DNA of 64,000 bases from an uncultured Clostridia bacterium (GTDB lineage: Bacteria; Bacillota; Clostridia; Oscillospirales; Ruminococcaceae): the NCBI GenBank assembly GCA_947625125.1, contig CANQNF010000002.1, forward strand, positions 62,001 through 126,000, written 5' to 3'. This document shows positions 1 to 64,000 of this stretch, piece by piece. A program made the translations under genes and the position numbers. Below the pieces are notes generated by a model that searched no databases, was not told where the DNA came from, and was given only the letters and a program-made list of their open reading frames with translations. How positions within the stretch are numbered: the first letter of the stretch is position 1; every line of letters begins with the position of its first letter.

Positions 1-125
1 ATGAGCTTAAGACCCACCACGACTATCCCGCTATCAAAAACCGCCTAAGAGACGAGCTCGGCGACTTCTTCTTCCAGAAGACAAAGCGCCGTCCTATGGT
101 CATTCCCGATATAATGGACATCTGA
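1..125 (+). CDS. rnj: Ribonuclease J, C-terminal end (partial)
   Basis: Only the last 40 codons are present; the frame is open from base 3 to the TGA at 123-125. The tail contains the sequence DFFFQKTKRRPMVIPDIMDI, which matches the strongly conserved end of RNase J (an FxxxKTKRRPMxxPxIM pattern). RNase J is a metallo-beta-lactamase-fold 5'-3' exo- and endoribonuclease of the Bacillota RNA degradation machinery. The catalytic domain lies outside the window, so activity cannot be judged. The next gene starts 43 bases downstream with its own ribosome binding site. Confidence 0.85.
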   Translation, partial: ELKTHHDYPAIKNRLRDELGDFFFQKTKRRPMVIPDIMDI

Positions 126-167
126 AATTAAGCTTTTAAATCATTTTCCTAAAGGAGGATGGCAGCA

Positions 168-2114
168 ATGAAACAAAGGCTCCGAATGTTATGGATCCCG
201 CTTGTGATACTTCTTGCGGTTTCGATAGTTTCGGCGGTGATATTCTACCGCCAGGGCTCGATGATAGCGGCGGCTTCGTCGGCTATGATCTGTCTTTCGA
301 GCGCCGTCCTCTGCGTAATGAACGGCATAATCTCCAAAAACGTCACAAGATATGTCACGACCATGGACAGAAGCTTGGCGACTATTCTGAGGGAGGAATT
401 CTACGACTACCCCTCTCCGATAGTCGTCGCCGACCCTGACAAAATGATAATCTGGTACAACAAAAGCTTCGAGCAGAATATCTTTTCCGAGGACAGGGTC
501 TACGGCATTCCTCTTTCCGAACTCATAGGCGCCAACACCTCAAAATTTTACAGCGATTCGGGAGCGGTAGTCAAGATACTCGATAAGCACTACCGAGTCA
601 AGGCCATCGAGCATGATACCGGGCTGTCTATAGTAAGCTTCACCGACTGTTCTGCCCAGGTCGCCCTTGAACAGGAGTACCGCATGAGCCGAAAGACGGT
701 CATGTACATCGCCGTCGACAACTACGAGGAGGTCCTGCAAAACTCCAAGGAGAGCGACAAGGCGGGCTTCCGTGCCGAGATAGAGAAGCTTTTCGAGCGC
801 TTTATCGAGAGCACCAACGGCATACTCCACCGCCTTTCCTCCGACAGATTTTACTGCATACTTGAGGAGCGGCATTTGGCTCCGATAATCGAGCGCAGAT
901 TTGACATCCTCGACGAGGCCCGTTCAATAAGCCTTGGCGAGCGCTCCAACGTCACACTTTCGATAGGCGTCGGCAGGGGAGCGAGAGATCTCAGGGAGAG
1001 CGAGAAATTTGCCCGTCAGGCTCTTGACATGTGTCTCGGGCGAGGCGGCGACCAGGCTGCCGTAAAGACCGAGAGCGGCTTTGAATTCTTCGGCGGCGTC
1101 TCAAAGGGCGTTGAAAAATCCGCAAAGGTCAAGACGAGGGTCATAGCCGCGGCCCTTTCCGAGCTTGTGTCCAACAGCCGGAACATCTACATAATGGGTC
1201 ATCGCTTCGCCGATTTCGACGCCGTGGGCGCGTCCGTCGGTCTTTGCGGTGCATTCAGGAGCATGGGCAAGAGCGTCTGGGTAGTGGTCGACCCCGAGAA
1301 GAATCTTGCGAAATCCCTTATCGACCACATCCGTGCAAACGGCGGCTCGGACTATTTCAAGACCATTCCCGAGGCAAGGCTTGAGCTTTCCGACCAGGAT
1401 CTTCTAATAATCTGCGACACCCACAACCCGGAGATCTTGGATTCAAAGGAGCTTTACGAGCAGGCCAAGCAGACGGTAGTAATAGACCATCACCGTATGA
1501 TGGTAAATCACATAGACAACGCGGTCGTGTTCTTCCACGAGCCGTTTGCGAGCTCGGCATGCGAAATGTCGACCGAGTTAATACAGTATTTCGGACCCGA
1601 CTGCAAAATTTCCGTAGCCGAAGCGGAGGCTTTGTTATGCGGAATAATGCTCGACACAAAGAACTTTGTCATGCGTTCGGGCGCGAGAACGTTCGAGGCG
1701 GCGGCATATCTGAAAAAATTAGGCGCGGACACCGTGACCGTAAAGAGGCTGTTCTCGGACTCTCTCGAGACCTATCGGGAAAAGAGCAAGCTGATACAGG
1801 AGGCAAAGCTGTTTCACGGCTGCGCCATCGCCGCCACCGATTCTGACGCACCCGAGCTCAGGCTTGCGGCTCCCCAGGCTGCCGACGACCTTTTGGGCAT
1901 AGTTGGCGTAAAGGCGTCGTTCGTCATATACCGTTCCGGCGGGATATGCTATATTTCGGCGAGATCTCTTGACAGCTTCAACGTCCAGCTCATCATGGAA
2001 GCCGTCGGCGGAGGAGGCCACCAGACTATGGCGGGCGCCCAGATAGAAGCGACCGTCGACGAAGCGGTCGACAAAGTCAAAAACGCAATAGAAGATTTTC
2101 TTATAAAATCCTGA
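168..2114 (+). CDS. gdpP: GdpP-type cyclic-di-AMP phosphodiesterase
   Basis: Membrane-bound phosphodiesterase that hydrolyses c-di-AMP, a regulator of potassium and wall homeostasis. Order: two transmembrane helices (about residues 8-50), a PAS-like sensor (about 75-150), a degenerate GGDEF domain (about 170-300), then DHH (GHRFADFDAVGAS near 345 and DHHR near 443) and DHHA1 (GGGGHQTMAGAQ near 612). The length of about 648 residues is normal. An in-frame ATG lies at 159, but the Shine-Dalgarno AAAGGAGG at 151-158 abuts it and is well spaced for the ATG at 168, so 168 was chosen. It lies upstream of rplI and dnaB, the classical order in Bacillota. Confidence 0.93.
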   Translation: MKQRLRMLWIPLVILLAVSIVSAVIFYRQGSMIAAASSAMICLSSAVLCVMNGIISKNVTRYVTTMDRSLATILREEFYDYPSPIVVADPDKMIIWYNKSFEQNIFSEDRVYGIPLSELIGANTSKFYSDSGAVVKILDKHYRVKAIEHDTGLSIVSFTDCSAQVALEQEYRMSRKTVMYIAVDNYEEVLQNSKESDKAGFRAEIEKLFERFIESTNGILHRLSSDRFYCILEERHLAPIIERRFDILDEARSISLGERSNVTLSIGVGRGARDLRESEKFARQALDMCLGRGGDQAAVKTESGFEFFGGVSKGVEKSAKVKTRVIAAALSELVSNSRNIYIMGHRFADFDAVGASVGLCGAFRSMGKSVWVVVDPEKNLAKSLIDHIRANGGSDYFKTIPEARLELSDQDLLIICDTHNPEILDSKELYEQAKQTVVIDHHRMMVNHIDNAVVFFHEPFASSACEMSTELIQYFGPDCKISVAEAEALLCGIMLDTKNFVMRSGARTFEAAAYLKKLGADTVTVKRLFSDSLETYREKSKLIQEAKLFHGCAIAATDSDAPELRLAAPQAADDLLGIVGVKASFVIYRSGGICYISARSLDSFNVQLIMEAVGGGGHQTMAGAQIEATVDEAVDKVKNAIEDFLIKS

Positions 2115-2134
2115 AAATACATGGAGGCAGAAAA

Positions 2135-2584
2135 ATGAAAGTTATACTTATCAAAGACGTAAAGGGCTCCGGCAAGGTCGGGGACGTTTTGGACGTGGCG
2201 GACGGCTACGCAAGAAACTATCTTTTGGCAAGGGGCTTCGCCATCGAAGCGAGCGCCAAGAACGTAAACGACCTTGCCGGCAAAAAGGCTGCCGAGCAGC
2301 ACAGGCTCGACGTACAAAGGACCGAAGCCGAAAACTCTGCAAGAGCCTTAAACGGCCATACCCTCACCATCAAGACCAAGGCGGGCGCAAGCGGAAAGCT
2401 CTTCGGGGCTATAACGTCCGCGACCGTCGCCGAGTGCATCGAAAAGCAGTTCGGCGAGAAGATAGACAAGAAAAAGGTCGTTTTGGGGAGCGATATAAAG
2501 GCCTACGGCGACTATTCCTGCGAGATAAAATTTGCACAGGGCATATCCGCCAAAATGTCCGTCAAGGTAGAGCCGGAGGAGTAA
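2135..2584 (+). CDS. rplI: 50S ribosomal protein L9
   Basis: Structural protein of the large ribosomal subunit that binds 23S rRNA near the L1 stalk. The 149 residues begin MKVILIKDVKGSGKVGDVLDV, the typical N-terminal L9 domain, followed by the long connecting helix (about 40-75) and the C-terminal domain. Length and start are normal, with a GGAGG ribosome binding site about 8 bases upstream. It follows gdpP by 20 bases and is separated from dnaB by one base, so the three are almost certainly co-transcribed. Confidence 0.97.
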   Translation: MKVILIKDVKGSGKVGDVLDVADGYARNYLLARGFAIEASAKNVNDLAGKKAAEQHRLDVQRTEAENSARALNGHTLTIKTKAGASGKLFGAITSATVAECIEKQFGEKIDKKKVVLGSDIKAYGDYSCEIKFAQGISAKMSVKVEPEE

Positions 2585-2585
2585 T

Positions 2586-3941
2586 ATGCCTGTCAGTCAA
2601 ACGCTTTCTTCCCAGCTTTTAGGAAGAGAGCTGCCCTATAATCTCGACGCCGAACAGGCGGTCTTAGGCACCCTTTTAATAGACCCCGGCTCGGTTTCAA
2701 CCGCGATTCTGCATTTAAAGCCGGAGAGCTTTTACCGTGAGCAGCACAGACAGCTTTTCACGATAATGATACGCCTGTTTTCAAACGGCGGCTCGGCCGA
2801 CGTCGTGACGGTCGTGAACGAGTCGGTCTCGCAGGGAGTCTTTGAGACCGAGGCCATGGCGAGGACCTATATAAAGGGCCTTGCGGACAGCGTTCCCTCG
2901 ACGGCTAATTTAAAAAGCTACTGCGAGATCGTCGAGGAAAAATATCTTTTGAGATCTCTGATGAACGCCTGCTCCGAGATAATCGAAGCTGCCGGCGACG
3001 GCTCAGAAAGCGCTCAGAGCCTGCTTGATTTGGCAGAGCAGAAGATATATGACATCCGCCAGGGCCGAGAGGTCGACGGGCTTACCCGCTTAAGCGAGAT
3101 AGTCGTCTCGGCATACGACCGCATCCAGAAGCTCTCCGGCGAGGACAAGGAGCAGTACCAGGGCCTGCGCTCGGGCTACTCCATGCTCGACAACTACATT
3201 GCCGGACTCAATAAGTCGGATATGATAGTCGTCGCGGGCCGACCCGGTTCCGGCAAGACCACCTTTGCCGTGAACATCGCCGCAAACGTCGCCAAGCGCT
3301 CCAAGGAAGCTGAAATAGTCATTTTTTCTCTTGAAATGTCCAAGGAACAGCTCGCCGCAAGAATGCTCTCATCCGAGGCTTTGGTGCCCAACTCGTCGCT
3401 GACGGCGGGAACGATAAGCTCGGACGAATGGATAAAGCTTGCCGAAGCGGCGGACGTTTTATCACAGATGAACATCTACATCGACGACACCGCCGGAATA
3501 ACCGTTCCCCAAATCAAGGCGAAGCTTCGCAGAATGAAAAACCTCGGCCTTGTCGTCATAGACTATTTACAGCTCATGGAATCCGCAAACTTTCACAACA
3601 ACCGCGTCACCGAGGTTTCCGAGATAACGAGGCAGATAAAGCTTATGGCAAAGGAGCTCAACGTTCCGGTCATACTTCTTTCCCAGCTCAACCGTTCCGT
3701 CGAGGCGAGGACCGACCACCGTCCGATGCCGTCCGACCTAAGAGAATCTGGCTCTATTGAGCAGGACGCGGACATCATACTCTTTATTTACCGGGAAGCC
3801 ATGTATGACAAGCAGAACCCCAACCAATCCGCGGCCGAGTGCATCGTGGCCAAAAACCGCCACGGCACCACCGGCACAGTAAATCTTGCCTATCTTGGCG
3901 AATATTACCTCTTCAGGAGCGTTGACCAGAAAAGAGAATGA
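2586..3941 (+). CDS. dnaB: Replicative DNA helicase DnaB
   Basis: Hexameric 5'-3' helicase of the replication fork, 451 residues. The N-terminal DnaB domain (NLDAEQAVLGTLL, about 20-120) is followed by the RecA-like ATPase with Walker A GRPGSGKTT near 218, Walker B VVIDYLQLM near 320 and the DnaB signature SDLRESGSIEQDAD near 382. No intein or truncation is visible. The start codon is one base after the rplI stop, and its stop overlaps the tilS start (ATGA), indicating translational coupling. Confidence 0.97.
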   Translation: MPVSQTLSSQLLGRELPYNLDAEQAVLGTLLIDPGSVSTAILHLKPESFYREQHRQLFTIMIRLFSNGGSADVVTVVNESVSQGVFETEAMARTYIKGLADSVPSTANLKSYCEIVEEKYLLRSLMNACSEIIEAAGDGSESAQSLLDLAEQKIYDIRQGREVDGLTRLSEIVVSAYDRIQKLSGEDKEQYQGLRSGYSMLDNYIAGLNKSDMIVVAGRPGSGKTTFAVNIAANVAKRSKEAEIVIFSLEMSKEQLAARMLSSEALVPNSSLTAGTISSDEWIKLAEAADVLSQMNIYIDDTAGITVPQIKAKLRRMKNLGLVVIDYLQLMESANFHNNRVTEVSEITRQIKLMAKELNVPVILLSQLNRSVEARTDHRPMPSDLRESGSIEQDADIILFIYREAMYDKQNPNQSAAECIVAKNRHGTTGTVNLAYLGEYYLFRSVDQKRE

Positions 3942-5233
3942 TCGAAAAAGTCAGGGCGGCCATAGGCCGATATAAAATGCTTGAGGACGGAGAAGCCGCA
4001 GTCGTCGGGCTATCCGGAGGCGCCGACAGCGTATCGCTTTTGATTTTGCTTAGTGAACTCGGCTATTCCGTTTCTGCTGTTCATGTAAACCACCGTCTCA
4101 GAGGCGCCGAGAGCGAGCACGACGAAGCCTTTTGCCGAAACCTCTGCAAGGATTTGGGCGTAGATTTTTCGGCAGTCTCCGTCGACGTTTTGGGGCATGC
4201 CGAAAAGACCGGCAAATCGATAGAGCTTGCGGCCCGGGATCTAAGATACGAGGCGCTTTATAGTGCAGCGGGGAAGTCTAAAATCGCCCTTGCGCATACC
4301 CTTTCCGACTGCCTTGAGACATCCGTTTTCAACCTTATCAGGGGCGCTGGCGTGCACGGCTTGGCCTCTATCCCTCCTGTCCGCGGGCAGATCATCCGCC
4401 CTCTTATCGACTGCACAAGAGAGGAAATAGAGGAGTATTTAAAATCAAAAAATCAGCCCTACGTCACCGACTCTACCAACCTTGAGCCGGACTGCTCGCG
4501 AAATATCATCCGCCTAAACGTCGTCCCCGAGCTTAAAAAAATCACCCCCGGCCTTTACGCGTCCTATTTAAACAGCCTAAACGCCGTAAGAGAGGCCGAC
4601 CGCTATATTGAGGAAAAGGCAGCTGAGCTTTTAAATTTACACTGTGAAGATTTTTCCGGCATTTCCGACGATGCCGTGCTTTCACGCGCGCTTGCCATAT
4701 ATTTGCAGAATAACGGAGTTGAGCCCTCCTATGACAGAATATCCTCCGCCAAATCGCTTATTAAGTTTGACGGCAGAATAAATATCAAAAAAGGCGTTTA
4801 CCTTTGCTCCCACGCGGGCAGACTAAGCTTTGAGCGCGACGCTGTTCCCGAGCCGGAATACCGATTCGACATGCATTTGGGCGGAGACTTCGGCGGGGTA
4901 AAAATATATGTCACAAAACTTTCACCCTTTGACATATCGCACTATCAAAAAAAAGAGTTAAGATACATTGTCGACGAATCCGAGATATGCGGCGAGTATA
5001 CCCTAAGAAAGGTCATCGGCGGCGAAAAAATACGCCTTGCGGGCAGGGGAATGACCCAGGAGATAAAAAAGCTCTTAAGCCCAGACGAGCGCAAAAGCAA
5101 TTACATTATAGCCGATTCCTTGGGAGCGGTTTTTGTCGAGGGAGTAGGCGTATCGGAGAGAATTTCCTGCACGGATAAAACAACATCCGCGCTGAAAATA
5201 GACATAATAAGGAGAGAGAAGAATGACTTATGA
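3938..5233 (+). CDS. tilS: tRNA(Ile)-lysidine synthetase TilS
   Basis: Attaches lysine to C34 of the CAU-anticodon tRNA-Ile so that it reads AUA and is charged with isoleucine. The PP-loop SGGADSVSLL near residue 27 binds ATP, HVNHRLRG near 50 is family-typical, and the C-terminal tRNA-binding region follows. 431 residues is normal. It overlaps dnaB by four bases and hpt by eleven, the usual tilS-hpt-ftsH arrangement of Bacillota. Confidence 0.95.
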   Translation: MIEKVRAAIGRYKMLEDGEAAVVGLSGGADSVSLLILLSELGYSVSAVHVNHRLRGAESEHDEAFCRNLCKDLGVDFSAVSVDVLGHAEKTGKSIELAARDLRYEALYSAAGKSKIALAHTLSDCLETSVFNLIRGAGVHGLASIPPVRGQIIRPLIDCTREEIEEYLKSKNQPYVTDSTNLEPDCSRNIIRLNVVPELKKITPGLYASYLNSLNAVREADRYIEEKAAELLNLHCEDFSGISDDAVLSRALAIYLQNNGVEPSYDRISSAKSLIKFDGRINIKKGVYLCSHAGRLSFERDAVPEPEYRFDMHLGGDFGGVKIYVTKLSPFDISHYQKKELRYIVDESEICGEYTLRKVIGGEKIRLAGRGMTQEIKKLLSPDERKSNYIIADSLGAVFVEGVGVSERISCTDKTTSALKIDIIRREKNDL

Positions 5234-5744
5234 CAACGTTAAGGTAATGCTCACCAAGGAAGAGGTAGCAAAGGCCGTCAGCGATCTCGGCAAAAGAATA
5301 ACCGAGGACTTTAAGGGCAAGGACCTTATTCTGATCGGAGTTTTAAAAGGCTCGTTCATCTTTATGGCAGACCTCGTCAGAGCGATAGACCTGCCGATAG
5401 TGATGGACTTTGTGAGCGCAAAGAGCTACTTCGGGACTACCTCCTCGGGAGTCGTCGACGTAAAGTTCGACACCCATCTTGAATTCAGCGGCAAGACTAT
5501 AATGCTCGTCGAGGACATCTTGGACACCGGAAAGACCCTGAGCGTTTTGAAGCAGATGCTTCTTACAAGGGGAGCCGCCGACGTCAGGATAGTCACGTTT
5601 TTGGACAAACCGTCCCGCCGTAAGATCGACATAAAGCCCGACTACAGCTGCTACACCATCGAGGACCGCTTTGTGGTCGGCTACGGTCTTGACTACGATG
5701 AAAAATACCGCAACCTCGACTATGTTGGAGAGGTAATCCTTTAA
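5223..5744 (+). CDS. hpt: Hypoxanthine phosphoribosyltransferase
   Basis: Purine salvage enzyme converting hypoxanthine or guanine plus PRPP into IMP or GMP. The 173-residue protein carries the PRPP-binding signature VEDILDTGKT near 96 and the flexible-loop motif SAKSYFGTTSSG near 65. The start lies inside the tilS end, in the tilS-hpt-ftsH cluster where Hpt is classically found. Nothing unusual was seen. Confidence 0.95.
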   Translation: MTYDNVKVMLTKEEVAKAVSDLGKRITEDFKGKDLILIGVLKGSFIFMADLVRAIDLPIVMDFVSAKSYFGTTSSGVVDVKFDTHLEFSGKTIMLVEDILDTGKTLSVLKQMLLTRGAADVRIVTFLDKPSRRKIDIKPDYSCYTIEDRFVVGYGLDYDEKYRNLDYVGEVIL

Positions 5745-5780
5745 TTATCACATATCAGAAACAGAAATGGGGAATTTCAT

Positions 5781-7808
5781 TTGAACCGAAAAACACCGAG
5801 AGGTCTTTTCTCATATCTTCTCCTGGCGTCGCTTATCATCATCATAATGATAGTGGGCCTCAGGGGACTGATGTCGCCGAGCGAAGAGATCAATTATTCC
5901 GACGTCATCGCGCACTTTGACAATCTCGAAGTGTCGGAATTCAGCCTCAACTTAGGTTCCGGCGCCCTTGAGTACAAACTTCGCGGAGACGACACCGTCT
6001 ATAAATACAAGGTCCCGAACGTAGGGCTTTTCTATAACGAGCTCTTCGGCGAGGAGAACGACTTCGAGGGCGGAAACTACCGCGCCGCATATAACGCAAA
6101 ATACCCGAGCGAGCCGCTCATCTATAACCCGATACCGGCTTCGGACAGCTCTATTTGGCTTAATCTCATACCCACGCTTCTCATGATAGGCGTCATGATC
6201 TTCCTTGCCGTATCCATGACAAGGAGCATCTCAAGCGCCGGCAGGATAAATTCGGTCGGAAAAGCCAACGTCAAGGTCGACGGCGCGAACGACAAAAACA
6301 AAGTCACCTTTGACGACGTGGCGGGAGCCGATGAAGAAAAAGCCGAGCTCCAGGAAATAGTCGAACTCTTGAAGAATCCATTAAAGTATCAGCAGATAGG
6401 CGCAAAGATCCCCAAAGGCGTGCTTTTGGTGGGCCCTCCCGGCAACGGTAAAACGCTTCTTGCAAAGGCTGTCGCAGGCGAGGCGGGCGTTCCGTTCTTC
6501 TCGATTTCCGGCTCGGACTTCCTTGAGCTTTACGTCGGCGTGGGCGCCGCACGAGTAAGAGACCTCTTTGATCAGGCGAAAAAATCCGCCCCGTCTATAA
6601 TCTTCATAGATGAGATAGACGCGGTCGGCCGTCGCAGAGGCGCAGGTTTAGGCGGCGGACACGACGAACGCGAGCAGACCCTTAACCAGCTCCTTGTCGA
6701 GATGGACGGCTTCGACGTCAACGAATCGGTCATAGTCATGGCCGCCACCAACCGCCGCGACGTTTTGGACCCCGCACTTTTAAGACCGGGAAGATTTGAC
6801 AGGCAGGTTTACGTCAACTATCCCGACATCGCCGGCAGAGAGGCTATTTTAAAGGTCCATTCCAAAAACAAGCCCCTTGCTCCCGACGTCGATTTGAAGC
6901 AGGTCGCTTCCGCAACTGTCGGATTTACCGGCGCAGACCTTGCAAATCTTATAAATGAAGCTGCACTCTTGGCCGTCAAAAAGGGAAGAAAAGCCATCAC
7001 GATGGAGGACTTGAACGACGCGTCCATCAAGGTCATAGCAGGCCCCGAGAAGAAGTCGAGAGTGGTCCTGCCGGAGGAAAAGCGCCTGACCGCATATCAT
7101 GAGGCCGGTCACGCCGTCTGCCACTTCTACTGCCCGACCCAGGATAAGGTCTCCGAGGTCTCGATAATTCCGAGAGGCATGGCCGGCGGCTACACCATGG
7201 CGCTTCCCGAGCATGACAAATCCTATGTTTCCAAGACCGAAATGAACGAAAATATCGTAGTTCTTTTGGGAGGACGCGCTGCCGAAAAGCTTATCCTTGA
7301 CGACATTTCAACCGGCGCTTCAAACGACATCGAGCGCGCCACCGATACCGCAAGAAATATGGTCATGCGCTACGGCTTCTCCGACAAGCTCGGCCCGGTG
7401 GTCTACGGCCACGACGACAACGAGGTATTCTTAGGCAGGGATTACAACTCCTCCAAGACCTATTCCGAGGTCATCGCAAGCGAGATTGACTCCGAAATGC
7501 GGGCAATAATCCATTCGGCATACGACCGCGCTCAGGAGATACTTGCGAGCCATAAGGACCAACTCACCCGAGTCGCCGAGTATCTTATAATCCATGAAAA
7601 AATCAACGGCGAGCAATTCGAGAAGCTGATGAACGGCGAGAGCCTCGACGAACCAAGCAACGAGTCCAAGGCCGATAATACCGCTCAGCCAGAGGACAGT
7701 TCTACCGATAGACCCGAGGCAGATAATCCGACCGAACCCGACTCTCCGGCCGACGAATCTACCCCCATAGACGGCGCAGTCATCGCCCCCGAACCCCCTA
7801 CTGAATAA
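5781..7808 (+). CDS. ftsH: ATP-dependent zinc metalloprotease FtsH
   Basis: Membrane-anchored AAA+ protease for quality control of membrane and cytosolic proteins. Two transmembrane helices (about 10-30 and 120-145) flank an outside domain. Then come Walker A GPPGNGKT near 217, Walker B IIFIDEID, the second region of homology, and the zinc site HEAGH near 440. After about residue 620 the tail is rich in Pro, Glu, Ser and Asp and looks disordered. The start is TTG at 5781 with GGGGAA about seven bases upstream; no ATG fits better. A strong terminator follows before the convergent - strand operon. Confidence 0.95.
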
Positions 7809-7811
7809 AAA

Positions 7812-7893
7812 TCCCCCGCCCATGTTATCGCATAGGCGGGGCTATTTTATATTTCCCCGGCCCGGTCTTTTTTCAGTCCCCGGCCGGGTTTTA
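7812..7893. terminator. Double hairpin terminator between convergent ftsH and the FHA operon
   Basis: Two GC-rich hairpins in series. The first pairs CCCCGCC (about 7814-7820) with GGCGGGG (about 7835-7841). The second pairs CCCGGCC (7856-7862) with GGCCGGG (7882-7888), followed by TTTT. A poly-T tract for the opposite orientation is supplied by AAAAA before the first hairpin. It probably stops transcription from both sides. Confidence 0.75.
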
Positions 7894-7897
7894 TTCA

Positions 7898-9457
7898 TCA
7901 TTTTTTATCATAGTAGCTTATCAGCACCCTGTAGTCCGACATCCCGGCGGTGAGCTTGATGTCGGCGTCGGCGCTCAGCTTTCTCAGCTCGTCCCGTGAA
8001 AGCCTCGTGCCGTTGACGAACGTGCCGTTGGTCGAGTTTTCGTCTCTTATGTAGATCTCTCTGCCGTCGGCGCGGATGCTGCAATGCGCGCCCGAAAGCT
8101 TTGAATCCCTCTCATTCGGAACCACCGCCGCCTTTGCGGGATTTCTGCCGATGATAATGGGCTTATTCTCGTAAAGATCGAAGCTCGAAACGAGGGAATT
8201 GTTTCCTATGCTTATCAAACGGACCTGAGCGACAGGCTTGGGCGCGTTCGCTTTTCTTCTTTGCTCCTCGGCCTTTCTTTTCGCTTCCTGCTCAAGGCGC
8301 AGCTTTTCCTCCGCTTCCTTTTTGAGGCGTTCCTCCTCGGCCTGCTTCTTCTTTTTCTTATTATTTGAGATGACGACCGCCGCTATTATCGCAGCGATTA
8401 TAACGACCGCCGCAACTGCGATTATCGCTATAACGGCCGGGCTTAGGACCTCTTTTTCAACGTCGGGTTCAATATTGATTTCCTGTTCAGTATTATTTTT
8501 TACATCATCATCCTGCTCCACGACTGCTTCTTCTGGCATTGCCGCTTTTACCTCGCTGTAGGAAATATCGGCGCTGTCCTCAACGGTCACATTCCCCGTC
8601 GTGTAGGACGCTTTAAGAGCAAGGTCGTTTTTCGAGTCGGGGAGCGCAAACCCCTCAAGGCTCGCCGTCACGACGGTGCCGTTTAAAATATCATCCCAGA
8701 TACCCGAGCCTGCGTCCTCGGCGGTGATGCCGTCGATCATAGGCGCAAAGTGAAGCCCGCCGACCGAAGTCCTTGCAAAGCTTCCGAGGGCCTTGGCGCT
8801 GTCGCTGTATTCCGAGCCGTAGTTATTCGGCATGACCGCTACGGTGTAGATGGGCACCCTTGAATCCTCGATTGCGCTGTTTACCTCGCTCTCGGTGATG
8901 CCCGCCTTGTAATAGTCGTTGCCGTCCGAAAGAATTACCAGGCAGCATTTTTCGTTCATGGTCGAGTCGGTCCGAAGTATCTTCAGCGAGTCGACGATGC
9001 CTGCATAAAGATTTGTGTTATAGTTACCGTGCTCAAGGCTGTTTATGGCTTCGCTTCTTTCATCGGCAGTCGTGAGGACTTCGCCCTTGGAGCTGCTGTT
9101 CCCGAGTGCGGATATCACCATGCCGTCTCCCTCGCGCATAAGATCGCTTATTTTTTGGAGCACCTGCTTTTCCTGCTCCATCATCGAATCGGAGATGGAG
9201 TTTGAAACGTCGGCCAGGCAGTAGACCGTAACGGGCGTGCCGCTTTCGCCGATAGACGATATTTCGGCGGGCAGGGGAGTCCCGTCGAGAGTGACGGCGG
9301 CCTCTCCGTAGTCGAGAGCCGAGCAGATAATTTTAACGCTGCCGTCGGCGGCGCTCACGCTCTGAATAAATCTTGAGGCGGAAAGGCAGACTGCGCTTAT
9401 CGTGACCGAAGCCGCCAATCCCAATGAAATTAAAATTGATGAAAGTTTTTTAAGCAT
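7898..9457 (-). CDS. Membrane VWA domain protein with cytosolic C-terminal FHA domain
   Basis: About 519 residues. A signal peptide or N-terminal anchor (about 1-37) precedes a von Willebrand A domain with a canonical MIDAS start DVSNS (DxSxS) near residue 80 and SDGND later, so metal-dependent ligand binding outside the cell is likely. An acidic linker leads to one transmembrane helix (about 340-362), then a charged Lys/Glu/Arg coiled coil (about 365-405) and a C-terminal FHA domain (IIGRNP, SGAHCSI, ENSTNGTFVNG). The start ATG at 9457 has GGAGG seven bases upstream; an open frame continues to 9550 but overlaps the phosphatase gene. Last gene of the operon, two bases after the PP2C stop. The ligand is unknown. 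Confidence 0.85.
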   Translation of the reverse strand: MLKKLSSILISLGLAASVTISAVCLSASRFIQSVSAADGSVKIICSALDYGEAAVTLDGTPLPAEISSIGESGTPVTVYCLADVSNSISDSMMEQEKQVLQKISDLMREGDGMVISALGNSSSKGEVLTTADERSEAINSLEHGNYNTNLYAGIVDSLKILRTDSTMNEKCCLVILSDGNDYYKAGITESEVNSAIEDSRVPIYTVAVMPNNYGSEYSDSAKALGSFARTSVGGLHFAPMIDGITAEDAGSGIWDDILNGTVVTASLEGFALPDSKNDLALKASYTTGNVTVEDSADISYSEVKAAMPEEAVVEQDDDVKNNTEQEINIEPDVEKEVLSPAVIAIIAVAAVVIIAAIIAAVVISNNKKKKKQAEEERLKKEAEEKLRLEQEAKRKAEEQRRKANAPKPVAQVRLISIGNNSLVSSFDLYENKPIIIGRNPAKAAVVPNERDSKLSGAHCSIRADGREIYIRDENSTNGTFVNGTRLSRDELRKLSADADIKLTAGMSDYRVLISYYDKK

Positions 9458-9459
9458 TG

Positions 9460-10182
9460 CTATACCTCCGCAAAGACAGCTATCGCCGTATTGTTGTCGC
9501 GCTCGGAAAAATTCTTTTTTTCCGCTCTTATCACAAGGTTCTCCACCCAATCCTTTGGCGTTGGGGATTTGTTATAGTCAAGAGCTATCTCATCGTCGCT
9601 CAGACGCTCCCAGAGCCCGTCGGTGCAGAGTAAAAACGCATGCAGTCCCTTTTCAAGGACTATTTCGCCGGAATAATCCGGCCTGCATTCCGAGTCACCG
9701 AGCACCCTCAGCACCCTGCTCCTGTCGGGAAATGTAGGTATCTGATCCCTCGTTATCTCCCCGAGCTGGACCTGTATCTGAGCCACGCTATGGTCCTTGG
9801 TAAAGTGAATAAGCCTGTTTTCATAAAAATGATACAGCCTCGAATCGCCTATGTGCGCCCACTTGGCACGGTTTCCGGCGGCATAAAGCGCGACCGCCGT
9901 GCTTTTCATCTGACTTTCGCTCTCACGAACCGCCGCTATCTCGCTGTTTGCGGCTTCCATCGCTTTTAGAATACGCTCATCCCCCGGCAGGTTTTTGCCG
10001 TCCCAAAATCCCATGAGATGCTTAACGGCGATATTTGCGGCTTCCCGTCCGCCCTTGTGACCGCCGAGGCCGTCGGCGATAACTGCGCTGAAAGCGTCAT
10101 GCTCATACGCCCTCACAGCCTCGTCGTCCTGGTTTTCGGGCCGCGTACCGATATTAGTGTACTGAAAAAATTCCGTTTTCAT
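9460..10182 (-). CDS. Soluble PP2C-family Ser/Thr protein phosphatase
   Basis: Cytosolic PPM-type phosphatase, 240 residues. Metal-coordinating and structural motifs are intact: RPENQDD near 15, VIADGLGGHKGG near 35, HIGDSRLYHF near 110, LLCTDGLWE near 190 and ERDNNTAI near 227. It would remove phosphate from Ser/Thr substrates of the adjacent kinase. The ATG at 10182 is preceded by AGGGGAT; a TTG at 10197 would overlap the kinase end and is less likely. It starts directly after the kinase stop and ends two bases before the VWA gene, so these three form a tight writer-eraser-reader unit. Confidence 0.9.
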   Translation of the reverse strand: MKTEFFQYTNIGTRPENQDDEAVRAYEHDAFSAVIADGLGGHKGGREAANIAVKHLMGFWDGKNLPGDERILKAMEAANSEIAAVRESESQMKSTAVALYAAGNRAKWAHIGDSRLYHFYENRLIHFTKDHSVAQIQVQLGEITRDQIPTFPDRSRVLRVLGDSECRPDYSGEIVLEKGLHAFLLCTDGLWERLSDDEIALDYNKSPTPKDWVENLVIRAEKKNFSERDNNTAIAVFAEV

Positions 10183-10183
10183 T

Positions 10184-11485
10184 TTATCCCCTGACAACAG
10201 TAAATTCCTCCGTCCGGGCGAGAATTACTCTCTGACCCGGCTGGATGGTATACCATGCTCCGCTGTTAAGCTTCATGCATTCAAGCGCCGAACCGTTTCT
10301 TGACGACTCGTCGCGAATATGTATCTTCCCGTCGCGGGTAATAGATACCGTCATATGCACCGTGCTCACGGTGTTGCAGGTGCCGGGAAATTTCACATTG
10401 CACTTAGGTCCTCTGCCGAGTATTACGGTGCAGTTCTCCGGCAAGGAAACCGATTTTCCTTTCATCTGCCCCTTGGTAAACATGATCTTCCATGCGGATT
10501 TCGGGTCGGGCTCCGTCCCTCGGGACTTCTTCAAAAGCGCCTTTTTTAAATCAGAGGCGTTTTTATACCGTCCGTCTATATCCATCGCCATGCCCTTGTG
10601 TATCGCCGCCACGAAGCTGTCCGGCAGCCCCGGGCAGAGCTTATTGAGCGGAATCGGCACGGCTCCGAGCTTTCTGTCGCAGGCGCTCGGCGGTTTTTTC
10701 CCGGTCATGCAGTAATACACCGTAACGCATAGCGAATAAATATCCGTCCACGGACCGAGCTCTCCGTCGGTTATATACTGCTCATACGGAGCAAACCCCT
10801 CGGTCGCGTATCTTGAGTAGCTTCTGTCCCGGTTGTAGGTTCTTGCCGAGCCGAAGTCTATAAGCCTCGGGCTGCCGTCTTGGGTAATAAAAATATTTGC
10901 GGGCTTTATATCGCGGTGGACCATGTTTTTGCTGTGCACTATCTCGAGCGCGTCGAGTATCGGCATGATTATCGGCATGATTTTATTATAGCTCAGCCTG
11001 CCGTTTTTCACGACGACATGCTGCAAATCGCTTCCCTCCAAAAACTCCATCACATAATAGACGGTGTTATTTTCAGAAAACGTATTGTAGACCGAGACGA
11101 TATTCGGCTGGCCGACAAGCTTTGCAAGCATGCTTGCCTCCTCCGTGAATCTTCGGGATATATGCTTAAAATACTCCTCCTGGTCGGGGTCGGGTCTTAC
11201 GGTGAGCTTGTCCTGCGTCCGTGAGAATCCCCGGTCGGGGAAAAGTTCTTTTATAGCCACTCTTTCGGAGAGCTGGACGTCCCGTGCGGCATAGGTTATC
11301 CCGAATCCGCCGGAACCCAAAACGTCGCCGACGACGTACCTGCCGCCGTAAAGTCTCGCGCCCCTGGGCAGAGCCGAGGCGTTTCTGTTCTCCTCGCCCT
11401 TTGCGTGGCAGGACGTGCAGACGCCGTTTTCAATATATCCGGAAAAGCATCTTCCGCAAATGGTTTTAGTTGAGACAGCACTCAT
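10184..11485 (-). CDS. Ser/Thr protein kinase with N-terminal zinc ribbon and C-terminal FHA domain
   Basis: Soluble Hanks-type kinase of about 433 residues with no transmembrane segment. An N-terminal CxxC...CxxC ribbon (about 10-25) precedes the kinase: glycine loop GSGGFGITY near 57, VAIKELFPD lysine near 75, catalytic loop VHRDIKPANIFI near 188 and DFG in LIDFGSAR near 208. The last 100 residues form an FHA domain (ILGRGP, VSTVHMTVSI, DESSRNGS). All catalytic residues are present. The ATG at 11485 has AAAGGA about ten bases upstream; the frame extends further upstream without a ribosome binding site. A kinase with its own phosphothreonine reader suggests it is recruited to phosphorylated partners. 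Confidence 0.92.
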   Translation of the reverse strand: MSAVSTKTICGRCFSGYIENGVCTSCHAKGEENRNASALPRGARLYGGRYVVGDVLGSGGFGITYAARDVQLSERVAIKELFPDRGFSRTQDKLTVRPDPDQEEYFKHISRRFTEEASMLAKLVGQPNIVSVYNTFSENNTVYYVMEFLEGSDLQHVVVKNGRLSYNKIMPIIMPILDALEIVHSKNMVHRDIKPANIFITQDGSPRLIDFGSARTYNRDRSYSRYATEGFAPYEQYITDGELGPWTDIYSLCVTVYYCMTGKKPPSACDRKLGAVPIPLNKLCPGLPDSFVAAIHKGMAMDIDGRYKNASDLKKALLKKSRGTEPDPKSAWKIMFTKGQMKGKSVSLPENCTVILGRGPKCNVKFPGTCNTVSTVHMTVSITRDGKIHIRDESSRNGSALECMKLNSGAWYTIQPGQRVILARTEEFTVVRG

Positions 11486-11587
11486 GTTCCAAAGGTCCTT
11501 TTTAAAGCCTTTCGGCATATTTTTGGCAAAGGCCGCGCTTTGATGTAAGCGGCGACCTTGCACAAACAAATGAAATTAAGTTAATAT

Positions 11588-12985
11588 TCAGTATCCTATG
11601 AGCATAGCGGTGAAGTTGTCCTGAGCGGGGTCGTGCAGGTTGGCGACATACTCCTCAAGCCTTTCGGCAGCCGTATTAAGGTCGGGCGAGGAGTCTATAA
11701 TAGAAGCTATCACCGTTTCGGGAGTGCGGTTGAACACTCCGTCGCTTAAAAGAAGTATCACATCCCCCTGCCTGAGCTCGGTCTTTCTCACCGACCCGTC
11801 GATGTGCTTTAACCTGCCCATGCCGATAAAGCTTGTGAGCCTCTTTCTCTGGGGGTCGTTTTTAACTTCCTCGATGGTCATTTCGCCGTTCATAAACTTC
11901 TCCATCAGCTCGCTTTCAAGGATATGCTCCCGGTTGAGCTGTATAAGGCTTCCGCCGCGGTAGAGATATATCCTGCTGTCACCGACGGATATCCAGTGAA
12001 ATTCTTTATTCCGAACAAGCGCCGCCACGACGGTCGAGCCGCTCTTATACAGCCCGGATTCTCCGAGCTGGACGTTCACGACTTCGTTCGCGTTTTTGAG
12101 CAGGGGAGTGAGATGATTGCTCTCCATCCCCGCGGGCAGGGCATTTGCGCTCGAAAGCATGGTTTTTACGATGGTCTGGCTGACCTGTTCTCCGCCCGAA
12201 AGACCGCCCATGCCGTCCGCGACGATTGCAAGAACGCCCTTGCCTCCGTCCAAAGGAACCGACCCGAGGCAGTCCTGCTGACTGCTTCTCATGCCTATGT
12301 TGTGAAGCTTTGCGACCTTTATCTCATCGGAATGTTCGTCTTTTATATCGGCATTATGCTTCACGCCGTCGGTCTTATCGGCCTTGTCGGAGCCGTGCTT
12401 TTTGCCTGCGGCATTTTTAATTATCACGGCGACAACTGCGGCAATAATTACGACAGCAAGTATTACCGCCGCGATTATCAGCCCGACGTGAGAAGATTCA
12501 TGGCCGGTTATTTTGCCATCGCTTCCCTCAGAATCACCAGACGACAACGTCATCTCGGTCTCCGAAGATATGCCGGTCTCGTCCTCCGCGACCGTGGTAA
12601 CAGCGGCTATAACGACTTCGGTCGTCGCCTCGGTAACGGTCTCTTCGGTTGTAGTCACTTCGGCAGCAGTCGTCGCTTCCGCAGTTTCTTCGGCAGTCGT
12701 CGAAGCCTCGGTTTCATCTGTCGCGGTTTCTTCCGTGCCGGTGCTCTCAGCTGTAGTCGCTTCGGTCGTGGTAGTTACTTCCGGCTCATCCTGCTCGGCA
12801 GCCGTCGTCACGGTGTCGTCTGCCCCGTCCAAGTTTGCGGGTATGCCTCCGCCCAAAATATCGTCGCCGCCGTTTTGAAGCGCCATCTCATTCACATCCG
12901 CATACGCCGTAGAAAGCGCCATGGACAGGACTGTCAGCGCCGTGAAAAACACCTGAAAAAACCTTTTCATTCCTTTTCTTACCAT
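11588..12985 (-). CDS. Membrane-anchored PP2C phosphatase with Thr/Glu/Ala-rich outside linker
   Basis: About 465 residues. An N-terminal signal segment (about 7-29) is followed by about 130 residues of low-complexity Thr, Glu and Ala, a transmembrane helix (about 168-192) and a cytosolic PP2C domain with intact motifs: SSQQDCLG, IVADGMGGLSGG, SVGDSRIYLYR, LLLSDGVFN and AQDNFTAM. The outside portion may be a wall-spanning or glycosylated stalk; no folded ectodomain is recognisable. The start at 12985 overlaps the FHA gene stop; an ATG at 12970 is an alternative. It lies 102 bases upstream of the kinase gene. A second PP2C in the same operon, now at the membrane, implies site-specific dephosphorylation. 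Confidence 0.87.
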   Translation of the reverse strand: MVRKGMKRFFQVFFTALTVLSMALSTAYADVNEMALQNGGDDILGGGIPANLDGADDTVTTAAEQDEPEVTTTTEATTAESTGTEETATDETEASTTAEETAEATTAAEVTTTEETVTEATTEVVIAAVTTVAEDETGISSETEMTLSSGDSEGSDGKITGHESSHVGLIIAAVILAVVIIAAVVAVIIKNAAGKKHGSDKADKTDGVKHNADIKDEHSDEIKVAKLHNIGMRSSQQDCLGSVPLDGGKGVLAIVADGMGGLSGGEQVSQTIVKTMLSSANALPAGMESNHLTPLLKNANEVVNVQLGESGLYKSGSTVVAALVRNKEFHWISVGDSRIYLYRGGSLIQLNREHILESELMEKFMNGEMTIEEVKNDPQRKRLTSFIGMGRLKHIDGSVRKTELRQGDVILLLSDGVFNRTPETVIASIIDSSPDLNTAAERLEEYVANLHDPAQDNFTAMLIGY

Positions 12986-13614
12986 CTGAATTTATCCGAG
13001 CAGAACGGGACAAAGAGGAACTTTGAGTTTCCGAGCTTTATGCTGTCATAGGGACTGAGGTCGACGGCGGAATACTGGGCCTTGCCGTTTACGCGGCAGG
13101 TATTCGTTCCCTCGGACGGTCCGAAAGCAAAGGTATCGCTAAGTCCGTCCTCGCTCTTGTCATATGCTATCCAAGCCTGCTTGGCGCTGATAGTCGCGTC
13201 GTTGGGAATATAGATATCCCTGTCCGGAGTGCGGCCGATATAGTTGTAGCCGGGATGAATCGGATAGCCCACACCTCTGTTCGGACCCTCGATGCATACG
13301 AGCCAGCCGACAACGGGGCGGAAAGTGAAATCGCCGGTAGAAGCGCCAATGCTCCCGAGGGAGACGGGTTCGGTCTTGCCGACCATTTCAAAATCTCCGC
13401 CGGAGACGGGCTCGGTCTTTCCGTATATATCGAATTCCTGATTTACCGGCGTGGTGTTGTCGGAGCCGGTGAAAGAGCTCTGGTCTACAGGCTGGGTCTT
13501 GCCGACGCTTTCAAATACGGCTCCTCCCGCAGTTGCTCCGTCGTTTGTGCAGAACGGGCAGGAGGACAGGCTTGCGTCATATGCGTGGCCGTTTTCACAG
13601 GTTTTCAGTTCCAT
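12979..13614 (-). CDS. Soluble FHA protein with zinc ribbon and repeated GKTxPV motifs
   Basis: 211 residues. A Cys/His N-terminus (CENGHAYDASLSSCPFC) resembles a zinc ribbon. Residues of about 35-85 contain GKTQPV, GKTEPV and GKTEPV plus a related TTPVNQ, each spaced by 15-20 residues. The C-terminal FHA domain keeps IGR and the Asn turn (GTNTCRVNG), but the usual SxxH is ISAKQ, lacking the His. The layout recalls actinobacterial GarA-type switches (N-terminal phospho-Thr plus FHA), so the Thr residues may be kinase targets; that is inference. It follows the protease gene by 25 bases with an AGGAG-type ribosome binding site, inside the same operon. Confidence 0.85.
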   Translation of the reverse strand: MELKTCENGHAYDASLSSCPFCTNDGATAGGAVFESVGKTQPVDQSSFTGSDNTTPVNQEFDIYGKTEPVSGGDFEMVGKTEPVSLGSIGASTGDFTFRPVVGWLVCIEGPNRGVGYPIHPGYNYIGRTPDRDIYIPNDATISAKQAWIAYDKSEDGLSDTFAFGPSEGTNTCRVNGKAQYSAVDLSPYDSIKLGNSKFLFVPFCSDKFRW

Positions 13615-13639
13615 GGTAATTTCTCCTTTTCAAATATGT

Positions 13640-14971
13640 TTAATTTATTATGAACTCGCGCGAATCGTCGGCGATCTGGATTTTATCGCCTTTGTTGAGC
13701 GCGGTTTCAACATCCGGTTCGAGGCGCTTCCCGTTCACGAAAGTGCCGTATGAAGAATTGAGGTCGGTGACGGTAACGCAGCCGTTCTTCCACTGCAATC
13801 TGCAATGTATGCGGCTGACTCCCTTGGCGTCGCCCGCGAACTGCACGCCGCATCCGTCCGCTCTGCCGATCAAAAGAGGGGAGGAGGTAATAGGCGTTGA
13901 AAGCCCTTTCAGCTCGCCCGAAACGCAGGTGAGCTTTGCCTTTTCTATGGGCTGCTTCCTGCCCTTAAGAACGGCTATAGCTGCGACTGCGGCGATTATT
14001 ATGATAATAACTGCGCATACAGCGATTACTGCCGCAGTCGAGGATTTTTTCTCACCCTCCCAATGTATCCCGAGATCGTCAAGGAAACTCTCGGCATACT
14101 CGACGTATAAGGAATACTGGAAAGCAGGGTCTTCAACGCTTCCGTATGTGTTTATTCCGACGACGCAGCCGTTTTCATCGATGAGCGGGCCGCCGGAATT
14201 TCCGTGATTGATGTGCGAGGAGTGGACTATAACGCTCGTGTCGCCGAAACTCTTAAAGGTCGTCAGCTTGTTCACGGTGCCCCTTGTCAAGGACATCTCG
14301 TCCAAGGATGCGCTCCAGACCTCGGTCATAACGGTCATCTCCCTGCCGTTAACGACTCTTGTTTCTATCGAGGCCTGGGTCTCGTCGGCTGACCCGGGGT
14401 ACCCGAGAGCAAATACCGTCTGGCCTTTTTTGAGATCCTCGGCATTCCCGAGCGGCAGGGCGGTTATCCCCGAAATAGTCTTTTCGGCCTGAATGATCGC
14501 CAGGTCGGGATATTCGTCCGAGGTCTTTAAGACCTTGCATTTTACAAGCGTGCTGTTGTCGATGTTCATCTTGGCGTCGCACTGCAATAGGTCGCCCTCT
14601 TTGAACGCCTCCTGACCGACATAATCGTTTGCCTGAGCGGCCTCATCCGCGGTCAGGGTTATGTAATAGTTTTCAATTACCAACGAATCGTTCGAGAGCA
14701 TAATATATACCTCGTCCGATACGGTGTTGTCGCTTTTCATCACGACATGGCGGTTGGTGACGAATATATCCGATTCCTGACCCGGAACTCCCACCGCGAA
14801 CCCCGACCCGGTAGCGACCGAGCCGTCGTCCTTGCGGAGAACTCTTACGACGGCATTCTGAGCCTCATAGGCGTTATCCTCGGGAGTCTCGCCGCAGGAG
14901 CAAAATCCCAGGCAGGTAAACAAAAGGACCGCGGAAATCAGCAAAGAGAATAAAGCTTTTTTAGAATTCAC
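13640..14971 (-). CDS. Membrane trypsin-like (HtrA-type) serine protease with cytosolic FHA domain
   Basis: About 443 residues. An N-terminal signal/lipoprotein-like segment ends in FCSCGE (lipobox uncertain). The S1C-type protease domain has His in VTNRHVVM, Asp in YPDLAIIQ and Ser in HGNSGGPL, so the triad is complete. There is no PDZ domain: after the protease comes a transmembrane helix (about 290-315) and a C-terminal FHA domain (LIGRADGC, VSRIHCRL, LNSSYGTFVNG). The GTG at 14971 is ten bases after the upstream stop with GAGGTGAG as ribosome binding site; the longer frame to 15130 has no sensible start. The topology suggests a protease outside the cell coupled to a phospho-reader inside. 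I know of no characterised protein of this build. Confidence 0.88.
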   Translation of the reverse strand: MNSKKALFSLLISAVLLFTCLGFCSCGETPEDNAYEAQNAVVRVLRKDDGSVATGSGFAVGVPGQESDIFVTNRHVVMKSDNTVSDEVYIMLSNDSLVIENYYITLTADEAAQANDYVGQEAFKEGDLLQCDAKMNIDNSTLVKCKVLKTSDEYPDLAIIQAEKTISGITALPLGNAEDLKKGQTVFALGYPGSADETQASIETRVVNGREMTVMTEVWSASLDEMSLTRGTVNKLTTFKSFGDTSVIVHSSHINHGNSGGPLIDENGCVVGINTYGSVEDPAFQYSLYVEYAESFLDDLGIHWEGEKKSSTAAVIAVCAVIIIIIAAVAAIAVLKGRKQPIEKAKLTCVSGELKGLSTPITSSPLLIGRADGCGVQFAGDAKGVSRIHCRLQWKNGCVTVTDLNSSYGTFVNGKRLEPDVETALNKGDKIQIADDSREFIIN

Positions 14972-14981
14972 CCGTCTCACC

Positions 14982-16355
14982 TCATTCAAACGTAAGCACG
15001 AACGCGTTGTCGTGAACGCCGACGTAGAATTTGTCTCCCGCCTTGAGGGGTTCGGCGGACTGAGGCGTAAGCTTTGAATACATGCCGTTCTTTTTGATAT
15101 AGGTGCCGTTGGTGGAGTCGTTGTCGACAAGCACCAGCCCGCCGTTTCTCATAAGTATCGAGCAGTGGTGCTTACTTACCCGGGTCTCGTCCTCGGGATA
15201 GTGTATGTAGCAGTCGCTTGAGCGGCCGATGGTGACTATATTTTTGGAGAGGTCTCCGTCGAGGCGGTATTTCTGGCCTCCGAGGGCTCCGCCCACGCCA
15301 GTAAGAACGGGAATAACGCTCTTTTGCTCATCATCCGCACGCTCTGTGCCGTCGGTTTGGTCTATCGGCTGAGTGGGACCGTATTCGTCTATGCCCACCC
15401 CGCCGGTCTTCTTTTTGTTATTGTAGATGACGACGATAAGGATAACCGCGACTATAGCGACTGCGGCAATGCATCCGAGCACGATAAGCGGGATTTTTAT
15501 GGTGTCAAAGAACGATTTTTCCGCAACGACATGCTCTCTGCCGGGATTTTCGGCAGTAGCGGGAATATCCTCGGCCTCGTCGTCGCCGCTGTCTATGTTC
15601 TCGACAGGCTCATCCGAATCGTCCGCGTCGTCGGTCGCAGCGGCTACGGGAGTCTCCGTATCGAAAGTGATATGAGTAAATATATCGGCGGTTGGGCCTA
15701 AAAATCCCAAAAGCTCGTCGTCATCGTTCATTATAAACGCCGGCACCATCATGTTATCTGAGGTGGCAGTGTCGAGGTCTTCCACAACGGTGTAGTCGTA
15801 AATATCATATCCGTCGGCGACGGTGCGCTCTCCTATAGTAACAATTCCGTTATCATAGCCGAATTTGCACTGCAAAATGTTCTCGGCATCGGTGGTATCG
15901 GCTAAGTAGAGCAGAACGACGTTGACGTCATCGCCGACCTCGGGGGCGGAGCACTCATAGAAATAGTCGAGCATTTCCGGCATAGGCGAGTAGTCGATCT
16001 CCACAACAAAGATCTGGATATCCTCAAAGGCAGCTATTATCGTTCCGGTGTATAATGTGCCGTAGAGGATAACGCCGTAATCATACGCGTCCTCATACCC
16101 GTCGACCATCATTATATCCGCATAAAGATGCTCTCCGTCTCTCCATACGGCCGCGGTCGATAAAAACAGAGTATTCTCATCTTCATCAAATCCCGCTGCG
16201 ATAGTGAGCGAGGCAAGCTGGTCTGCGGTCATTATCTCGTCGTCCGCAAATACGTTCACCCCGAGCACGGAAAGCGCCAAAATAAGCGCTATCAGAGCGG
16301 CTGCGGTTTTTTTGATAATCCCCGTCGAAGAGGCGCCGTGTTTTGAATGTGCCAT
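14982..16355 (-). CDS. Membrane protein with unknown ectodomain and cytosolic FHA domain
   Basis: About 457 residues. A signal peptide (about 14-36) precedes an ectodomain of about 210 residues that I do not recognise, rich in Asp, Tyr and Val, then an acidic linker (about 245-285), a transmembrane helix (about 295-320) and a juxtamembrane stretch containing YGPTQPIDQT. A clear FHA domain follows (TIGRSSDC, VSKHHCSIL, DNDSTNGTYI). The start ATG at 16355 has GGGAG upstream; upstream in-frame codons lack one. First gene of the seven-gene operon. The YGPTQPI motif matches the GKTxPV repeats of the FHA protein two genes on. Confidence 0.82.
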   Translation of the reverse strand: MAHSKHGASSTGIIKKTAAALIALILALSVLGVNVFADDEIMTADQLASLTIAAGFDEDENTLFLSTAAVWRDGEHLYADIMMVDGYEDAYDYGVILYGTLYTGTIIAAFEDIQIFVVEIDYSPMPEMLDYFYECSAPEVGDDVNVVLLYLADTTDAENILQCKFGYDNGIVTIGERTVADGYDIYDYTVVEDLDTATSDNMMVPAFIMNDDDELLGFLGPTADIFTHITFDTETPVAAATDDADDSDEPVENIDSGDDEAEDIPATAENPGREHVVAEKSFFDTIKIPLIVLGCIAAVAIVAVILIVVIYNNKKKTGGVGIDEYGPTQPIDQTDGTERADDEQKSVIPVLTGVGGALGGQKYRLDGDLSKNIVTIGRSSDCYIHYPEDETRVSKHHCSILMRNGGLVLVDNDSTNGTYIKKNGMYSKLTPQSAEPLKAGDKFYVGVHDNAFVLTFE

Positions 16356-16472
16356 AATTTCCATCTCCCGTAAAGTTTTCGTGCATAATATGCATAATAT
16401 TAAATAAGCGAAAGGCCCGAAATAATTAAAAGTCTTAATTACAGTCCTTTCGCCGTCCATTTAATCTATTAT

Positions 16473-16501
16473 ATAATAACATAGTATCTTGTGAATGTCA
16501 A
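16473..16501 (-). promoter_or_regulatory. Sigma-A-like promoter of the FHA operon
   Basis: On the - strand, TTGACA (16496-16501) lies 17 bases from TATTAT (16473-16478). It is the only good promoter upstream of the first FHA gene and leaves a leader of about 110 bases. Within the leader GCGAAAGG and CCTTTCGC form an eight-base inverted repeat enclosing AATTAA/TTAATT. Confidence 0.75.
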
Positions 16502-16598
16502 CAGGTTTTTTCATCCGTTCAGTGGCATTTTGTATATATTGACAATGCGGTGTCTGTAATATTGTCGAATTATGTATGTTTTGACTTTTAAATGTTTA

Positions 16599-16627
16599 TT
16601 GACTAATAATGCTGTAAATGTTATAAT
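16599..16627 (+). promoter_or_regulatory. Sigma-A-like promoter of the BspA-ectodomain kinase
   Basis: TTGACT (16599-16604), 17-base spacer, TATAAT (16622-16627), followed by about 55 bases of leader to the ATG at 16688. It is back to back with the FHA operon promoter, 97 bases away, so both transcription units could be co-regulated from this gap. Confidence 0.75.
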
Positions 16628-16687
16628 TGATATGATTATTAAAATGGAGAAAGTATGTAAAAGCAAAACTTTGAAACGGAGCATTCT

Positions 16688-19639
16688 ATGAACCACGACG
16701 CCACTGAAACAATTTATCGCTGCGTGCACTGTATGGGCAAGCTTGACAGGGACGGTCTTAAGGTCTGCCCATATTGCGGCAGGAACCCCGACCCCGCCTT
16801 TTTGGAGCAGGCTTCTTATTGCATGCGCCCCATGACGATATTGAGGGGGAGATATCTTGTCGGCAAGAGCCTCGGGCACGGCGGATTCGGCATCACATAT
16901 ATCGGCCTTGATTTAAGCCTCGACATCAGGGTCGCCGTCAAGGAATGTTTCCCCGACTCTCTCGTCACCAGGGATTCAAACGACTCAAACACCGTTCGTT
17001 GGAGCACCAGCCTGTCCGGCGTCAATACTTCGGAGCAGAACTGCGAGAGCTTCTTGCGGGAAGCCAGGAAAATGGCGAGGATAAAGGATATAAGCGGCGT
17101 TGTGCGAGTGCTTGAGACGTTTGTCGAGAATAACACCGCCTACATAATCATGGACTTCGTCGACGGCATGACCGTAAAGGATATGCTCTACCGTGACGGA
17201 AAAATGACCCCGACGGAGTGCGTAGAATTCTACCGCCCCATCATGCATGCCCTCTCTGAGGTCCATAAGTTAGGCTTTATACACCGCGACATCAGCCCCG
17301 ACAATATAATGATAGACTCCGACGGCAAATTAAAGATTTTGGATCTCGGAGCAGCCAAGGACCTCACCGGCAATATCGGCGGACCGAGCATGAACACCAA
17401 CGCCGTTATAAGGACCGGCTTCAGTCCGATAGAGCAGTATTCCTCAAACGCCGGCAATATCGGCGCATGGACCGACGTCTACGCCCTTGCGGCTACTATG
17501 TATTATTCCATGACCGGAAAGCGCGTTGCCGATTCTTTGGACAGGATAAACGGCGCTCCCATTGATTTTGATTCCAAGCTTTTCCGGGAGCCACCCTCGG
17601 AGACTCTTATAAACGCCCTGAAAAACGGCCTTGAGATAAGGTCCGGCGACCGCACGCAGTCGATGGCGGAATTTGAAGCGAGCTTTGAAGATAAGAAGCC
17701 GGAGCATAAAAAAAGAAAGTCCAAGGCTAAGCCAGACCGCAAGGCAAAGACAAAAGTCAAGCCCGAGCAGAAGTCCGACCCGGTTCAGGTATCAAAGTCC
17801 GAGGCCAAGACCGAGCCGGTGTATCGTTCTATGTCCGGGCTTAAGCCCATGCCCGAGCCCGAAATAAAGCTCGAACCCGAGATAAAACCCGAGTCGGTGC
17901 AGGAGATAACCCCCGAACCCGAGCAGGAAAAAGCCCCCGAACCCGAGGTCATTTCCGAGCCCGAGCATGAGCCCGAAAACGCCGAAATAAAGGAGACGGT
18001 CGGCGGCAAAAAGTTCTCCCCGAAAGTGCGAAACGCTCTGATAGCGTCTTCTATTGCGGCATTGTTTGTTTTATGCGCAGTCGTCGGCGTAACGTTCGGA
18101 AAGAATAAAATAGGTTTAAGAGCAAACGGCGACAACGGGGGGACCGAAAAGAGCAGTCTTTACTCCAAGCGCCTGACGGAATCCGAGGAAGTCGTTCCCG
18201 TTTCCGAGGACAACTTCTTAACGACAAAGCGCGAGACCGACGAGGACGGCAAAAAATTATCTCCCATCCACGAATTCTCCGACGTTTCAAAGGTTTCGTT
18301 CAGGACTAACCTTATCAACGCTCCCGACGACGCCAAGGACCTTTCGGACAACGGCAGCGGGGGAGTAAAGGCATGGAGAGAGGGATACGAGCTTATCATC
18401 GCCGCAAATGGCAAGGTCTGCGGAAGAGACCTGTCATATCTTTTTGACGGCTTTTCAAATATGACAGAGGTCGACCTCAGCGGGCTCGACACCTCCCAGG
18501 CCACCGATATGACGTCGATGTTCAGCAACTGCTCATCCGTCACATGGCTTGACGTAAGCGATTTCAATACCTCAAAGGTCACGAGCATGAGTTCAATGTT
18601 CTATAAATGCTCGGCGCTTGATTCTATAAACGTTCGCAGTTTTGACACCTCAAACGTCACCAGCATGTACTGCATGTTTTATAAGTGCTACGAGCTGAAC
18701 AGGCTCTCCCTCAGCAAATTTGACACCCATAACGTGACGAATATGGCGTATATGTTCGCGGAGTGCACGTTCACAAGCCTTGACGTCAGCAGCTTCGACA
18801 CCTCCAATGTGACGGATATGTACTGCATGTTCTATAAGTGCACCGGGCTTAAAAACCTTGACGTTTCGGGATTTGATACGTCAAAAGTCACCAAGATGGG
18901 CTGGATGTTCGGGGGATGCAGTTCTCTTGAAAAGCTTGATTTAAGCGGCTTTATATTCACAAACGTCGCCGAGATGGGCAATTTTACGCGTGACTGTCCC
19001 GCAGAAATAAATTATTTAAAGGACTCCTCGACCGGCAGCGAATACACTCCCGACCCAAGCGCGTACAGCCTGAGCGTTTCCTTTGACGATAGCGGAATAG
19101 TCACGTTAAGATGGCTGAGCACCAACGCCGAGGAATACTATATTTACGTCGCGGAATACGGGGACGGCAAGTATATGCTCCGCACCAAGGGCGTCCCGAG
19201 CAAGAGCCTTTCTGAGGATGAGGACGCATACTTTTCACATCCTCTGAGCGGACTTGAGAACGGAAAATATTATTCCGTGTTCATCTCGGACGGCAAGACC
19301 GTTTCGGGAAAAACTCTTTGGTTCTCAAGAAATCAGGCTCTTGTGTCAGACCCTGTAAACGCCGTTACATATAATCGCGTCCAGGGCGTGAACGGCAATA
19401 TTTATGTTTCATGGCAGCCTATCGAGGGAGCAGGAAGCTACAAGGTGTTCATCCGCAGCGCGGGCGACGACGGCTTCCTCTCCGAAAAAACCATGAAAAC
19501 GACCTCCTCAAACATGCTTCTTGCAGGCCTTGAGCCGGGCGAGTATGAGATAAGAGTCGGCGCCTATTCCGACCGGACATGGCGCAAAGAGATTGTCTCG
19601 GAGCTCTCCGGCGAAGCTATGAAAGTAGTGATAAGATAA
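16688..19639 (+). CDS. Transmembrane Ser/Thr kinase with BspA-type repeats and fibronectin III ectodomain
   Basis: 983 residues. An N-terminal zinc ribbon (CVHC...CPYC, 12-30) precedes an intact kinase: GHGGFGITY near 63, VAVKECFPD near 83, FIHRDISPDNIMI near 200 and LDLGAAKD (DLG for DFG) near 218. A Lys-rich then Pro/Glu-rich linker (about 335-440) leads to a transmembrane helix (about 447-468). Outside are about seven BspA/DUF285 repeats (FDTSNVTxMxxMF pattern, about 590-765) and two fibronectin III-like domains (about 787-983). It looks like a receptor kinase whose outside part binds a protein or surface ligand. Transcribed divergently from the FHA operon; it probably writes the marks those FHA domains read (inference). 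Confidence 0.92.
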   Translation: MNHDATETIYRCVHCMGKLDRDGLKVCPYCGRNPDPAFLEQASYCMRPMTILRGRYLVGKSLGHGGFGITYIGLDLSLDIRVAVKECFPDSLVTRDSNDSNTVRWSTSLSGVNTSEQNCESFLREARKMARIKDISGVVRVLETFVENNTAYIIMDFVDGMTVKDMLYRDGKMTPTECVEFYRPIMHALSEVHKLGFIHRDISPDNIMIDSDGKLKILDLGAAKDLTGNIGGPSMNTNAVIRTGFSPIEQYSSNAGNIGAWTDVYALAATMYYSMTGKRVADSLDRINGAPIDFDSKLFREPPSETLINALKNGLEIRSGDRTQSMAEFEASFEDKKPEHKKRKSKAKPDRKAKTKVKPEQKSDPVQVSKSEAKTEPVYRSMSGLKPMPEPEIKLEPEIKPESVQEITPEPEQEKAPEPEVISEPEHEPENAEIKETVGGKKFSPKVRNALIASSIAALFVLCAVVGVTFGKNKIGLRANGDNGGTEKSSLYSKRLTESEEVVPVSEDNFLTTKRETDEDGKKLSPIHEFSDVSKVSFRTNLINAPDDAKDLSDNGSGGVKAWREGYELIIAANGKVCGRDLSYLFDGFSNMTEVDLSGLDTSQATDMTSMFSNCSSVTWLDVSDFNTSKVTSMSSMFYKCSALDSINVRSFDTSNVTSMYCMFYKCYELNRLSLSKFDTHNVTNMAYMFAECTFTSLDVSSFDTSNVTDMYCMFYKCTGLKNLDVSGFDTSKVTKMGWMFGGCSSLEKLDLSGFIFTNVAEMGNFTRDCPAEINYLKDSSTGSEYTPDPSAYSLSVSFDDSGIVTLRWLSTNAEEYYIYVAEYGDGKYMLRTKGVPSKSLSEDEDAYFSHPLSGLENGKYYSVFISDGKTVSGKTLWFSRNQALVSDPVNAVTYNRVQGVNGNIYVSWQPIEGAGSYKVFIRSAGDDGFLSEKTMKTTSSNMLLAGLEPGEYEIRVGAYSDRTWRKEIVSELSGEAMKVVIR

Positions 19640-19654
19640 ATTTCGGGAATGCCC

Positions 19655-19800
19655 ATCGCCCGCATTATTCACTATTATTAAAATCATCGCCTTGGCGACA
19701 CCTTGAAATTCTGACATCTGACTTCTGACTTCTGTATTCTTGATGCGGCCGCTTCGGCCACATCTTGGTTTTTGGGAGTGGCCATTTCGACCACATAATA
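19655..19800. repeat. Intergenic repeat remnants and small hairpins
   Basis: Non-coding. It holds CTTGGCGACACCTTG, the reverse of the GGTGTCGCC segment seen near 44705, flanked by an imperfect CTGACTT/CTGACAT tandem (about 19711-19737). The hairpin GGCCG-CTT-CGGCC follows at about 19747-19759, and then a GTGG/CCAC pair. It is probably a decayed small repeat element. Confidence 0.4.
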
Positions 19801-19814
19801 TAAAAGTTTAGGAT

Positions 19815-20043
19815 CAAGCCCTTTTCAAAGGGCTTGCAGGGTCAAGGGGCAGAGCCCCTTGTCGCAGCCCGCAGGCTGCGAAATTTTTTACACGAAGGCG
19901 CTCCGCAAGGGGTGAATTGAAAAAATAGCCCGGTGGGCTATTTTTTCAAGAGGGGACGCCCTGCAAGTGAGGGCGTCCCCTTGTGATACGCAGCTCCGAC
20001 AGGAGCTGCGAACCTTTAATCATCAAACCATGAATTATTATAA
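19815..20043. repeat. Hairpin-train intergenic repeat, copy A
   Basis: Serial perfect hairpins: CAAGCCCTTT/AAAGGGCTTG (19815-19836), AAGGGGC/GCCCCTT (19844-19860), CGCAGCC/GGCTGCG (19863-19880), a 15-bp stem with loop GGT (19917-19949), GGGGACGCCC/GGGCGTCCCC (19952-19980) and CGCAGCTCC/GGAGCTGCG (19989-20010). About 35 bases of AT-rich tail follow. About 140 bases are nearly identical to copy B at 25.4-25.6 kb. No protein is encoded. Confidence 0.85.
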
Positions 20044-20080
20044 TGAGGACGGTTTGTACACTCCCTGGTTTTTCATAATG

Positions 20081-20109
20081 TTGACAACCCGCCGACAATA
20101 GTATATAAT
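20081..20109 (+). promoter_or_regulatory. Consensus promoter of the Rrf2 regulator
   Basis: TTGACA (20081-20086), 17 bases, TATAAT (20104-20109). It is followed within 20 bases by GAGGTGGAG and the ATG at 20128, giving a very short leader. It lies directly after hairpin-train copy A. Confidence 0.85.
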
Positions 20110-20127
20110 GTTGATGAGGTGGAGTGT

Positions 20128-20553
20128 ATGAAGATTTCATCAAGGTTTGCCGTGGCTGTCCATGCGCTTTTGGCGATATATGCTCTCGGAGACGAGTATA
20201 AAATGACTTCGGATTTTATCGCTTCAAGCGTCAACGTCAACCCGGTCATAATCAGGCGCACGCTTTTGAGTCTTAAAGCGGCGGGCATTGTCGCCGTAAA
20301 ATCGGGGAGCGGGGGCGCTGTTCCTCTGAAAAATGCGGCGGACGTCAGTCTTTATGACATTTACACGGCGGTCGACTGTTTGGACGGAAGCCTGTTTAAT
20401 TTTCATGAAAACCCGAATCCGGAATGCCCGGTCGGAAAAAACATCCATTCTGTTCTTGATTCACACCTTGATTCGGCGCAGAAAGCCTTAGAGGATGAAC
20501 TGAAAAAGACGTCTTTTGAGGATCTTCTGAAAAAATTAGATTCTTTGACATAA
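20128..20553 (+). CDS. Rrf2-family transcriptional regulator
   Basis: 141-residue winged-helix regulator. SSRFAVAVHALLAIYAL is the Rrf2 N-terminus, and the recognition region (about 25-60) contains NVNPVIIRRTLLSLKAAGIV. It lacks the three-cysteine Fe-S cluster site of IscR/NsrR (one Cys in the NPECPVGK loop), so it resembles the YwnA-type subgroup that senses without a cluster. The ATG at 20128 has GAGGTGGAG upstream; a GTG at 20119 is possible but poorly spaced. The next gene, a cupin, sits behind a dyad operator it probably binds. Confidence 0.88.
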   Translation: MKISSRFAVAVHALLAIYALGDEYKMTSDFIASSVNVNPVIIRRTLLSLKAAGIVAVKSGSGGAVPLKNAADVSLYDIYTAVDCLDGSLFNFHENPNPECPVGKNIHSVLDSHLDSAQKALEDELKKTSFEDLLKKLDSLT

Positions 20554-20563
20554 AATTTTCGAT

Positions 20564-20622
20564 GTAACTATTGACATTACAACTATAATGTGCTATCATA
20601 TAGTTGTAACCGATATAGTTAC
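20564..20622 (+). promoter_or_regulatory. Cupin promoter with nested palindromic operator
   Basis: TTGACA (20571-20576), 17 bases, TATCAT (20594-20599). The inner inverted repeat ACAACTATA (20579-20587)/TATAGTTGT (20599-20607) and the outer repeat GTAACTAT (20564-20571)/ATAGTTAC (20615-20622) share the same centre at 20593, overlaying the promoter. This fits repression by the adjacent Rrf2 protein. Confidence 0.75.
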
Positions 20623-20645
20623 AATTCTTTTCTGGAGGTAATAAT

Positions 20646-20999
20646 ATGAGCAATTACAGCAAAACGAACGCGACCGGCACGGAAAGGATCGAGCTTCACG
20701 ATATACTCGGGCTGACCGGCGCCGAGGTCAGTGTTAATTACATGCCCGCGGGCGCAGGCGTGCCGTTTGTTCACGCGCATAAGCAGAACGAGGAGATCTA
20801 CGTCATTCTCGAGGGCAGGGGCAGCATGGTGATAGACGGCGAAAAGGTCGAGCTTAATGCGAACGATTTTCTGAGGGTCTCACCCGAGGCAAAGCGCCAG
20901 CTCTCGGCAGCCGCAGATTCGCCCATCAGATACCTCTGCATACAGGTAAAGGCGGGCTCTCTCGACGAGTATACCGCAAATGACGCATTGTTGGGGTAA
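20646..20999 (+). CDS. Small cupin-domain protein
   Basis: 117 residues, one conserved beta-barrel cupin. Motif 1 (GAGVPFVHAHKQNEEIYVIL) supplies His, His and Glu metal ligands near residues 42-48, and motif 2 is weaker. Such small cupins bind metal and a small ligand; the substrate cannot be told from sequence. The ribosome binding site TGGAGG is eight bases upstream. Expression is probably controlled by the Rrf2 regulator via the nested operator. Confidence 0.8.
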   Translation: MSNYSKTNATGTERIELHDILGLTGAEVSVNYMPAGAGVPFVHAHKQNEEIYVILEGRGSMVIDGEKVELNANDFLRVSPEAKRQLSAAADSPIRYLCIQVKAGSLDEYTANDALLG

Positions 21000-21030
21000 G
21001 TCTCGCTTAAAAAACGAAACATAACGAAAA

Positions 21031-21053
21031 AGCCGAGGTATAAAGCCTCGGCT
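21031..21053. terminator. Bidirectional terminator between cupin and spore-protein genes
   Basis: AGCCGAGG (21031-21038) pairs with CCTCGGCT (21046-21053), with A-rich sequence before it and T-rich sequence after it. It lies between convergent genes. Confidence 0.8.
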
Positions 21054-21069
21054 TTGTCATCAAAAGGTC

Positions 21070-21258
21070 TTAGCGGACGTTGCCCGACTTGTAAGCGTCG
21101 ATCATTTTCTTAACCATCTGTCCGCCGACGGAGCCGGCTTCACGGGAGGTAAGGTCGCCATTGTAGCCGTTCTTGAGGTTTACGCCAACCTCATTTGCCG
21201 CTTCCATCTTGAACTGCTCAAGGGTCTGTCTGCCCTGATCGCTGGTAATACCCTTCAT
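21070..21258 (-). CDS. Alpha/beta-type small acid-soluble spore protein
   Basis: 62-residue DNA-binding spore protein that coats and protects spore DNA and is degraded at germination. It carries the family's EVGVNL-NGYNGDLTSREAGSVGG core followed by MVKKMI. The cleavage-region sequence is slightly diverged from Bacillus types. The ATG at 21258 has AAAGGAG about eight bases upstream; the frame extends to 21297 without a good start. It is evidence that the organism forms, or descends from formers of, endospores. No clear sigma-G promoter could be fixed by eye. Confidence 0.9.
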   Translation of the reverse strand: MKGITSDQGRQTLEQFKMEAANEVGVNLKNGYNGDLTSREAGSVGGQMVKKMIDAYKSGNVR

Positions 21259-21299
21259 TTGTAACACTCCTTTATTGAAAATGCAAAGCATGATCATAA

Positions 21300-21689
21300 A
21301 TTGTTTTTGTCAAATCATTTCGGTCGATAGGCGAACGGGTAAGTATTTTTCGGAGCATAGACATGCTGCCGGAATTTTACGGCCCTTTTCGCCTGCAAAG
21401 TTATTATAGCCGGGCGTCGGGCAAATATTTGAGGTAAATTTTAGTCGTTTTCATGCCTGTAATCAAATTTTAATAATTTGTAACCGAAAGGAAATTGTTT
21501 TTTTCGACGGCTCGGTCTATAATATTATCGTCGGCAAAATGCGAATAAATCCGACATATTGCTCAAGTATTAAATTTCCTATAATTTTTTATCAGCAGCC
21601 TGCGCATATTAAACGTGCGGCAAGGTCCGCAAAAGTTCAAGAAAAATTGCCGGAAATTTTTCGGCAGGCCGAAAAGCAAGGAGACAAAA
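21300..21689. other. Intergenic region with probable pdaA promoter
   Basis: 390 AT-rich bases between divergent spore genes. The best promoter for the + gene is TTGTTT (21495-21500), 17 bases, TATAAT (21518-21523). No convincing gene or RNA is seen. Confidence 0.4.
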
Positions 21690-22730
21690 ATGTTCTCAGC
21701 AATAAAAAAGATAACGATATTCACCGCTGTGCTTGCGGCGCTTGCGGCATTTTCCGGGTGCAGTTCAATAGACAGCTACTACAGCGCTCCCGACGGCCGC
21801 GTCGGCTATGGCGGCGCAATGACCCTGCCAAGCGAGGAAAACGCCCCCGAAACTAACGAGGAGCCCCGTATAACGCTTTATACCGGGGATGAAATCCCCG
21901 ACGCCTTACCCGAAACTCTGCCCGAGACGCTTCCCGAGCCGGAAACCGAAGAGCAGCCGGATACCGACATGCCCGACGTTTCGGACGTGGTAGAGCCGTT
22001 GGCGGTAGAGACGTCCGCAGTGCCCGAGCAGCGAGATTATTCGGCTCTTGACACCGAATGTCACGGCTACGGCCAGGGAGTCAGATTTGACGAGCTGAAC
22101 CGTCCGAAAGGCGCGGTCGAATTCAACAGCGGCTATTCCGGATTCAGCGCGGAAGCTATAAGGGATACCGAAGAAAAGACGATAAACCTGACCTTTGATC
22201 AGGGCTATGAAAACGGCTACACGTCGAAAATCCTCGACACGTTAAAAGAAAAGGGCGTAAAAGCCACGTTCTTTGTCGTCGGGGATTATGTAGAGCGCGA
22301 GCCGGAGCTTGTAAAAAGAATGATCGACGAGGGCCACGTTGTAGGCTCACACTCTGTTCATCACTATTCCATGCCGTCTTTATCGCCCGAAGAGTGCGTC
22401 AGCGAGATAATGGAGCTTCACAACGAAGTCCTCGAAAAATTCGGCGTACAGATGAACCTGTTCCGACCTCCGAAAGGGGAGTATTCGGAGCAGAGTCTCG
22501 CCGTGACCGGGGACCTCGGCTACAAGACGGTGCTCTGGAGCTTTGCCTATGCCGACTGGGACCCGCAAAACCAGCCCGAGCCGGAGTCCTCCTTAAATAA
22601 GCTCATCGAGCGCGCTCATCCCGGAGCGATATATCTTCTTCACTCGGTTTCCGAGACCAACGCAAGCATTCTCGGCGACTTTATAGACGCCATGCTCGCC
22701 GAGGGCTATACTTTCAGCACCGAATTCTGA
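21690..22730 (+). CDS. pdaA: PdaA-like polysaccharide deacetylase lipoprotein
   Basis: About 346 residues. A lipoprotein signal ends in AAFSGC. A Glu/Pro-rich linker precedes the NodB-type deacetylase: TFDQGYENGYT (catalytic Asp) near 168, HSVHHYSM (metal His pair) near 225 and RPPKGEYS near 260. The FDxGYENGYT and DWDPQNQP patterns are characteristic of PdaA, which makes muramic delta-lactam in spore cortex. The start ATG at 21690 follows AAGGAG; an upstream frame extension has no ribosome binding site. The lipoprotein anchor differs from the short signal of the B. subtilis enzyme. Confidence 0.85.
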   Translation: MFSAIKKITIFTAVLAALAAFSGCSSIDSYYSAPDGRVGYGGAMTLPSEENAPETNEEPRITLYTGDEIPDALPETLPETLPEPETEEQPDTDMPDVSDVVEPLAVETSAVPEQRDYSALDTECHGYGQGVRFDELNRPKGAVEFNSGYSGFSAEAIRDTEEKTINLTFDQGYENGYTSKILDTLKEKGVKATFFVVGDYVEREPELVKRMIDEGHVVGSHSVHHYSMPSLSPEECVSEIMELHNEVLEKFGVQMNLFRPPKGEYSEQSLAVTGDLGYKTVLWSFAYADWDPQNQPEPESSLNKLIERAHPGAIYLLHSVSETNASILGDFIDAMLAEGYTFSTEF

Positions 22731-22749
22731 AAGCCTTTATATAAAAAAT

Positions 22750-22780
22750 AAGAGCAGTAGTCATGCCACTGCTCTTTTTA
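22750..22780. terminator. Terminator between convergent pdaA and rqcP
   Basis: AAGAGCAGT (22750-22758) pairs with ACTGCTCTT (22768-22776), followed by TTTTTA; A-rich sequence on the other side serves the opposite strand. Confidence 0.85.
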
Positions 22781-22798
22781 TTATTGTGCATTTTATTC

Positions 22799-23056
22799 TC
22801 AGTCTATCTCTCTGCCTGAGATTATCTCGTAAAGCTCCTGGGCATTTTCCTTTCTCACGACTTCGGAAACGCCCGTGACCTTGGCGGACAGGGGAGTCTG
22901 CCCGAGCCTTATTTCTATCACGTCTCCCACCTTTACATCGTAGGAAGCGCGGGCCTGCTTGCCGTTTACGAAGATTCTTCCGGCGTCGCATGCCTCGTTT
23001 GCGACTGTGCGGCGTTTTATAAGCCTTGAGACCTTGAGATATTTGTCGAGTCTCAT
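22799..23056 (-). CDS. rqcP: S4-domain RNA-binding protein RqcP (YabO-like)
   Basis: 85 residues, almost entirely an S4 RNA-binding fold (MRLDKYLKVSRLIKRRTVANEA, then GRIFVNGKQARASYDVKVGD). RqcP works with RqcH on obstructed 50S subunits to add C-terminal alanine tails in ribosome quality control. The position next to an HU gene and a SpoVB/MurJ-type flippase matches the gene order around yabO in many Bacillota. The start and ribosome binding site (GAGGTG) are normal. Confidence 0.9.
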   Translation of the reverse strand: MRLDKYLKVSRLIKRRTVANEACDAGRIFVNGKQARASYDVKVGDVIEIRLGQTPLSAKVTGVSEVVRKENAQELYEIISGREID

Positions 23057-23080
23057 GAAAAAATCACCTCTTAGTATATG

Positions 23081-23117
23081 AAAAAAATTAACCGACCGGC
23101 TGAAGAACCGATCGGCT
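23081..23117 (-). terminator. Terminator after the HU gene
   Basis: On the - strand AGCCGATCGG pairs with CCGGTCGGTT (two G-T wobbles), followed by AATTTTTTT. It lies between hup and rqcP, so rqcP may be read through or have its own promoter. Confidence 0.65.
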
Positions 23118-23130
23118 AAAGCGTACCAAA

Positions 23131-23406
23131 TTACTTGGCGACAACATCCTTAAGAGCCTTGCCGGCCTTGAAGGTGGGGACCTTTCTTGCCGGAATGGTT
23201 ATCTTCTGCTTGCTCGAAGGATTGATGCCCTCCTTAGCCTTGCGCTCTTTGACTTCAAAGGTGCCGAAACCGACGAGAGTGATCTTCTCGCCTTCGGTAA
23301 GGGCCTCGGTGATGCTGTCAACAACAGCAGAGAGAGCCTTCTCGGCGTCTTTCTTGGAGCAGTCTGCCTTGGCAGCAATCTTGTTTACTAATTCGACCTT
23401 GGTCAT
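23131..23406 (-). CDS. hup: HU-family DNA-binding protein
   Basis: 91-residue nucleoid protein of the HU/IHF fold. MTKVELVNKIAAKADCSKKDAEKAL and GFGTFEVKERKAKEGINP are typical, and IPARKVPTFKAGKALK ends the DNA-binding arms. Length, start and spacing are normal. It lies between rqcP and the flippase gene. Confidence 0.97.
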   Translation of the reverse strand: MTKVELVNKIAAKADCSKKDAEKALSAVVDSITEALTEGEKITLVGFGTFEVKERKAKEGINPSSKQKITIPARKVPTFKAGKALKDVVAK

Positions 23407-23501
23407 TTTTTGTTCCTCCTGTTAGATGCGTAGTATCGTGAACCATGGAATTGCGGCTCAACACATATCCATTTTATACGAAATCTTCCCAAAAATCAAG
23501 C

Positions 23502-25199
23502 CTATTTGCCGAAGATTTCGGCTTTAAAACGATTTTTAGTAGAATTGTCCAACAAAATAATGAAAAATATGTATGATATAACGGCAAAACTTACAGAAAA
23601 AACCACTGCCAAAGCCCTTGGAAGATACTTTTGAGAGGTCTTTAAAATGTAGATACCGGCTCCGCACGACAGTGCCCCGCATAACATCGGCGGCAAAAGC
23701 GAAAGAAGCGGCTTAGGCCTTGTTCCGGTGATGCGATACAGTAGCCCAGCCGAGCACAGGCACATCACCGCTCCGCTAACTAACGAGGCTATGGCGGCGC
23801 CCACGAGCCCGAGCTGAGGCACCGGCACCAGCAGTGCGTTTAAAAGAAGCTTTACGGCCGCTCCTGCAAGGGTTATGACGATGGGGAGATCCGGCCTGCC
23901 GACCGCCTGGAGCATGGCGTAGCATGCGCCTCCTGACGTCACGAAAGCCGTCCCGAGGGACATTATCGACAGCGGCAGCCAGGAAATCGCGACCTCCTGA
24001 GCGCGTGAGCGGAAAAGAAGCGAAAGTATTTCTTTTGACATCACCGACAGCCCGAATCCCGCCGGCACCGATATAAACAGCGTCACGGTCAGGACCCGCC
24101 TTATTTCCCGGGAAACCCTTGCTTTGTCGTTTTTTGCCCATGCTTCGGAAATGTTCGGCAGCGCGCTCTTTCCGAACACCGAGCACAGCGACGGCGTGAG
24201 CCCGAAAACCGTCCCCGCAAGCCCGGTAAACGAGCCGTAGAGGTAGTTCGGCAGTTCTTTTAAAGCAACTCCGCTTGCGATGACGTCCGCGTATTTTTCG
24301 GCATACAGTTCAGGATGCTTAAACAGCGAATTTTTTATGCAGGAGATTATCGTGTAAAGATCCACCGTCCCCGACAGGCTCGCCGCAATCCCTGCAAGCG
24401 ACAGCGGCAGGATAAGCGCAAGAAGCCTTTTCTTTTCGCTTTTTATTTCATATGCTTTCGGTTTTATATTCTCATCCATCCCGTCGCGGCCGAATCTATG
24501 GCGCAAAAGCATGAAAATAAAACTTGAGATTTCCGAGGCCGTGACCCCGAGCACCGCAGCCGCCGCAATATAGGGCAGGGCAATGGCGTTCAGCTCGTTT
24601 ATCCCTCGGCATTGTATGCCCCAAAAACTGCCCTTATTGCAGTATTCGAGCAGGGCGTATCTTTGCATGCCGTATCCGAAGCCTATCCCTGCGCATACCC
24701 TGACGACCGATTCGGTTATCTGTGAAAGCGCCGTCGGCAGCATGTTTCTCAGACCCTCGTAGTATCCCCGGTAAACGGCGGTGACTGTTCCCAAAAACAC
24801 GCATGGCAGAATAGCGACAACGGCAAATTTCGCGCCCTCGTTGCCGATAAATTTTTCGGTGATAAATCCCGCGAACGCCATCGGCAGGACCGACAGAAGA
24901 ATCCCAGGAAGAGTAAAAAGACGAAGCGCCGCCGATTTCACGGCTTTGACTCTGCCGAGGCTGCCTCTCGCCTCATTTTCCGAGACGAGCTGGGCGACAG
25001 CCGGAGTAAGGCTTGCTGCGCATATCGAGTAAAGCGGCGTAAATACGGCGTATGCGCTCGAAAAATAGCCCATGCCGGTCCCGCCGAGCATGTTAGCGAG
25101 CGAGATCTTAAAGACAAGCCCGGCCGCCTTTCCGACCAGCACCGAGACCATCAGAATGAGCGAGCTTTTGATTATTCCCTGTTTTTTTATGGCGCACAT
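23502..25199 (-). CDS. SpoVB/MurJ-like polysaccharide flippase (MOP superfamily)
   Basis: About 565 residues and about 14 hydrophobic segments. The N-terminus (GIIKSSLILMVSVLVGKAAG) and the repeated GLRNMLPTA and GMGYFSSAY regions are those of SpoVB/oligosaccharide flippases of the MATE-like MOP superfamily, which move lipid-linked wall precursors across the membrane. In sporulating Bacillota, SpoVB is needed for cortex synthesis; assignment to that subfamily rather than a vegetative paralogue is likely but not certain. The ATG at 25199 lies very close to AAAGGGAG and a TTG at 25211 is possible, so the exact start is uncertain. Confidence 0.8.
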   Translation of the reverse strand: MCAIKKQGIIKSSLILMVSVLVGKAAGLVFKISLANMLGGTGMGYFSSAYAVFTPLYSICAASLTPAVAQLVSENEARGSLGRVKAVKSAALRLFTLPGILLSVLPMAFAGFITEKFIGNEGAKFAVVAILPCVFLGTVTAVYRGYYEGLRNMLPTALSQITESVVRVCAGIGFGYGMQRYALLEYCNKGSFWGIQCRGINELNAIALPYIAAAAVLGVTASEISSFIFMLLRHRFGRDGMDENIKPKAYEIKSEKKRLLALILPLSLAGIAASLSGTVDLYTIISCIKNSLFKHPELYAEKYADVIASGVALKELPNYLYGSFTGLAGTVFGLTPSLCSVFGKSALPNISEAWAKNDKARVSREIRRVLTVTLFISVPAGFGLSVMSKEILSLLFRSRAQEVAISWLPLSIMSLGTAFVTSGGACYAMLQAVGRPDLPIVITLAGAAVKLLLNALLVPVPQLGLVGAAIASLVSGAVMCLCSAGLLYRITGTRPKPLLSLLPPMLCGALSCGAGIYILKTSQKYLPRALAVVFSVSFAVISYIFFIILLDNSTKNRFKAEIFGK

Positions 25200-25302
25200 C
25201 TCCCTTTGCAAGACTTGTACTATTATATTGCAAACCCGCGGGAGATAGTACAGCCGGGAGGAAAAGGGGAGGGGGTAACATTTTAGAGCCCCGTTTAGTA
25301 GA

Positions 25303-25612
25303 GCAAAATCTAAAAAGGTTTCGCCGGCCTTTCCTCAAAAGGCCGCAGGGTCAAGGGGCGGAGCCCCTTGTCGCAGCCCGCAGGCTGCGAAATCCCCCTC
25401 AAGAACGTCGGTAGGCGTTCTTGAGGGAAAAGCCACATCGTGCGCTCCGCAAGGGGTGAATTGAAAAAACAGCCCGGTGGGCTGTTTTTTCAAGAGGGGA
25501 CGCCCTGCAAGTGAGGGCGTCCCCTTGTGATACGCAGCTCCGACAGGAGCTGTGAACCTTTAATCATCAAACCATGAATTATTATAATGTGGCCGCTTCG
25601 GCCACTCCCCGA
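25303..25612. repeat. Hairpin-train intergenic repeat, copy B
   Basis: Same order of elements as copy A: CGGCCTTT/AAAAGGCCG, AAGGGGC/GCCCCTT, CGCAGCC/GGCTGCG, an extra strong hairpin CCCTCAAGAACG/CGTTCTTGAGGG, the 15-bp GGT-loop hairpin (25461-25493), GGGGACGCCC/GGGCGTCCCC, then CGCAGCTCC with one wobble. The same AT-rich tail ends in GTGGCCG-CTT-CGGCCAC. In the GGT hairpin the T-A pair of copy A is a C-G pair here. Confidence 0.85.
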
Positions 25613-25623
25613 CCCCCATTTCT

Positions 25624-25653
25624 CTTGACAAACCCCGAAATAAATTATATAAT
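25624..25653 (+). promoter_or_regulatory. Promoter of the unknown two-gene membrane operon
   Basis: TTGACA (25624-25629), 18 bases, TATAAT (25648-25653). Followed by CGGAGG and the ATG at 25682. Confidence 0.7.
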
Positions 25654-25681
25654 TATCACATAACTTTTTTCGGAGGCTGAA

Positions 25682-26113
25682 ATGTATAAATCTACTAAAA
25701 TTATACTTGCCGTCTGCGCGGCAGCAATCGTGCTCGTCCTCGGCTGGTTTATCATCAACCGCCTGTCCTACGACAGACCCGAGGTCGCCATCTCCTATAT
25801 CACCTCCGAGGACGGCGAAAACTACATCACCCTGCCCCAAATCGAAATGGAATCCCGTTCATCCATGGGCGTTTCCGAGGAGTGGAACAACCGCTATTTT
25901 GAGGCGTACGACATCATCGACAAGATGATGCAGACCGCCAACTCTCACCGAAGCGACAAGATCTACCGCTTTGACAGCAGCGTCGAGATCGTCGACGGCA
26001 AAACTGTTTTCACCCTTTCCGGCGAATATTCCGTGACAGGCGAGACGACCGAGACCCTTTCCGAGAGCTACTCCCTCGACTACGTCCTGACCGAGGACGT
26101 CGACAAAAAATGA
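25682..26113 (+). CDS. Membrane-anchored protein of unknown function
   Basis: 143 residues. One N-terminal transmembrane helix or uncleaved signal (about 7-26, with Lys before it) is followed by a hydrophilic outside domain rich in Ser, Glu and Thr, ending in an apparent beta-strand pattern (TVFTLSGEYSVTGETTETLS). I do not recognise the family. The start has CGGAGG eight bases upstream. Its last bases overlap the next gene (ATGA), so the two are translated together and probably interact. Confidence 0.7.
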   Translation: MYKSTKIILAVCAAAIVLVLGWFIINRLSYDRPEVAISYITSEDGENYITLPQIEMESRSSMGVSEEWNNRYFEAYDIIDKMMQTANSHRSDKIYRFDSSVEIVDGKTVFTLSGEYSVTGETTETLSESYSLDYVLTEDVDKK

Positions 26114-27183
26114 ACGTCAACCGTGAATCCGGTAAGGCTCTCACCGTCGGAAAAATTTTAATGCCGTTAAAAATTTTAGCAATTGCTCTTTTGGCATTGG
26201 CGGTTCTATACCTCGTTTTAGCGTGCCTGAACGACCCCGAGATAAGCTGGACCGTTCAGGAAATGGACGACGGCAGCTTTGCAATCTACCCCAGAATATC
26301 CCCGATGCAGCGCTATATCGGCGTTTTACCGGTATGGAGTTTTGATTTTGTATATGATAAATTCGACGACGCAAATGTCGCCTGGAGCTACTGCAACGAC
26401 TGTTATTTTATGATGAACGATCACCGTCCGTTTCGTCTTGAGGCGCAGTATGTTGTCGAAGATAAAAATGCTAAAATTTCGGTGCACGGGTTTTACACCA
26501 AAGACGGCGAGCAGGTCGACATCTCCCGCGATTTTCCTCTTAACACGCGCTACTTCCGAAAGTCCGACTACGGGCCGACAAAATACACCGAGAAGCTTAT
26601 CTACATCCCCGACGACGTGAAGCAGGCACGCCTCGACGAAATTGAAAAGCAGCGTGCAAAGATAGAGGATTTAAAGGAAAACGGCACGACGTTCCGCAAG
26701 CACCGTGCATTTTATACGACATTATTCACGGTTTTATCGCTTTTGGCGATATATCTGCTGCTAAGATATTACAAAAAATACCATCCTGTTTTCACTCTTT
26801 CGGCATACTCTTCGGGCATTGATCCCGAATCGGATTTTTATTATGTTATTCCGTCGCCTAAGATGGACGCGTTGCTTTTTAAAAAAATCCATGTTGAGCC
26901 TGCCGGGCATCTAAAAAAAGCATTCTCTGAGGCAGAAAAGGCGTTTGACGACATGAAAAAAATCTGCGAGAGCCACCGCGACGATCTTCCCGCAAAATTC
27001 GAGGGACTTTATTTTCCGACAGCCGAGGGCGCGCTTTTGGAGCTAAGGGGCTACTATACCCAAAACGGCGGCAGGGTAGACGTTGACGAGCAAATTAAGC
27101 TTGAGGACGCCCTGTTTGACGAGGCGTTTTACCCCGAGGGCAGGATAAAGCCCGACCTTAGCTGGAAGTGGGACGTAAGGTGA
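26110..27183 (+). CDS. Two-helix membrane protein of unknown function
   Basis: 357 residues. Transmembrane helices at about 16-38 and 200-218 enclose an outside domain with Trp/Tyr/Cys-rich patches (SWTVQEMDDGSFAIYPRISP; YCNDCYF). A charged helix (IEKQRAKIEDLKENG, about 178-192) precedes the second helix, and a C-terminal cytosolic domain of about 130 residues follows. No known family is recognised. Coupled to the preceding gene by a four-base overlap, with the Gly/Cys tRNA unit 80 bases downstream. Confidence 0.7.
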   Translation: MNVNRESGKALTVGKILMPLKILAIALLALAVLYLVLACLNDPEISWTVQEMDDGSFAIYPRISPMQRYIGVLPVWSFDFVYDKFDDANVAWSYCNDCYFMMNDHRPFRLEAQYVVEDKNAKISVHGFYTKDGEQVDISRDFPLNTRYFRKSDYGPTKYTEKLIYIPDDVKQARLDEIEKQRAKIEDLKENGTTFRKHRAFYTTLFTVLSLLAIYLLLRYYKKYHPVFTLSAYSSGIDPESDFYYVIPSPKMDALLFKKIHVEPAGHLKKAFSEAEKAFDDMKKICESHRDDLPAKFEGLYFPTAEGALLELRGYYTQNGGRVDVDEQIKLEDALFDEAFYPEGRIKPDLSWKWDVR

Positions 27184-27204
27184 AAAATTTTCCTAAAAAA
27201 CCCC

Positions 27205-27233
27205 TTGACAATTTACTGCGAATAAGTTATAAT
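27205..27233 (+). promoter_or_regulatory. tRNA-Gly/tRNA-Cys promoter
   Basis: TTGACA (27205-27210), 17 bases, TATAAT (27228-27233), 30 bases before the first tRNA. Confidence 0.85.
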
Positions 27234-27263
27234 AATCAAGTCGGCTGAAATTCAGCCGGTCAT

Positions 27264-27339
27264 GCGGATTTAGCTCATCCGGTAGAGCGCCACCTTGCCA
27301 AGGTGGAGGTAGCGAGTTCGAGCCTCGTAATCCGCTCCA
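27264..27339 (+). tRNA. tRNA-Gly (anticodon GCC)
   Basis: 76-base cloverleaf with the CCA end encoded. The acceptor GCGGATT pairs with AATCCGC, the anticodon stem CCACC/GGTGG holds the loop TTGCCAA, and the T loop is TTCGAGC. Reads GGC/GGU codons. Confidence 0.97.
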
Positions 27340-27342
27340 TAC

Positions 27343-27416
27343 GGTGCCATAGCCAAGTGGTAAGGCGTAGGACTGCAACTCCTTGATCCCCAGTTCAAAT
27401 CTGGGTGGCACCTCCA
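27343..27416 (+). tRNA. tRNA-Cys (anticodon GCA)
   Basis: 74 bases with CCA encoded, three bases after tRNA-Gly and co-transcribed with it. Acceptor GGTGCCA/TGGCACC, anticodon stem AGGA/TCCT with loop CTGCAAC, T loop TTCAAAT. Confidence 0.97.
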
Positions 27417-27426
27417 GAATGAAAAC

Positions 27427-27450
27427 GCCGCGTTCCTGCGGCTTTTCTTT
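27427..27450 (+). terminator. Terminator of the tRNA unit
   Basis: GCCGC (27427-27431) pairs with GCGGC (27438-27442), followed by TTTTCTTTT. Confidence 0.75.
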
Positions 27451-27482
27451 TACTTATTTTTAACCACCGAGGAGGACACGCT

Positions 27483-27938
27483 ATGAAACTCGCAGAGGCG
27501 CTCCAGGAGCGCGCAGACCTTAAAATCAAGCTTTCAAACCTCAGCAGCCGTATAACCAACAACTGCCTCTGTCAGGAGGGCGAAAAGCCGGCCGAGGACC
27601 CGAATGCGCTCATAAAAGAGTACGACGAGTGCATAGGCCGCTTCAATTACCTTGTCGAGAAGATAAACCTGACTAACTGCCGTACCGACGTCGACGGAAA
27701 GACCCTGACCTCTCTATTGGCCGAAAAGGACGCACTTTCTCTTCGGGTATCGATGTATCGAAACCTCGTGAACACTGCAAGTTCCGGAGCTCAGCGTGCC
27801 CGCAGGACCGAGATAAAGATACTGAGCACGGTAAACGTCGCCAAGCTCCAAAAGACCGCCGACGAGCTGGCTCGTGAGCTTAGGGTTCTCGACAATAAAA
27901 TTCAGGCCGCTAACTGGACAAGCGACCTTATAGAATAG
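27483..27938 (+). CDS. DIP1984-family protein
   Basis: 151 residues, predominantly long charged helices. MKLAEALQERADLKIKLSNL, then ALIKEYDECIGRFNYLVEKINLTN and the TLTSLLAEKDALSLRVSMYRN region match the DIP1984 family, whose biochemical role is not established. A GAGGAGG ribosome binding site precedes the start. From memory, members occur near RNA-repair genes in some bacteria, but I cannot verify this and no rtcB or Ro gene is in the window. A compact structured RNA candidate starts at its stop codon, which makes an RNA-related role worth testing. Confidence 0.8.
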   Translation: MKLAEALQERADLKIKLSNLSSRITNNCLCQEGEKPAEDPNALIKEYDECIGRFNYLVEKINLTNCRTDVDGKTLTSLLAEKDALSLRVSMYRNLVNTASSGAQRARRTEIKILSTVNVAKLQKTADELARELRVLDNKIQAANWTSDLIE

Positions 27939-28139
27939 CCCCAAGTCGGTAGCCGATCTCAGGGCGAATGTCATCTCCCGTAGTTGAGAATGAACTACAG
28001 CTTATGGAGGCCCGCAGGACAGGGCAAGGGTTCGACTCCCTGTTAATTGTCAGTCCTTAACGCTTACAGACGCATAGGGCATCGGGTATAAGTTATCACC
28101 GCGACATTGACTGTTACCGGCGAGGGCGGAGTTGGGGCA
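27938..28139 (+). ncRNA. Candidate structured RNA with tRNA-like T arm
   Basis: About 200 bases with no open frame. A 7-bp closing helix GCCCCAA (27938-27944)/TTGGGGC (28132-28138) encloses TCGG/CCGA (27946-27956), AATGTC (27967-27972)/GACATT (28103-28108), a TCTCC/GGAGG helix (27974-28010) topped by GTAGTT/AACTAC with a 7-base loop, and AGGG-TTCGACT-CCCT (28027-28041), a perfect T-loop consensus. It begins on the last base of the DIP1984 stop. It is not a tRNA (no anticodon arm, no CCA) and not a recognisable tmRNA. A Y-RNA-like molecule is one possibility. Confidence 0.45.
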
Positions 28140-28145
28140 TATCTA

Positions 28146-28213
28146 ATGTAAAGCTATAATACTTTACATAAAAATACGGCAGTATCTATTTTAAATAGAC
28201 GCTGCCGTTTTTA
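28146..28213 (+). terminator. Palindrome and terminator after the candidate RNA
   Basis: ATGTAAAG/CTTTACAT (28146-28169) is followed by a strong hairpin ACGGCAG (28176-28182)/CTGCCGT (28202-28208), with inner pairing around ATCTATTT/AAATAGA, then TTTTT. It also faces the convergent hslO gene. Confidence 0.8.
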
Positions 28214-28225
28214 TATATTCCTTAT

Positions 28226-29104
28226 TTATCGTGCTTTGCGGTCTCTTAGGGTGATTATTTCATCCTTTGTAAAGTGATATACCTTGTCACAGAAGTGGCA
28301 TTTCACCTCGGTTATCTCATCCTCTGCGAGACTGTTTATATCCTCTTTGGACAGGCTCATGAGTATCCTTTCCGTTCTTTCTCTTGAGCATCCGCATTGA
28401 TACTTCACTTCAAAATCGTCAAGGACATTCGGCTTCAGTCCCGACAGCGCTTTCATCGCTATATCCTCGGCCGACAGACCAAGCTCCATCATATTCGTCA
28501 CGCTCGGCATTGTTGAAATATTCTTTTCGATTATTTCCACGCAGTCATCAGGCGCAAAGGGGAGCAGCTGCAACAAAAATCCTCCGGCTCTCTTGACCGT
28601 CAGGTCCGGATTCACGAGCACCCCAAGCGAGCACACGGTAGGTATCTGCTCGGAAACCGCAAAATAGTTGGTTATATCCTCGGCAATCTCCCCGGACACA
28701 AGCTCGACCTGCCCGACATACGGCTCTTTAAGACCCAAGTCTTTTATTACGGTTATAGTCCCGTTTTTGCCGACAGCCCCGCCGACGTTGAGCTTTCCGT
28801 CCGGCCTTAAGGGTATCTCGACTATTGTCTCATCCGAGTACGCCTTGACGTTTCCGAAGCTGTCCGAGACGGCGGTCATGCTCCCTATCGGCCCAGAACC
28901 CTTGATTTTCACGGTCACGCTGTCGTCCTTGTCCTTGAGCCCGAACCCGATGAGGGACGTGCCGAGCGCAAGCCTGCCGAGGGCTGCCGTCACGACGGCG
29001 CTCGTTTGATGAATTCTCTCAATTTCCGAGACTATATCTGTCCCGTCTATGGCAGAGCAGACGACCGAAGCGTCCGCGCTTATCGTTCTTACAATTCTTC
29101 CCAT
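28226..29104 (-). CDS. hslO: Hsp33 redox-regulated chaperone
   Basis: 292 residues. Holdase chaperone activated by disulfide formation with zinc release. The C-terminal zinc site CGCSRERTERIL...CHFCDKVYHF (CxC...CxxC) near 235-270 is intact. The N-terminal domain carries the family core (SVTVKIKGSGPIGSMTAVSD). Its start directly follows the methyltransferase stop, in the unit yerC-methyltransferase-hslO. Confidence 0.95.
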   Translation of the reverse strand: MGRIVRTISADASVVCSAIDGTDIVSEIERIHQTSAVVTAALGRLALGTSLIGFGLKDKDDSVTVKIKGSGPIGSMTAVSDSFGNVKAYSDETIVEIPLRPDGKLNVGGAVGKNGTITVIKDLGLKEPYVGQVELVSGEIAEDITNYFAVSEQIPTVCSLGVLVNPDLTVKRAGGFLLQLLPFAPDDCVEIIEKNISTMPSVTNMMELGLSAEDIAMKALSGLKPNVLDDFEVKYQCGCSRERTERILMSLSKEDINSLAEDEITEVKCHFCDKVYHFTKDEIITLRDRKAR

Positions 29105-29845
29105 TTAAATGCTCCTTGCTGCATATAAAATTCTCTCCGTCCTCGGACCAGGCGGAGAATTTTTTATCCCGTCATAGGTTCCCAAGACTCTGAAACCGCT
29201 TGCGATTAAGGCTTTTTTTACATCATTTTCGGGGTATGCGTACTCCCGAAAGCTCTCGCGAAAGCGCCGATAATCTCCGTTTTCCCGGGAAAAGAAATCG
29301 AGAGTGATTTTTACCGAGCAATCCTCGTCCCGATACTCGTTCTGCCATCCGCAATAGAGCCCCGGAAGCTCGTAGATAAACGAGTTGTCGCCTAAGACCC
29401 GGCTGTGCTTATAGGGAGTGTTCATGTCAAAAATAAACAGCCCGCCGTTTTGGATATTTCTGCGCACGGTTCTAAAGCATGCCGCCACGCTTCCCATCCC
29501 GTCAAGATGGTTCAGCCCGTCGAGCGAGCATACAAACGCTCCCGACTTTCGGGGAAGCGTAAAATCGGTGATGTCAGAATTATAAACAGGTATAGAAAAA
29601 CCGCGGACGGCAATTTTTTCCTCCGCGTATTTGAGCATATTTTTGCTGATATCAACGCCGCTGACGCTGTAGCCGAGGCTGTAAAGCTCAAGCCCGAGGC
29701 TCATGGTCCCGCAGGCAAGCTCAACTATGTCGGGTCTTTTTAAGCAGCGCGAGCGGATGATCCCGTCTATTCGCCTTGCATAGCCCGCATAGTTGATATT
29801 GCTTGTCAGCTTGTCATAGAAATCAGCGAATCTGTCATAACTCAT
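29105..29845 (-). CDS. Class I SAM-dependent methyltransferase
   Basis: 246 residues. SAM-binding motif I is VELACGTMSLGLEL near 42, then GVDISKNMLKYAEEK near 64 and a CSLDGLNHL motif near 105. The N-terminus YDRFADFYDKLT resembles uncharacterised YcgJ/UbiE-like enzymes. The methyl acceptor is unknown. It overlaps yerC by four bases and touches hslO, so it is part of one transcription unit. Confidence 0.85.
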   Translation of the reverse strand: MSYDRFADFYDKLTSNINYAGYARRIDGIIRSRCLKRPDIVELACGTMSLGLELYSLGYSVSGVDISKNMLKYAEEKIAVRGFSIPVYNSDITDFTLPRKSGAFVCSLDGLNHLDGMGSVAACFRTVRRNIQNGGLFIFDMNTPYKHSRVLGDNSFIYELPGLYCGWQNEYRDEDCSVKITLDFFSRENGDYRRFRESFREYAYPENDVKKALIASGFRVLGTYDGIKNSPPGPRTERILYAARSI

Positions 29846-30156
29846 TTATTCTGATTGTTTTTTTCCTCATCGTCTTTAAGGCGTTTGAAGATCATGGAAT
29901 ATCCGCCGGAGCCGTAGTTGATGCAGCGGTTGACTCGGCTGATGGTCGCGGTGGAAGCGCCGGTCTCGGCGACGATATCGCTGTAGACGTGTTTTCCGGC
30001 AAGCATTTTCGCCACCTGGAAACGCTGAGCGAGGCTCTTTATTTCGAGAACGGTGCACAGATCCTCAAAAAGCTCATAGCACTCGTCGACGGTCTCAAGC
30101 TTTAATATAGCGTTGAATAAATCGTCCATCTGTTTGTCGTTTTGCAGATTGCGCAT
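29842..30156 (-). CDS. yerC: YerC/YecD-family TrpR-related regulator
   Basis: 104 residues of the TrpR-like superfamily. The helix-turn-helix (SDIVAETGASTATISRVNRCINYGSGGY, about 59-86) has the family-typical ATISRVNRC. The target is not well established for the family. The start has AAAGGAG upstream. First gene of the three-gene unit with the methyltransferase and hslO. Confidence 0.92.
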   Translation of the reverse strand: MRNLQNDKQMDDLFNAILKLETVDECYELFEDLCTVLEIKSLAQRFQVAKMLAGKHVYSDIVAETGASTATISRVNRCINYGSGGYSMIFKRLKDDEEKNNQNK

Positions 30157-30210
30157 AAAAAACTCCTTTTGTCATAAATTTTAATACTCATATCCGGCCT
30201 TTGTATTCCA

Positions 30211-30239
30211 ATTATACCATACAATTCCTGAAAAGTAAA
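30211..30239 (-). promoter_or_regulatory. Promoter of the yerC unit
   Basis: On the - strand TTTACT (30234-30239), 17 bases, TATAAT (30211-30216), about 55 bases before the yerC start. Confidence 0.65.
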
Positions 30240-30304
30240 GCCCTTTTTGACAAAAAAACGCAAAAATTTCAAATTTTTTCTACTTTAGTAAAAGAATTTC
30301 GGCA

Positions 30305-30901
30305 TTATTTTTCCCGGTCCGACTTTACATCGAGTATTATTTCACGGAGTTTTTCAACGCCCTCGTCGGTGACTGCCGAGAACGGCACCACCGTCAGATC
30401 TTCATAACACGGCAGCTCATCCTTAAGAGATTCTTCTCTTGCCTTTCTTTCGGATTTGTTCAGCTTATCGGCCTTGGTGAGCACTACAACAAACGGCGTC
30501 TCGCTGTCGATAAGAAAGTTTATCATGTCCAGATCGTCCTTTGTAGGGGGATGGCGGAAGTCGACAAGCTGAAATATAAGCCCAAGCTCTCTCTCGCCGT
30601 CGTTGAGATAGCCGCCGATAAGCCTGTTCCAGCGCTCTTTGTCGCTTTTGGAGACCTTGGCATAGCCGTACCCCGGGAGATCCACAAGGCTGATATTTTC
30701 AAGGCTGTAGAAGTTTATGGTCGCGGTTTTTCCGGGAGTGGCGCTCACCCTTGCGAGCGAGCGTCTCCCGAACAGTCTGTTTATAAGAGAGGACTTCCCG
30801 ACGTTTGAGCGCCCGGAAAAGGCTATCTCAAGGCCGTCCGACGGCGGCAGCTGCTCAAAAGAGCCGTATGCCGCCCTGAATTCAGCGTTTGCAAAGTTCA
30901 T
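30305..30901 (-). CDS. ysxC: YsxC/YihA ribosome-assembly GTPase
   Basis: 198 residues. Essential GTPase for late 50S assembly. G1 GRSNVGKSSL near 29, G3 DLPGYG near 75 and G4 TKAD near 145 are intact. The start codon shares one base with the lon stop, the usual lon-ysxC order in Bacillota. Confidence 0.95.
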   Translation of the reverse strand: MNFANAEFRAAYGSFEQLPPSDGLEIAFSGRSNVGKSSLINRLFGRRSLARVSATPGKTATINFYSLENISLVDLPGYGYAKVSKSDKERWNRLIGGYLNDGERELGLIFQLVDFRHPPTKDDLDMINFLIDSETPFVVVLTKADKLNKSERKAREESLKDELPCYEDLTVVPFSAVTDEGVEKLREIILDVKSDREK

Positions 30902-33333
30902 CAGCTTCTCGCTCCGATCCTTGTTTTGGGCTTTGAATACTGCTGCGGCTGAGCCATGACCTCGGCCTCTTTCTCCGGCCTCAGAAGCGCGGTCTCAAGC
31001 ACGTCCTCGATTGTCTCGGCATATACAAACTCAAGCCCCGCCTTTACCTTTTCGTCGACCTCTTCAAGGTCGGGCTTGTTTGCGGCAGGGATGATGACCG
31101 TCCTGATGCCTGCCTTATAAGCGGCCATCGTTTTTTCACGAAGCCCGCCTATCGGCAGTACCTTTCCTCTTAAGGTTATCTCGCCGGTCATAGCCACGTC
31201 CGAGCGGACCGGTATCCCCGAAAGCTCGGAAATAATACCGGTGGCAAGCGTAACGCCCGCAGACGGCCCGTCCTTGGGCACCGCCCCCTCGGGGGCATGG
31301 ATATGCAGGTCCTTTTTCTGGTTGAAATCCTTTTCTATGCCGTATTTTTCGGCAACGCTCCTGGCGTAGGTGACTGCTATCTTTGCGCTCTCTTTCATCA
31401 CGTCTCCGAGAGAGCCGGTAAGCTCCAAAGCGCCCTTTCCGTCAACTGACAAGACCTCAAGCGGCATTAGCGTTCCGCCAACGGCAGTCCATGCGAGCCC
31501 GTTCACCTCTCCGACCTGCGGCTTATCCGATTTAAGATCGTCGGTGAATTTTCTTGCACCGAGATATTTTTCAACGGTCTCGGGGGTCACGGTTATCCTG
31601 CTCGCGGATTTCGAGACGATCTCCTTTGCAGCTTTTCTGCAAAGAGACGCCAAAAGCCTTTCAAGCGTTCTTACGCCAGCTTCACGGGTATAGAAATCTA
31701 TAAGCTCGTAAATTCCCGCGTCGGTAAAGCGAAGCATCCTGCCGTTCATGCCGTTTGCTTTAAGCTGCTTGGGAATGAGGTGCCGCCTTGCGATCTCAAA
31801 CTTTTCCTCTCTTGTATAGCTCGGAAGCTCTATTACGTCCATTCTGTCGAGCAGGGGAGGAGAGATGGTGTCTAAGGTGTTTGCAGTCGTCACAAACAGC
31901 ACTTTTGAAAGATCGAACGGGACTTCTATGTAGTGGTCTCTGAATTCCTTGTTCTGCTCGGAATCAAGCACCTCAAGCATGGCGCTCGAGGGATCTCCTC
32001 TGAAATCGTTTGCCATCTTGTCTATCTCGTCAAGCAGTATAAGCGGGTTTTTAGTCCCGGCCTGCTTTACTGCGGCGATTATCCTGCCCGGCATCGAGCC
32101 GATATACGTCTTTCTGTGGCCTCTTATATCGCTTTCGTCGCGAACGCCTCCCAAGGACACTCTGACATACTTTCTCCCGAGCGCCTTGGCGATGGACTTG
32201 CCGATTGATGTTTTGCCCACGCCCGGAGGCCCGACAAGGCAGATTATCTGCCCCTTAACATCGGGTATAAGGCTTCTCACGGCTATGAGCTCAAGTATTC
32301 TCTCTTTTACTTTTTTCATGCCGTAGTGGTCCTTATCGAGCTGTGCCGAGACCTTTGAAATATCGTTTCTGTCGACCGTTTCTTTGTCCCACGGCAGCTC
32401 AAGCACCGTGTCGAGGTAGCTGCGTATGACCGCCGCCTCCTGGGAGCCGTAGGGCATCTTCCCCAGGCGGTTGGCCTCCTCGACAAGCTTTTCTATGGCT
32501 TCCCGGGGCATGGGAGTCTTTGAAATTTTTTCAAGATATGCAAAGCTTTCGTCGGCGGGGTCTTCCTCGTCCCCGAGTTCCTCCCTTATGACCCTCATTT
32601 CCTCTCTTAGGAAGTATTCCCTCTGCTCCTGCATTATATGTTCATGGGTCTTGGTATGCAGCTCCTCCTCGGCCCTCATCAGAAACGTCTCTTCCTCAAG
32701 GAAACGCGTTATCTTGACGAGTCTGCTCTTTAATGAGCGGTCCTCCAAAAGCTCCTGGCGGTTTTCTGAGGGGAACATGATATTCTCGGTGATGACCTTG
32801 CAAAGAAGCGAGCCGTTTGCGGCATGGCGCACGGTCAGTTTAAGCGTGTCGGAAATATTCTGCTTCGGTATCATATCGCAGTATTCCTTAAAGGCCTTTT
32901 TAACGACTTCAAGGCTTCTCAGGTCGACCGGCGCCTCATCCTTATCGGAGTATTCCGAAACGTCTGCGCTCAGGGGAGCCGTGCCGTCGGTCCTGTCCTT
33001 ATACAGCTCGTCGGTCCGGACTCTGAGGCTTCCCTCGACGGTTATCCTTGTGATACCCTCGGACATATTCGCCGACCTCGGCAGCTCCACCGCCTGGATT
33101 ATACGGCATACCGTTCCCACCTCGCACAAATCCGAGCGGTCGGGGTCCTCGACGGACGAATCCTTTTGCATGACAAGATAGACAAGGCGGTTATATTCCT
33201 CGCTTGCAAAGGCTTCAAGGATGGCGTTTAAAGAACGCGGCCTGCTCACGTCGAAAGTAAGTCTCATCCCCGGAAAAACGACCACGTCTCTTGTGGCGAT
33301 GCAGGGGAGTGTAAATAAGCTTTTCTCTGACAT
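30901..33333 (-). CDS. lon: ATP-dependent protease Lon
   Basis: About 810 residues. N-terminal LON substrate-binding domain (TLPCIATRDVVVFPGM), AAA+ module with Walker A GPPGVGKT near 370 and Walker B LILLDEIDK, then the protease domain with catalytic Ser in KDGPSAGVT near 690 and Lys in REKTMAAYKAG. Degrades misfolded and regulatory proteins. The ATG at 33333 has GAGGT upstream; in-frame ATG codons at 33345 and 33351 have no ribosome binding site. Confidence 0.96.
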   Translation of the reverse strand: MSEKSLFTLPCIATRDVVVFPGMRLTFDVSRPRSLNAILEAFASEEYNRLVYLVMQKDSSVEDPDRSDLCEVGTVCRIIQAVELPRSANMSEGITRITVEGSLRVRTDELYKDRTDGTAPLSADVSEYSDKDEAPVDLRSLEVVKKAFKEYCDMIPKQNISDTLKLTVRHAANGSLLCKVITENIMFPSENRQELLEDRSLKSRLVKITRFLEEETFLMRAEEELHTKTHEHIMQEQREYFLREEMRVIREELGDEEDPADESFAYLEKISKTPMPREAIEKLVEEANRLGKMPYGSQEAAVIRSYLDTVLELPWDKETVDRNDISKVSAQLDKDHYGMKKVKERILELIAVRSLIPDVKGQIICLVGPPGVGKTSIGKSIAKALGRKYVRVSLGGVRDESDIRGHRKTYIGSMPGRIIAAVKQAGTKNPLILLDEIDKMANDFRGDPSSAMLEVLDSEQNKEFRDHYIEVPFDLSKVLFVTTANTLDTISPPLLDRMDVIELPSYTREEKFEIARRHLIPKQLKANGMNGRMLRFTDAGIYELIDFYTREAGVRTLERLLASLCRKAAKEIVSKSASRITVTPETVEKYLGARKFTDDLKSDKPQVGEVNGLAWTAVGGTLMPLEVLSVDGKGALELTGSLGDVMKESAKIAVTYARSVAEKYGIEKDFNQKKDLHIHAPEGAVPKDGPSAGVTLATGIISELSGIPVRSDVAMTGEITLRGKVLPIGGLREKTMAAYKAGIRTVIIPAANKPDLEEVDEKVKAGLEFVYAETIEDVLETALLRPEKEAEVMAQPQQYSKPKTRIGARS

Positions 33334-33517
33334 AATATACCTCATTTTCAAAAATATTTAAGCTTTCCACGGTGTTCATCACCATTATATCAAATCTTTC
33401 GCACAAATGCAATAGATAAAATTATGGATATAAAATTTTCTGCGGATTTTAAGCAGGCAAAAGCGCTTACGGTGGAAAACGCCGTTAAATAAAATTAAAA
33501 AAATTCGGTCATTCCCC

Positions 33518-33546
33518 TTGACAAGACCTTAAAAGTGTGGTAATAT
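33518..33546 (+). promoter_or_regulatory. tRNA-Arg promoter
   Basis: TTGACA (33518-33523), 17 bases, TAATAT (33541-33546), the latter overlapping TATAAT at 33544-33549. Confidence 0.7.
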
Positions 33547-33586
33547 AATGACTTGTGGACGGCGGGCATTGCTCAGCCGGCACCAA

Positions 33587-33662
33587 GCGCCCGTAGCTCA
33601 GCGGATAGAGTGCCCGGCTACGAACCGGTAGGTCGAGAGTTCGAATCTCCCCGGGCGCGCCA
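33587..33662 (+). tRNA. tRNA-Arg (anticodon ACG)
   Basis: 76 bases with CCA encoded. Acceptor GCGCCCG/CGGGCGC, anticodon loop CTACGAA between CCGG-type stem arms, T loop TTCGAAT. ACG is normally edited to ICG and reads CGU/CGC/CGA. Confidence 0.97.
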
Positions 33663-33664
33663 TG

Positions 33665-33699
33665 ACGACGCAGGATAACCTCCTGCGCCGTTGTTTTTT
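33665..33699 (+). terminator. Terminator of tRNA-Arg
   Basis: CGCAGGA (33669-33675) pairs with TCCTGCG (33681-33687), extended by three outer pairs and followed by TTGTTTTTT. Confidence 0.8.
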
Positions 33700-33737
33700 A
33701 CATATAATGCGATAAATCGGGATTTAGGTGGTAAACA

Positions 33738-34172
33738 ATGAAGAAAAAATACTTCATAATACCTCAAATATTGCTTCTGCTCTGGTTTTTCCTCGATATG
33801 ACAGGCGCCCGTTTCGGCAATACTTATTTAGTAACATGCTCATATAAGGACGACGGAATATTTTTTCTTATTTATTTAGCGACGGTGCTGTTATTCATAT
33901 TTAAAGAAAAAGCAGGAAAATGGGCTGTTGCGGTATGGACATCACTATGGTTTGTGATTCAATTCTTATGTCACGAATGGTATACTGTTTTCGGCAAAGG
34001 GATTATGGGCTCGCTTGAAAGTAAGATAAAGTTTTTTTCGGGGACTGTAAAGTGGCTTGAAATTAACGGAAGATATATACCCGATGTTTATCATACTGTT
34101 TTGCATATTCTCATTTTAACGGTTGTTATTACGACGGCAATTTATATTAAAAATTCTAAAAAAGAAATATAA
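33738..34172 (+). CDS. Hypothetical membrane protein, AT-rich
   Basis: 144 residues with about four transmembrane helices (about 5-22, 42-57, 64-80 and 120-138). No family recognised. Codon use is markedly more AT-rich than its neighbours (many TTT, TTA, ATA and AAA codons), and the gene sits directly downstream of tRNA-Arg, a common insertion position, so acquisition by transfer is plausible. No integrase or flanking direct repeat is visible. The start has TTAGGTGG upstream, and its own terminator follows immediately. Confidence 0.6.
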   Translation: MKKKYFIIPQILLLLWFFLDMTGARFGNTYLVTCSYKDDGIFFLIYLATVLLFIFKEKAGKWAVAVWTSLWFVIQFLCHEWYTVFGKGIMGSLESKIKFFSGTVKWLEINGRYIPDVYHTVLHILILTVVITTAIYIKNSKKEI

Positions 34173-34199
34173 AAGCAGGCGGTTCTCCGTCTGCTTTTT
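34172..34199. terminator. Terminator between the AT-rich gene and the mannanase gene
   Basis: AAAGCAG/CTGCTTT arms with inner CGG/CCG (about 34172-34197), followed by TTTTTC. It overlaps the stop of the preceding gene and probably serves both convergent genes. Confidence 0.75.
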
Positions 34200-34228
34200 C
34201 TGTCTTAAAAATCTTTTTATCAGTCTTA

Positions 34229-35200
34229 TCAGTCAAACTCCGGCAGCTCGTCGAGAGTTATGACAAGCTCGCTGTTATAGACGTCCTTGAGATTTTCAAC
34301 GTTGTTATTTATTATCCAGTCGGTGTGCCAGACCATGAACCAGCTCCAAATATCCCCGTCGTTCTTGAAGTCCTCGACCGTCGGCAGGTTCCCGCACTCG
34401 TGGAACGCAAGCGGCTTATCCGTTATCTTCTCAAGCCTCTTCCACGCGCTCTTGTTGGTGGAATCGTCGTAGGTGTCTGAGCCGACCACGTCGCAGTATT
34501 CGTCACCCGGGTACCAGCCGTCCTTGACGTCTCCCGAATACCCGAGCACCCAGATTAGGTTGTTAAGCCCGTAATCGTTTGTGAATTTGTCATACATCAT
34601 ACGCCAGAGCGCAACAAAGCTTTCTCCTCCGTCCTTGCCCCACCAGAACCACTCGCCGTCGAACTCGTGGAACGGCCTCCAGAATACCGTGACGCCCGCG
34701 TCCTGAAGCTCGGAAAGGGCGTTTGCCGCCATGTCCCACGCCTCTATCATCGTGTTGTACTCGTCCGTTCCCGGGGTCAGCAGCTTGTCAAAGTCGGGAG
34801 AATCCTCCTTGGACTCGTTGTAGCCGCTTGAAGCGACTCCCGTGTGCCAGCATATCGTCACAAGACCGCCCTTTTTCTCCCATTCCTTTGCGCGCTCGAC
34901 CACTCCGTCGAAGTCGTTGTTCATGAAATCAAGCCCGCGCATGGCCGGATATTTTCCGGTTTTGTCATAGATATAGTCTATTTCATAGTCGGGGGAGTCC
35001 ATCCAGGTCGACTCCATCTGACATGAAATCATGGTCTTTTCAAAATTGTCGCATATATAATCGTATATCTTCGCAGTCTCCGCAGTTGCGTTCGGGTTTG
35101 AAAGAGCGTGCTCGGCGGTATACGGCTCTGTCTTTTGGCATCCCGCAAACGACAGAGCAAATATCATAACGCTCAGAATGACAGAAACTATCCTTTTCAT
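34229..35200 (-). CDS. Glycoside hydrolase family 26 beta-mannanase lipoprotein
   Basis: 323 residues. A lipoprotein signal ends in SFAGC. WRPFHEFDGEWFWW near 175 contains the GH26 acid/base Glu, AFHECGN near 267 contains the nucleophile Glu, and WVLGYSGD and YDSST-type loops are family-typical. Predicted surface endo-mannanase cutting beta-1,4-mannan. It lies 19 bases after the CE1-type esterase, so the two probably form one unit that removes acyl groups and cuts hemicellulose. Confidence 0.9.
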   Translation of the reverse strand: MKRIVSVILSVMIFALSFAGCQKTEPYTAEHALSNPNATAETAKIYDYICDNFEKTMISCQMESTWMDSPDYEIDYIYDKTGKYPAMRGLDFMNNDFDGVVERAKEWEKKGGLVTICWHTGVASSGYNESKEDSPDFDKLLTPGTDEYNTMIEAWDMAANALSELQDAGVTVFWRPFHEFDGEWFWWGKDGGESFVALWRMMYDKFTNDYGLNNLIWVLGYSGDVKDGWYPGDEYCDVVGSDTYDDSTNKSAWKRLEKITDKPLAFHECGNLPTVEDFKNDGDIWSWFMVWHTDWIINNNVENLKDVYNSELVITLDELPEFD

Positions 35201-35219
35201 GGTTTGCCTCCTTGAAATC

Positions 35220-36305
35220 TCATCCGAACATCTTCGGAAGACCGTTGTAAATAATTCTTACGACCGTGTTTACGTCGTGGTATCCGCCCTCATAGACGGC
35301 CTCATAGAGATTGCCGTTCTTGAAGTTTTTGCACCACTTGAACGAATCGAGCTTTTTCATCGCCTCTATCTGAGGAGTGAGGTTTGGCTCGGCAATGTCG
35401 TTGGAGCCGGTGCCTGAATAGATATAGAAGTCCTCGGGACCCCAGCCGCTCTCCTTGACCTTTTCGTCGAGATATTCGGCGTTGGCCTCTCCCTGGCTCA
35501 TTCCCTTTGCCCAGCAGTCGCCGCTTATCGGCATATAATAGGCGATGATGTCAAGCTCGTTTTCAAACGTCGCCCATGTCGTTACCGCTCCCATCGAGAA
35601 GCCGCCGAAAGCCCTGTGACGGCGCGAGTTTTTAAGCTCCTCCGGGGTCACGTCCTCTGCGTAGGTGTGGTATTTCGTCTCAAACACCGGGATAATATCC
35701 TTGGTAAGCTCGATATAGAAATTCTTGCAGTTTTTAGTGGCGTCGTTTGAATATTCGGTGTAGTATGACACTGCGCAGACGATAGTCGGCTCGCACTCGC
35801 CGTTTGCGATAAGATGGTCGATGATATTCTTGAGCTGAGTGCTCTGGCCCTCGCCTCCGAAGTACCATTCCGGCGAATCGCTTCCGCCGTGCATAAGATA
35901 CAAAACGTTATATCTCGTTTCGGTATCGTTTTCGTCATATCCCTCCGGCAGATATACCAGAGCATACTTTTCAAACTCCTTGGCGTTTCCGCTGAAGTCG
36001 AGGTTGTCGCGGGTGGTGTAGACGAATTTTTCCACCTTTCCGCCGTTCTCGCAGGCGCTCATATACTCCTGCGGGAGTTCCTTGTATTCGTTGTCAGGGT
36101 ATTTTCTCATGCTTTCATTACCTCCGAAATTACAGCCGGTCAGTAAAGCGGCCGAAATAATAAACGGTATCAATTTTGAATGTTTCAAATCTTCTCCTCC
36201 TGTTTCGGCGGATATGTCATCCGCGCCAGAATTTTTTGCGCATCCGCTTGTCCCGAAAATAAGGCAGGCGCACAGGCAAAGTGCAATAATTCTTTTAAAT
36301 ATCAT
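35220..36305 (-). CDS. CE1-like esterase lipoprotein with two consecutive lipoprotein signals
   Basis: 361 residues from the ATG at 36305. An alpha/beta-hydrolase of the feruloyl/acetyl esterase (CE1) group: LMHGGSDSPEWYFGG near 140, nucleophile Ser in GGFSMGAV near 237 and His in GGYHDVNT near 345. Oddity: residues 1-22 form one lipoprotein signal (FGTSGC), and residues 40-58 form a second (SAALLTGC). A TTG at 36188 with AGGAGG seven bases upstream starts exactly at the second signal. Both starts have a ribosome binding site; the promoter lies only about 30 bases before 36305, so the long form is kept. The remainder of an ancestral upstream lipoprotein gene is an alternative. Confidence 0.8.
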   Translation of the reverse strand: MIFKRIIALCLCACLIFGTSGCAKNSGADDISAETGGEDLKHSKLIPFIISAALLTGCNFGGNESMRKYPDNEYKELPQEYMSACENGGKVEKFVYTTRDNLDFSGNAKEFEKYALVYLPEGYDENDTETRYNVLYLMHGGSDSPEWYFGGEGQSTQLKNIIDHLIANGECEPTIVCAVSYYTEYSNDATKNCKNFYIELTKDIIPVFETKYHTYAEDVTPEELKNSRRHRAFGGFSMGAVTTWATFENELDIIAYYMPISGDCWAKGMSQGEANAEYLDEKVKESGWGPEDFYIYSGTGSNDIAEPNLTPQIEAMKKLDSFKWCKNFKNGNLYEAVYEGGYHDVNTVVRIIYNGLPKMFG

Positions 36306-36336
36306 GGCGTTTTCTCCGAAAATATTTCTATATTTC

Positions 36337-36365
36337 AGACTACCATTTGCGGGAAATTATGTCAA
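36337..36365 (-). promoter_or_regulatory. Promoter of the esterase/mannanase unit
   Basis: On the - strand TTGACA (36360-36365), 17 bases, TAGTCT (36337-36342). The spacer contains CCCGCAAATGG, closely matching the spacer of the promoter of the + strand esterase at 36575-36603. Confidence 0.65.
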
Positions 36366-36391
36366 TGTTAAAAAATGAACATTTAGCATTT

Positions 36392-36419
36392 TTGACAATA
36401 AAGATTTACATGTTATAAT
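36392..36419 (+). promoter_or_regulatory. Strong + strand promoter without an adjacent gene
   Basis: TTGACA (36392-36397), 16 bases, TATAAT (36414-36419). The next gene starts 225 bases further and has its own promoter, so this would produce a long leader or a small RNA. The intervening sequence has no open frame of note. Confidence 0.5.
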
Positions 36420-36574
36420 ACAGTCTCTGAAAATTATTTTTCGGCATTATTATCCGCTGAAAACAGGGCGATACGTTTTATATTTATATTTTCCGGCAGC
36501 AGCCTGCTCCTAAAAAATATAAATAATTCTTGAAATCATGCTTCAAAAATTTATATTCATTTCAAAAAATCATA

Positions 36575-36603
36575 TTGACGTTATCCCGCCGAAATGGTAT
36601 CAT
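36575..36603 (+). promoter_or_regulatory. Promoter of the second esterase gene
   Basis: TTGACG (36575-36580), 17 bases, TATCAT (36598-36603). The spacer CCCGCCGAAATGG and the following ATATTTTCGGA resemble the promoter of the divergent esterase paralogue. Confidence 0.65.
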
Positions 36604-36643
36604 ATTTTCGGAATACAATTAAATTTTGAAACGGGGTATGGAT

Positions 36644-37606
36644 ATGAAAGGAATTTTACCGATATTTTTAGCGGCTGCAATGCTTCTTTCGGCCTGCGGA
36701 GCTGAGGAGGACATGCCCGAGACTGAAAATGAAAACGCGATCGAAACCGAGGCGCAGACCGCCGAAACCGATGAAACAAAAGAGGAGGAAAATTACATGG
36801 ACAAGGTAAAGGACTTAATAGTAGAGCTGGCGCCGGATGATATTTACAAGGCAAGAGACGGCGTGGAGTACCCGAAATTTGAAAAGCACACCTATTATTC
36901 CTCGACAGCCGAGCGCGACACCAACGTAAACGTGCTCCTGCCGCTTAACTACGACGAATCAAAGGAGTACCCGGTTTTATATATCCTCCACGGCTACTGG
37001 GACACCGAGGACTGGATGGCGAGGGACATCGTACACATTCCGACCATGCTGACAAATCTTATCGCCGACGGCGAGGCCGAGGAGATGATAGTCGTCTGCC
37101 CCTACATTTTCTGCTCCAAGGAGCTTACATACTGCACCGGCATGAACGACCAGAATACTTTGGCATACGACAACTTCATTAACGATTTCTTGACCGATCT
37201 TAAGCCCTATATCGAGGAGAATTTCTCTGTCTCCACCGACCGCGAAAAGACCGCTATAACCGGCTTTTCGATGGGAGGCAGGGAGTCGCTGTTCATAGGC
37301 GTTTCACATCCCGAGCTGTTCGGATATATAGCGGCGTGCTGCCCGGCTCCCGGACTTGTCAAGAGCACCGGGTATCCCTATAATCTTGAGGACGACGACC
37401 TTAAATTCGAAAATGAGAAGCCGAAGCTTTTAATGATAAGCTACTCCGATTCTGACGGCGTTGTAGGCGGCAATCCCAAGACCTACGACGGTATCCTCAC
37501 CGACCATGACGAACCGCATCTTATTCACAGAATGAGCTCCACCGGCCACGACCACACAAGCGTGAGCCCCCACCTCTACAACCTGTTCAGGATGATCTTT
37601 AAATAA
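36644..37606 (+). CDS. CE1-like esterase lipoprotein
   Basis: About 320 residues. A lipoprotein signal MKGILPIFLAAAMLLSAC is followed by a Glu/Thr-rich linker (to about 45). The alpha/beta-hydrolase domain has LYILHGYWDTEDWM near 105, nucleophile Ser in TGFSMGGRES near 208, a DSDGVVG acid region near 266 and His in STGHDHTSV near 300. Probably a feruloyl or acetyl-xylan/mannan esterase, paralogous to the divergent esterase. The ATG at 36644 is the natural lipoprotein start with GGGG upstream; upstream TTG/ATG codons are in frame but fit less well. Confidence 0.85.
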   Translation: MKGILPIFLAAAMLLSACGAEEDMPETENENAIETEAQTAETDETKEEENYMDKVKDLIVELAPDDIYKARDGVEYPKFEKHTYYSSTAERDTNVNVLLPLNYDESKEYPVLYILHGYWDTEDWMARDIVHIPTMLTNLIADGEAEEMIVVCPYIFCSKELTYCTGMNDQNTLAYDNFINDFLTDLKPYIEENFSVSTDREKTAITGFSMGGRESLFIGVSHPELFGYIAACCPAPGLVKSTGYPYNLEDDDLKFENEKPKLLMISYSDSDGVVGGNPKTYDGILTDHDEPHLIHRMSSTGHDHTSVSPHLYNLFRMIFK

Positions 37607-37620
37607 GTGCGCTCCCGACC

Positions 37621-37642
37621 GGCCGCTTTTTCCCGAGCGGCC
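37621..37642 (+). terminator. Probable terminator hairpin after the esterase gene
   Basis: GGCCGCT (37621-37627) pairs with AGCGGCC (37636-37642). No T tract follows, so termination efficiency is uncertain. Confidence 0.45.
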
Positions 37643-37679
37643 CCGACATGGCTTTGCTATCTCTTTCACTTTCCTGCCC

Positions 37680-37757
37680 GCGGAGCCCGCGCCCGCTGTC
37701 GCGGGCGCGCCGTCGGCTTCGCCGACGGCGACCCGGTTTCACCGGGTCGGGCTCCGC
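37680..37757. repeat. Perfect cloverleaf (four-way junction) element 1
   Basis: 78 bases of which 66 are paired. The closing stem GCGGAGCCC (37680-37688)/GGGCTCCGC (37749-37757) encloses three abutting hairpins: GCGCCCGC-TGTC-GCGGGCGC (37689-37708), GCCGTCGGC-TTC-GCCGACGGC (37709-37729) and GACCCGG-TTTCA-CCGGGTC (37730-37748). No base is unpaired at the junction. It is not a tRNA. It lies 60 bases before the GH13 gene. Confidence 0.85.
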
Positions 37758-37816
37758 CCAATCCGCTCATCCGGCCTGCTGATGCTAAAAAATTTCTACC
37801 GAAAGGATGATAAATT

Positions 37817-39364
37817 ATGAGAAAATCTCCGAAATGGCTTGACGACACCGTATTTTACGAGATCTACCCGCAGTCGTTTATGGACTCGAACGCCGACGGA
37901 ATAGGCGATTTTGTCGGCATAATCTCAAAGCTCGATTATATCAAGGACCTCGGCTGCAATGCCATCTGGATGAATCCCTGCTTTTGCTCGCCGTTCGGCG
38001 ACGCGGGATACGACGTTTCGGACTACTACAAAGCAGCTCCGAGATACGGCACGAACGAGGACCTCAAGCTACTTTTCGATGAGGCGCACAAGAGGGGAAT
38101 AAGGGTGCTTTTGGACCTTGTGCCCGGGCATACCTCCGTCGAGCATAAGTGGTTCAGGGAGTCAATGAAAGCCGAGAAAAACGCCTATACCGACCGCTAC
38201 GTCTGGACGGATTCGGTCTGGAACGAACCAAGGGGCATGGGCTGCATAAGGGGCATTTCCGACCGAGACGGCTGCGCCGTTGTAAACTTCTTTTCAAATC
38301 AGCCTGCGCTTAACTATGGCTTTTATAAGTCTGATTATTCGTGGCAGCAGCCCGTTGACGCCGAGGGCCCTAAAGCTACGAAAGAAGAGCTTAAAAATAT
38401 CATGAGATTCTGGCTGTCTCTCGGGTGCGACGGCTTCAGGGTCGACATGGCGGGTTCCCTGGTCAAAAACGACCCCGACTCATTGGGTACTATCGCCCTT
38501 TGGCAGGACGTCCGCAGATTTTTAGACGAGGAATTTCCCGAAGCGGCGATGGTTTCCGAGTGGGGAGAGCCGGATAAATCCCTCTTGGGCGGATTCCACA
38601 TGGACTTTTTGCTTCACTTCGGCCCGTCTCACTATAACGATTTGTTCAGATGTGCAGAGCCGTTTTTCTCGGACAGGGGAAAGGGCGACGCGCACGAATT
38701 TGTCCTGAAATATCTTGAGAGCCGTAAAAAGGCCGGCAGCGACGGTCTTATCTGCATCCCGTCCGGCAACCACGACATGGACAGGCTTTCCCGTTCCATA
38801 CACGGCGACAACCTCAAGATAGCCTTTGCATTCCTGCTTTCGATGCCGGGAGCGCCGTTTATCTACTACGGCGACGAGATAGGCCTGAGATATGTTGAAA
38901 ATATTAAATCGGTCGAGGGCGGTTTCAACCGTACCGGCTCGCGCTCTCCGATGCAGTGGGACAGCACCGCAAACTCCGGCTTCAGCTCCGCCTCTCCCGA
39001 CATGCTCTACATCCCGCAAGACCCCTCTCCCGACAGGCCCACCGCCGAAAAACAGATGAACGACGATTCGTCTTTATACAGCGAAGTAAAACGCCTTATT
39101 CGTGTCCGCCGAGAGCATCCCGCTCTTTTAAACCGCGGCGAGATCGAGTTCGTTTATGCCGAGAAAAACGCGTATCCTCTTTCCTACATAAGGTCCTCCG
39201 GCGACGAGAAAATCCTTGTGATTATAAACCCGTCTGCCGAAAATGCCGAGTTTCCATACAAGCACAAGCCCGGAGCGCCGGTATATCTTTTCGGCGAGAA
39301 GTGCAGCTTCAAGGACGGCGTTATCACCGTCCCGTCCCGCTCAGCCGGATTCTATCTGCTATAA
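37817..39364 (+). CDS. GH13 alpha-amylase-family glycosidase (alpha-glucosidase/trehalose synthase-like)
   Basis: 515 residues, no signal peptide, therefore cytosolic. The GH13 barrel has YEIYPQSFMDSNADGIGD at the start, nucleophile Asp in GFRVDMAG near 211, acid/base Glu in VSEWGEP near 249 and the third carboxylate in SGNHDMDR near 319. The closest resemblance is to the GH13 oligo-1,6-glucosidase/trehalose-synthase branch; exact specificity cannot be fixed. The ribosome binding site AAAGGATG is about eight bases upstream. The gene is flanked on both sides by cloverleaf DNA elements. Confidence 0.9.
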   Translation: MRKSPKWLDDTVFYEIYPQSFMDSNADGIGDFVGIISKLDYIKDLGCNAIWMNPCFCSPFGDAGYDVSDYYKAAPRYGTNEDLKLLFDEAHKRGIRVLLDLVPGHTSVEHKWFRESMKAEKNAYTDRYVWTDSVWNEPRGMGCIRGISDRDGCAVVNFFSNQPALNYGFYKSDYSWQQPVDAEGPKATKEELKNIMRFWLSLGCDGFRVDMAGSLVKNDPDSLGTIALWQDVRRFLDEEFPEAAMVSEWGEPDKSLLGGFHMDFLLHFGPSHYNDLFRCAEPFFSDRGKGDAHEFVLKYLESRKKAGSDGLICIPSGNHDMDRLSRSIHGDNLKIAFAFLLSMPGAPFIYYGDEIGLRYVENIKSVEGGFNRTGSRSPMQWDSTANSGFSSASPDMLYIPQDPSPDRPTAEKQMNDDSSLYSEVKRLIRVRREHPALLNRGEIEFVYAEKNAYPLSYIRSSGDEKILVIINPSAENAEFPYKHKPGAPVYLFGEKCSFKDGVITVPSRSAGFYLL

Positions 39365-39381
39365 CCTCCTGTCGATAAAAA

Positions 39382-39412
39382 GGTCCCGTCGGATAGCCTC
39401 CGGCGGGATCTG
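39382..39412 (+). terminator. Terminator hairpin after the GH13 gene
   Basis: CCCGTCGG (39385-39392) pairs with CCGGCGGG (39400-39407), one G-T wobble; only a weak T run follows. Confidence 0.55.
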
Positions 39413-39464
39413 TTATACGGGCTGTTTCGACGGCTCTTTGAAGCCTTTGCGCGTAACCGTACAA

Positions 39465-39543
39465 GCGAAGCCCCGTCCGCTTCGCGGACTCCGCCCACGC
39501 TTCGCGTGGGCGTCCGCCGCCTCACGGCGGCGGGGGGCTTCGC
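39465..39543. repeat. Cloverleaf (four-way junction) element 2
   Basis: 79 bases. The closing stem GCGAAGCCCC (39465-39474)/GGGGCTTCGC (39534-39543) encloses GTCCGC-TTC-GCGGAC (39475-39489), CGCCCACGC-TTC-GCGTGGGCG (39492-39512) and CCGCCGC/GCGGCGG (39514-39533). Only three junction bases are unpaired. Same architecture as element 1 with different sequence in every stem. It lies 100 bases after the GH13 stop, just after the end of prmA. Confidence 0.82.
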
Positions 39544-39561
39544 CCCTCTCTCACCCGCCTT

Positions 39562-40521
39562 TTACCCCACTTTAACGAACACCGCAGCGTTCCAGATATC
39601 CCGGTGAAGCTGCCTTGTAAGTGTAAAGCCTCTTTCCTTTACAGCGCTCAGCACCTCATCCACCCGTTCGTCTATTATCCCGCTCAGAATAAGCTTTCCA
39701 TCGGGTCGAATGATCTGTGCAAAAACGTCTTTCATCGCAAGCAAAACGTCCGCCACGATGTTCGCGGCAACAATGTCAAATCCCTTTCCGACTTTTTCAC
39801 GGAGCAGGGGGTCGGTTGCCACGTCCCCGAGATACACGTCGAATTTATCGTCCGCAATGCCGTTTTGCAGTGCGTTTTTCCGGGAGATCTTCACCGCGTC
39901 CTCCGAAATGTCGACGCCTGCGGCATAGGAGCAGCCAAGCTTCATCGCCGAAATAAAGATTATCCCGCTTCCGCATCCCAAGTCGGCTATTTTGTCGCCG
40001 GGAGCGATGTTTTCTTCCAAAAGCTCAAGGCAGAGCTGAGTCGTGTGATGGCGGCCGGTGCCGAAGCTTGACTCCGGGTCAAGCTCGATTATCTCTCTTT
40101 CACCGGGGTCGCTCACTGTCTCCCAGGTCGGCTTTATGACGAGCCTTTTGCCGACGGGCTGAGGCTTGAAATATTTTTTCCACTCGTTCGCCCAGTCCTC
40201 CTCACGAATCGAGCCGGTCTCGGTCCTGACGAATATTCCGAGGCTTTTCAGCCTTGCAAGCGCCTCCGTTATCGCCTCATACTGTACGGCTCCGTCCTCG
40301 CTTCCGGGCAGATAAACCGTTATATACGGCTCGCCCGAAGCGGCCTCTTTCAGCAGCTCGTCGTCGATATAGTCCCAGCTCGAATTTTTTTCCTCGGCAA
40401 ATTCCCTTATGTCCTCCGGGTCGTTAATGACAAGCCCCGAGACCCCCGCCGAAATAAGCGCCGCCGAAAGATCCTCCATATTCTCGTGGGATGTGTAAAG
40501 CTTAAGCTCTTTCCAGTCCAT
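39562..40521 (-). CDS. prmA: Ribosomal protein L11 methyltransferase
   Basis: 319 residues. Trimethylates L11. An N-terminal substrate-binding domain (MDWKELKLYTSHENMEDLSAAL) and a C-terminal SAM domain with IADLGCGSGIIFISAMKLG near 174, GVDISEDAVK near 196 and NIVADVLL near 243 (the NPPY-like NIxA of PrmA) are seen. Length and start are normal. It ends near cloverleaf element 2. Confidence 0.93.
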   Translation of the reverse strand: MDWKELKLYTSHENMEDLSAALISAGVSGLVINDPEDIREFAEEKNSSWDYIDDELLKEAASGEPYITVYLPGSEDGAVQYEAITEALARLKSLGIFVRTETGSIREEDWANEWKKYFKPQPVGKRLVIKPTWETVSDPGEREIIELDPESSFGTGRHHTTQLCLELLEENIAPGDKIADLGCGSGIIFISAMKLGCSYAAGVDISEDAVKISRKNALQNGIADDKFDVYLGDVATDPLLREKVGKGFDIVAANIVADVLLAMKDVFAQIIRPDGKLILSGIIDERVDEVLSAVKERGFTLTRQLHRDIWNAAVFVKVG

Positions 40522-40544
40522 AGCCGTCTCCTTAATTTATTTTT

Positions 40545-42071
40545 TTACATGAGAGGTGAAAACACCTTTAGTATCGCCTGCAAAAGCCCGTAAAGCGGGC
40601 CTTTTTTCTTGATGGAATCAAGAGTTATCTCGACGCTTTCCTGCTGAGTTTTCAAAAAATCTTTCTCAACGTCGTCCACGCACTTTGATTTATAGAACAA
40701 AACGCAGTTTTCAAAGTGCAGATAAAAGCTTCTGAAATCGAAGTTTGCGGTGCCGACTACGGCAAGCTTCCCGTCGGCCGAGATATTTTTAGCATGGATA
40801 AACCCGGGCGTGTACTCAAATATCTTCACGCCGCTCATAAGAAGCGTCCGATAGTTAGACCTTGTCACCGCCATGACGGTCTTTTTGTCGGGAATGTGCG
40901 GAGTGATGATGCGGACGTCAACCCCGCTTCTTGCAGCGTTGCAGAGCGCCGTCGTCATCTCGTTGTCAAGAATAAGATACGGCGTAGTCGCATAGAAATG
41001 GTCGGTGGCGCTGTTTATCAAGCCCATATAGCACATCTCCACCGTGAGATCGTCGGTCGACGGGCCGTCGGCAAAGGGCTGTATATAGCCGTCGGAGGGG
41101 CATTTTATCGTGCCGATATAGTCGCCGTAATCGATTTTAGTCTCTTCACGTGAGAAATGCCAGAGCTGTAAAAATATTTCGGTCATTTTGGTGACAGCCT
41201 CGCCCTTGAGCATGACCCCGGTGTCTTTCCAGTGCCCGAAGCGTTCAATGCCGTTAATGTATTCGTCCGCAAGGTTTATACCGCCGGTAAAGGCAATGTT
41301 CCCGTCGACAACGAGTATCTTACGGTGGTCGCGGTAATTTAAAAATGCGTCAAGAGACGGCTTCATGCGGTTGAACACCGAGACCTTTAGCCCGAGGCTC
41401 TCAAGATACTTGTCAAAGCGCTTCGGCAACTTGTTTATCGAGCCTATGTCGTCATACATTATTCTTACTTCAACGCCCGCGTCGACTCTCTCTTTTAAGA
41501 TGTCGAGTATGGTGTTGAACATGGTTCCCTCTTCGAGGATGAAATACTCAAGAAAAATAAATCTTTCGGCCTTTGAAATTTCTTCAAGAACGGAGCTGAA
41601 ATATTCTTCTCCCGAGGAAAAGTAGACGGCTTCTGTGTTACGGTAGACGGGGGAGTATGCCGTTCTTTCAATATATTTCATCTGCCGGGCGACTTCCGGC
41701 TCGGTTTTTTCTATTTCGGATATCGGGTCGTCGGGGTTGGGCAGGGTATTTCTCATGAGAGTGCGGTAGTTTCTGAACCGCTTGGATATTCTTCTTGTCT
41801 GCTTTGATTTTGCAAAGAGAATGTAAAGGGGAGCGCCGATGATGGGAAAGGCGATGACCAAAATAGCCCAAGGCAGCTTAAACGACGGGTTCATTTTGTC
41901 GTTGGCGATGTCCATGATGACTAAGACGGCGGCGATCATCGTAAGGACGTAGTATACCGAGAAATTGACGGCCAAAAGACCTATGGACACGAAGAGAACT
42001 ATGACCTGCAAAAGCATAAGAAGCACGGTGATAAAGAAACGCGATTGCAAGACTTTAAGAAGTTTTTTCAT
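40545..42071 (-). CDS. cls: Cardiolipin synthase (phospholipase D type)
   Basis: About 508 residues. Two N-terminal transmembrane helices (about 12-55) and a short PLDc_N domain precede two HKD motifs: HRKILVVDGNIAFTGG near 249 and HAKNISADGKLAVVGT near 424. Makes cardiolipin from two phosphatidylglycerols. The ATG at 42071 has AAAGGGGG eight bases upstream; the frame extends to 42122 without a ribosome binding site. Confidence 0.93.
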   Translation of the reverse strand: MKKLLKVLQSRFFITVLLMLLQVIVLFVSIGLLAVNFSVYYVLTMIAAVLVIMDIANDKMNPSFKLPWAILVIAFPIIGAPLYILFAKSKQTRRISKRFRNYRTLMRNTLPNPDDPISEIEKTEPEVARQMKYIERTAYSPVYRNTEAVYFSSGEEYFSSVLEEISKAERFIFLEYFILEEGTMFNTILDILKERVDAGVEVRIMYDDIGSINKLPKRFDKYLESLGLKVSVFNRMKPSLDAFLNYRDHRKILVVDGNIAFTGGINLADEYINGIERFGHWKDTGVMLKGEAVTKMTEIFLQLWHFSREETKIDYGDYIGTIKCPSDGYIQPFADGPSTDDLTVEMCYMGLINSATDHFYATTPYLILDNEMTTALCNAARSGVDVRIITPHIPDKKTVMAVTRSNYRTLLMSGVKIFEYTPGFIHAKNISADGKLAVVGTANFDFRSFYLHFENCVLFYKSKCVDDVEKDFLKTQQESVEITLDSIKKKGPLYGLLQAILKVFSPLM

Positions 42072-42159
42072 AGAGCGCACCCCCTTTAAATAATTTTCGA
42101 CCTGTTTAATTATATTATACACCCTTTGTCAAGACCCGAAGAAACGCCGCAAAGTATAA

Positions 42160-42570
42160 TAGAGCGAAAATCTAAAAGTTTTCGCTCAAGCCTTTTTCAA
42201 AAGGCTTGCGAGAGTCCAGAGGCGAATGACGATTGCGTTAAAACTTGCTTTTCAAGGCTCCGCTGGAGCCTTTCAAAGAGTTTTAATCGCAAGTCAGCCC
42301 TCGTCGCAGCCCGCAGGCTGCGAAATCCCCGCATCCGGAAAGGATGCCGTCAGGCATCGTTTTCGGAGGCTTAATCCGAAAAAAGATCAGGAGGGTAGCC
42401 CAAACAGTCCGGTGGACTGTTTGGGCGTAGGGGACCCTATCAAGGGGGTCCCCTACCCGACGGCAGTTACTGCCGTCGGGCTTCGCGAAAGGGGCTCGGG
42501 GAAAACCCTGCAAGGGTTGTCCCCGAAAGCTATCGCTCAGCAGTAAGCCCGAGCGAGCGAACGCGGCAGC
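42160..42570. repeat. Hairpin-train intergenic repeat, copy C (diverged)
   Basis: No gene in about 700 bases. Elements in order: AGCCTTTTTC/AAAAGGCT (about 42189), CAAGGCTCC/GGAGCC-type pair, CGCAGCC/GGCTGCG (42305-42322), a 13-bp hairpin with loop GGT (42398-42426, arms GCCCAAACAGTCC and GGACTGTTTGGGC), GTAGGGGACCC/GGGTCCCCTAC (42427-42456), CCCGACGGCAG/CTGCCGTCGGG (42456-42480), a CGGGG/CCCCG hairpin (about 42498-42526) and GCGAACGC/GCGTTCGC (42558-42577). Same order and loops as copies A and B, with stems changed in both arms. Confidence 0.75.
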
Positions 42571-42805
42571 GTTCGCGAGCGAGGGGGAGAGGCGCACTTC
42601 AGTTCCCGCAAGTATTCGCGAGCGAGTTTCGTTCAAGCTGCAAAGGTGAAAGTCAGCACCCCTCCCTTGGGGCAGAGAGCAGGGCAACCCCTCATAACTT
42701 CCCCGCCACCCATCCCCTATAACCCCCACATCCCTCCCCAAAGCCTCAAATTATCTCAAAAAGTTACAAGTTGGTTACAACATTATTACGATTTGGGTTA
42801 AAAGG

Positions 42806-42834
42806 TTGACATTTTGAGAATTTAGGGATAAAAT
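42806..42834 (+). promoter_or_regulatory. Promoter of the pseudokinase gene
   Basis: TTGACA (42806-42811), 17 bases, TAAAAT (42829-42834), about 50 bases before the start codon. Confidence 0.75.
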
Positions 42835-42884
42835 ATAGTGAGATAATTATGCGAGCATATTCTCTGAAAGGGGAAATTTATATC

Positions 42885-44669
42885 ATGAGCGATCACAAGA
42901 CCCTTTGCATGGGCTGTATGGAGCCTCTTGAGCAGGCCGGGGTCTGCCCCTATTGCGGGTACGACGACGGCACGCCTGCCGAGTCGGGCTACTTAAGGCC
43001 CAAGACTGTCTTAGACGGCAAATACATCGTCGGCAAGCTCCTCCGTAAAAACGGGGAGTCCGCCCTGTATATCGGCTACGACAGCCAGACAGAGCAAAAG
43101 GTTTACGTTAAGGAGTATATGCCTGACGCCATATGCACAAGAGACGGCGAGACCCAGGAGATAAAGGTTTACCCCAACGCCAACGTCCAGTATAAAAACT
43201 ATATGTCCGAGTTTATCGAACTCAATAAGGACCTCCAGCGCCTGCGCACCATGTCTCACATCGTCGCGCCTATAGATATGTTTTCCCAGAACGGCACCGC
43301 GTACGTCATCATGAAGTACACCGAGCACCAGACTCTCAAGGAATATCTTGCAGATAACGCGGGGGAGCTTACCTGGGACCAGGTCAAAAAGCTCTTTCCT
43401 CCGCTTCTCACAACTCTCAGCTGCATACATAACGCGGGTCTTTTGCACCGCGGTATCAGCCTTGAGAACATTCTTGTCACGGACGGCGGCGAACTTTTGC
43501 TGACAGGCTTTTCCATAGCGGCCGTCAGGACCGTGAATACCGACCTTGCTCCCGAGCTTTACACCGGCTACTCTGCGCCCGAACAGTATTCCGCTTCGGA
43601 ATGGATAGGCACCTGGACCGACGTATACGCAGTAGCGGCGGTAATGTACCGTCTTCTGACAGGCTGCATGCCGACCGAGCCTATGGCAAGAGTCGGAAAC
43701 GACGACCTTTTGGAGCCTGCCAAAATAAATTATAATGTTCCGGCAAATGTTTCAAAGGTCATCATGCAGGCCATGCGCCTTAACTGTGACCAGAGAATAA
43801 GGACCGTCACCGATTTTGTCACCAAGCTTTTCGAGCAGCCGAGCTATATGCAGAAGCTGCCGAACGGCTCCACCCAGACAATCCCGATACAGGTCCCGAA
43901 GCTTGAGCCGGAGCGTAAAGTCAAGAAAAAGAAAAACCGCAGGCGCGCCCAGGCTATAGCCAACGGATTCATGATCTTAGGAGCGCTTATCTTAGTGGCG
44001 ATAGTGATAGCTGCGTTTGTCATGCTCGCAAGGATGCTTTTGCCCGATTCGGGCAGCGTTCTTCCCGGAGCGGTCACTACCACGGCCTACACTCCGCCTG
44101 TTGTAAACACCGCCGCCACCACCGAGCCGGCTGCCCCGACCACGGCTTCCGAAACGACTCCGAGCGAGACTGCTCCTCCCGAAACAACGGCCGCCACCAA
44201 GAGCGGAGTGCTCTTTGCGATGCCGGACCTTTTGGGCAAGAGATACGACAGCGTCGTCGGAAATTCGGTATGGCAGGGGAAGTTGGAACTTGAGCCGACA
44301 TACGATTATTCCGAGGAATATGAAAACGGCGTTATTTATGAGCAGGACATCGAAAAGGGCACCGAGCTCCAGGGTCTTACAAAGGTCAAGGTCAAGGTGT
44401 CCAAGGGTCTTGAAGTCGTGAAGATACCCGATTTCATGCGCGAGGACGGCACCCGTATGACGAAAGAGGAGTACGCGGCCGAGCTTGATAAGCTGAATAT
44501 CAAGTATGAGTATTCCACTCAGGACAGCTTTGAGGCGTCCGACCTTGTTTTGGGAGTATACTGTTCCGAGACCGGCGGAGAGGTAGGCGGAGACATAAAC
44601 GTCGCCGATGGCAACACTCTTATGGTTTACATCTCCAACTTCAACCCCCTTATGGACGCAGCAGGCTGA
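42885..44669 (+). CDS. Transmembrane pseudokinase with zinc ribbon and PASTA domains
   Basis: About 594 residues. A zinc ribbon (CMGC...CPYC, 8-28) and a kinase-fold domain paralogous to the kinase at 16.7 kb are seen, but catalytic sites are lost: the glycine loop reads LLRKNGESALYIG, the catalytic loop is LHRGISLENI (Asp to Gly, near 190) and DFG is replaced by GFS in LTGFSIA (near 209). The VAIK-type Lys survives (VYVKEYMPD). A transmembrane helix (about 358-386), a Thr/Pro/Ala linker and two PASTA domains (about 441-590) outside follow. PASTA domains bind peptidoglycan. It probably acts as a sensor or scaffold rather than an enzyme. The ATG at 42885 follows AAAGGGG. Confidence 0.88.
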   Translation: MSDHKTLCMGCMEPLEQAGVCPYCGYDDGTPAESGYLRPKTVLDGKYIVGKLLRKNGESALYIGYDSQTEQKVYVKEYMPDAICTRDGETQEIKVYPNANVQYKNYMSEFIELNKDLQRLRTMSHIVAPIDMFSQNGTAYVIMKYTEHQTLKEYLADNAGELTWDQVKKLFPPLLTTLSCIHNAGLLHRGISLENILVTDGGELLLTGFSIAAVRTVNTDLAPELYTGYSAPEQYSASEWIGTWTDVYAVAAVMYRLLTGCMPTEPMARVGNDDLLEPAKINYNVPANVSKVIMQAMRLNCDQRIRTVTDFVTKLFEQPSYMQKLPNGSTQTIPIQVPKLEPERKVKKKKNRRRAQAIANGFMILGALILVAIVIAAFVMLARMLLPDSGSVLPGAVTTTAYTPPVVNTAATTEPAAPTTASETTPSETAPPETTAATKSGVLFAMPDLLGKRYDSVVGNSVWQGKLELEPTYDYSEEYENGVIYEQDIEKGTELQGLTKVKVKVSKGLEVVKIPDFMREDGTRMTKEEYAAELDKLNIKYEYSTQDSFEASDLVLGVYCSETGGEVGGDINVADGNTLMVYISNFNPLMDAAG

Positions 44670-44679
44670 TAGTTGTCAG

Positions 44680-44815
44680 AGAATAGTTGTTAGTTATTAG
44701 TTTAGGTGTCGCCTGACGGCTACGGATTTGAAAATGTTTCTCTGCCATGGCCGGTTTTAACCGACCAACCCCGAACACCTTAAAACTAACGACTATTTAC
44801 TATTCAACTAATTAC
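44680..44815. repeat. Small inverted-repeat element
   Basis: Non-coding. The left end GTTAGTT...GGTGTCGCC (about 44698-44714) and the right end ACACC...AACTAACGACT (about 44776-44796) are imperfect inverted repeats; inside is GGCCGGTT/AACCGACC. The GGTGTCGCC part recurs inverted near 19692-19702. Possibly a degenerate miniature element. Confidence 0.4.
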
Positions 44816-44846
44816 TAATCGGTCAAAACGCACATATAAGTTTAAA

Positions 44847-44873
44847 AAGAGGTGTCGATTTTCGGCACCTCTT
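44847..44873 (+). terminator. Hairpin terminator upstream of pfkA
   Basis: AAGAGGTG (44847-44854) pairs with CACCTCTT (44866-44873), followed by a T run at 44882-44887. Confidence 0.6.
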
Positions 44874-44888
44874 AATTGCGGTTTTTTC

Positions 44889-44917
44889 TTGACTTTATCG
44901 GTCGGCTGTGCTATTCT
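44889..44917 (+). promoter_or_regulatory. pfkA promoter
   Basis: TTGACT (44889-44894), 17 bases, TATTCT (44912-44917), about 70 bases before the pfkA start. Confidence 0.7.
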
Positions 44918-44989
44918 AAATGTTGAAAACAGACGTTTTGTCTGTACGTTTGCTATGCGTATATTTTACATATGGAGGAATCGAATATC

Positions 44990-45970
44990 ATGACGATAGG
45001 CTTACTTACCAGCGGAGGAGACGCTCCCGGCATGAATGCGGCGATCAGATCCGTGACAAGGTCCGCGATTGCAAGAGGCTTTAAGGTCATAGGTATCCGC
45101 CGCGGATACCAGGGGCTTTTAGAGGGCGATATGTATGAGCTCGGCGCCCGCGACGTCTCCGATATACTTCATCGCGGAGGTACGATGCTCAGAACTGCGC
45201 GCAGCAAGGAATTTGCCACTCCCGAGGGAGTCCAGAAGGCAAAGAAGATCCTTGAGGACGCAGGGATCGAGTCACTCATCGTTATAGGAGGGGACGGCAC
45301 CTACCGCGGAGCGCTCGACCTCTCAAGAGAGGGCGTTAAGTGCATAGGTCTTCCCGGCACCATCGACAACGATATCGTCTGCACCGAATACACCATCGGC
45401 TTCGATACCGCCCAGAACACCTGTATCGAAATGCTCGACAAGATAAAGGACACCGAAATGTCCCACGACCGTTGCTCCGTCGTTGAGGTAATGGGCAGAA
45501 AGGCTCCTCACATCGGCGTAAGAGTAGCCGCCGCCACCGGCGCTATCGACTGCATCATCACCGACGACAAGCCGAGGCTCGGCGAGAGACTCGACGAGAT
45601 CTGCCACAAAATAATCGAGCAGCGTTCAAAGGGCAAGAGCCACTTCGAGCTTGTAGTCTGCGAGGGCGCTGTCGACGAGAAATTCACCTCCGACGATATT
45701 GCAAAATACATCGAGAAAAAGACCGGCGTCACCTCAAGAGCCACCGTTTTGGGCCATGTTCAGAGAGGCGGCTCGCCGACCTGTTATGACAGAGTAATGG
45801 CCCTTAAGATGGGCTACTACGCGGTCGAACTTCTGGCAAACGGCTACGCCAACAGAATAGTCGCCACCAAAAACGACAAGCTCGTCGATTATGACATCGA
45901 GGAAGCATTGAAGATGCAAAAGGGCTACGACGAGAAGCTTCATTCCGTCTCAAGGATCCTTTCGATATAA
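44990..45970 (+). CDS. pfkA: ATP-dependent 6-phosphofructokinase
   Basis: About 326 residues. Commits glycolysis by phosphorylating fructose 6-phosphate. TIGLLTSGGDAPGMNAAIR at the start, GGDGTYRGA near 96 (ATP site), PGTIDNDI near 117 with catalytic Asp, and MGRKAPHIG near 164. The ATG at 44990 has GGAGGA ten bases upstream; an in-frame ATG at 44972 has none. A THF riboswitch begins 17 bases after its stop. Confidence 0.95.
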   Translation: MTIGLLTSGGDAPGMNAAIRSVTRSAIARGFKVIGIRRGYQGLLEGDMYELGARDVSDILHRGGTMLRTARSKEFATPEGVQKAKKILEDAGIESLIVIGGDGTYRGALDLSREGVKCIGLPGTIDNDIVCTEYTIGFDTAQNTCIEMLDKIKDTEMSHDRCSVVEVMGRKAPHIGVRVAAATGAIDCIITDDKPRLGERLDEICHKIIEQRSKGKSHFELVVCEGAVDEKFTSDDIAKYIEKKTGVTSRATVLGHVQRGGSPTCYDRVMALKMGYYAVELLANGYANRIVATKNDKLVDYDIEEALKMQKGYDEKLHSVSRILSI

Positions 45971-45986
45971 ATTCAACGCAATAAAA

Positions 45987-46104
45987 CAAGAGTAGAAAGC
46001 CGAGCGTTCAGTGTCCGGAGGACGGGGAGTTGCCTCCGAAACGAATGTCGGGAAACAAAGAAAAGCTTTTTTCCTGCTGCGGTTCGGCTTTCGCATCCCG
46101 CTTG
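45987..46104 (+). promoter_or_regulatory. Tetrahydrofolate (THF) riboswitch
   Basis: The outer stem CAAG (45987-45990)/CTTG (46101-46104) and the long stem GAAAGCCGA (45995-46003)/TCGGCTTTC (46084-46092) frame class I THF riboswitch consensus blocks: AGAGTAGA at the 5' end, GCGTTCAGTG, GGGGAGTTGCC, CGAAACGA, TGCGGT and GCATCCCGCTT at the 3' end. It sits upstream of a folate-transporter gene. Downstream, TTTTAAG (46142-46148) can pair with CTTAAAA (46164-46170) next to the Shine-Dalgarno AAGGAGG, suggesting translational control. Confidence 0.88.
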
Positions 46105-46184
46105 ATTTGCATAAAAACGCCTTTTATCGGCTTTTCCGGCATTTTAAGCAGGCTGTGTGTTTACTTAAAAAGGAGGAAACGTCA

Positions 46185-46994
46185 ATGAAAGGCTTTTTTC
46201 ATCTTTTTACCCGCTCCGCCAAGGAGCTGAAAAACATCCGCTGCCTTGTCGCGACGGCGATGCTGATAGCGCTTGACATAGTCATCAAGCTTACTTTAGA
46301 CGTCCACACGAGCGAAACGCTCCACATATCCTTTGCATTCGTGGCGCTTTCGACGATTTCAATGCTGTTCGGCCCCACGGTCGGCTTCACGGCGGGCGTT
46401 GTCACCGATATTTTGGGATTTCTCCTGAAGCCCTCGGGCGCGTTCGACATCCGATTCACGCTTATAGAGGGCCTTGGAGCGCTTATCTACGGCATTTTCC
46501 TATACAATGCCAAAAACGACAAATGGATGGTCCCGAGAATAATCGCCGCCAAAACGACGGTCGTCGCGGTCTGCAACCTCTGGCTCACGACGTGGGCGGT
46601 CGCTTCTTTGGCCGGCAAGGGCTTTTTGGCGATGTTCCCGGCGAGGGCGATAAAGAACCTCGTGCAGCTGCCGATAGATATAATTATTCTGTCGGTTTTG
46701 CTTCCGCTTATTTTGAAGGCATGGCAGTCCGTCCCCGGAAACAGGCGCGTGACCGACGAAAAGCTGCTGTTTTCGGATGAAAATGTCGGCAAGGCTATGA
46801 TAACCCTGACGGCGCTTGTCATGGTGATAGTTTGCAGCTTGGCATATGCCGCCCAGTACCTTTCCGACCAGCAGAAAGAGCTTAAAAACCGTCTTAACGA
46901 CCAGGACGAGACGATCGCAAGGCTTGACGAAGAAGTAGGGAAGCTTTATGAAAACGCCGGCATAGAGCGGGCTGTTCCGAGCGCGGAGGAGTAA
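46185..46994 (+). CDS. folT: Folate-specific ECF transporter S component FolT
   Basis: About 269 residues. A membrane S component that binds folate and docks on the shared ECF energising module. Six transmembrane segments; the region ALDIVIKLTLDVHTSETLHISFAF and FGPTVGFTAGVVTDILGFLL is typical of FolT. An unusual C-terminal extension (about 225-269) is a charged coiled-coil-like tail. The ATG at 46185 has AAGGAGG; an upstream open frame runs through the riboswitch and is not coding. The riboswitch supports the substrate assignment. Confidence 0.9.
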   Translation: MKGFFHLFTRSAKELKNIRCLVATAMLIALDIVIKLTLDVHTSETLHISFAFVALSTISMLFGPTVGFTAGVVTDILGFLLKPSGAFDIRFTLIEGLGALIYGIFLYNAKNDKWMVPRIIAAKTTVVAVCNLWLTTWAVASLAGKGFLAMFPARAIKNLVQLPIDIIILSVLLPLILKAWQSVPGNRRVTDEKLLFSDENVGKAMITLTALVMVIVCSLAYAAQYLSDQQKELKNRLNDQDETIARLDEEVGKLYENAGIERAVPSAEE

Positions 46995-47087
46995 AAAAGA
47001 TATTTCGGGGGTTCAATATGATGGGAAAGAACGGCGACGTCGCAGCCCGCGGCTCGCCGCTCATGCTTTTTGTTTTCATTTTCCCTC

Positions 47088-47116
47088 TTGCAACCTTGCG
47101 CAAAATGTAGTATAAT
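47088..47116 (+). promoter_or_regulatory. Promoter of the SpoIIM-like/YesL-like pair
   Basis: TTGCAA (47088-47093), 17 bases, TATAAT (47111-47116). About 60 bases of leader follow to the ATG at 47177. Confidence 0.7.
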
Positions 47117-47176
47117 ATATCCGTGCTCTTCTAACCTGTCCTCCCCGGGAATATACTTTCATCGGAGGATGATAAC

Positions 47177-47758
47177 ATGAAAGAGCTGACATACGGGCCA
47201 AAGCCCATGAGCGCCGAAATAACCCTCGGCCTATCCGCGGCCGTCGGAGTGACCGCGGGCGTGATAATAAGCCTGAACATCCCGCAGCCGACCCTTATCT
47301 CGCTTTGCGGCATATCCCAAAAGCTTGAACTTGCCGCAGGCGGGTCTCTTTTCGAGGTGTTTCTGAGGTCGTTTTCGGGCATAGCGCTTTTGCAGCTTGC
47401 CGCATATTTTTTGGGATTCTGCGCCCTCGGCCAGCCGTTCGAGATTTTGCTTACGGCATTTCGCGGGCTCGGTCTCGGGCTGTGCGTAAGGGGAGCATAC
47501 CTTAACGAAAACCTGCTTTTGTCTTTGGCTGCGTTTCTTCCCTATGCAGTCGCGTCGACCGGCGTTTTGCTCTTATGCTGCAAGGACGCCCTCGGGCTTT
47601 CAAACAAATATCTCCGTCTTTCGATGACGGCGGAAAACCGTCTCGGCATGAAAAAGGACGTCAGAGACTACACCGTGAGATTTTTGATATATTATCTTGC
47701 GTCAACAGTGTTTGCATTTGCGGACGCATATCTTGCCGGAGCTCTTTCAAGGCTCTGA
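47177..47758 (+). CDS. SpoIIM-like integral membrane protein
   Basis: 193 residues, about five hydrophobic segments. The arrangement of SFSGIALLQLAAYFLGFCALGQP and ILLTAFRGLGLGLCVRGAYL resembles the stage II sporulation protein M (DUF95) fold, which in B. subtilis is part of the septal peptidoglycan machinery for engulfment. The match is moderate, so the family call is provisional. The ribosome binding site GGAGGATG is seven bases upstream. A YesL-like gene follows after 26 bases. Confidence 0.55.
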   Translation: MKELTYGPKPMSAEITLGLSAAVGVTAGVIISLNIPQPTLISLCGISQKLELAAGGSLFEVFLRSFSGIALLQLAAYFLGFCALGQPFEILLTAFRGLGLGLCVRGAYLNENLLLSLAAFLPYAVASTGVLLLCCKDALGLSNKYLRLSMTAENRLGMKKDVRDYTVRFLIYYLASTVFAFADAYLAGALSRL

Positions 47759-47784
47759 GCTCGGTAAAGAAAGGATGTAAAAAA

Positions 47785-48672
47785 ATGGGACTGTTTTCAA
47801 ACTATGAAAAGGTCGGCAAGGGCGTGACAAAGGACCCTGACAACAAAATCGCGCTGTTTCGGTTCTTTGACATTTATTTGAACCACCTTTCAAAGCTGAT
47901 TGCCCTGAACTTCATATTCCTGCTTGCGCTTTTGCCGTTTGCGGGGATAATGTTCGTCGAGTATCTCGGGGTCGGCAATATCGGCTACTATGTAATTTTT
48001 GTTCTTTTGGGAGCATTCGTCGGCCCGGCCCTTTGCGGGTTCATGAAAGTCCTTAGAAACATCTCCTGCCGCAGGCCCGTCTTTATCTGGAGCGATTTCT
48101 GGAAAGCATTCCGTTCCAACTTCAAGCAGGGCGCCGTAATGGGCATGATAGATATGTTCTTCATCGTTGCAATGAGCTTCGCGATACCCCTGTACTGGAG
48201 CTTTGCGGCCGAAAATTCATTTTTCAACATACCCTTTATTATCTGCATCGTAACAGCGTTTATATTTATCATGATGCACTTCTACATCTATCTTATGATA
48301 GTCTCGACGACGCTTAATCTCTGGCAGATACTGAAAAACGCGCTCTATCTTACAGCCATCGAGATAAAAACGAGCGTTATAAACCTTATAACCACCGTTG
48401 TCATTGTAGCCGCGGCAATTCTTTTGTTCCCGTGGTCCGTGATTCTGCTTCTGATAGTCCCGTCGTTTTTGGGGCTTCTCTATGCGTTCAACTGCTTCCC
48501 GGCGATAAGAAACCGCGTCATCAAGCCCTACTATGACGAAAGAGGCGAGGAGATGCCGGATATAAGATACACACAGCCCGACGATGACGACGAAGCGGTC
48601 TTTGTCGACACTCCCGAGACCGAAATACCCCAGGAGCCTCCCAAAAAGACCAAGAAAAAGAGGATCAGATAA
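47785..48672 (+). CDS. YesL-like (DUF624) membrane protein
   Basis: 295 residues with about six transmembrane helices. An N-terminal FFDIYLNHLSKLIALNFIFLL and GLLYAFNCFPAIRN near 235 resemble the YesL/DUF624 family, often found with carbohydrate ABC transporters but of unknown role. The C-terminal about 45 residues are acidic and then Lys-rich (PKKTKKKRIR), probably cytosolic. The start is preceded by AAAGGATG. No transporter genes are adjacent here. Confidence 0.75.
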   Translation: MGLFSNYEKVGKGVTKDPDNKIALFRFFDIYLNHLSKLIALNFIFLLALLPFAGIMFVEYLGVGNIGYYVIFVLLGAFVGPALCGFMKVLRNISCRRPVFIWSDFWKAFRSNFKQGAVMGMIDMFFIVAMSFAIPLYWSFAAENSFFNIPFIICIVTAFIFIMMHFYIYLMIVSTTLNLWQILKNALYLTAIEIKTSVINLITTVVIVAAAILLFPWSVILLLIVPSFLGLLYAFNCFPAIRNRVIKPYYDERGEEMPDIRYTQPDDDDEAVFVDTPETEIPQEPPKKTKKKRIR

Positions 48673-48678
48673 AAAAAC

Positions 48679-48702
48679 AGGCCGGGCTATACCACCCGGC
48701 CT
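48679..48702. terminator. Terminator hairpin after the YesL-like gene
   Basis: AGGCCGGG (48679-48686) pairs with CCCGGCCT (48695-48702). The A run before it favours the - strand gene that converges here. Confidence 0.6.
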
Positions 48703-48721
48703 TGCGCAGGTCATCCCCGCC

Positions 48722-48901
48722 TTACATGAACATTCCGCCCAAAATATCCATCATTGAGCCTACCGAGCGAACGGCTTTCATCGTGCTCGATTTGAAGCGG
48801 CGCTTTTCGGAGCCTGTGGCGTTAGTGAGCGCGTAGGTAACGACCCCGGCCGCCATGCCCACGGCCATACCTTTTGCAAGTGAAGAAATGTTCATCGTCA
48901 T
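48722..48901 (-). CDS. Small single-helix membrane protein (59 residues)
   Basis: Open frame ATG 48901 to TAA 48722 on the - strand. The protein starts MTMNISSLAKGMAVGMAAG, giving one glycine-rich helix of about 20 residues (ISSLAKG to TYALTNA), followed by a basic patch (SEKRRFKSS) and a short amphipathic end (SVGSMMDILGGMFM). It resembles YtxH-type small membrane proteins in shape only; the family is not recognised. GAAAGG lies about 12 bases upstream; an alternative ATG is at 48895. Codon use matches neighbours and a terminator follows, so it is probably real. Confidence 0.6.
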   Translation of the reverse strand: MTMNISSLAKGMAVGMAAGVVTYALTNATGSEKRRFKSSTMKAVRSVGSMMDILGGMFM

Positions 48902-49019
48902 AAATAATACCAGCCTTTCAAAATAATGTAATACTATTTTACGCTCTCATGCAAAAAATAAACGCAGAAAATGCGACATTTTACAGGTAAATTCATCCAT
49001 CTCAGAGAGGAAGCTTTAT

Positions 49020-49880
49020 ATGTCAGAACTCAAGCGAGTCGCCGCAATTCACGATCTTTCCGGCGTGGGACGCTGTTCGCTGTCGGTCATCCTGCCGACG
49101 CTGTCCGTAATGGGGGTACAGGTCTGCCCCATGCCGACGGCGCTTTTGTCGACCCACACGAGCGGCTTTGGCGAGGTGGTACTAAAGGACATGACCGACT
49201 ACATCCCCGAGGCTTTGAAGCACTATCTTTCGGCAGGCATTGACTTCGACTGTGTATACTCCGGTTTTTTGGCCTCCGAGGTCCAAGTCACGCACTGTCT
49301 CGAGGTCATGGACAGCTTCAAGGGGGCTTTGCGGGTAGTCGACCCGGTCATGGGCGACAACGGCAAGCGCTACCGCACCTACGACGACGTTTTATGCAGA
49401 AGAATGAGCGAGCTTGTAGCGGCTGCGGACATAATCACCCCGAACCTGACTGAGGCTTCGATACTTTTGAATACGTCATATCCGATGGCGCCCCTGACGG
49501 TGAGCGAGGCAAAGCAGTACCTTGTCAAGCTCTCGAACAAGGGCCCGAAGATAGTGGTCATAACCGGCGTGCAGCTTGCCGACGGTGAGGTCTGCAACAT
49601 CGGATATGACCGCGATAACAACGCTTTCTGGCGGGTCTCGTACGAGATGATACCGAAAAATTATCCCGGAACGGGGGATATTTTTGCGAGCATTTTGACC
49701 GGCGGCATACTCCTTGGCGACAGCCTCCCGATAGCGATGGAGCGCGCTACAACGTTCTGCGAGTACGCGATAAAAACGACTTTCGGTTACGGAGCACCCG
49801 TGAGAGAGGGAGTCATGCTCGAAAAATGCCTGCCGACTCTTGCCGAAAAGCAGCGCTTCACCGAGTATCGGCAGCTGTGA
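49020..49880 (+). CDS. pdxY: Pyridoxal/pyridoxamine kinase
   Basis: 286 residues of the ribokinase-like fold. VAAIHDLSGVGRCSL at the start, DPVMGDNGKRY near 108 and the catalytic NYPGTGDIFASIL near 218 are those of PdxK/PdxY enzymes that phosphorylate vitamin B6 vitamers. Symbol choice between pdxK and pdxY is uncertain. The ribosome binding site GAGAGGAAG is about eight bases upstream. Followed by trmL after 14 bases. Confidence 0.88.
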   Translation: MSELKRVAAIHDLSGVGRCSLSVILPTLSVMGVQVCPMPTALLSTHTSGFGEVVLKDMTDYIPEALKHYLSAGIDFDCVYSGFLASEVQVTHCLEVMDSFKGALRVVDPVMGDNGKRYRTYDDVLCRRMSELVAAADIITPNLTEASILLNTSYPMAPLTVSEAKQYLVKLSNKGPKIVVITGVQLADGEVCNIGYDRDNNAFWRVSYEMIPKNYPGTGDIFASILTGGILLGDSLPIAMERATTFCEYAIKTTFGYGAPVREGVMLEKCLPTLAEKQRFTEYRQL

Positions 49881-49894
49881 GAAAGGAGCAAAAA

Positions 49895-50395
49895 ATGACC
49901 CTGAACATAGTTTTGGTCGAGCCCCAGATTCCCCAGAACACCGGAAACATCTCCCGGACCTGCGCCGTTACCGGAGCAAGGCTTCATCTTGTAAAGCCGA
50001 TGGGCTTTACAGTCACCGATAAAAACCTCAAGCGCGCAGGCCTCGACTACTGGGACAAGCTCGACATCACCTACTACGACGGCCTCGCAGACTTTTTTGA
50101 GAGAACAAAAGGCGGTAAGTATTTTTACTTTACAACTAAAGGCCGCCATGTTTATTCCGACATGCAATACCCCGACGGCTGCTACATTCTTTTCGGCAGG
50201 GAGGACGCGGGCCTGCCGGAAGATTTATTACACGCTAACCCGGATACCTGCGTTCGTCTCCCGATGAGGCCGACTCTCAGGAGCCTGAATCTATCAAACT
50301 CCGTCGCCATCGCGGCCTATGAGATACTTCGCCAGTGGGACTTTCCCGACCTTGAGCGTGAGGGGAAGCTCACGCGCTTTACATGGGAGGACTGA
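49895..50395 (+). CDS. trmL: tRNA (cytidine/uridine-34 2'-O)-methyltransferase TrmL
   Basis: 166 residues, SPOUT fold. LNIVLVEPQIPQNTGNISRTC at the start, FGREDAGLPE near 108 and the trefoil-knot end RPTLRSLNLSNSVAIAAYE near 130 identify TrmL/CspR. Methylates the ribose of the wobble base in tRNA-Leu isoacceptors. The ATG at 49895 follows GAAAGGAG; the longer frame is out of the expected start region. Confidence 0.95.
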   Translation: MTLNIVLVEPQIPQNTGNISRTCAVTGARLHLVKPMGFTVTDKNLKRAGLDYWDKLDITYYDGLADFFERTKGGKYFYFTTKGRHVYSDMQYPDGCYILFGREDAGLPEDLLHANPDTCVRLPMRPTLRSLNLSNSVAIAAYEILRQWDFPDLEREGKLTRFTWED

Positions 50396-50396
50396 C

Positions 50397-50891
50397 ATGG
50401 CTAAGGTAATTCTGACCTGCGGCAGGCTCTGCTCCGGAAAGACCACATATTCCGAGAGACTTGCCCGCGAGCTTCCGGCCGTGCACTTTTCAATCGACGA
50501 TTTAACGCTCCTACTTTTGGGACCAATGCCGGGGGACATCCTCGACGAGTATTTTGAAAAGCTTGAGGGGTATTTCTATGAAAAAGCCGCCGAGACCGCC
50601 AAAAACGGCATTAACGCAATTATCGACATAGGTCTGTGGACGGCATCCGAGCGGGAATATGCCAAAAAGTTTTTCCGTGACAGGGGAGTGCAATGCGAAA
50701 TACACTATCTGAAAGTCCCCGACAGGATTTGGAAAGAGCGGATAAAAAAGCGAAACCGCGACGTTTCGGACGGCAAAAGCCGGGCATATTTTGTCGATGA
50801 AAATCTGCTCAAAAAGTTTGAAAGCTTCTTTGAGGAGCCGGCCGAGGGCGAGGTCGAGAGGATAGTTTTGAGTCCCGAGCAAAAATCCTGA
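50397..50891 (+). CDS. P-loop kinase-like ATP-binding protein
   Basis: 164 residues. Walker A in CGRLCSGKTTYS near 8-18 and an SIDDLTLLLLG acidic motif near 33 resemble small nucleotide/antibiotic kinases (AAA_33-type, zeta-toxin-like predicted kinases). The substrate is unknown. It starts one base after the trmL stop, with GGGAGG upstream, so it is co-translated with trmL. No antitoxin partner is visible, making a toxin role unlikely. Confidence 0.7.
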   Translation: MAKVILTCGRLCSGKTTYSERLARELPAVHFSIDDLTLLLLGPMPGDILDEYFEKLEGYFYEKAAETAKNGINAIIDIGLWTASEREYAKKFFRDRGVQCEIHYLKVPDRIWKERIKKRNRDVSDGKSRAYFVDENLLKKFESFFEEPAEGEVERIVLSPEQKS

Positions 50892-50909
50892 AAAATTTGC
50901 GGCAAACAC

Positions 50910-50938
50910 TTGCTATTTTCCGCAGAATTTAGTATAAT
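50910..50938 (+). promoter_or_regulatory. pgk promoter
   Basis: TTGCTA (50910-50915), 17 bases, TATAAT (50933-50938), about 50 bases before pgk. Confidence 0.75.
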
Positions 50939-50987
50939 AGCCTCATAAGGATTTTCCTGAGAAATAATTTGTAAAGGAGTTACAATT

Positions 50988-52208
50988 ATGGCAGAATTAA
51001 AGAAATTTTCGGTTGACGATCTTTCCGTCAAGGGCAAGAAAGTCCTCGTAAGAGTCGACTTCAACGTTCCCCTCAAGGACGGCGTCATCACCAACGACAA
51101 CCGCATCACCGCGGCTCTTCCGACGATCAACAAGCTCGTCTCCGAGGGCGCAAAGGTAGTTTTGTGCTCTCACCTCGGCAAGCCCAAGAACGGCCCCGAG
51201 GACAAGTTCTCCCTCGCTCCCGCAGCCGAGAGACTTGCACAGCTCGTAAACACCAACGTCATCTTCGCCAAGGATGACACGATCGTCGGCGAGAACGCCA
51301 AGAAAGCCGTCGCCAACATGAAAGACGGCGAGATTGTCGTTTTGGAGAATACGAGATTCAGAGGCAACGACGAGACCAAGAACGGCGAGGAGTTCTCCAA
51401 GGAGCTTGCCGCTTTGGTCGACAATGAAGTTTTCGTCATGGACGCTTTCGGCTCAGCTCACCGCGCCCACGCCTCCACCGTCGGCGTCACCAAGTTCGTC
51501 AAGGAGACTGCCGTAGGTTATCTCATGCAGAAAGAGATCAGATACCTCGGCAATGCCGTAGAGAACCCTGTCAGACCGTTTGTCGCCATCTTAGGCGGCG
51601 CCAAGGTTGCAGACAAACTCAACGTCATCTCCAACCTGCTTGAAAAGTGCGACACGCTTATCATCGGCGGCGGCATGGCCTACACATTCTTAAAGGCCAA
51701 GGGCTGCGAGATCGGCCGGTCGCTCGTCGACGACGAGAAGCTCGACTATTGCAAGGAGATGCTCGCCAAGGCCGAAAAGCTCGGCAAGAAGATACTCCTC
51801 CCTGTCGACACTGTTGTCGCAAAATCTTTCCCCGACCCGATCGACGGACCTATTGAGGTCTCCACCGTTGCCGCCGACGCCATTCCCGCCGACATGATGG
51901 GCCTTGACATCGGTGCAAAGACCGTTGACATCTTCGCCAAGGAAATCGCGACCGCCAAGACCGTCGTCTGGAACGGTCCTATGGGCGTGTTTGAGAATCC
52001 CGTCCTCGCCAAGGGCACTTTGGCCGTTGCTCAGGCTCTTGCAGACGCCGACGCTACCACCGTTATCGGCGGCGGAGATTCCGCGGCTGCCGTCATCAAC
52101 TTAGGCTTCGCCGACAAGATGACCCACATCTCCACCGGCGGCGGCGCCTCCCTTGAGTATCTCGAGGGCAAGGGACTTCCCGGCGTAGACGCCATCGCTG
52201 ACAAGTAA
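50988..52208 (+). CDS. pgk: Phosphoglycerate kinase
   Basis: 406 residues. [14 protein letters not shown] near 22, LCSHLGKPK near 60, GGAKVADKL near 205 and GGGDSAAAV near 365 are the canonical Pgk motifs. Makes ATP from 1,3-bisphosphoglycerate. Strong ribosome binding site AAAGGAG. Followed by tpiA and gpmI in a lower-glycolysis cluster; gap is not in the window. Confidence 0.98.
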
Positions 52209-52278
52209 ATTCATTCGGAGCAGATAGGGCGGCGCTCTTTCTGCTCCTAAAATTTGAAAATTTTGTTAGGAGTTTATT

Positions 52279-53046
52279 ATGAACAAGAATCTTAGAAAGG
52301 CAATCATTGCCGGAAACTGGAAGATGAATAAGACCCGTCCCGAGGCCAAGGAGCTTATCGAGGCCATCAAGCCGCTTGCCGCAAACGCAGGCTGCGAGGT
52401 CGTAGTATGCGTTCCGTTCACCAACCTTGAGACCGCGGTTGAGGCCGTCAAGGGCACGAATATCCACGTCGGCGCACAGAACTGCCACTTTGAAAAATCG
52501 GGCGCGTTCACCGGCGAAATTTCGGCCGATATGCTCAAGGAGGTCGGCGTCGAGTATGTTGTTTTGGGACATTCCGAGCGCCGCCAATACTTCGGCGAGA
52601 CCGACGAGACCGTAAACAAGCGCTTAAAGGCGGCTTTGGCGGCCGAACTCAAGCCGATAGTCTGCATAGGCGAGCTTCTTTGGGAGCGCGAGTGCGGCAT
52701 TACCGAGGAAGTCTTGGGCAAACAGTGCAAGCTCGATTTCTACGGCCTCACCGCCGATGAAATGAAAAAGTGCGTCATCGCCTACGAGCCCGTTTGGGCC
52801 ATCGGCACCGGCAAGACCGCGACTGCCGACCAGGCCGAGGAAGCCTGCGCATACATCCGCTCGGTCATCGCCAAGATGTTTGACAGCGCAACAGCAGACG
52901 CAGTCACTGTACAGTACGGCGGTTCGATGAACGCCAAAAACGCCGCAGAACTTCTTTCCAAGGTAAACGTCGACGGCGGTCTTATCGGCGGAGCGTCCCT
53001 CAAGGCTCCCGACTTTGGTGAGATAATCAAGGCGGCATCCGTCTGA
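52279..53046 (+). CDS. tpiA: Triose-phosphate isomerase
   Basis: 255 residues. AGNWKMNKT near 11, catalytic His in GHSERR near 97, catalytic Glu in AYEPVWAIGTGKTA near 168 and GGSMNAKNA near 214. Start preceded by TTAGGAG. Lies between pgk and gpmI; a TGTAAAG/CTTTACA palindrome begins at its stop. Confidence 0.98.
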   Translation: MNKNLRKAIIAGNWKMNKTRPEAKELIEAIKPLAANAGCEVVVCVPFTNLETAVEAVKGTNIHVGAQNCHFEKSGAFTGEISADMLKEVGVEYVVLGHSERRQYFGETDETVNKRLKAALAAELKPIVCIGELLWERECGITEEVLGKQCKLDFYGLTADEMKKCVIAYEPVWAIGTGKTATADQAEEACAYIRSVIAKMFDSATADAVTVQYGGSMNAKNAAELLSKVNVDGGLIGGASLKAPDFGEIIKAASV

Positions 53047-53146
53047 TGTAAAGCCATTTAACTTTACAGATTTTGCAGCATGATCATGCCGACAAGCCCC
53101 TATAATTCGGCATATCATGCATCCTGTAAAGCTTTTATACTTCACA
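53047..53146 (+). promoter_or_regulatory. Two TGTAAAG palindromes between tpiA and gpmI
   Basis: TGTAAAG (53047-53053), 8 bases, CTTTACA (53062-53068), and TGTAAAG (53125-53131), 8 bases, CTTCACA (53140-53146). An identical-spacing site lies at 28147-28168. They could be operators or small hairpins; the function is unknown. Confidence 0.4.
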
Positions 53147-53168
53147 CGATATGAAAGGAAAAGTCACA

Positions 53169-54734
53169 ATGAAACCTTTACTTTTAGTTGTAATGGACGG
53201 CGTGGGCTTCTCCAAGACCGGGCTCGGCGACGCCGTCACGCTCGCCAACACTCCTGTTTTGGATAAGCTTTTAAAGGAGCGCCCGAATACCCGCCTCAAG
53301 GCTCACGGCAGCGCTGTAGGCCTGCCCACCGACGACGACATGGGCAACTCCGAAGTCGGACACAACGCCCTCGGCTGCGGTCAAATCTACTCCCAGGGCG
53401 CAAAGCTTGTCAACGAGTCCATCGAGAGCGGCAAGATGTTTGCCTCCGAAACATGGCTTAAACTCGTTGACAACTGCAAGGCCAACAGCTCTGCAATGCA
53501 TTTTATCGGCCTTTTGTCGGACGGCAACGTCCACTCTAACATCAGCCATCTTAAGCAGATGATAATCAAGGCCAAGGAAATGGGCGTTAAAAAAGTCCGC
53601 TGCCATATTCTCCTTGACGGTCGCGACGTTCCCGCGACATCCGCTCTCACCTACGTCGACGACCTTGAAAATCTTCTTGCTTCATTAAACGACGGCAGCT
53701 TTGACGGAAAAATCGCTTCCGGCGGCGGAAGAATGAAAGTAACTATGGACAGATACCAGGCCGACTGGAACATGGTTAAGCTCGGCTGGGACACTCACGT
53801 TCACGGTATCGGCCGTCAGTTTGAAACCGCCAAAGACGCCATCGAGACCTACAGAAAAGAGCTCGACGTCATCGACCAGGATCTCCCGGCATTCGTCATC
53901 GCCAAAAACGGCGAGCCTGTCGGAAAGATCGCCGACGGCGACAGCGTCATCCTCTATAACTTCAGAGGCGACCGCGCCATCGAGCTTTCAATGGCTTTTG
54001 ATCAGCCCGATTTCGACAAGTTCGACAGGGGAGTTATGCCGAAAGTCATCTACGCCGGCATGCTCCAGTACGACGGCGATTTAAAACTTCCCGAGAATTA
54101 TCTTGTCGCGCCTCCCGAAATCAAAAACACCCTTTCTGAGCTTTTAGTCGCTCACGGTCTTAGGCAGTACGCGGTCTCCGAGACCCAGAAATACGGTCAT
54201 GTCACCTATTTCTGGAACGGCAATCGCTCCGGAAAATTCTCCGAAGAGCTTGAGACATATAAGGAGATACCCTCCGACAATGTCAGCTTCGACGAGCGCC
54301 CGTGGATGAAATCTGCCGAGATAACCGACGACGTTATAGCAGCTCTTGAGAGCGGCAAGTACGACTTCATCCGCTGCAACTTCCCGAACGGCGACATGGT
54401 CGGCCACACGGGAAATCTCGACGCTACGATAACCGGCGTCGAGGCAGTCGACCTCGGACTTGCGAGGATACTCAAGGTCGCCGATACTGTCGGTGCAACG
54501 GTCCTTATAACCGCCGACCACGGCAACGCCGACGAGATGCTCGAAAAGAACAAAAAGGGAGTCATCCAGGTGAGGACTGCCCACTCCCTCAACCCCGTTC
54601 CGTTCATCATCTACGACAACGACGTCGACTACAAAATCAAGCCCGGCAGCTACGGTCTTGCAAACGTCGCCCCCACCGTCGCCAAGATACTTGGTCTTGA
54701 GGCGCCGGATTGCTGGGAAGACAGCATGATCTGA
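53169..54734 (+). CDS. gpmI: 2,3-bisphosphoglycerate-independent phosphoglycerate mutase
   Basis: About 521 residues, alkaline-phosphatase superfamily. VMDGVGFSKTGLGDAV at the start supplies metal Asp, GNSEVGHNALG near 63 has the catalytic Ser, LLDGRDVPA near 150, NFRGDRAIELS near 265, and the metal-binding HTGNLDATI and TADHGNADEM regions are intact. The ATG at 53169 has AAAGGA upstream, preferred over an in-frame ATG at 53151. Confidence 0.96.
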   Translation: MKPLLLVVMDGVGFSKTGLGDAVTLANTPVLDKLLKERPNTRLKAHGSAVGLPTDDDMGNSEVGHNALGCGQIYSQGAKLVNESIESGKMFASETWLKLVDNCKANSSAMHFIGLLSDGNVHSNISHLKQMIIKAKEMGVKKVRCHILLDGRDVPATSALTYVDDLENLLASLNDGSFDGKIASGGGRMKVTMDRYQADWNMVKLGWDTHVHGIGRQFETAKDAIETYRKELDVIDQDLPAFVIAKNGEPVGKIADGDSVILYNFRGDRAIELSMAFDQPDFDKFDRGVMPKVIYAGMLQYDGDLKLPENYLVAPPEIKNTLSELLVAHGLRQYAVSETQKYGHVTYFWNGNRSGKFSEELETYKEIPSDNVSFDERPWMKSAEITDDVIAALESGKYDFIRCNFPNGDMVGHTGNLDATITGVEAVDLGLARILKVADTVGATVLITADHGNADEMLEKNKKGVIQVRTAHSLNPVPFIIYDNDVDYKIKPGSYGLANVAPTVAKILGLEAPDCWEDSMI

Positions 54735-54744
54735 TAAAAAAATT

Positions 54745-54776
54745 CCGCCGGGGACTTTAAAGCCTCCGGCGGTTTT
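54745..54776. terminator. Terminator between convergent gpmI and htrA
   Basis: CCGCCGG (54745-54751) pairs with CCGGCGG (54766-54772), followed by TTTT and preceded by AAAAAAA. Confidence 0.85.
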
Positions 54777-54795
54777 GTATTTTGATTTTTTGTCA

Positions 54796-56079
54796 TCACA
54801 TCGGCGAACCCGAACCGAATCCCGGCCACATGTAGTAGGGGTATTCGTCCTGCTCATCCTCGGTCTCGTCGTCATCCGGTTCCGAAAGCGCGGACTGCTT
54901 TCTTACCTTGACGGTCACTTCAAGCTCCAGCGTTTCTCCCTGACGTGTGACGGTCAGCGTAAGCTTGTCGCCGTCCTTGCATTTCAGGACTTTTGAGGTC
55001 AGGTCGCTGTTTTCCTCAATTTTTTCGCCGTTTACAGCCGTGATAATATCGTCGGCCTTAAGTCCGGCTTTTTCGGCAGGGGAGTCCTCCTCTACGCTCT
55101 GGACTACCACGCCCGAGAGCCCGAAGCGCTGATACTCGCTGCCGAGGGTCGATATAGTCACGCCTATATAGGGCTTTTCGACTGTCCCGTCGGTGATTAT
55201 CCCGGTGATTATATCCTTGACGCTGTCTATCGGGATTGCGAAGCCGATGTTATCAATTGACGCTTCGCCCATCGAGCTGCTTGAAAGCTTAGCGTTTGTA
55301 ACTCCCACGACCTCGCCGTACATATTAAACAGCGGTCCTCCGGAGTTTCCGGCATTGATGGCGCAGTCTGTCTGGATAAGATTCATAGATTTGCCCTCGA
55401 TGGTAACGCTTCTGTCAAGAGCGCTGATAATTCCGCTTGTTAAAGAAAACGTCAGCTCTCCCAAGGGGTTGCCTATTGCACAGACGTAATCGCCGACCAC
55501 GGATTCCTCCGAGCTTCCGAGCACCACCGGCGTAAGTCCGTCGGCGTCGATTTTTATGACGGCGATGTCGTTCTCTTCATCATATCCGACGATTTTTGCA
55601 GGATAGCTCTTGCCGTCGTATGTCGTGACCTCGACCGAGTTTGCGCTGTCGATGACGTGGAAGTTGGTGACGATATAGCCGTCATCGGTGAGTATGAATC
55701 CCGAGCCGGAGGCAGGAGAAGTCGTGCGGTAGCCGAAGAAATTAGTGTTCACGGTTGTCGTGATACCGACGGTCGAGCCTACGTTTTTGGCATATACTTC
55801 GGCCGGGGTAAGCTCTTTTCCGCCGTCAACATAAGAAACGTTCAGTGCGGGAGCCTCTCTCGTGCTCTCAAACACCGTCGCCAGACCACCATCGCTGATT
55901 TTAGCGGCTTTGGTCAGGGCGAACGTCCCGCCTGCGCCGATAGCTCCTCCTAAAAGCGAGCAGCAAAGCGCGAGGGCCACGAATTTCCCGGCGCCCGATT
56001 TTTTGGGCTTAGAGGGCTCATATCCCTGCTGATAGGGGTTGTTTCCGCAATTTTGGTAATTCTGATAATTTTCGTACAT
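54796..56079 (-). CDS. htrA: HtrA/DegP-like serine protease with PDZ domain
   Basis: About 427 residues. A Tyr/Asn/Gln-rich cytosolic N-terminus (YENYQNYQNCG), one transmembrane helix (about 33-58), then the S1C protease with His in VTNFHVIDS, Asp in NDIAVIKID and Ser in AGNSGGPLF, followed by one PDZ domain (GVVVQSVEEDSPAEKAGLKADD) and an acidic C-terminus. Surface quality-control protease. The ATG at 56079 has AAAGGAG eight bases upstream. In contrast to the FHA-linked protease at 13.6-15.0 kb, this is the standard build. Confidence 0.94.
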   Translation of the reverse strand: MYENYQNYQNCGNNPYQQGYEPSKPKKSGAGKFVALALCCSLLGGAIGAGGTFALTKAAKISDGGLATVFESTREAPALNVSYVDGGKELTPAEVYAKNVGSTVGITTTVNTNFFGYRTTSPASGSGFILTDDGYIVTNFHVIDSANSVEVTTYDGKSYPAKIVGYDEENDIAVIKIDADGLTPVVLGSSEESVVGDYVCAIGNPLGELTFSLTSGIISALDRSVTIEGKSMNLIQTDCAINAGNSGGPLFNMYGEVVGVTNAKLSSSSMGEASIDNIGFAIPIDSVKDIITGIITDGTVEKPYIGVTISTLGSEYQRFGLSGVVVQSVEEDSPAEKAGLKADDIITAVNGEKIEENSDLTSKVLKCKDGDKLTLTVTRQGETLELEVTVKVRKQSALSEPDDDETEDEQDEYPYYMWPGFGSGSPM

Positions 56080-56298
56080 AATATACACTCCTTTATTCTT
56101 AAGCAGTTTCCCTGCTCTTGTTTACATATATATTGTAACAGCAAAAAATTAAAACCGTTTTAAATAAATGTGAAAAATTCTGAAAAGTAAAAGACGGTTT
56201 TATGCAGTTATCTTTCTCAAAACCGCCATAAATTTTCTATCAGCTGCACGATATGTTATTTTCATCGATTCGGCTGCTTATTATCTGAGGTGAATTCT

Positions 56299-56865
56299 AT
56301 GAAACATAACATCAAAAATCTGACATTATCCGCAATGTTTCTTGCCATCGGTCTTGTGCTCCCGTTTTTGACGGGACAGGTCCCCAAAATAGGAAGCATG
56401 CTTCTTCCTATGCACATTCCCATATTCTTATGCGGTCTGATTTGCGGCTGGCAGTACGGAGCCGCAGTCGGGCTTATAACCCCGATCCTGCGCTCATTTA
56501 TCTTCGGCATGCCTCCTCTTTACCCTAACGCCGTCGCGATGGCTATGGAGCTTCTGACCTACGGCCTCGTCATCGGCCTTATGTATTCAAGGTCCCGCTG
56601 GCAGTGCGTAATATCGCTTTATCGGTCGCTTCTTGTCGCGATGATAGCCGGCAGGGCAGTCTGGGGCGTGACGGAAATAATAATTCTCGGCATAGGCGGC
56701 GAAGCGTTTACATGGGAAGCCTTTATTGCGGGAGCGTTTTTAAACGCCATTCCCGGAATAATCATCCAGCTGATACTCATTCCGATGATAATGGTCGCCT
56801 TAAACCGCACCGGCCTTGTGAGGTTCAGGAAAAAGGAATCGCCCCGTGCAGAAACTGCAAAATAA
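56299..56865 (+). CDS. ECF transporter S component (substrate unknown)
   Basis: About 188 residues with five to six transmembrane helices. LTLSAMFLAIGLVLPFLTGQ and MLLPMHIPIFLCGLICGWQYGAAVGL are typical of vitamin-type S components; a LPMHIPxxLxG motif is common among several. No riboswitch is recognisable upstream and no transported vitamin pathway gene is adjacent, so the substrate cannot be named. The ATG at 56299 follows GAGGTG; the GTG at 56290 fits less well. Confidence 0.8.
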   Translation: MKHNIKNLTLSAMFLAIGLVLPFLTGQVPKIGSMLLPMHIPIFLCGLICGWQYGAAVGLITPILRSFIFGMPPLYPNAVAMAMELLTYGLVIGLMYSRSRWQCVISLYRSLLVAMIAGRAVWGVTEIIILGIGGEAFTWEAFIAGAFLNAIPGIIIQLILIPMIMVALNRTGLVRFRKKESPRAETAK

Positions 56866-56921
56866 AAAATAAAGCAGGAGGAATGGTAGCCCCTAATAAA
56901 ACAACTTTTTAATTGTTTTCC

Positions 56922-56953
56922 GAACCGATGTATCATTGCATCGGTTCATTTTT
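56922..56953 (+). terminator. Terminator after the ECF S component
   Basis: GAACCGATG (56922-56930) pairs with CATCGGTTC (56939-56947), followed by ATTTTT. Confidence 0.8.
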
Positions 56954-56954
56954 G

Positions 56955-57690
56955 TGTATCGAACCCCCCGGCTTGGCCGGGGGTTCAAAAGAGCTTACAG
57001 CTATAAGTCTTGCAAATAAAACTCCTTTTGACTATACTAAGATTGCGGCTGCAACTGCAATAGAAGTCAAAAGGAGGCCATTACAACGTGAATGACATAC
57101 ACAGTTTATCACATTCAAAGTGAAATTGCAAGTATCACATAGTATTTGCGCCAAAGTACCGTAGAAAGTTGTTTTACGGTACCAAAAGGTTGGAAATAGG
57201 ACAGATGCTGAGGCAGCTATAAAATTGGTATGGAGTAAATTTGTCAGAGGCAGAAGCATGTCCTGACCATATACATATCCTTGTGGAGATACCGCCAAAG
57301 CACGCGGTTTCTTCGTTCATGGGGTACCTGAAAGGAAAGAGCAGCATCATGATCTACAACAAGTGGGGAGATATGAAATATAAGTATCGGAATCATTCAT
57401 TTTGGTGCAGAGAGTACTATGCGGATACGGTAGGCAGGAATGAAAAAGCGATAAAGGAGTACATAAAAAATCAGTTAGAGGAAGATTACACGATGGATCA
57501 GATCACGTTCAAAGAGTTTACTGACCCGTTTACGGGTAGCAAGAATAAGTAGGCAAAAAAGACAGCCGCTTAAGCGGCTGCCCGAGATAGTAATGCGATG
57601 TCAAACTTTCAGAGCCCCCTTACGGGGGCGAGCCAGTAATAACCCCTTTTAGGGGTAATGCAAACCACCACTTCAGTGGTGGTTTTGATT
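56955..57690 (+). mobile_element. IS200/IS605-family element, decayed
   Basis: The left subterminal hairpin GAACCCCC.../GGGGGTTC (56961-56986, one bulged C) and the right-end hairpin AACCACCAC/GTGGTGGTT (57663-57684) bracket a tnpA pseudogene. CTCCTTTTGACT (57022-57033) is perfectly complementary to AGTCAAAAGGAG (57065-57076), which contains the tnpA Shine-Dalgarno; this matches the known IS200 translation-repressing hairpin. No tnpB accessory gene. The exact ends are estimated. Confidence 0.82.
57088..57552 (+). pseudogene. tnpA: IS200-type tnpA transposase with two in-frame stops
   Basis: A single frame from GTG 57088 reads as a nearly complete Y1 (HUH) transposase: NCKYHIVFAPKYRRK, EAEACPDHIHILVEIPPK (the HUH region), FMGYLKGKSSIMIYN, FWCREYYADTVGRNEKAI. 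It is broken by TGA at 57121 (where relatives have Trp in KWNCKYH) and TAA at 57220. The intact part starts at about 57241. The catalytic Tyr region YYADTVGRN survives. Since TGA ends many genes here, this is inactivation and not recoding. Only two nonsense changes suggest recent decay. Confidence 0.85.
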
Positions 57691-57697
57691 TATGTAA

Positions 57698-58513
57698 TTA
57701 TCTTTTCTTGAACGTCTTTCCCCGCCTACTCGCCCTATTCTTTAAAATCGTTGACTTATCCAAAATGTTGATCAGCGTTACAAACTCCTCTTTTGACAGC
57801 TTGTTATAATCAATATTTAAACCTGAAAGCCATAATTTTGCGCTTTTCTCTTCCTGACTGCCCTCAAAGCTAAGAGCCTCTTCAACGTTCGCCTGCATAT
57901 TCGCCACGGTCGAATCAACATCAGCAGTAGTGGTATCGGACTTATGCGTTTCCCTTACATCTTTGAGAATCGCTTTCAAATCGTCGTAAATGATATGAGC
58001 AAAGTATTCGGTTTCGTCAATCTGCCCGACTTCCAATGAGCGAGTATAAACATCTTCGCCATCTGCCTGTTCAATTGCTTTCTTTCTTGCAACTTCAAGC
58101 ATAGCGTTCACATCTTTTATCTGCATATCGACGATTCTGTCAACATAAATTTCGCTGTCAACAAGCAGCTGTCTGAAATTTTCATGACAAAGAATCTCAC
58201 AAATTAGCCTGTTATTCAACTTGTCACTTTTCAAAACATCTATCGCCGTATCACTCAAATGCAGCTCGTCAAGAGTTGTGTTTGGGTGATTTTTTGTTTC
58301 TGTCAGACCGAGGAGGTAGTCAGTAGATACTCCATAAAACGCCGCAAGCGTGACGATTGCATACGGGCTGATGTCCTTGAAATCATCGGTTTCATATTTG
58401 CCGAGGGCAGATTTTGAAAGACCTGTTTGCTCTGCCAATTCTTCCAAAGTCAAGTGCTTCTGCATTACTCTTAAATCTTTTAATCTTTCGGGAATTGTAG
58501 GTTTTGCGTACAT
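57698..58513 (-). CDS. XRE-family transcriptional regulator
   Basis: About 271 residues. The N-terminal HTH (RLKDLRVMQKHLTLEELAEQTGLSKSALGKYETDD, about 10-45) is followed by YGVSTDYLLGLTETKNHPN, typical of phage and conjugative-element repressors. The long C-terminal part is helical and acidic with no known domain. The ATG at 58513 has GAGGTG seven bases upstream. Upstream lie two TTTCCA-N6-TGGAMA operators, one over its own promoter, so autorepression is likely. Confidence 0.88.
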   Translation of the reverse strand: MYAKPTIPERLKDLRVMQKHLTLEELAEQTGLSKSALGKYETDDFKDISPYAIVTLAAFYGVSTDYLLGLTETKNHPNTTLDELHLSDTAIDVLKSDKLNNRLICEILCHENFRQLLVDSEIYVDRIVDMQIKDVNAMLEVARKKAIEQADGEDVYTRSLEVGQIDETEYFAHIIYDDLKAILKDVRETHKSDTTTADVDSTVANMQANVEEALSFEGSQEEKSAKLWLSGLNIDYNKLSKEEFVTLINILDKSTILKNRASRRGKTFKKR

Positions 58514-58550
58514 AATAATCACCTCAATCCCAGTATAGCACAAAAATATG

Positions 58551-58607
58551 AATTTCCAAGAGCGTGGAAATTTTCGATTTTCGAGCTAATTTCCATCCTT
58601 ATGGACA
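58551..58607. promoter_or_regulatory. Twin operator upstream of the XRE regulator
   Basis: AATTTCCA (58551-58558)/TGGAAATT (58565-58572) is a perfect dyad with a six-base gap. A second site TTTCCA-N6-TGGACA lies at 58590-58607, centre 37 bases away. On the - strand TTGGAA, 16 bases, TATACT overlaps the first site and is the likely promoter of the regulator. Confidence 0.65.
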
Positions 58608-58609
58608 TA

Positions 58610-59090
58610 CGGGAAAAGGGGCGATTTTTCGTTATACTATATTTGTCAGTAGACGAGCACCTTGAAAATTGAATGACCGCGAGAAAGGGATATGCCCATC
58701 GGTGAAGTTTGCGACGAAAGTCTTAACGACAGAGCAAACCAAGGCGGGCGGCAACGTCAGTGTAGCGAAAACATGGCAGGAACGGCTTTCAGGGAAGCGG
58801 CAAAAACAGAGCAATCGCAAAAGGGCGAATTGTTTCACAATTTAATGCGGATAACTATATCAAACCGCGTGACGCTGTACGGTGAACTGTATTTGTTAAA
58901 TAGTGTGACTTTTCACATAATAGCGAAAAATCACGTCAAACAGCGAAATCTACCATGCCAAGTTTGAACAGGTATACGCGTCAAGGAAACTGAAAAGATA
59001 ATCAAAAACGGATAATTACGCCTGACAGATATACACGTTCTCATAAACGCGAACGTCGTACACGGTCAAGCGAATACAAAATTTGGAGGT
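58610..59090. other. Intergenic region of the mobile segment without a convincing gene
   Basis: 480 bases. It includes a possible + strand -10 (TATACT near 58636) and short open frames without ribosome binding sites or family likeness. Possibly a leader or regulatory RNA region of the element; nothing definite is seen. Confidence 0.3.
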
Positions 59091-59093
59091 AAA

Positions 59094-59393
59094 ATGAACA
59101 TTAGAAATGAAATTAAATCTTATATCGTCCGTGAGGGATTAACAATGTCGGAGGTTGTGGAAAAGTTGGTCGAAGAACACGGCTGGAATGAAAGCTGCTT
59201 TTGTTCCCGCGCGCACTTCGCATCCGTGTCGAATTGGATGCTCGTGCTTGCGGACAAAAGCCCGCGTTCATCGCGCAGCGTCCCAAACTTTTCGGGTAAA
59301 CTCCAACGAGGGAGTTTGAGATATAGCGAAGCAAAGGAATTGGCAGACGTCCTCGGATATGAACTGGTATGGCAGAAAAGGGGCAAGCGATGA
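59094..59393 (+). CDS. Small conserved mobile-element protein with a palindromic in-frame insert
   Basis: 99 residues. The ends (MNIRNEIKSYIVREGLTMSEVVEKLVEEHGW; SVPNFSGKLQRGSLRYSEAKELADVLGYELVWQ) match a family of about 70-residue proteins common on Bacillota mobile elements and often mislabelled as flavin oxidoreductases; it looks like a small DNA-binding protein. Between them sit about 27 extra residues (SCFCSRAHF to KSPRSSR). The DNA for this insert, 59197-59261, forms one long hairpin. Starts with TTTGGAGG upstream and overlaps the recombinase start (ATGA). Confidence 0.65.
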   Translation: MNIRNEIKSYIVREGLTMSEVVEKLVEEHGWNESCFCSRAHFASVSNWMLVLADKSPRSSRSVPNFSGKLQRGSLRYSEAKELADVLGYELVWQKRGKR

Positions 59394-59992
59394 TTTACGG
59401 TTACATCAGGGTCAGCACGAAGGAACAGAACGAGGATCGGCAGCTGATAGCTATGGCTCAGGCGAACGTCCCGCCCGAGAATATCTTTATGGATAAGCAA
59501 TCGGGCAAGGACTTCAATCGTCCAAACTATAAGCGACTATTGCGGAAACTCAAGTGCGATGACGTGCTTTATATCAAGAGTATCGACCGCCTTGGGCGAA
59601 ACTATGAGGAAATACAGCAGCAATGGAGAATCATCACAAAAGATAAAGGCGTGGATATTTGTGTAATTGATATGCCGCTGCTTGATACCCGTCGTGGAAA
59701 AGACCTTGTTGGCACGTTTTTAAGCGACATCGTTCTGCAAGTGCTGTCGTTTGTCGCGGAAAACGAACGCACGAACATCAGGCAACGTCAAGCAGAGGGA
59801 ATTGCGGCGGCAAAAGCTCGCGGAGTGAGATTCGGCAGACCGCCCGAGCCGCTGCCCGAGAACTTTTACAGCAATTATCAACGATGGCGGGCGGGAAAAA
59901 TCACAGGCACAGCAGCCGCAAAAGCCTGTAATATGCCGCTTTCAACGTTTCGTTACAGGGCAGAGATTTACAAAAAGTCTGCTATTTTGTAG
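59390..59992 (+). CDS. Serine recombinase (resolvase/invertase family)
   Basis: 200 residues. The N-terminal catalytic domain has YGYIRVSTKEQNEDRQL with nucleophile Ser near 9, YIKSIDRLGRNYEEI near 66 (R in the DRLGR motif) and FVAENERTNIRQRQAEGI near 120. The C-terminal HTH (TGTAAAKACNMPLSTFRYRAEIY) is Hin/resolvase-like. Small enough for a resolvase or invertase, not a large integrase. Translationally coupled to the preceding small gene. No invertible repeat pair was identified around it. Confidence 0.88.
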   Translation: MIYGYIRVSTKEQNEDRQLIAMAQANVPPENIFMDKQSGKDFNRPNYKRLLRKLKCDDVLYIKSIDRLGRNYEEIQQQWRIITKDKGVDICVIDMPLLDTRRGKDLVGTFLSDIVLQVLSFVAENERTNIRQRQAEGIAAAKARGVRFGRPPEPLPENFYSNYQRWRAGKITGTAAAKACNMPLSTFRYRAEIYKKSAIL

Positions 59993-60003
59993 CAGACCGT
60001 TTT
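59977..60003 (+). terminator. Terminator overlapping the recombinase stop
   Basis: GTCTGCTA (59977-59984) pairs with TAGCAGAC (59990-59997), followed by CGTTTTTA. The stem contains the stop codon of the recombinase. Confidence 0.8.
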
Positions 60004-60194
60004 TACAACAATGTGTAGTTTTTTGTAAATGCGTGGCAAAAAAAATAATCTACAATATTATACTACATAATTCTTAAAAAATCAAGTCCCAATTGTCCGA
60101 ATATGAGCAAAACTGCCGAAAAAAATCAACAAAATTTCCTTGGCAAAAATGTACACTTATTTGCAAAACCGTGTTTTGTCGGGAGGAATGGCAT

Positions 60195-61274
60195 ATGAAG
60201 ATAAAGGTCGAAATACTTGTCAAGGACGAATCCTATCGTCAAAGGATTACGGACAATCTGATCGCCAAGTATTCAAACGTTTCGGAACAATATTCGCTGG
60301 AAATATACTCCACAACAAAGCTCAATATAGCACTTGATTTTGTTCGGGAGAAAAAGATCGACATATTGATAGCGGACAAAGAGTTTGCCATAGATTACGA
60401 CATTCTCCCACAAAACTGCGAATTTGCGTGGTTTGTTGACGATCGGGAAGTAGTGACCCATAACGGTAAAACTGCGATATGCAGATTCCAGACAGTCGAT
60501 CAGATTTACAAACAGATTCTCAAGCTTTGCGCTGATCATATTGAGGATGTTCTGAATAAATATTCCATTGGTAATTGCAGAATGATAGCTTTCCTTTCTG
60601 TCAGTGGAGGCGCCGGGGCTTCGTCGCTGGCTGCTTCCGCTGCAATAAATCTTGCGTCAAACGGCAAAAAGGTACTTTATCTCAATCTTGAAAGATTGGG
60701 TTCCGACGTTTTCTTTACCGGAGATGGAAGAGATGATCTCGGCGACGTTTTTAAAGCTTTGCAGAGCAAGAGCGTAAATATACAGATGATACTTGAAAGC
60801 TGCATAAAACAGGACAAAAGCGGGGTTTATTTCTATTCCAAACCCGCACAAGCGCTGTACACCGTCGAGATGTTTGAGCGATACCCGGCTCTTTTGTCGA
60901 AAATGCTTTTGGAATTGATGAACTGCGGAAAATACGAGGTCGTAATTCTTGACGTCGACTTCGGTCTTGAAGCCGAAGATCTTGAGCTGCTCGATAAAGC
61001 TTCAAGGATAATCTGGGTGGGCGACGGCTCGGAAACGTCAAATTCTAAGCTCGTGAGCGCATATAAAGCGGTTGAGGCTATTGAGGAAAATCAGGATATA
61101 TCGCTTCTCAACAGAATCGGCGTCATTTATAACAAGTTCAGTAAAAAAACCTGTCTGACCGTGGACAATATTGATCTTCAAAGGATAGCCGGCATTCCGA
61201 GATATGAACATCTCACGTCGAAAAAGGTAGTGGAAAGCCTATCAAAGCTTGATATCTATTCTAAGCTGATTTAA
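60195..61274 (+). CDS. tadZ: TadZ/CpaE-like pilus assembly protein
   Basis: About 359 residues. An N-terminal receiver-like domain (IKVEILVKDESYRQRITDNL, about 1-110) lacks an evident phospho-acceptor. The ParA/MinD-like ATPase domain has the P-loop replaced by FLSVSGGAGASSLA (about 141-154): both lysines of KGGxGKT are missing. LNLERLGSDVFF and VVILDVDFG give the other loops. TadZ proteins localise Tad pilus machinery at the cell pole and are often atypical ATPases. The ATG at 60195 follows GGGAGG. Followed by tadA after 12 bases. Confidence 0.82.
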   Translation: MKIKVEILVKDESYRQRITDNLIAKYSNVSEQYSLEIYSTTKLNIALDFVREKKIDILIADKEFAIDYDILPQNCEFAWFVDDREVVTHNGKTAICRFQTVDQIYKQILKLCADHIEDVLNKYSIGNCRMIAFLSVSGGAGASSLAASAAINLASNGKKVLYLNLERLGSDVFFTGDGRDDLGDVFKALQSKSVNIQMILESCIKQDKSGVYFYSKPAQALYTVEMFERYPALLSKMLLELMNCGKYEVVILDVDFGLEAEDLELLDKASRIIWVGDGSETSNSKLVSAYKAVEAIEENQDISLLNRIGVIYNKFSKKTCLTVDNIDLQRIAGIPRYEHLTSKKVVESLSKLDIYSKLI

Positions 61275-61286
61275 CGGGTGAGCTAT

Positions 61287-62525
61287 ATGACCGTAGAACA
61301 AGAACAAAAATTAGTTGCAGAAATACGAGAATATGTTACAACGAGCCTTCCTTTAAGCACTATTCAAGACGATGAATTGATGCAGCGTATCGAGGACATC
61401 ACCGCCTCAAGGATCGCAGGGCAGTACTGTCCCATCAGCCAGCAGGTGTCGATTTCCGAGCAGGTCTACAATTCGATTCGAGGTTTCGGTCTTTTGGATT
61501 CGATCATCAAGGACGAGACCATAACCGAAGTGATGATAAACGGTCCGGATCACATTTTTATAGAGCAGAACGGAAAGCTTTTTAAGCTCGACAAGAAATT
61601 TGAAAGCCAAAGGCAGCTCGAGAGCATTATTCAAAGAATAGTCGGACTTGCCGGAAGAGAGGTCAATCAGGCAAATCCTATTTGCGATACCAGACTTCCC
61701 GACGGTTCGCGTGTAAATGCGGTATTGCCGCCTATAGCTCTCTGCGGACCGACGCTCACAATAAGACGTTTTTCCAAGACGCCGATGACAATGGAGAGGC
61801 TGATACGCTACGGCTCTATCACCCCCGAGATAGCAGATGTTTTAAAGCTTCTTGTAAAAGCTAAGTATAACATCTTTATCAGCGGAGGAACAGGCTCGGG
61901 AAAAACTACATTTTTAAATGCTCTTTCCAATTTTATCCCTAAAGACGAGAGGGTCATAACGATAGAGGATTCGGCAGAATTGCAGATAACCGGGATCGAG
62001 AATCTTGTAAGCATGGAGACGAGAAACGCAAACGCTTCGGGAGCGGGGCAGATTACCATCAAAGACCTCATCAAGTCGTCTCTCCGTATGCGTCCCGAGA
62101 GAATAATCGTAGGCGAGGTCAGAGGCGGCGAGGCTCTTGATATGCTCCAAGCAATGAATACCGGTCACGACGGTTCGCTTTCGACCGGCCACGCCAACTC
62201 CACTAAAGATATGCTTTCAAGGCTTGAAACAATGGTTTTACAGAATACCGAGGGTTTGCCGCTCGAAGCGGTCAGACAGCAGATAGCCTCGGCGGTGGAT
62301 ATTATAATCCACCTTTCAAGGCTTCGCGACCGTTCAAGAAAGACTATGGAGATCACCGAGGTTGCGGGATATGAAAACGGGCAGATAGTTCTGAATCCGC
62401 TCTATGTTTTTGAGGAAGATGAGCGCAGCACCCCCGAAAAGGTGTCCGGCTCGCTCAGGAGAACCAAGAACGAAATGATAAACACGATAAAGCTGCAAAT
62501 GGCGGGGATAAGGACAAAAATTTGA
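61287..62525 (+). CDS. tadA: TadA/CpaF-family pilus secretion ATPase
   Basis: About 412 residues. Hexameric motor for Tad/Flp pilus extension and retraction. N-terminal domain, then ITEVMINGPDHIFIEQNGKL, Walker A ISGGTGSGKTTFLNAL near 200, Walker B RPERIIVGEVRGGEA near 272 and HDGSLSTGHANS near 292. A GTG at 61278 is in frame; the ATG at 61287 with GGGTGAG upstream was chosen. Second gene of the pilus operon. Confidence 0.94.
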   Translation: MTVEQEQKLVAEIREYVTTSLPLSTIQDDELMQRIEDITASRIAGQYCPISQQVSISEQVYNSIRGFGLLDSIIKDETITEVMINGPDHIFIEQNGKLFKLDKKFESQRQLESIIQRIVGLAGREVNQANPICDTRLPDGSRVNAVLPPIALCGPTLTIRRFSKTPMTMERLIRYGSITPEIADVLKLLVKAKYNIFISGGTGSGKTTFLNALSNFIPKDERVITIEDSAELQITGIENLVSMETRNANASGAGQITIKDLIKSSLRMRPERIIVGEVRGGEALDMLQAMNTGHDGSLSTGHANSTKDMLSRLETMVLQNTEGLPLEAVRQQIASAVDIIIHLSRLRDRSRKTMEITEVAGYENGQIVLNPLYVFEEDERSTPEKVSGSLRRTKNEMINTIKLQMAGIRTKI

Positions 62526-62534
62526 GGTGTCGGA

Positions 62535-63392
62535 ATGATGAAAAAGAAGAAAGACAACGCAGCCGAGCCGCAGTATTACACTTCGGCGACAAATATGCGC
62601 ACACTTAATTATAAGGTGTATTACATGAATCCTCTTGAAAAGGCGGCATATTTTATTCTCGCCTTTGCAGTTGGTGCAGCCGTAGGATATCTTTTTTACG
62701 GAGGCATAGGCAAGGACGAGTTCGGAATGCCGACTACGCTTACATATGTGTTGAATATTGCGATACCGGCGGCCGTCGGACTTATTGCGGGAAAGTTGTT
62801 TATTCCGATGAGAACTTCCTCAATTATTGCTAAGAGGAAAAAGGAACTTAACGTGCAGTTCAGAGATATGCTTGAATCGCTCACGACCTCTCTGAGCGCA
62901 GGTAAAAACGTCAACGATTCTTTCTTCTCAATCTATGAGGATTTAAAGGTTCAATATAATGAGGATTCCTTTATTATAAACGAGCTCGAGGTCATCATCG
63001 CCGGTCTTCACAACAACGTTCCGATAGAAGAAATGCTTCAAGACTTTGGTGCTCGAAGCGGAAACGACGATATAAAAAGCTTTGCGGATGTATTCTCTGT
63101 AAGCTATAGAAAGGGCGTAAACATCAAGGATGTAATCAGAAACACTCACAGTATTTTGAGCGATAAGATGGAGATTGCTGAAGATATAGAGACGCTGATC
63201 ACATCAAACAAGACTGAGCAGAACATTATGATCGCGATGCCGATAATTCTCGTCGGCATGATAAAGATGATGAGCCCGGATTTTGCTTCAAATTTCGTCA
63301 CTCCCTCGGGCATCGTCTCCACGACGATAAGCATAGTTGTATTTGTGGCAGCGTACTTTATCGGAAAAACCATTATGGACATAAAGATTTAG
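62535..63392 (+). CDS. tadB: TadB-like inner-membrane pilus platform protein (T2SSF domain)
   Basis: 285 residues. Two N-terminal transmembrane helices (about 33-50 and 70-88), a cytosolic T2SSF domain (RKKELNVQFRDMLESLTTSLSAGKNVNDSF, about 101-220) and two C-terminal helices (MIAMPIILVGMIKMM; VSTTISIVVFVAAYFIG). One of two platform proteins on which TadA works. Ribosome binding site GAGGTG upstream; starts nine bases after the tadA stop. Confidence 0.85.
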   Translation: MMKKKKDNAAEPQYYTSATNMRTLNYKVYYMNPLEKAAYFILAFAVGAAVGYLFYGGIGKDEFGMPTTLTYVLNIAIPAAVGLIAGKLFIPMRTSSIIAKRKKELNVQFRDMLESLTTSLSAGKNVNDSFFSIYEDLKVQYNEDSFIINELEVIIAGLHNNVPIEEMLQDFGARSGNDDIKSFADVFSVSYRKGVNIKDVIRNTHSILSDKMEIAEDIETLITSNKTEQNIMIAMPIILVGMIKMMSPDFASNFVTPSGIVSTTISIVVFVAAYFIGKTIMDIKI

Positions 63393-63401
63393 GAGAATTG
63401 T

Positions 63402-64000
63402 ATGTTTGGACTGAGTCAGCTGGATTCATATATGATAATCATCGGCGCCGTCTCGCTCGTGATATGGTGGCTTCTCTACCTTAACGGGCTCCGCTATAGC
63501 TCAATGTTCGACTCCCTTGACGATAAGGAATTCAGATTCAAAAGCCTTTACGGCATGGGTTACGGTATCCTTCAGATGATACGTTATAAATATAAAAGCA
63601 AGGGCGACAGAAAGCTCAGGCAGCAGCTCGAGGTACTTTATGGCGAGAAATATTGCGAGTATTATCTCAGAGTGATACACTCCCAGCAGATTTCTATGGC
63701 GATAACTGTATTCGTTCTTTCGTTTGCGGTTTACGGTCTCTCCTCGGAAATTGCAGCGTTTGCCATCATGCTCATGTTCTCCGGCGTTGCATACTATTAT
63801 TTCGGTACGCTCACCTCCAAGAAATTGCTTGCCAGATCAGAACAGCTGCTTCATGATTTTTCGGAAGTCGTGTCAAAGCTCGCTCTTCTTACAAATGCCG
63901 GAATGATATTAAAAGAAGCTTGGCAGGAAGTCGCGTTTGCCGGAGATGGGATAATTTACAGCGAAATGCGTACCACTGTTTCGGAGATGAACAACGGTGT
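63402..64000 (+). CDS. tadC: TadC-like pilus platform protein (partial, runs off the window)
   Basis: 199 codons present, no stop before the window end. One N-terminal helix (SYMIIIGAVSLVIWWLLYL), a charged segment with RKLRQQLEVLYGEKYCEYYLR, two helices (about 90-128) and the start of a T2SSF domain (EQLLHDFSEVVSKLALLTNAGMILKEAW). Start ATG at 63402 with AGGAG about eight bases upstream. Third platform/motor gene of the operon; pilin and pre-pilin peptidase genes are expected further downstream. Confidence 0.85.
   Translation, partial: MFGLSQLDSYMIIIGAVSLVIWWLLYLNGLRYSSMFDSLDDKEFRFKSLYGMGYGILQMIRYKYKSKGDRKLRQQLEVLYGEKYCEYYLRVIHSQQISMAITVFVLSFAVYGLSSEIAAFAIMLMFSGVAYYYFGTLTSKKLLARSEQLLHDFSEVVSKLALLTNAGMILKEAWQEVAFAGDGIIYSEMRTTVSEMNNG

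Follow-up and report, generated by a model that had tools for sequence, protein, structure and literature searches.

Gene organization of the locus

Within the window (the whole stretch of 64,000 nucleotides that was analysed), seven consecutive minus-strand genes, A to G, adjoin one divergent gene, H; on this our open reading frames agree with a first-pass annotation of the same DNA. In the feature list below, a signal-like N-terminus means a hydrophobic start, and transmembrane (TM) segments were called by a simple hydropathy scan.

A, 7898..9457, minus strand: signal-like N-terminus, VWA (MIDAS DVSNS), TM, basic linker, FHA; 519 aa
B, 9460..10182, minus strand: soluble PP2C phosphatase; 240 aa
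C, 10184..11485, minus strand: zinc-ribbon-like N-terminus, Ser/Thr kinase, FHA, without TM; 433 aa
D, 11588..12985, minus strand: signal-like N-terminus (by eye), Thr/Glu-rich stretch, TM, PP2C; 465 aa
E, 12979..13614, minus strand: zinc ribbon, linker (GKTQPV, DNTTPV, GKTEPV, GKTEPV), atypical FHA; 211 aa
F, 13640..14971, minus strand: signal-like N-terminus, HtrA-like trypsin (H-D-S), TM, FHA; 443 aa
G, 14982..16364, minus strand: signal-like N-terminus, ectodomain, TM, GPTQPI motif, canonical FHA; 460 aa
H, 16688..19639, plus strand: zinc-ribbon-like N-terminus, Ser/Thr kinase, AKTEPV linker, TM, DUF285/PARCEL repeats, weak fn3; 983 aa
Promoter-like site of the A-G operon, 16473..16501, minus strand: TTGACA-17-TATTAT, TG before the -10, 11/12; consensus match only
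Promoter-like site of H, 16599..16627, plus strand: TTGACT-17-TATAAT, TG before the -10; consensus match only
Terminator-like hairpin after A, 7814..7841, minus strand: 11 pairs, T-rich tail; consensus match only
Terminator-like hairpin after H, 19862..19881, plus strand; consensus match only

The likelier starts, picked by eye from the upstream sequence, are ATG 9457 (A), ATG 10182 (B), ATG 11485 (C), GTG 14971 (F) and ATG 16364 or 16355 (G). With these revised starts the intergenic spacings from A to G are 2, 1, 102 (C-D), -7, 25 and 10 bases. The operon had earlier been described by spacings of 2-25 bases and gene overlaps; the overlap is there (-7), but the spacing range fails at the 102-base D-C gap, the sole loose join among the minus-strand genes. 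A consensus scan gave further, weaker promoter-like matches inside the A-G operon. The ORFs flanking A to H resemble, by eye, tilS, hpt, ftsH and an Rrf2-type regulator.

Domains and functional residues

All five FHA domains named previously exceed the Pfam gathering score of 20.7, with bit scores of 50.6 (A), 27.3 (C), 23.2 (E), 64.8 (F) and 49.4 (G). A plain FHA search of the genome (3.17 Mb) gave 6 matches, four of them within this 8.5 kb; it did not pick up E, which lies outside those 6. The first-pass annotation had raised the possibility that these domains lack the residues that bind phosphothreonine (pThr), and in our alignment the phosphate-contacting Arg and Ser are retained in five of five. 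In A, C and G the domain preserves His and Asn-Gly too. That of F reads Ser-Tyr-Gly-Thr, with Tyr replacing the usual Asn, and that of E is atypical, without His and without the usual loop; because of these departures, pThr binding is not required of every FHA domain.

The enzymes came out largely as first described. Catalytic K, D and D align in both the FHA-linked kinase C and the receptor kinase H, which are two of the 6 kinases over the cut-off in this genome, and the DUF285 repeats of H were matched in the Pfam scan. B and D, a soluble and a membrane phosphatase, both match PP2C. The trypsin-like protease F matches Trypsin_2 and shares the H-D-S triad with DegS/HtrA; the nearest known structures of its catalytic domain are HtrA-type proteases. 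Unlike DegS/HtrA it gave no C-terminal PDZ match in the Pfam scan, TM and FHA taking its place. No PrsW match was found in the operon by Pfam scan. The VWA assignment of A is less clear-cut: the Pfam scores lie slightly below the cut-offs (23.5 versus 23.8 for VWA, 24 versus 27 for VWA_2), whereas the D-x-S-x-S MIDAS motif (DVSNS) and the occurrence of relatives in similar cassettes speak for it. The predicted topologies of A, F and G agree with the earlier placement of a C-terminal cytosolic FHA domain on three membrane proteins.

Conservation of the cassette

Within the family (Ruminococcaceae), E matches occur in 37 of 297 genomes, our own included, and spread over 23 of 126 genera; none was found in the 4 other genomes of the same genus that were searched. 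When the site was compared across the genus, ftsH was present in all four congeners; the downstream genes differ in the three that can be read, and in the fourth the contig ends. The 36 other E-positive genomes gave 39 neighbourhoods (three genomes gave two), some of them cut by contig ends, which were scored with profiles grown from the window domains and a few locus-derived ones. PP2C genes were present in 37 of these 39 loci, kinases in 32, protease-FHA in 24, VWA-FHA in 5, EssC in 4 and WXG100 in 5. An order often met is E, PP2C, protease-TM-FHA, PP2C, kinase(s).

Scanning named genomes with the E alignment yielded at least 593 stretches, at least 552 of them confirmed, and the best 80 E loci were kept. 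By record labels these belong to Bacillota (49), Pseudomonadota (19), Synergistota (4), Thermodesulfobacteriota (3), Myxococcota (2), Rhodothermota (1) and Acidobacteriota (1), seven phyla overall, with one unassigned; single labels may be wrong, since many of the genomes are MAGs. Cultured carriers among them include Priestia abyssalis, Methylomonas lenta (L135) and Thiohalocapsa marina, and there is a complete Roseithermus chromosome. The locus of Priestia abyssalis DSM 25875 (L099) is compact and consists of PP2C, protease-FHA, PP2C, kinase and E. At least two of the 80 (L088 and L101) look like copies of family loci (L040 and L045). PP2C was found in 76 of the 80 loci, kinase in 70, protease-FHA in 38, VWA-FHA in 37, one or the other of these two in 62 and both in 13; kinase-FHA occurs in 12 and a PP2C-protease fusion in 3. 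The 18 loci without protease-FHA and VWA-FHA include some that are cut by contig ends. At least one further FHA protein is encoded in 74 loci, and 6 show only one FHA protein. Across the 44 of these loci that are at least 20 kb long, kinase, PP2C, FHA, protease and VWA genes become rarer farther from E.

The window's order E-D-C-B-A, then a kinase, recurs in L084 and L090, both from Lachnospiraceae, where five of five ordered genes match the window at 29-42% identity in the aligned parts; L083 has the same domain order, the best BLAST match of C there being a different kinase. A search of the phylum matched the E profile at 0.001 in 142 of 398 genomes, with most matches spanning the FHA part only, and at E < 1e-50 in 17 of 398 among the matches listed. 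A tree of E (96 rows) was poorly resolved, with 17 of 88 branches starred; on it, protease presence and VWA presence each require at least 16 changes. Conservation of the neighbourhood in relatives, which had been put forward as a check on the original description, is thus found across the family and far beyond, and the zinc-ribbon FHA protein E is the marker of a widespread cassette rather than a local curiosity.

Variable effectors and sensors

Among the proteins listed from cassettes we scanned 41 of 72 other TM-FHA proteins and 60 of 120 kinase ectodomains. The former included PrsW (8), RDD (5), ABC transporters (3), peptidase M48 (2) and Big_2 (2), and FHA-FHA-ABC proteins are present inside cassettes of the same kind. 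The kinase ectodomains matched PASTA (9), LRR_8 (8), DUF5050 (6), TPR_19 (6) and FGE-sulfatase (4), a variety that, as expected, fits sensors. Since both effectors and ectodomains vary, sensors and effectors change while E, PP2C and kinase mostly persist.

The H-D-S triad is present in 62 of 70 aligned trypsin domains, and four of the other 8 are gapped at a triad position; by eye, 43 of 44 VWA rows carry D-x-S-x-[ST]. Two trypsin-TM-FHA homologues have lost their catalytic residues: the triad positions read D-N-E at 7611-9206 of L122, a plain homologue, and gap-G-E at 7636-9201 of L155. Three loci (L116, L147 and L158) encode PP2C, trypsin-like and FHA domains in one chain with one or more TMs between.

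Five TM-FHA ectodomains (L090, L104, L106, L111 and L146) resemble, by eye, a degenerate HtrA. Profile-profile comparison of this family with the trypsin set was collinear, at E 0.0014 and a probability of only 18%, and in leave-out runs the best match outside the family was a cassette trypsin in three of five cases (1.3e-5 at best). Among the Foldseek matches listed, 46 of 50 were named Deg/HtrA, from a weak model (pLDDT 50, TM ~0.33, none at E <= 0.001). An ordinary trypsin-profile search scored no better than shuffles, and a PDB search with the five-ectodomain family returned ribosomal L18 only (E 0.3 or worse). Only L111 of the five was recovered at a significant E-value in the leave-out runs, so the family is itself loose. 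The ectodomain in some Lachnospiraceae cassettes may therefore have a degenerate HtrA fold. For G of the window, the idea of a dead protease was dropped and the ectodomain left unassigned: the profile of the five ectodomains misses it, masked BLAST aligns the FHA tail only, and BLAST with the ectodomain only gives one match, to L111, at E 0.002 and out of register. Folded alone, G gave a poor model (pLDDT 39), and a model of the pseudo-HtrA family that included G matched only its own genome out of 398 in the phylum.

Threonine motifs in the E linker

In 21 aligned E proteins an invariant C/H/C/C zinc ribbon is followed by a linker and then the FHA domain. The linkers vary in length and composition yet repeat a Thr motif of about G-K/R-T-x-A/P-V/I/L, often directly ahead of the FHA domain. 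In the window, the linker of E contains GKTQPV and DNTTPV once each and GKTEPV twice; G and H carry GPTQPI and AKTEPV in their own linkers. FHA domains favour pThr with a hydrophobic residue or Asp at +3.

When counted as T.[PAG][VIL], the motif occurred 43 times in 36 family E linkers against 8.1 in shuffled linkers (maximum 18 of 1000 shuffles) and was present in 21 of the 36, a count that omits 5 family proteins outside the first linker pattern. With the pattern fixed beforehand, 54 distinct linkers of the wider set (best 80 E loci) gave 101 against 15.5 (maximum 26 of 500 shuffles), 45 of them carrying at least one motif and 29 at least two. The first linker pattern missed 23 of the best 80 loci; one is cut by a contig end, and the other 22, counted apart, gave 29 against 6.1 (maximum 14), with the motif present in 20. 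When each of the 19 FHA clusters formed at 60% identity was represented by a single linker, the count was 23 against 4.7 (maximum 16 of 1000), in 12 of 19. The Ser version was not enriched in any of these sets: 10 versus 10.5 and 4 versus 10.8 in the first two, 1 versus 3.7 in the 22 further linkers, and 6 versus 5.7 with one linker per cluster. Linkers devoid of the motif number 15 of 36 in the family, 9 of 54 in the wider set and 2 of 22 in the further set, T7SS-type loci included.

The reversed pattern [VIL][PAG].T was enriched in the family set (20 versus 8.9, maximum 19) and in the wider set (58 versus 15.2), and was not enriched in the 22 further linkers (10 versus 6.1, maximum 14). As only 23 of 60 reversed matches share their Thr with a forward match, the consensus extends past the +3 residue alone. 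The enriched positions around the Thr are G at -2, K/R at -1, V/M at +1, A/P at +2 and, most at +3, L.

Linkers of other proteins in the same loci showed at most about a twofold enrichment: 14 versus 6.8 for VWA, 14 versus 6.8 for protease, 4 versus 2.6 for PP2C, 1 versus 2.5 for kinase-FHA, 17 versus 8.7 for other TM-FHA proteins (a group that includes at least one E protein, from L038) and 32 versus 18.2 (maximum 31) for kinases. The kinase group alone passes 500 shuffles, by one, implying that the motif reaches to some degree beyond E. The repeated, apparently Thr-specific motif of the E linkers is new here.

Comparison with known systems

The ArnA-ArnB pair of Sulfolobus acidocaldarius likewise has a zinc-finger-FHA protein working with a VWA partner, and it too involves Ser/Thr kinases and binding that depends on phosphorylation (excerpts of PMC6509490). 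ArnA is the best solved match of the FHA domain of A, and when architectures are compared the zinc finger and FHA protein with a VWA partner corresponds to E and A here, VWA-FHA being found in 37 of the best 80 E loci. ArnA and ArnB control archaellum expression, and to our knowledge archaella are not expected in Bacillota. The Arn system is archaeal and, in the same excerpts, is without a protease and has its phosphosites on the VWA protein (PMC6509490), whereas here the Thr repeats lie on the zinc-ribbon FHA protein; the window VWA protein also differs in bearing a TM and its own FHA domain.

The nearest solved relatives of the E profile are GarA and OdhI of actinobacteria, whose FHA sequence is related to that of E (7rj3 at E 1.5e-7). 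Both are small FHA proteins controlled by phosphorylation ahead of the FHA domain, and they regulate 2-oxoglutarate metabolism; we know of no zinc ribbon and no repeated motif in them. Elsewhere, the T6SS threonine phosphorylation pathway has PpkA, PppA and Fha beside T6SS structural genes, and the mycobacterial pknA/B-pstP-fhaA/B operon groups kinases, PP2C and FHA proteins with cell-shape and division genes. Rv1747-type proteins are FHA-FHA-ABC transporters; such proteins occur in related cassettes and none is encoded in the window operon.

Parts of such cassettes are already in print, going by excerpts of the sources: T7SSc-j with genes for kinases, PPM phosphatases and FHA proteins (PMC11217815), and PrsW-FHA fusions (PMC3482391). 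As here, the T7SSc-j loci encode kinase-TM and FHA proteins side by side with a PPM phosphatase (excerpts of PMC11217815), and the words trypsin and zinc are absent from the main text of that paper. Fusions of PrsW to FHA and Zn-ribbon domains were proposed in 2012 as likely signalling peptidases, with no cassette or scaffold of the window kind in the text examined (PMC3482391). Kinase, PP2C and VWA genes are grouped in actinobacterial GTPase systems (excerpts of PMC7159879), and kinase architectures have been surveyed (excerpts of PMC1262709). The whole cassette, with an FHA-tailed protease and VWA protein around a zinc-ribbon FHA hub, was not recognised in the open-access literature searched, which was judged mostly by title and the opening of the abstract.

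A possible phosphothreonine relay and its alternatives

The domains, predicted topologies, compact gene set, wide conservation, intact catalytic residues and Thr repeats of E can be read directly from sequence. Given these, the operon, with related forms across several phyla, looks like a switch in which phosphates on a scaffold inside the cell would gather proteins with protease and binding parts outside. Our preferred reading, held tentatively and at slightly less than an even chance, is a transmembrane phosphothreonine relay with E as a multivalent hub for FHA-tailed membrane proteins. Receptor kinase H would sense an outside signal through its repeat ectodomain, and H together with the soluble kinase C would phosphorylate the Thr of the G-K/R-T-x-P/A-V/I/L motifs in the E linker. 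Phospho-E could then bind multivalently to the FHA tails of F, A and G and to that of kinase C, gathering these proteins beneath the membrane, and this clustering might switch or localise the extracellular protease and VWA binding. The PP2Cs B and D would dissolve the assembly and reset the system. The FHA domain of E may in addition fold back onto its own linker as in GarA/OdhI, in which case E would be both scaffold and switch. We infer linker phosphorylation by the locus kinases, FHA-tail binding and outside control. Gating of outside proteolysis or binding by phosphorylation inside becomes likelier because PP2C-protease-FHA fusions occur in 3 of the best 80 E loci and because other membrane protease classes are fused to FHA domains in these loci. 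The transmembrane interpretation in the first-pass annotation thus gains from the conservation and the FHA residues, while its gating step stays something we infer; it had overlooked the likely hub E and its Thr motifs, the breadth past Oscillospirales and the link to secretion loci.

More speculatively, and with distinctly less confidence, the cassettes may form a hitherto undescribed, phylum-crossing class of inside-out signalling in which a multi-phosphothreonine scaffold, built of zinc ribbon, repeated TxPV-like motifs and FHA domain, gathers varied FHA-tailed effectors and exchangeable receptor kinases drive it. The effectors of such a class could, in the same doubtful measure, comprise HtrA-like, PrsW and M48 proteases, VWA adhesins, ABC transporters and perhaps catalytically dead HtrA-like receptors, and the class might conceivably be a counterpart in bacteria to receptor-kinase/adaptor signalling. 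Ser/Thr kinases are widespread among bacteria, but few have known partners for pThr-binding proteins; here kinase, eraser, candidate multi-site substrate and readers are encoded together, in cultured bacteria included, and the repeated motif is simple and mutable. If the proposal is true, a bacterium can use phosphorylation inside to control proteolysis and binding outside the membrane, through one scaffold that serves interchangeable sensors and effectors. Scattered FHA fusions (PrsW, RDD, HtrA, ABC) would then fit into a single scheme, as would unexplained FHA, kinase and phosphatase genes of newer T7SS types.

Since similar cassettes occur in T7SS loci, the main rival is that E, PP2C and kinase form a general regulator of envelope machines (T7SS, pilus, ABC transporter, protease), the machine here being the protease/VWA set; what it actually regulates may be a secretion system encoded at another site of this genome. 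E with two PP2C and two kinase-TM genes adjoins WXG100-like genes in 5 of 39 family loci and EssC in 4 of 39, without the protease (L061 and L072-L074 are T7SS-type loci with E cassettes, and L056 has WXG only). In this genome, moreover, contig C1 carries an EssC/kinase/TM-FHA locus where a weak WXG100 match falls short of the cut-off, contig C2 carries an FHA/PP2C/kinase set, and the T7SSc-j loci are reported with kinases, PPM phosphatases and FHA proteins (excerpts of PMC11217815). On the other hand, a profile search found no EssC-type ATPase or WXG100 match among the window ORFs, the best 80 E loci hold a WXG match in one and EssC in none, and the protease and VWA proteins themselves bear FHA tails. 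We consider this explanation somewhat unlikely; it overlaps with the hub reading, and both could be true. It is improbable that E is instead a soluble switch like GarA/OdhI, in which the phosphorylated linker binds its own FHA domain and frees a client while the membrane FHA domains answer other phosphoproteins. Its kinship with GarA and OdhI and the position of the motif, often immediately ahead of the FHA domain, would fit such a switch, but at least two motifs are present in 29 of 54 linkers from the best 80 loci, the E protein bears a zinc ribbon and an atypical FHA domain, and 74 of these 80 loci encode a further FHA protein.

Cell-wall homeostasis of the PrkC/PrpC kind, with surface sensors and the FHA proteins as ordinary substrates, appears very unlikely: PASTA is found in 9 of the 60 related kinase ectodomains scanned, but another kinase lies beside what seems, by eye, its own PP2C on contig C35, and we know of no PrkC/PrpC locus that carries FHA-tailed proteases. 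A phage-defence or conflict system acting through phosphorylation and proteolysis is hardly to be expected, and was rejected as a candidate: PADLOC defence-kinase profiles match C and H strongly yet look like generic kinase matches, the matches of B, D and F each concern one phosphatase or protease domain, and A, E and G have no PADLOC profile match. The TerY-P triad, a cytosolic VWA protein with kinase, PP2C and Ter proteins, was rejected as well; TerD is absent from the one genome searched, our own, and the VWA domain of A, preceded by a signal-like N-terminus and followed by a TM, does not look cytosolic.

Other loci of related content

Three loci (L041, L046 and L060) have genes for an E-type FHA protein and PP2C amid a common gene set (about 730, 430, 230, 820-880 and 260 aa), with a DnaJ protein encoded there as well. 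In the L041 set, which was scanned, six genes had no Pfam match; the set is perhaps another machine under the same control. On the window's own contig (C2), about 10 kb past the window, an FHA protein, PP2C and kinase-TM are encoded consecutively (L078). The N-terminal part of this FHA protein is suggestive of DUF6382, as a candidate, and the preceding genes form a putative pilus/prepilin-peptidase set, judged on size and TM count only. L077, on contig C1, combines an EssC-like ATPase (1464 aa), kinase-TM and TM-FHA, a T7SS-type locus that has phosphothreonine components of its own. Within the window, 42849-44669 (plus strand) encodes a zinc-ribbon-like, kinase-fold TM protein with a C-terminal PASTA repeat by eye; it is a probable pseudokinase, because HRG replaces HRD and GFS replaces DFG. 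Finally, 54796-56088 (minus strand) encodes a second trypsin-like protein, without FHA.
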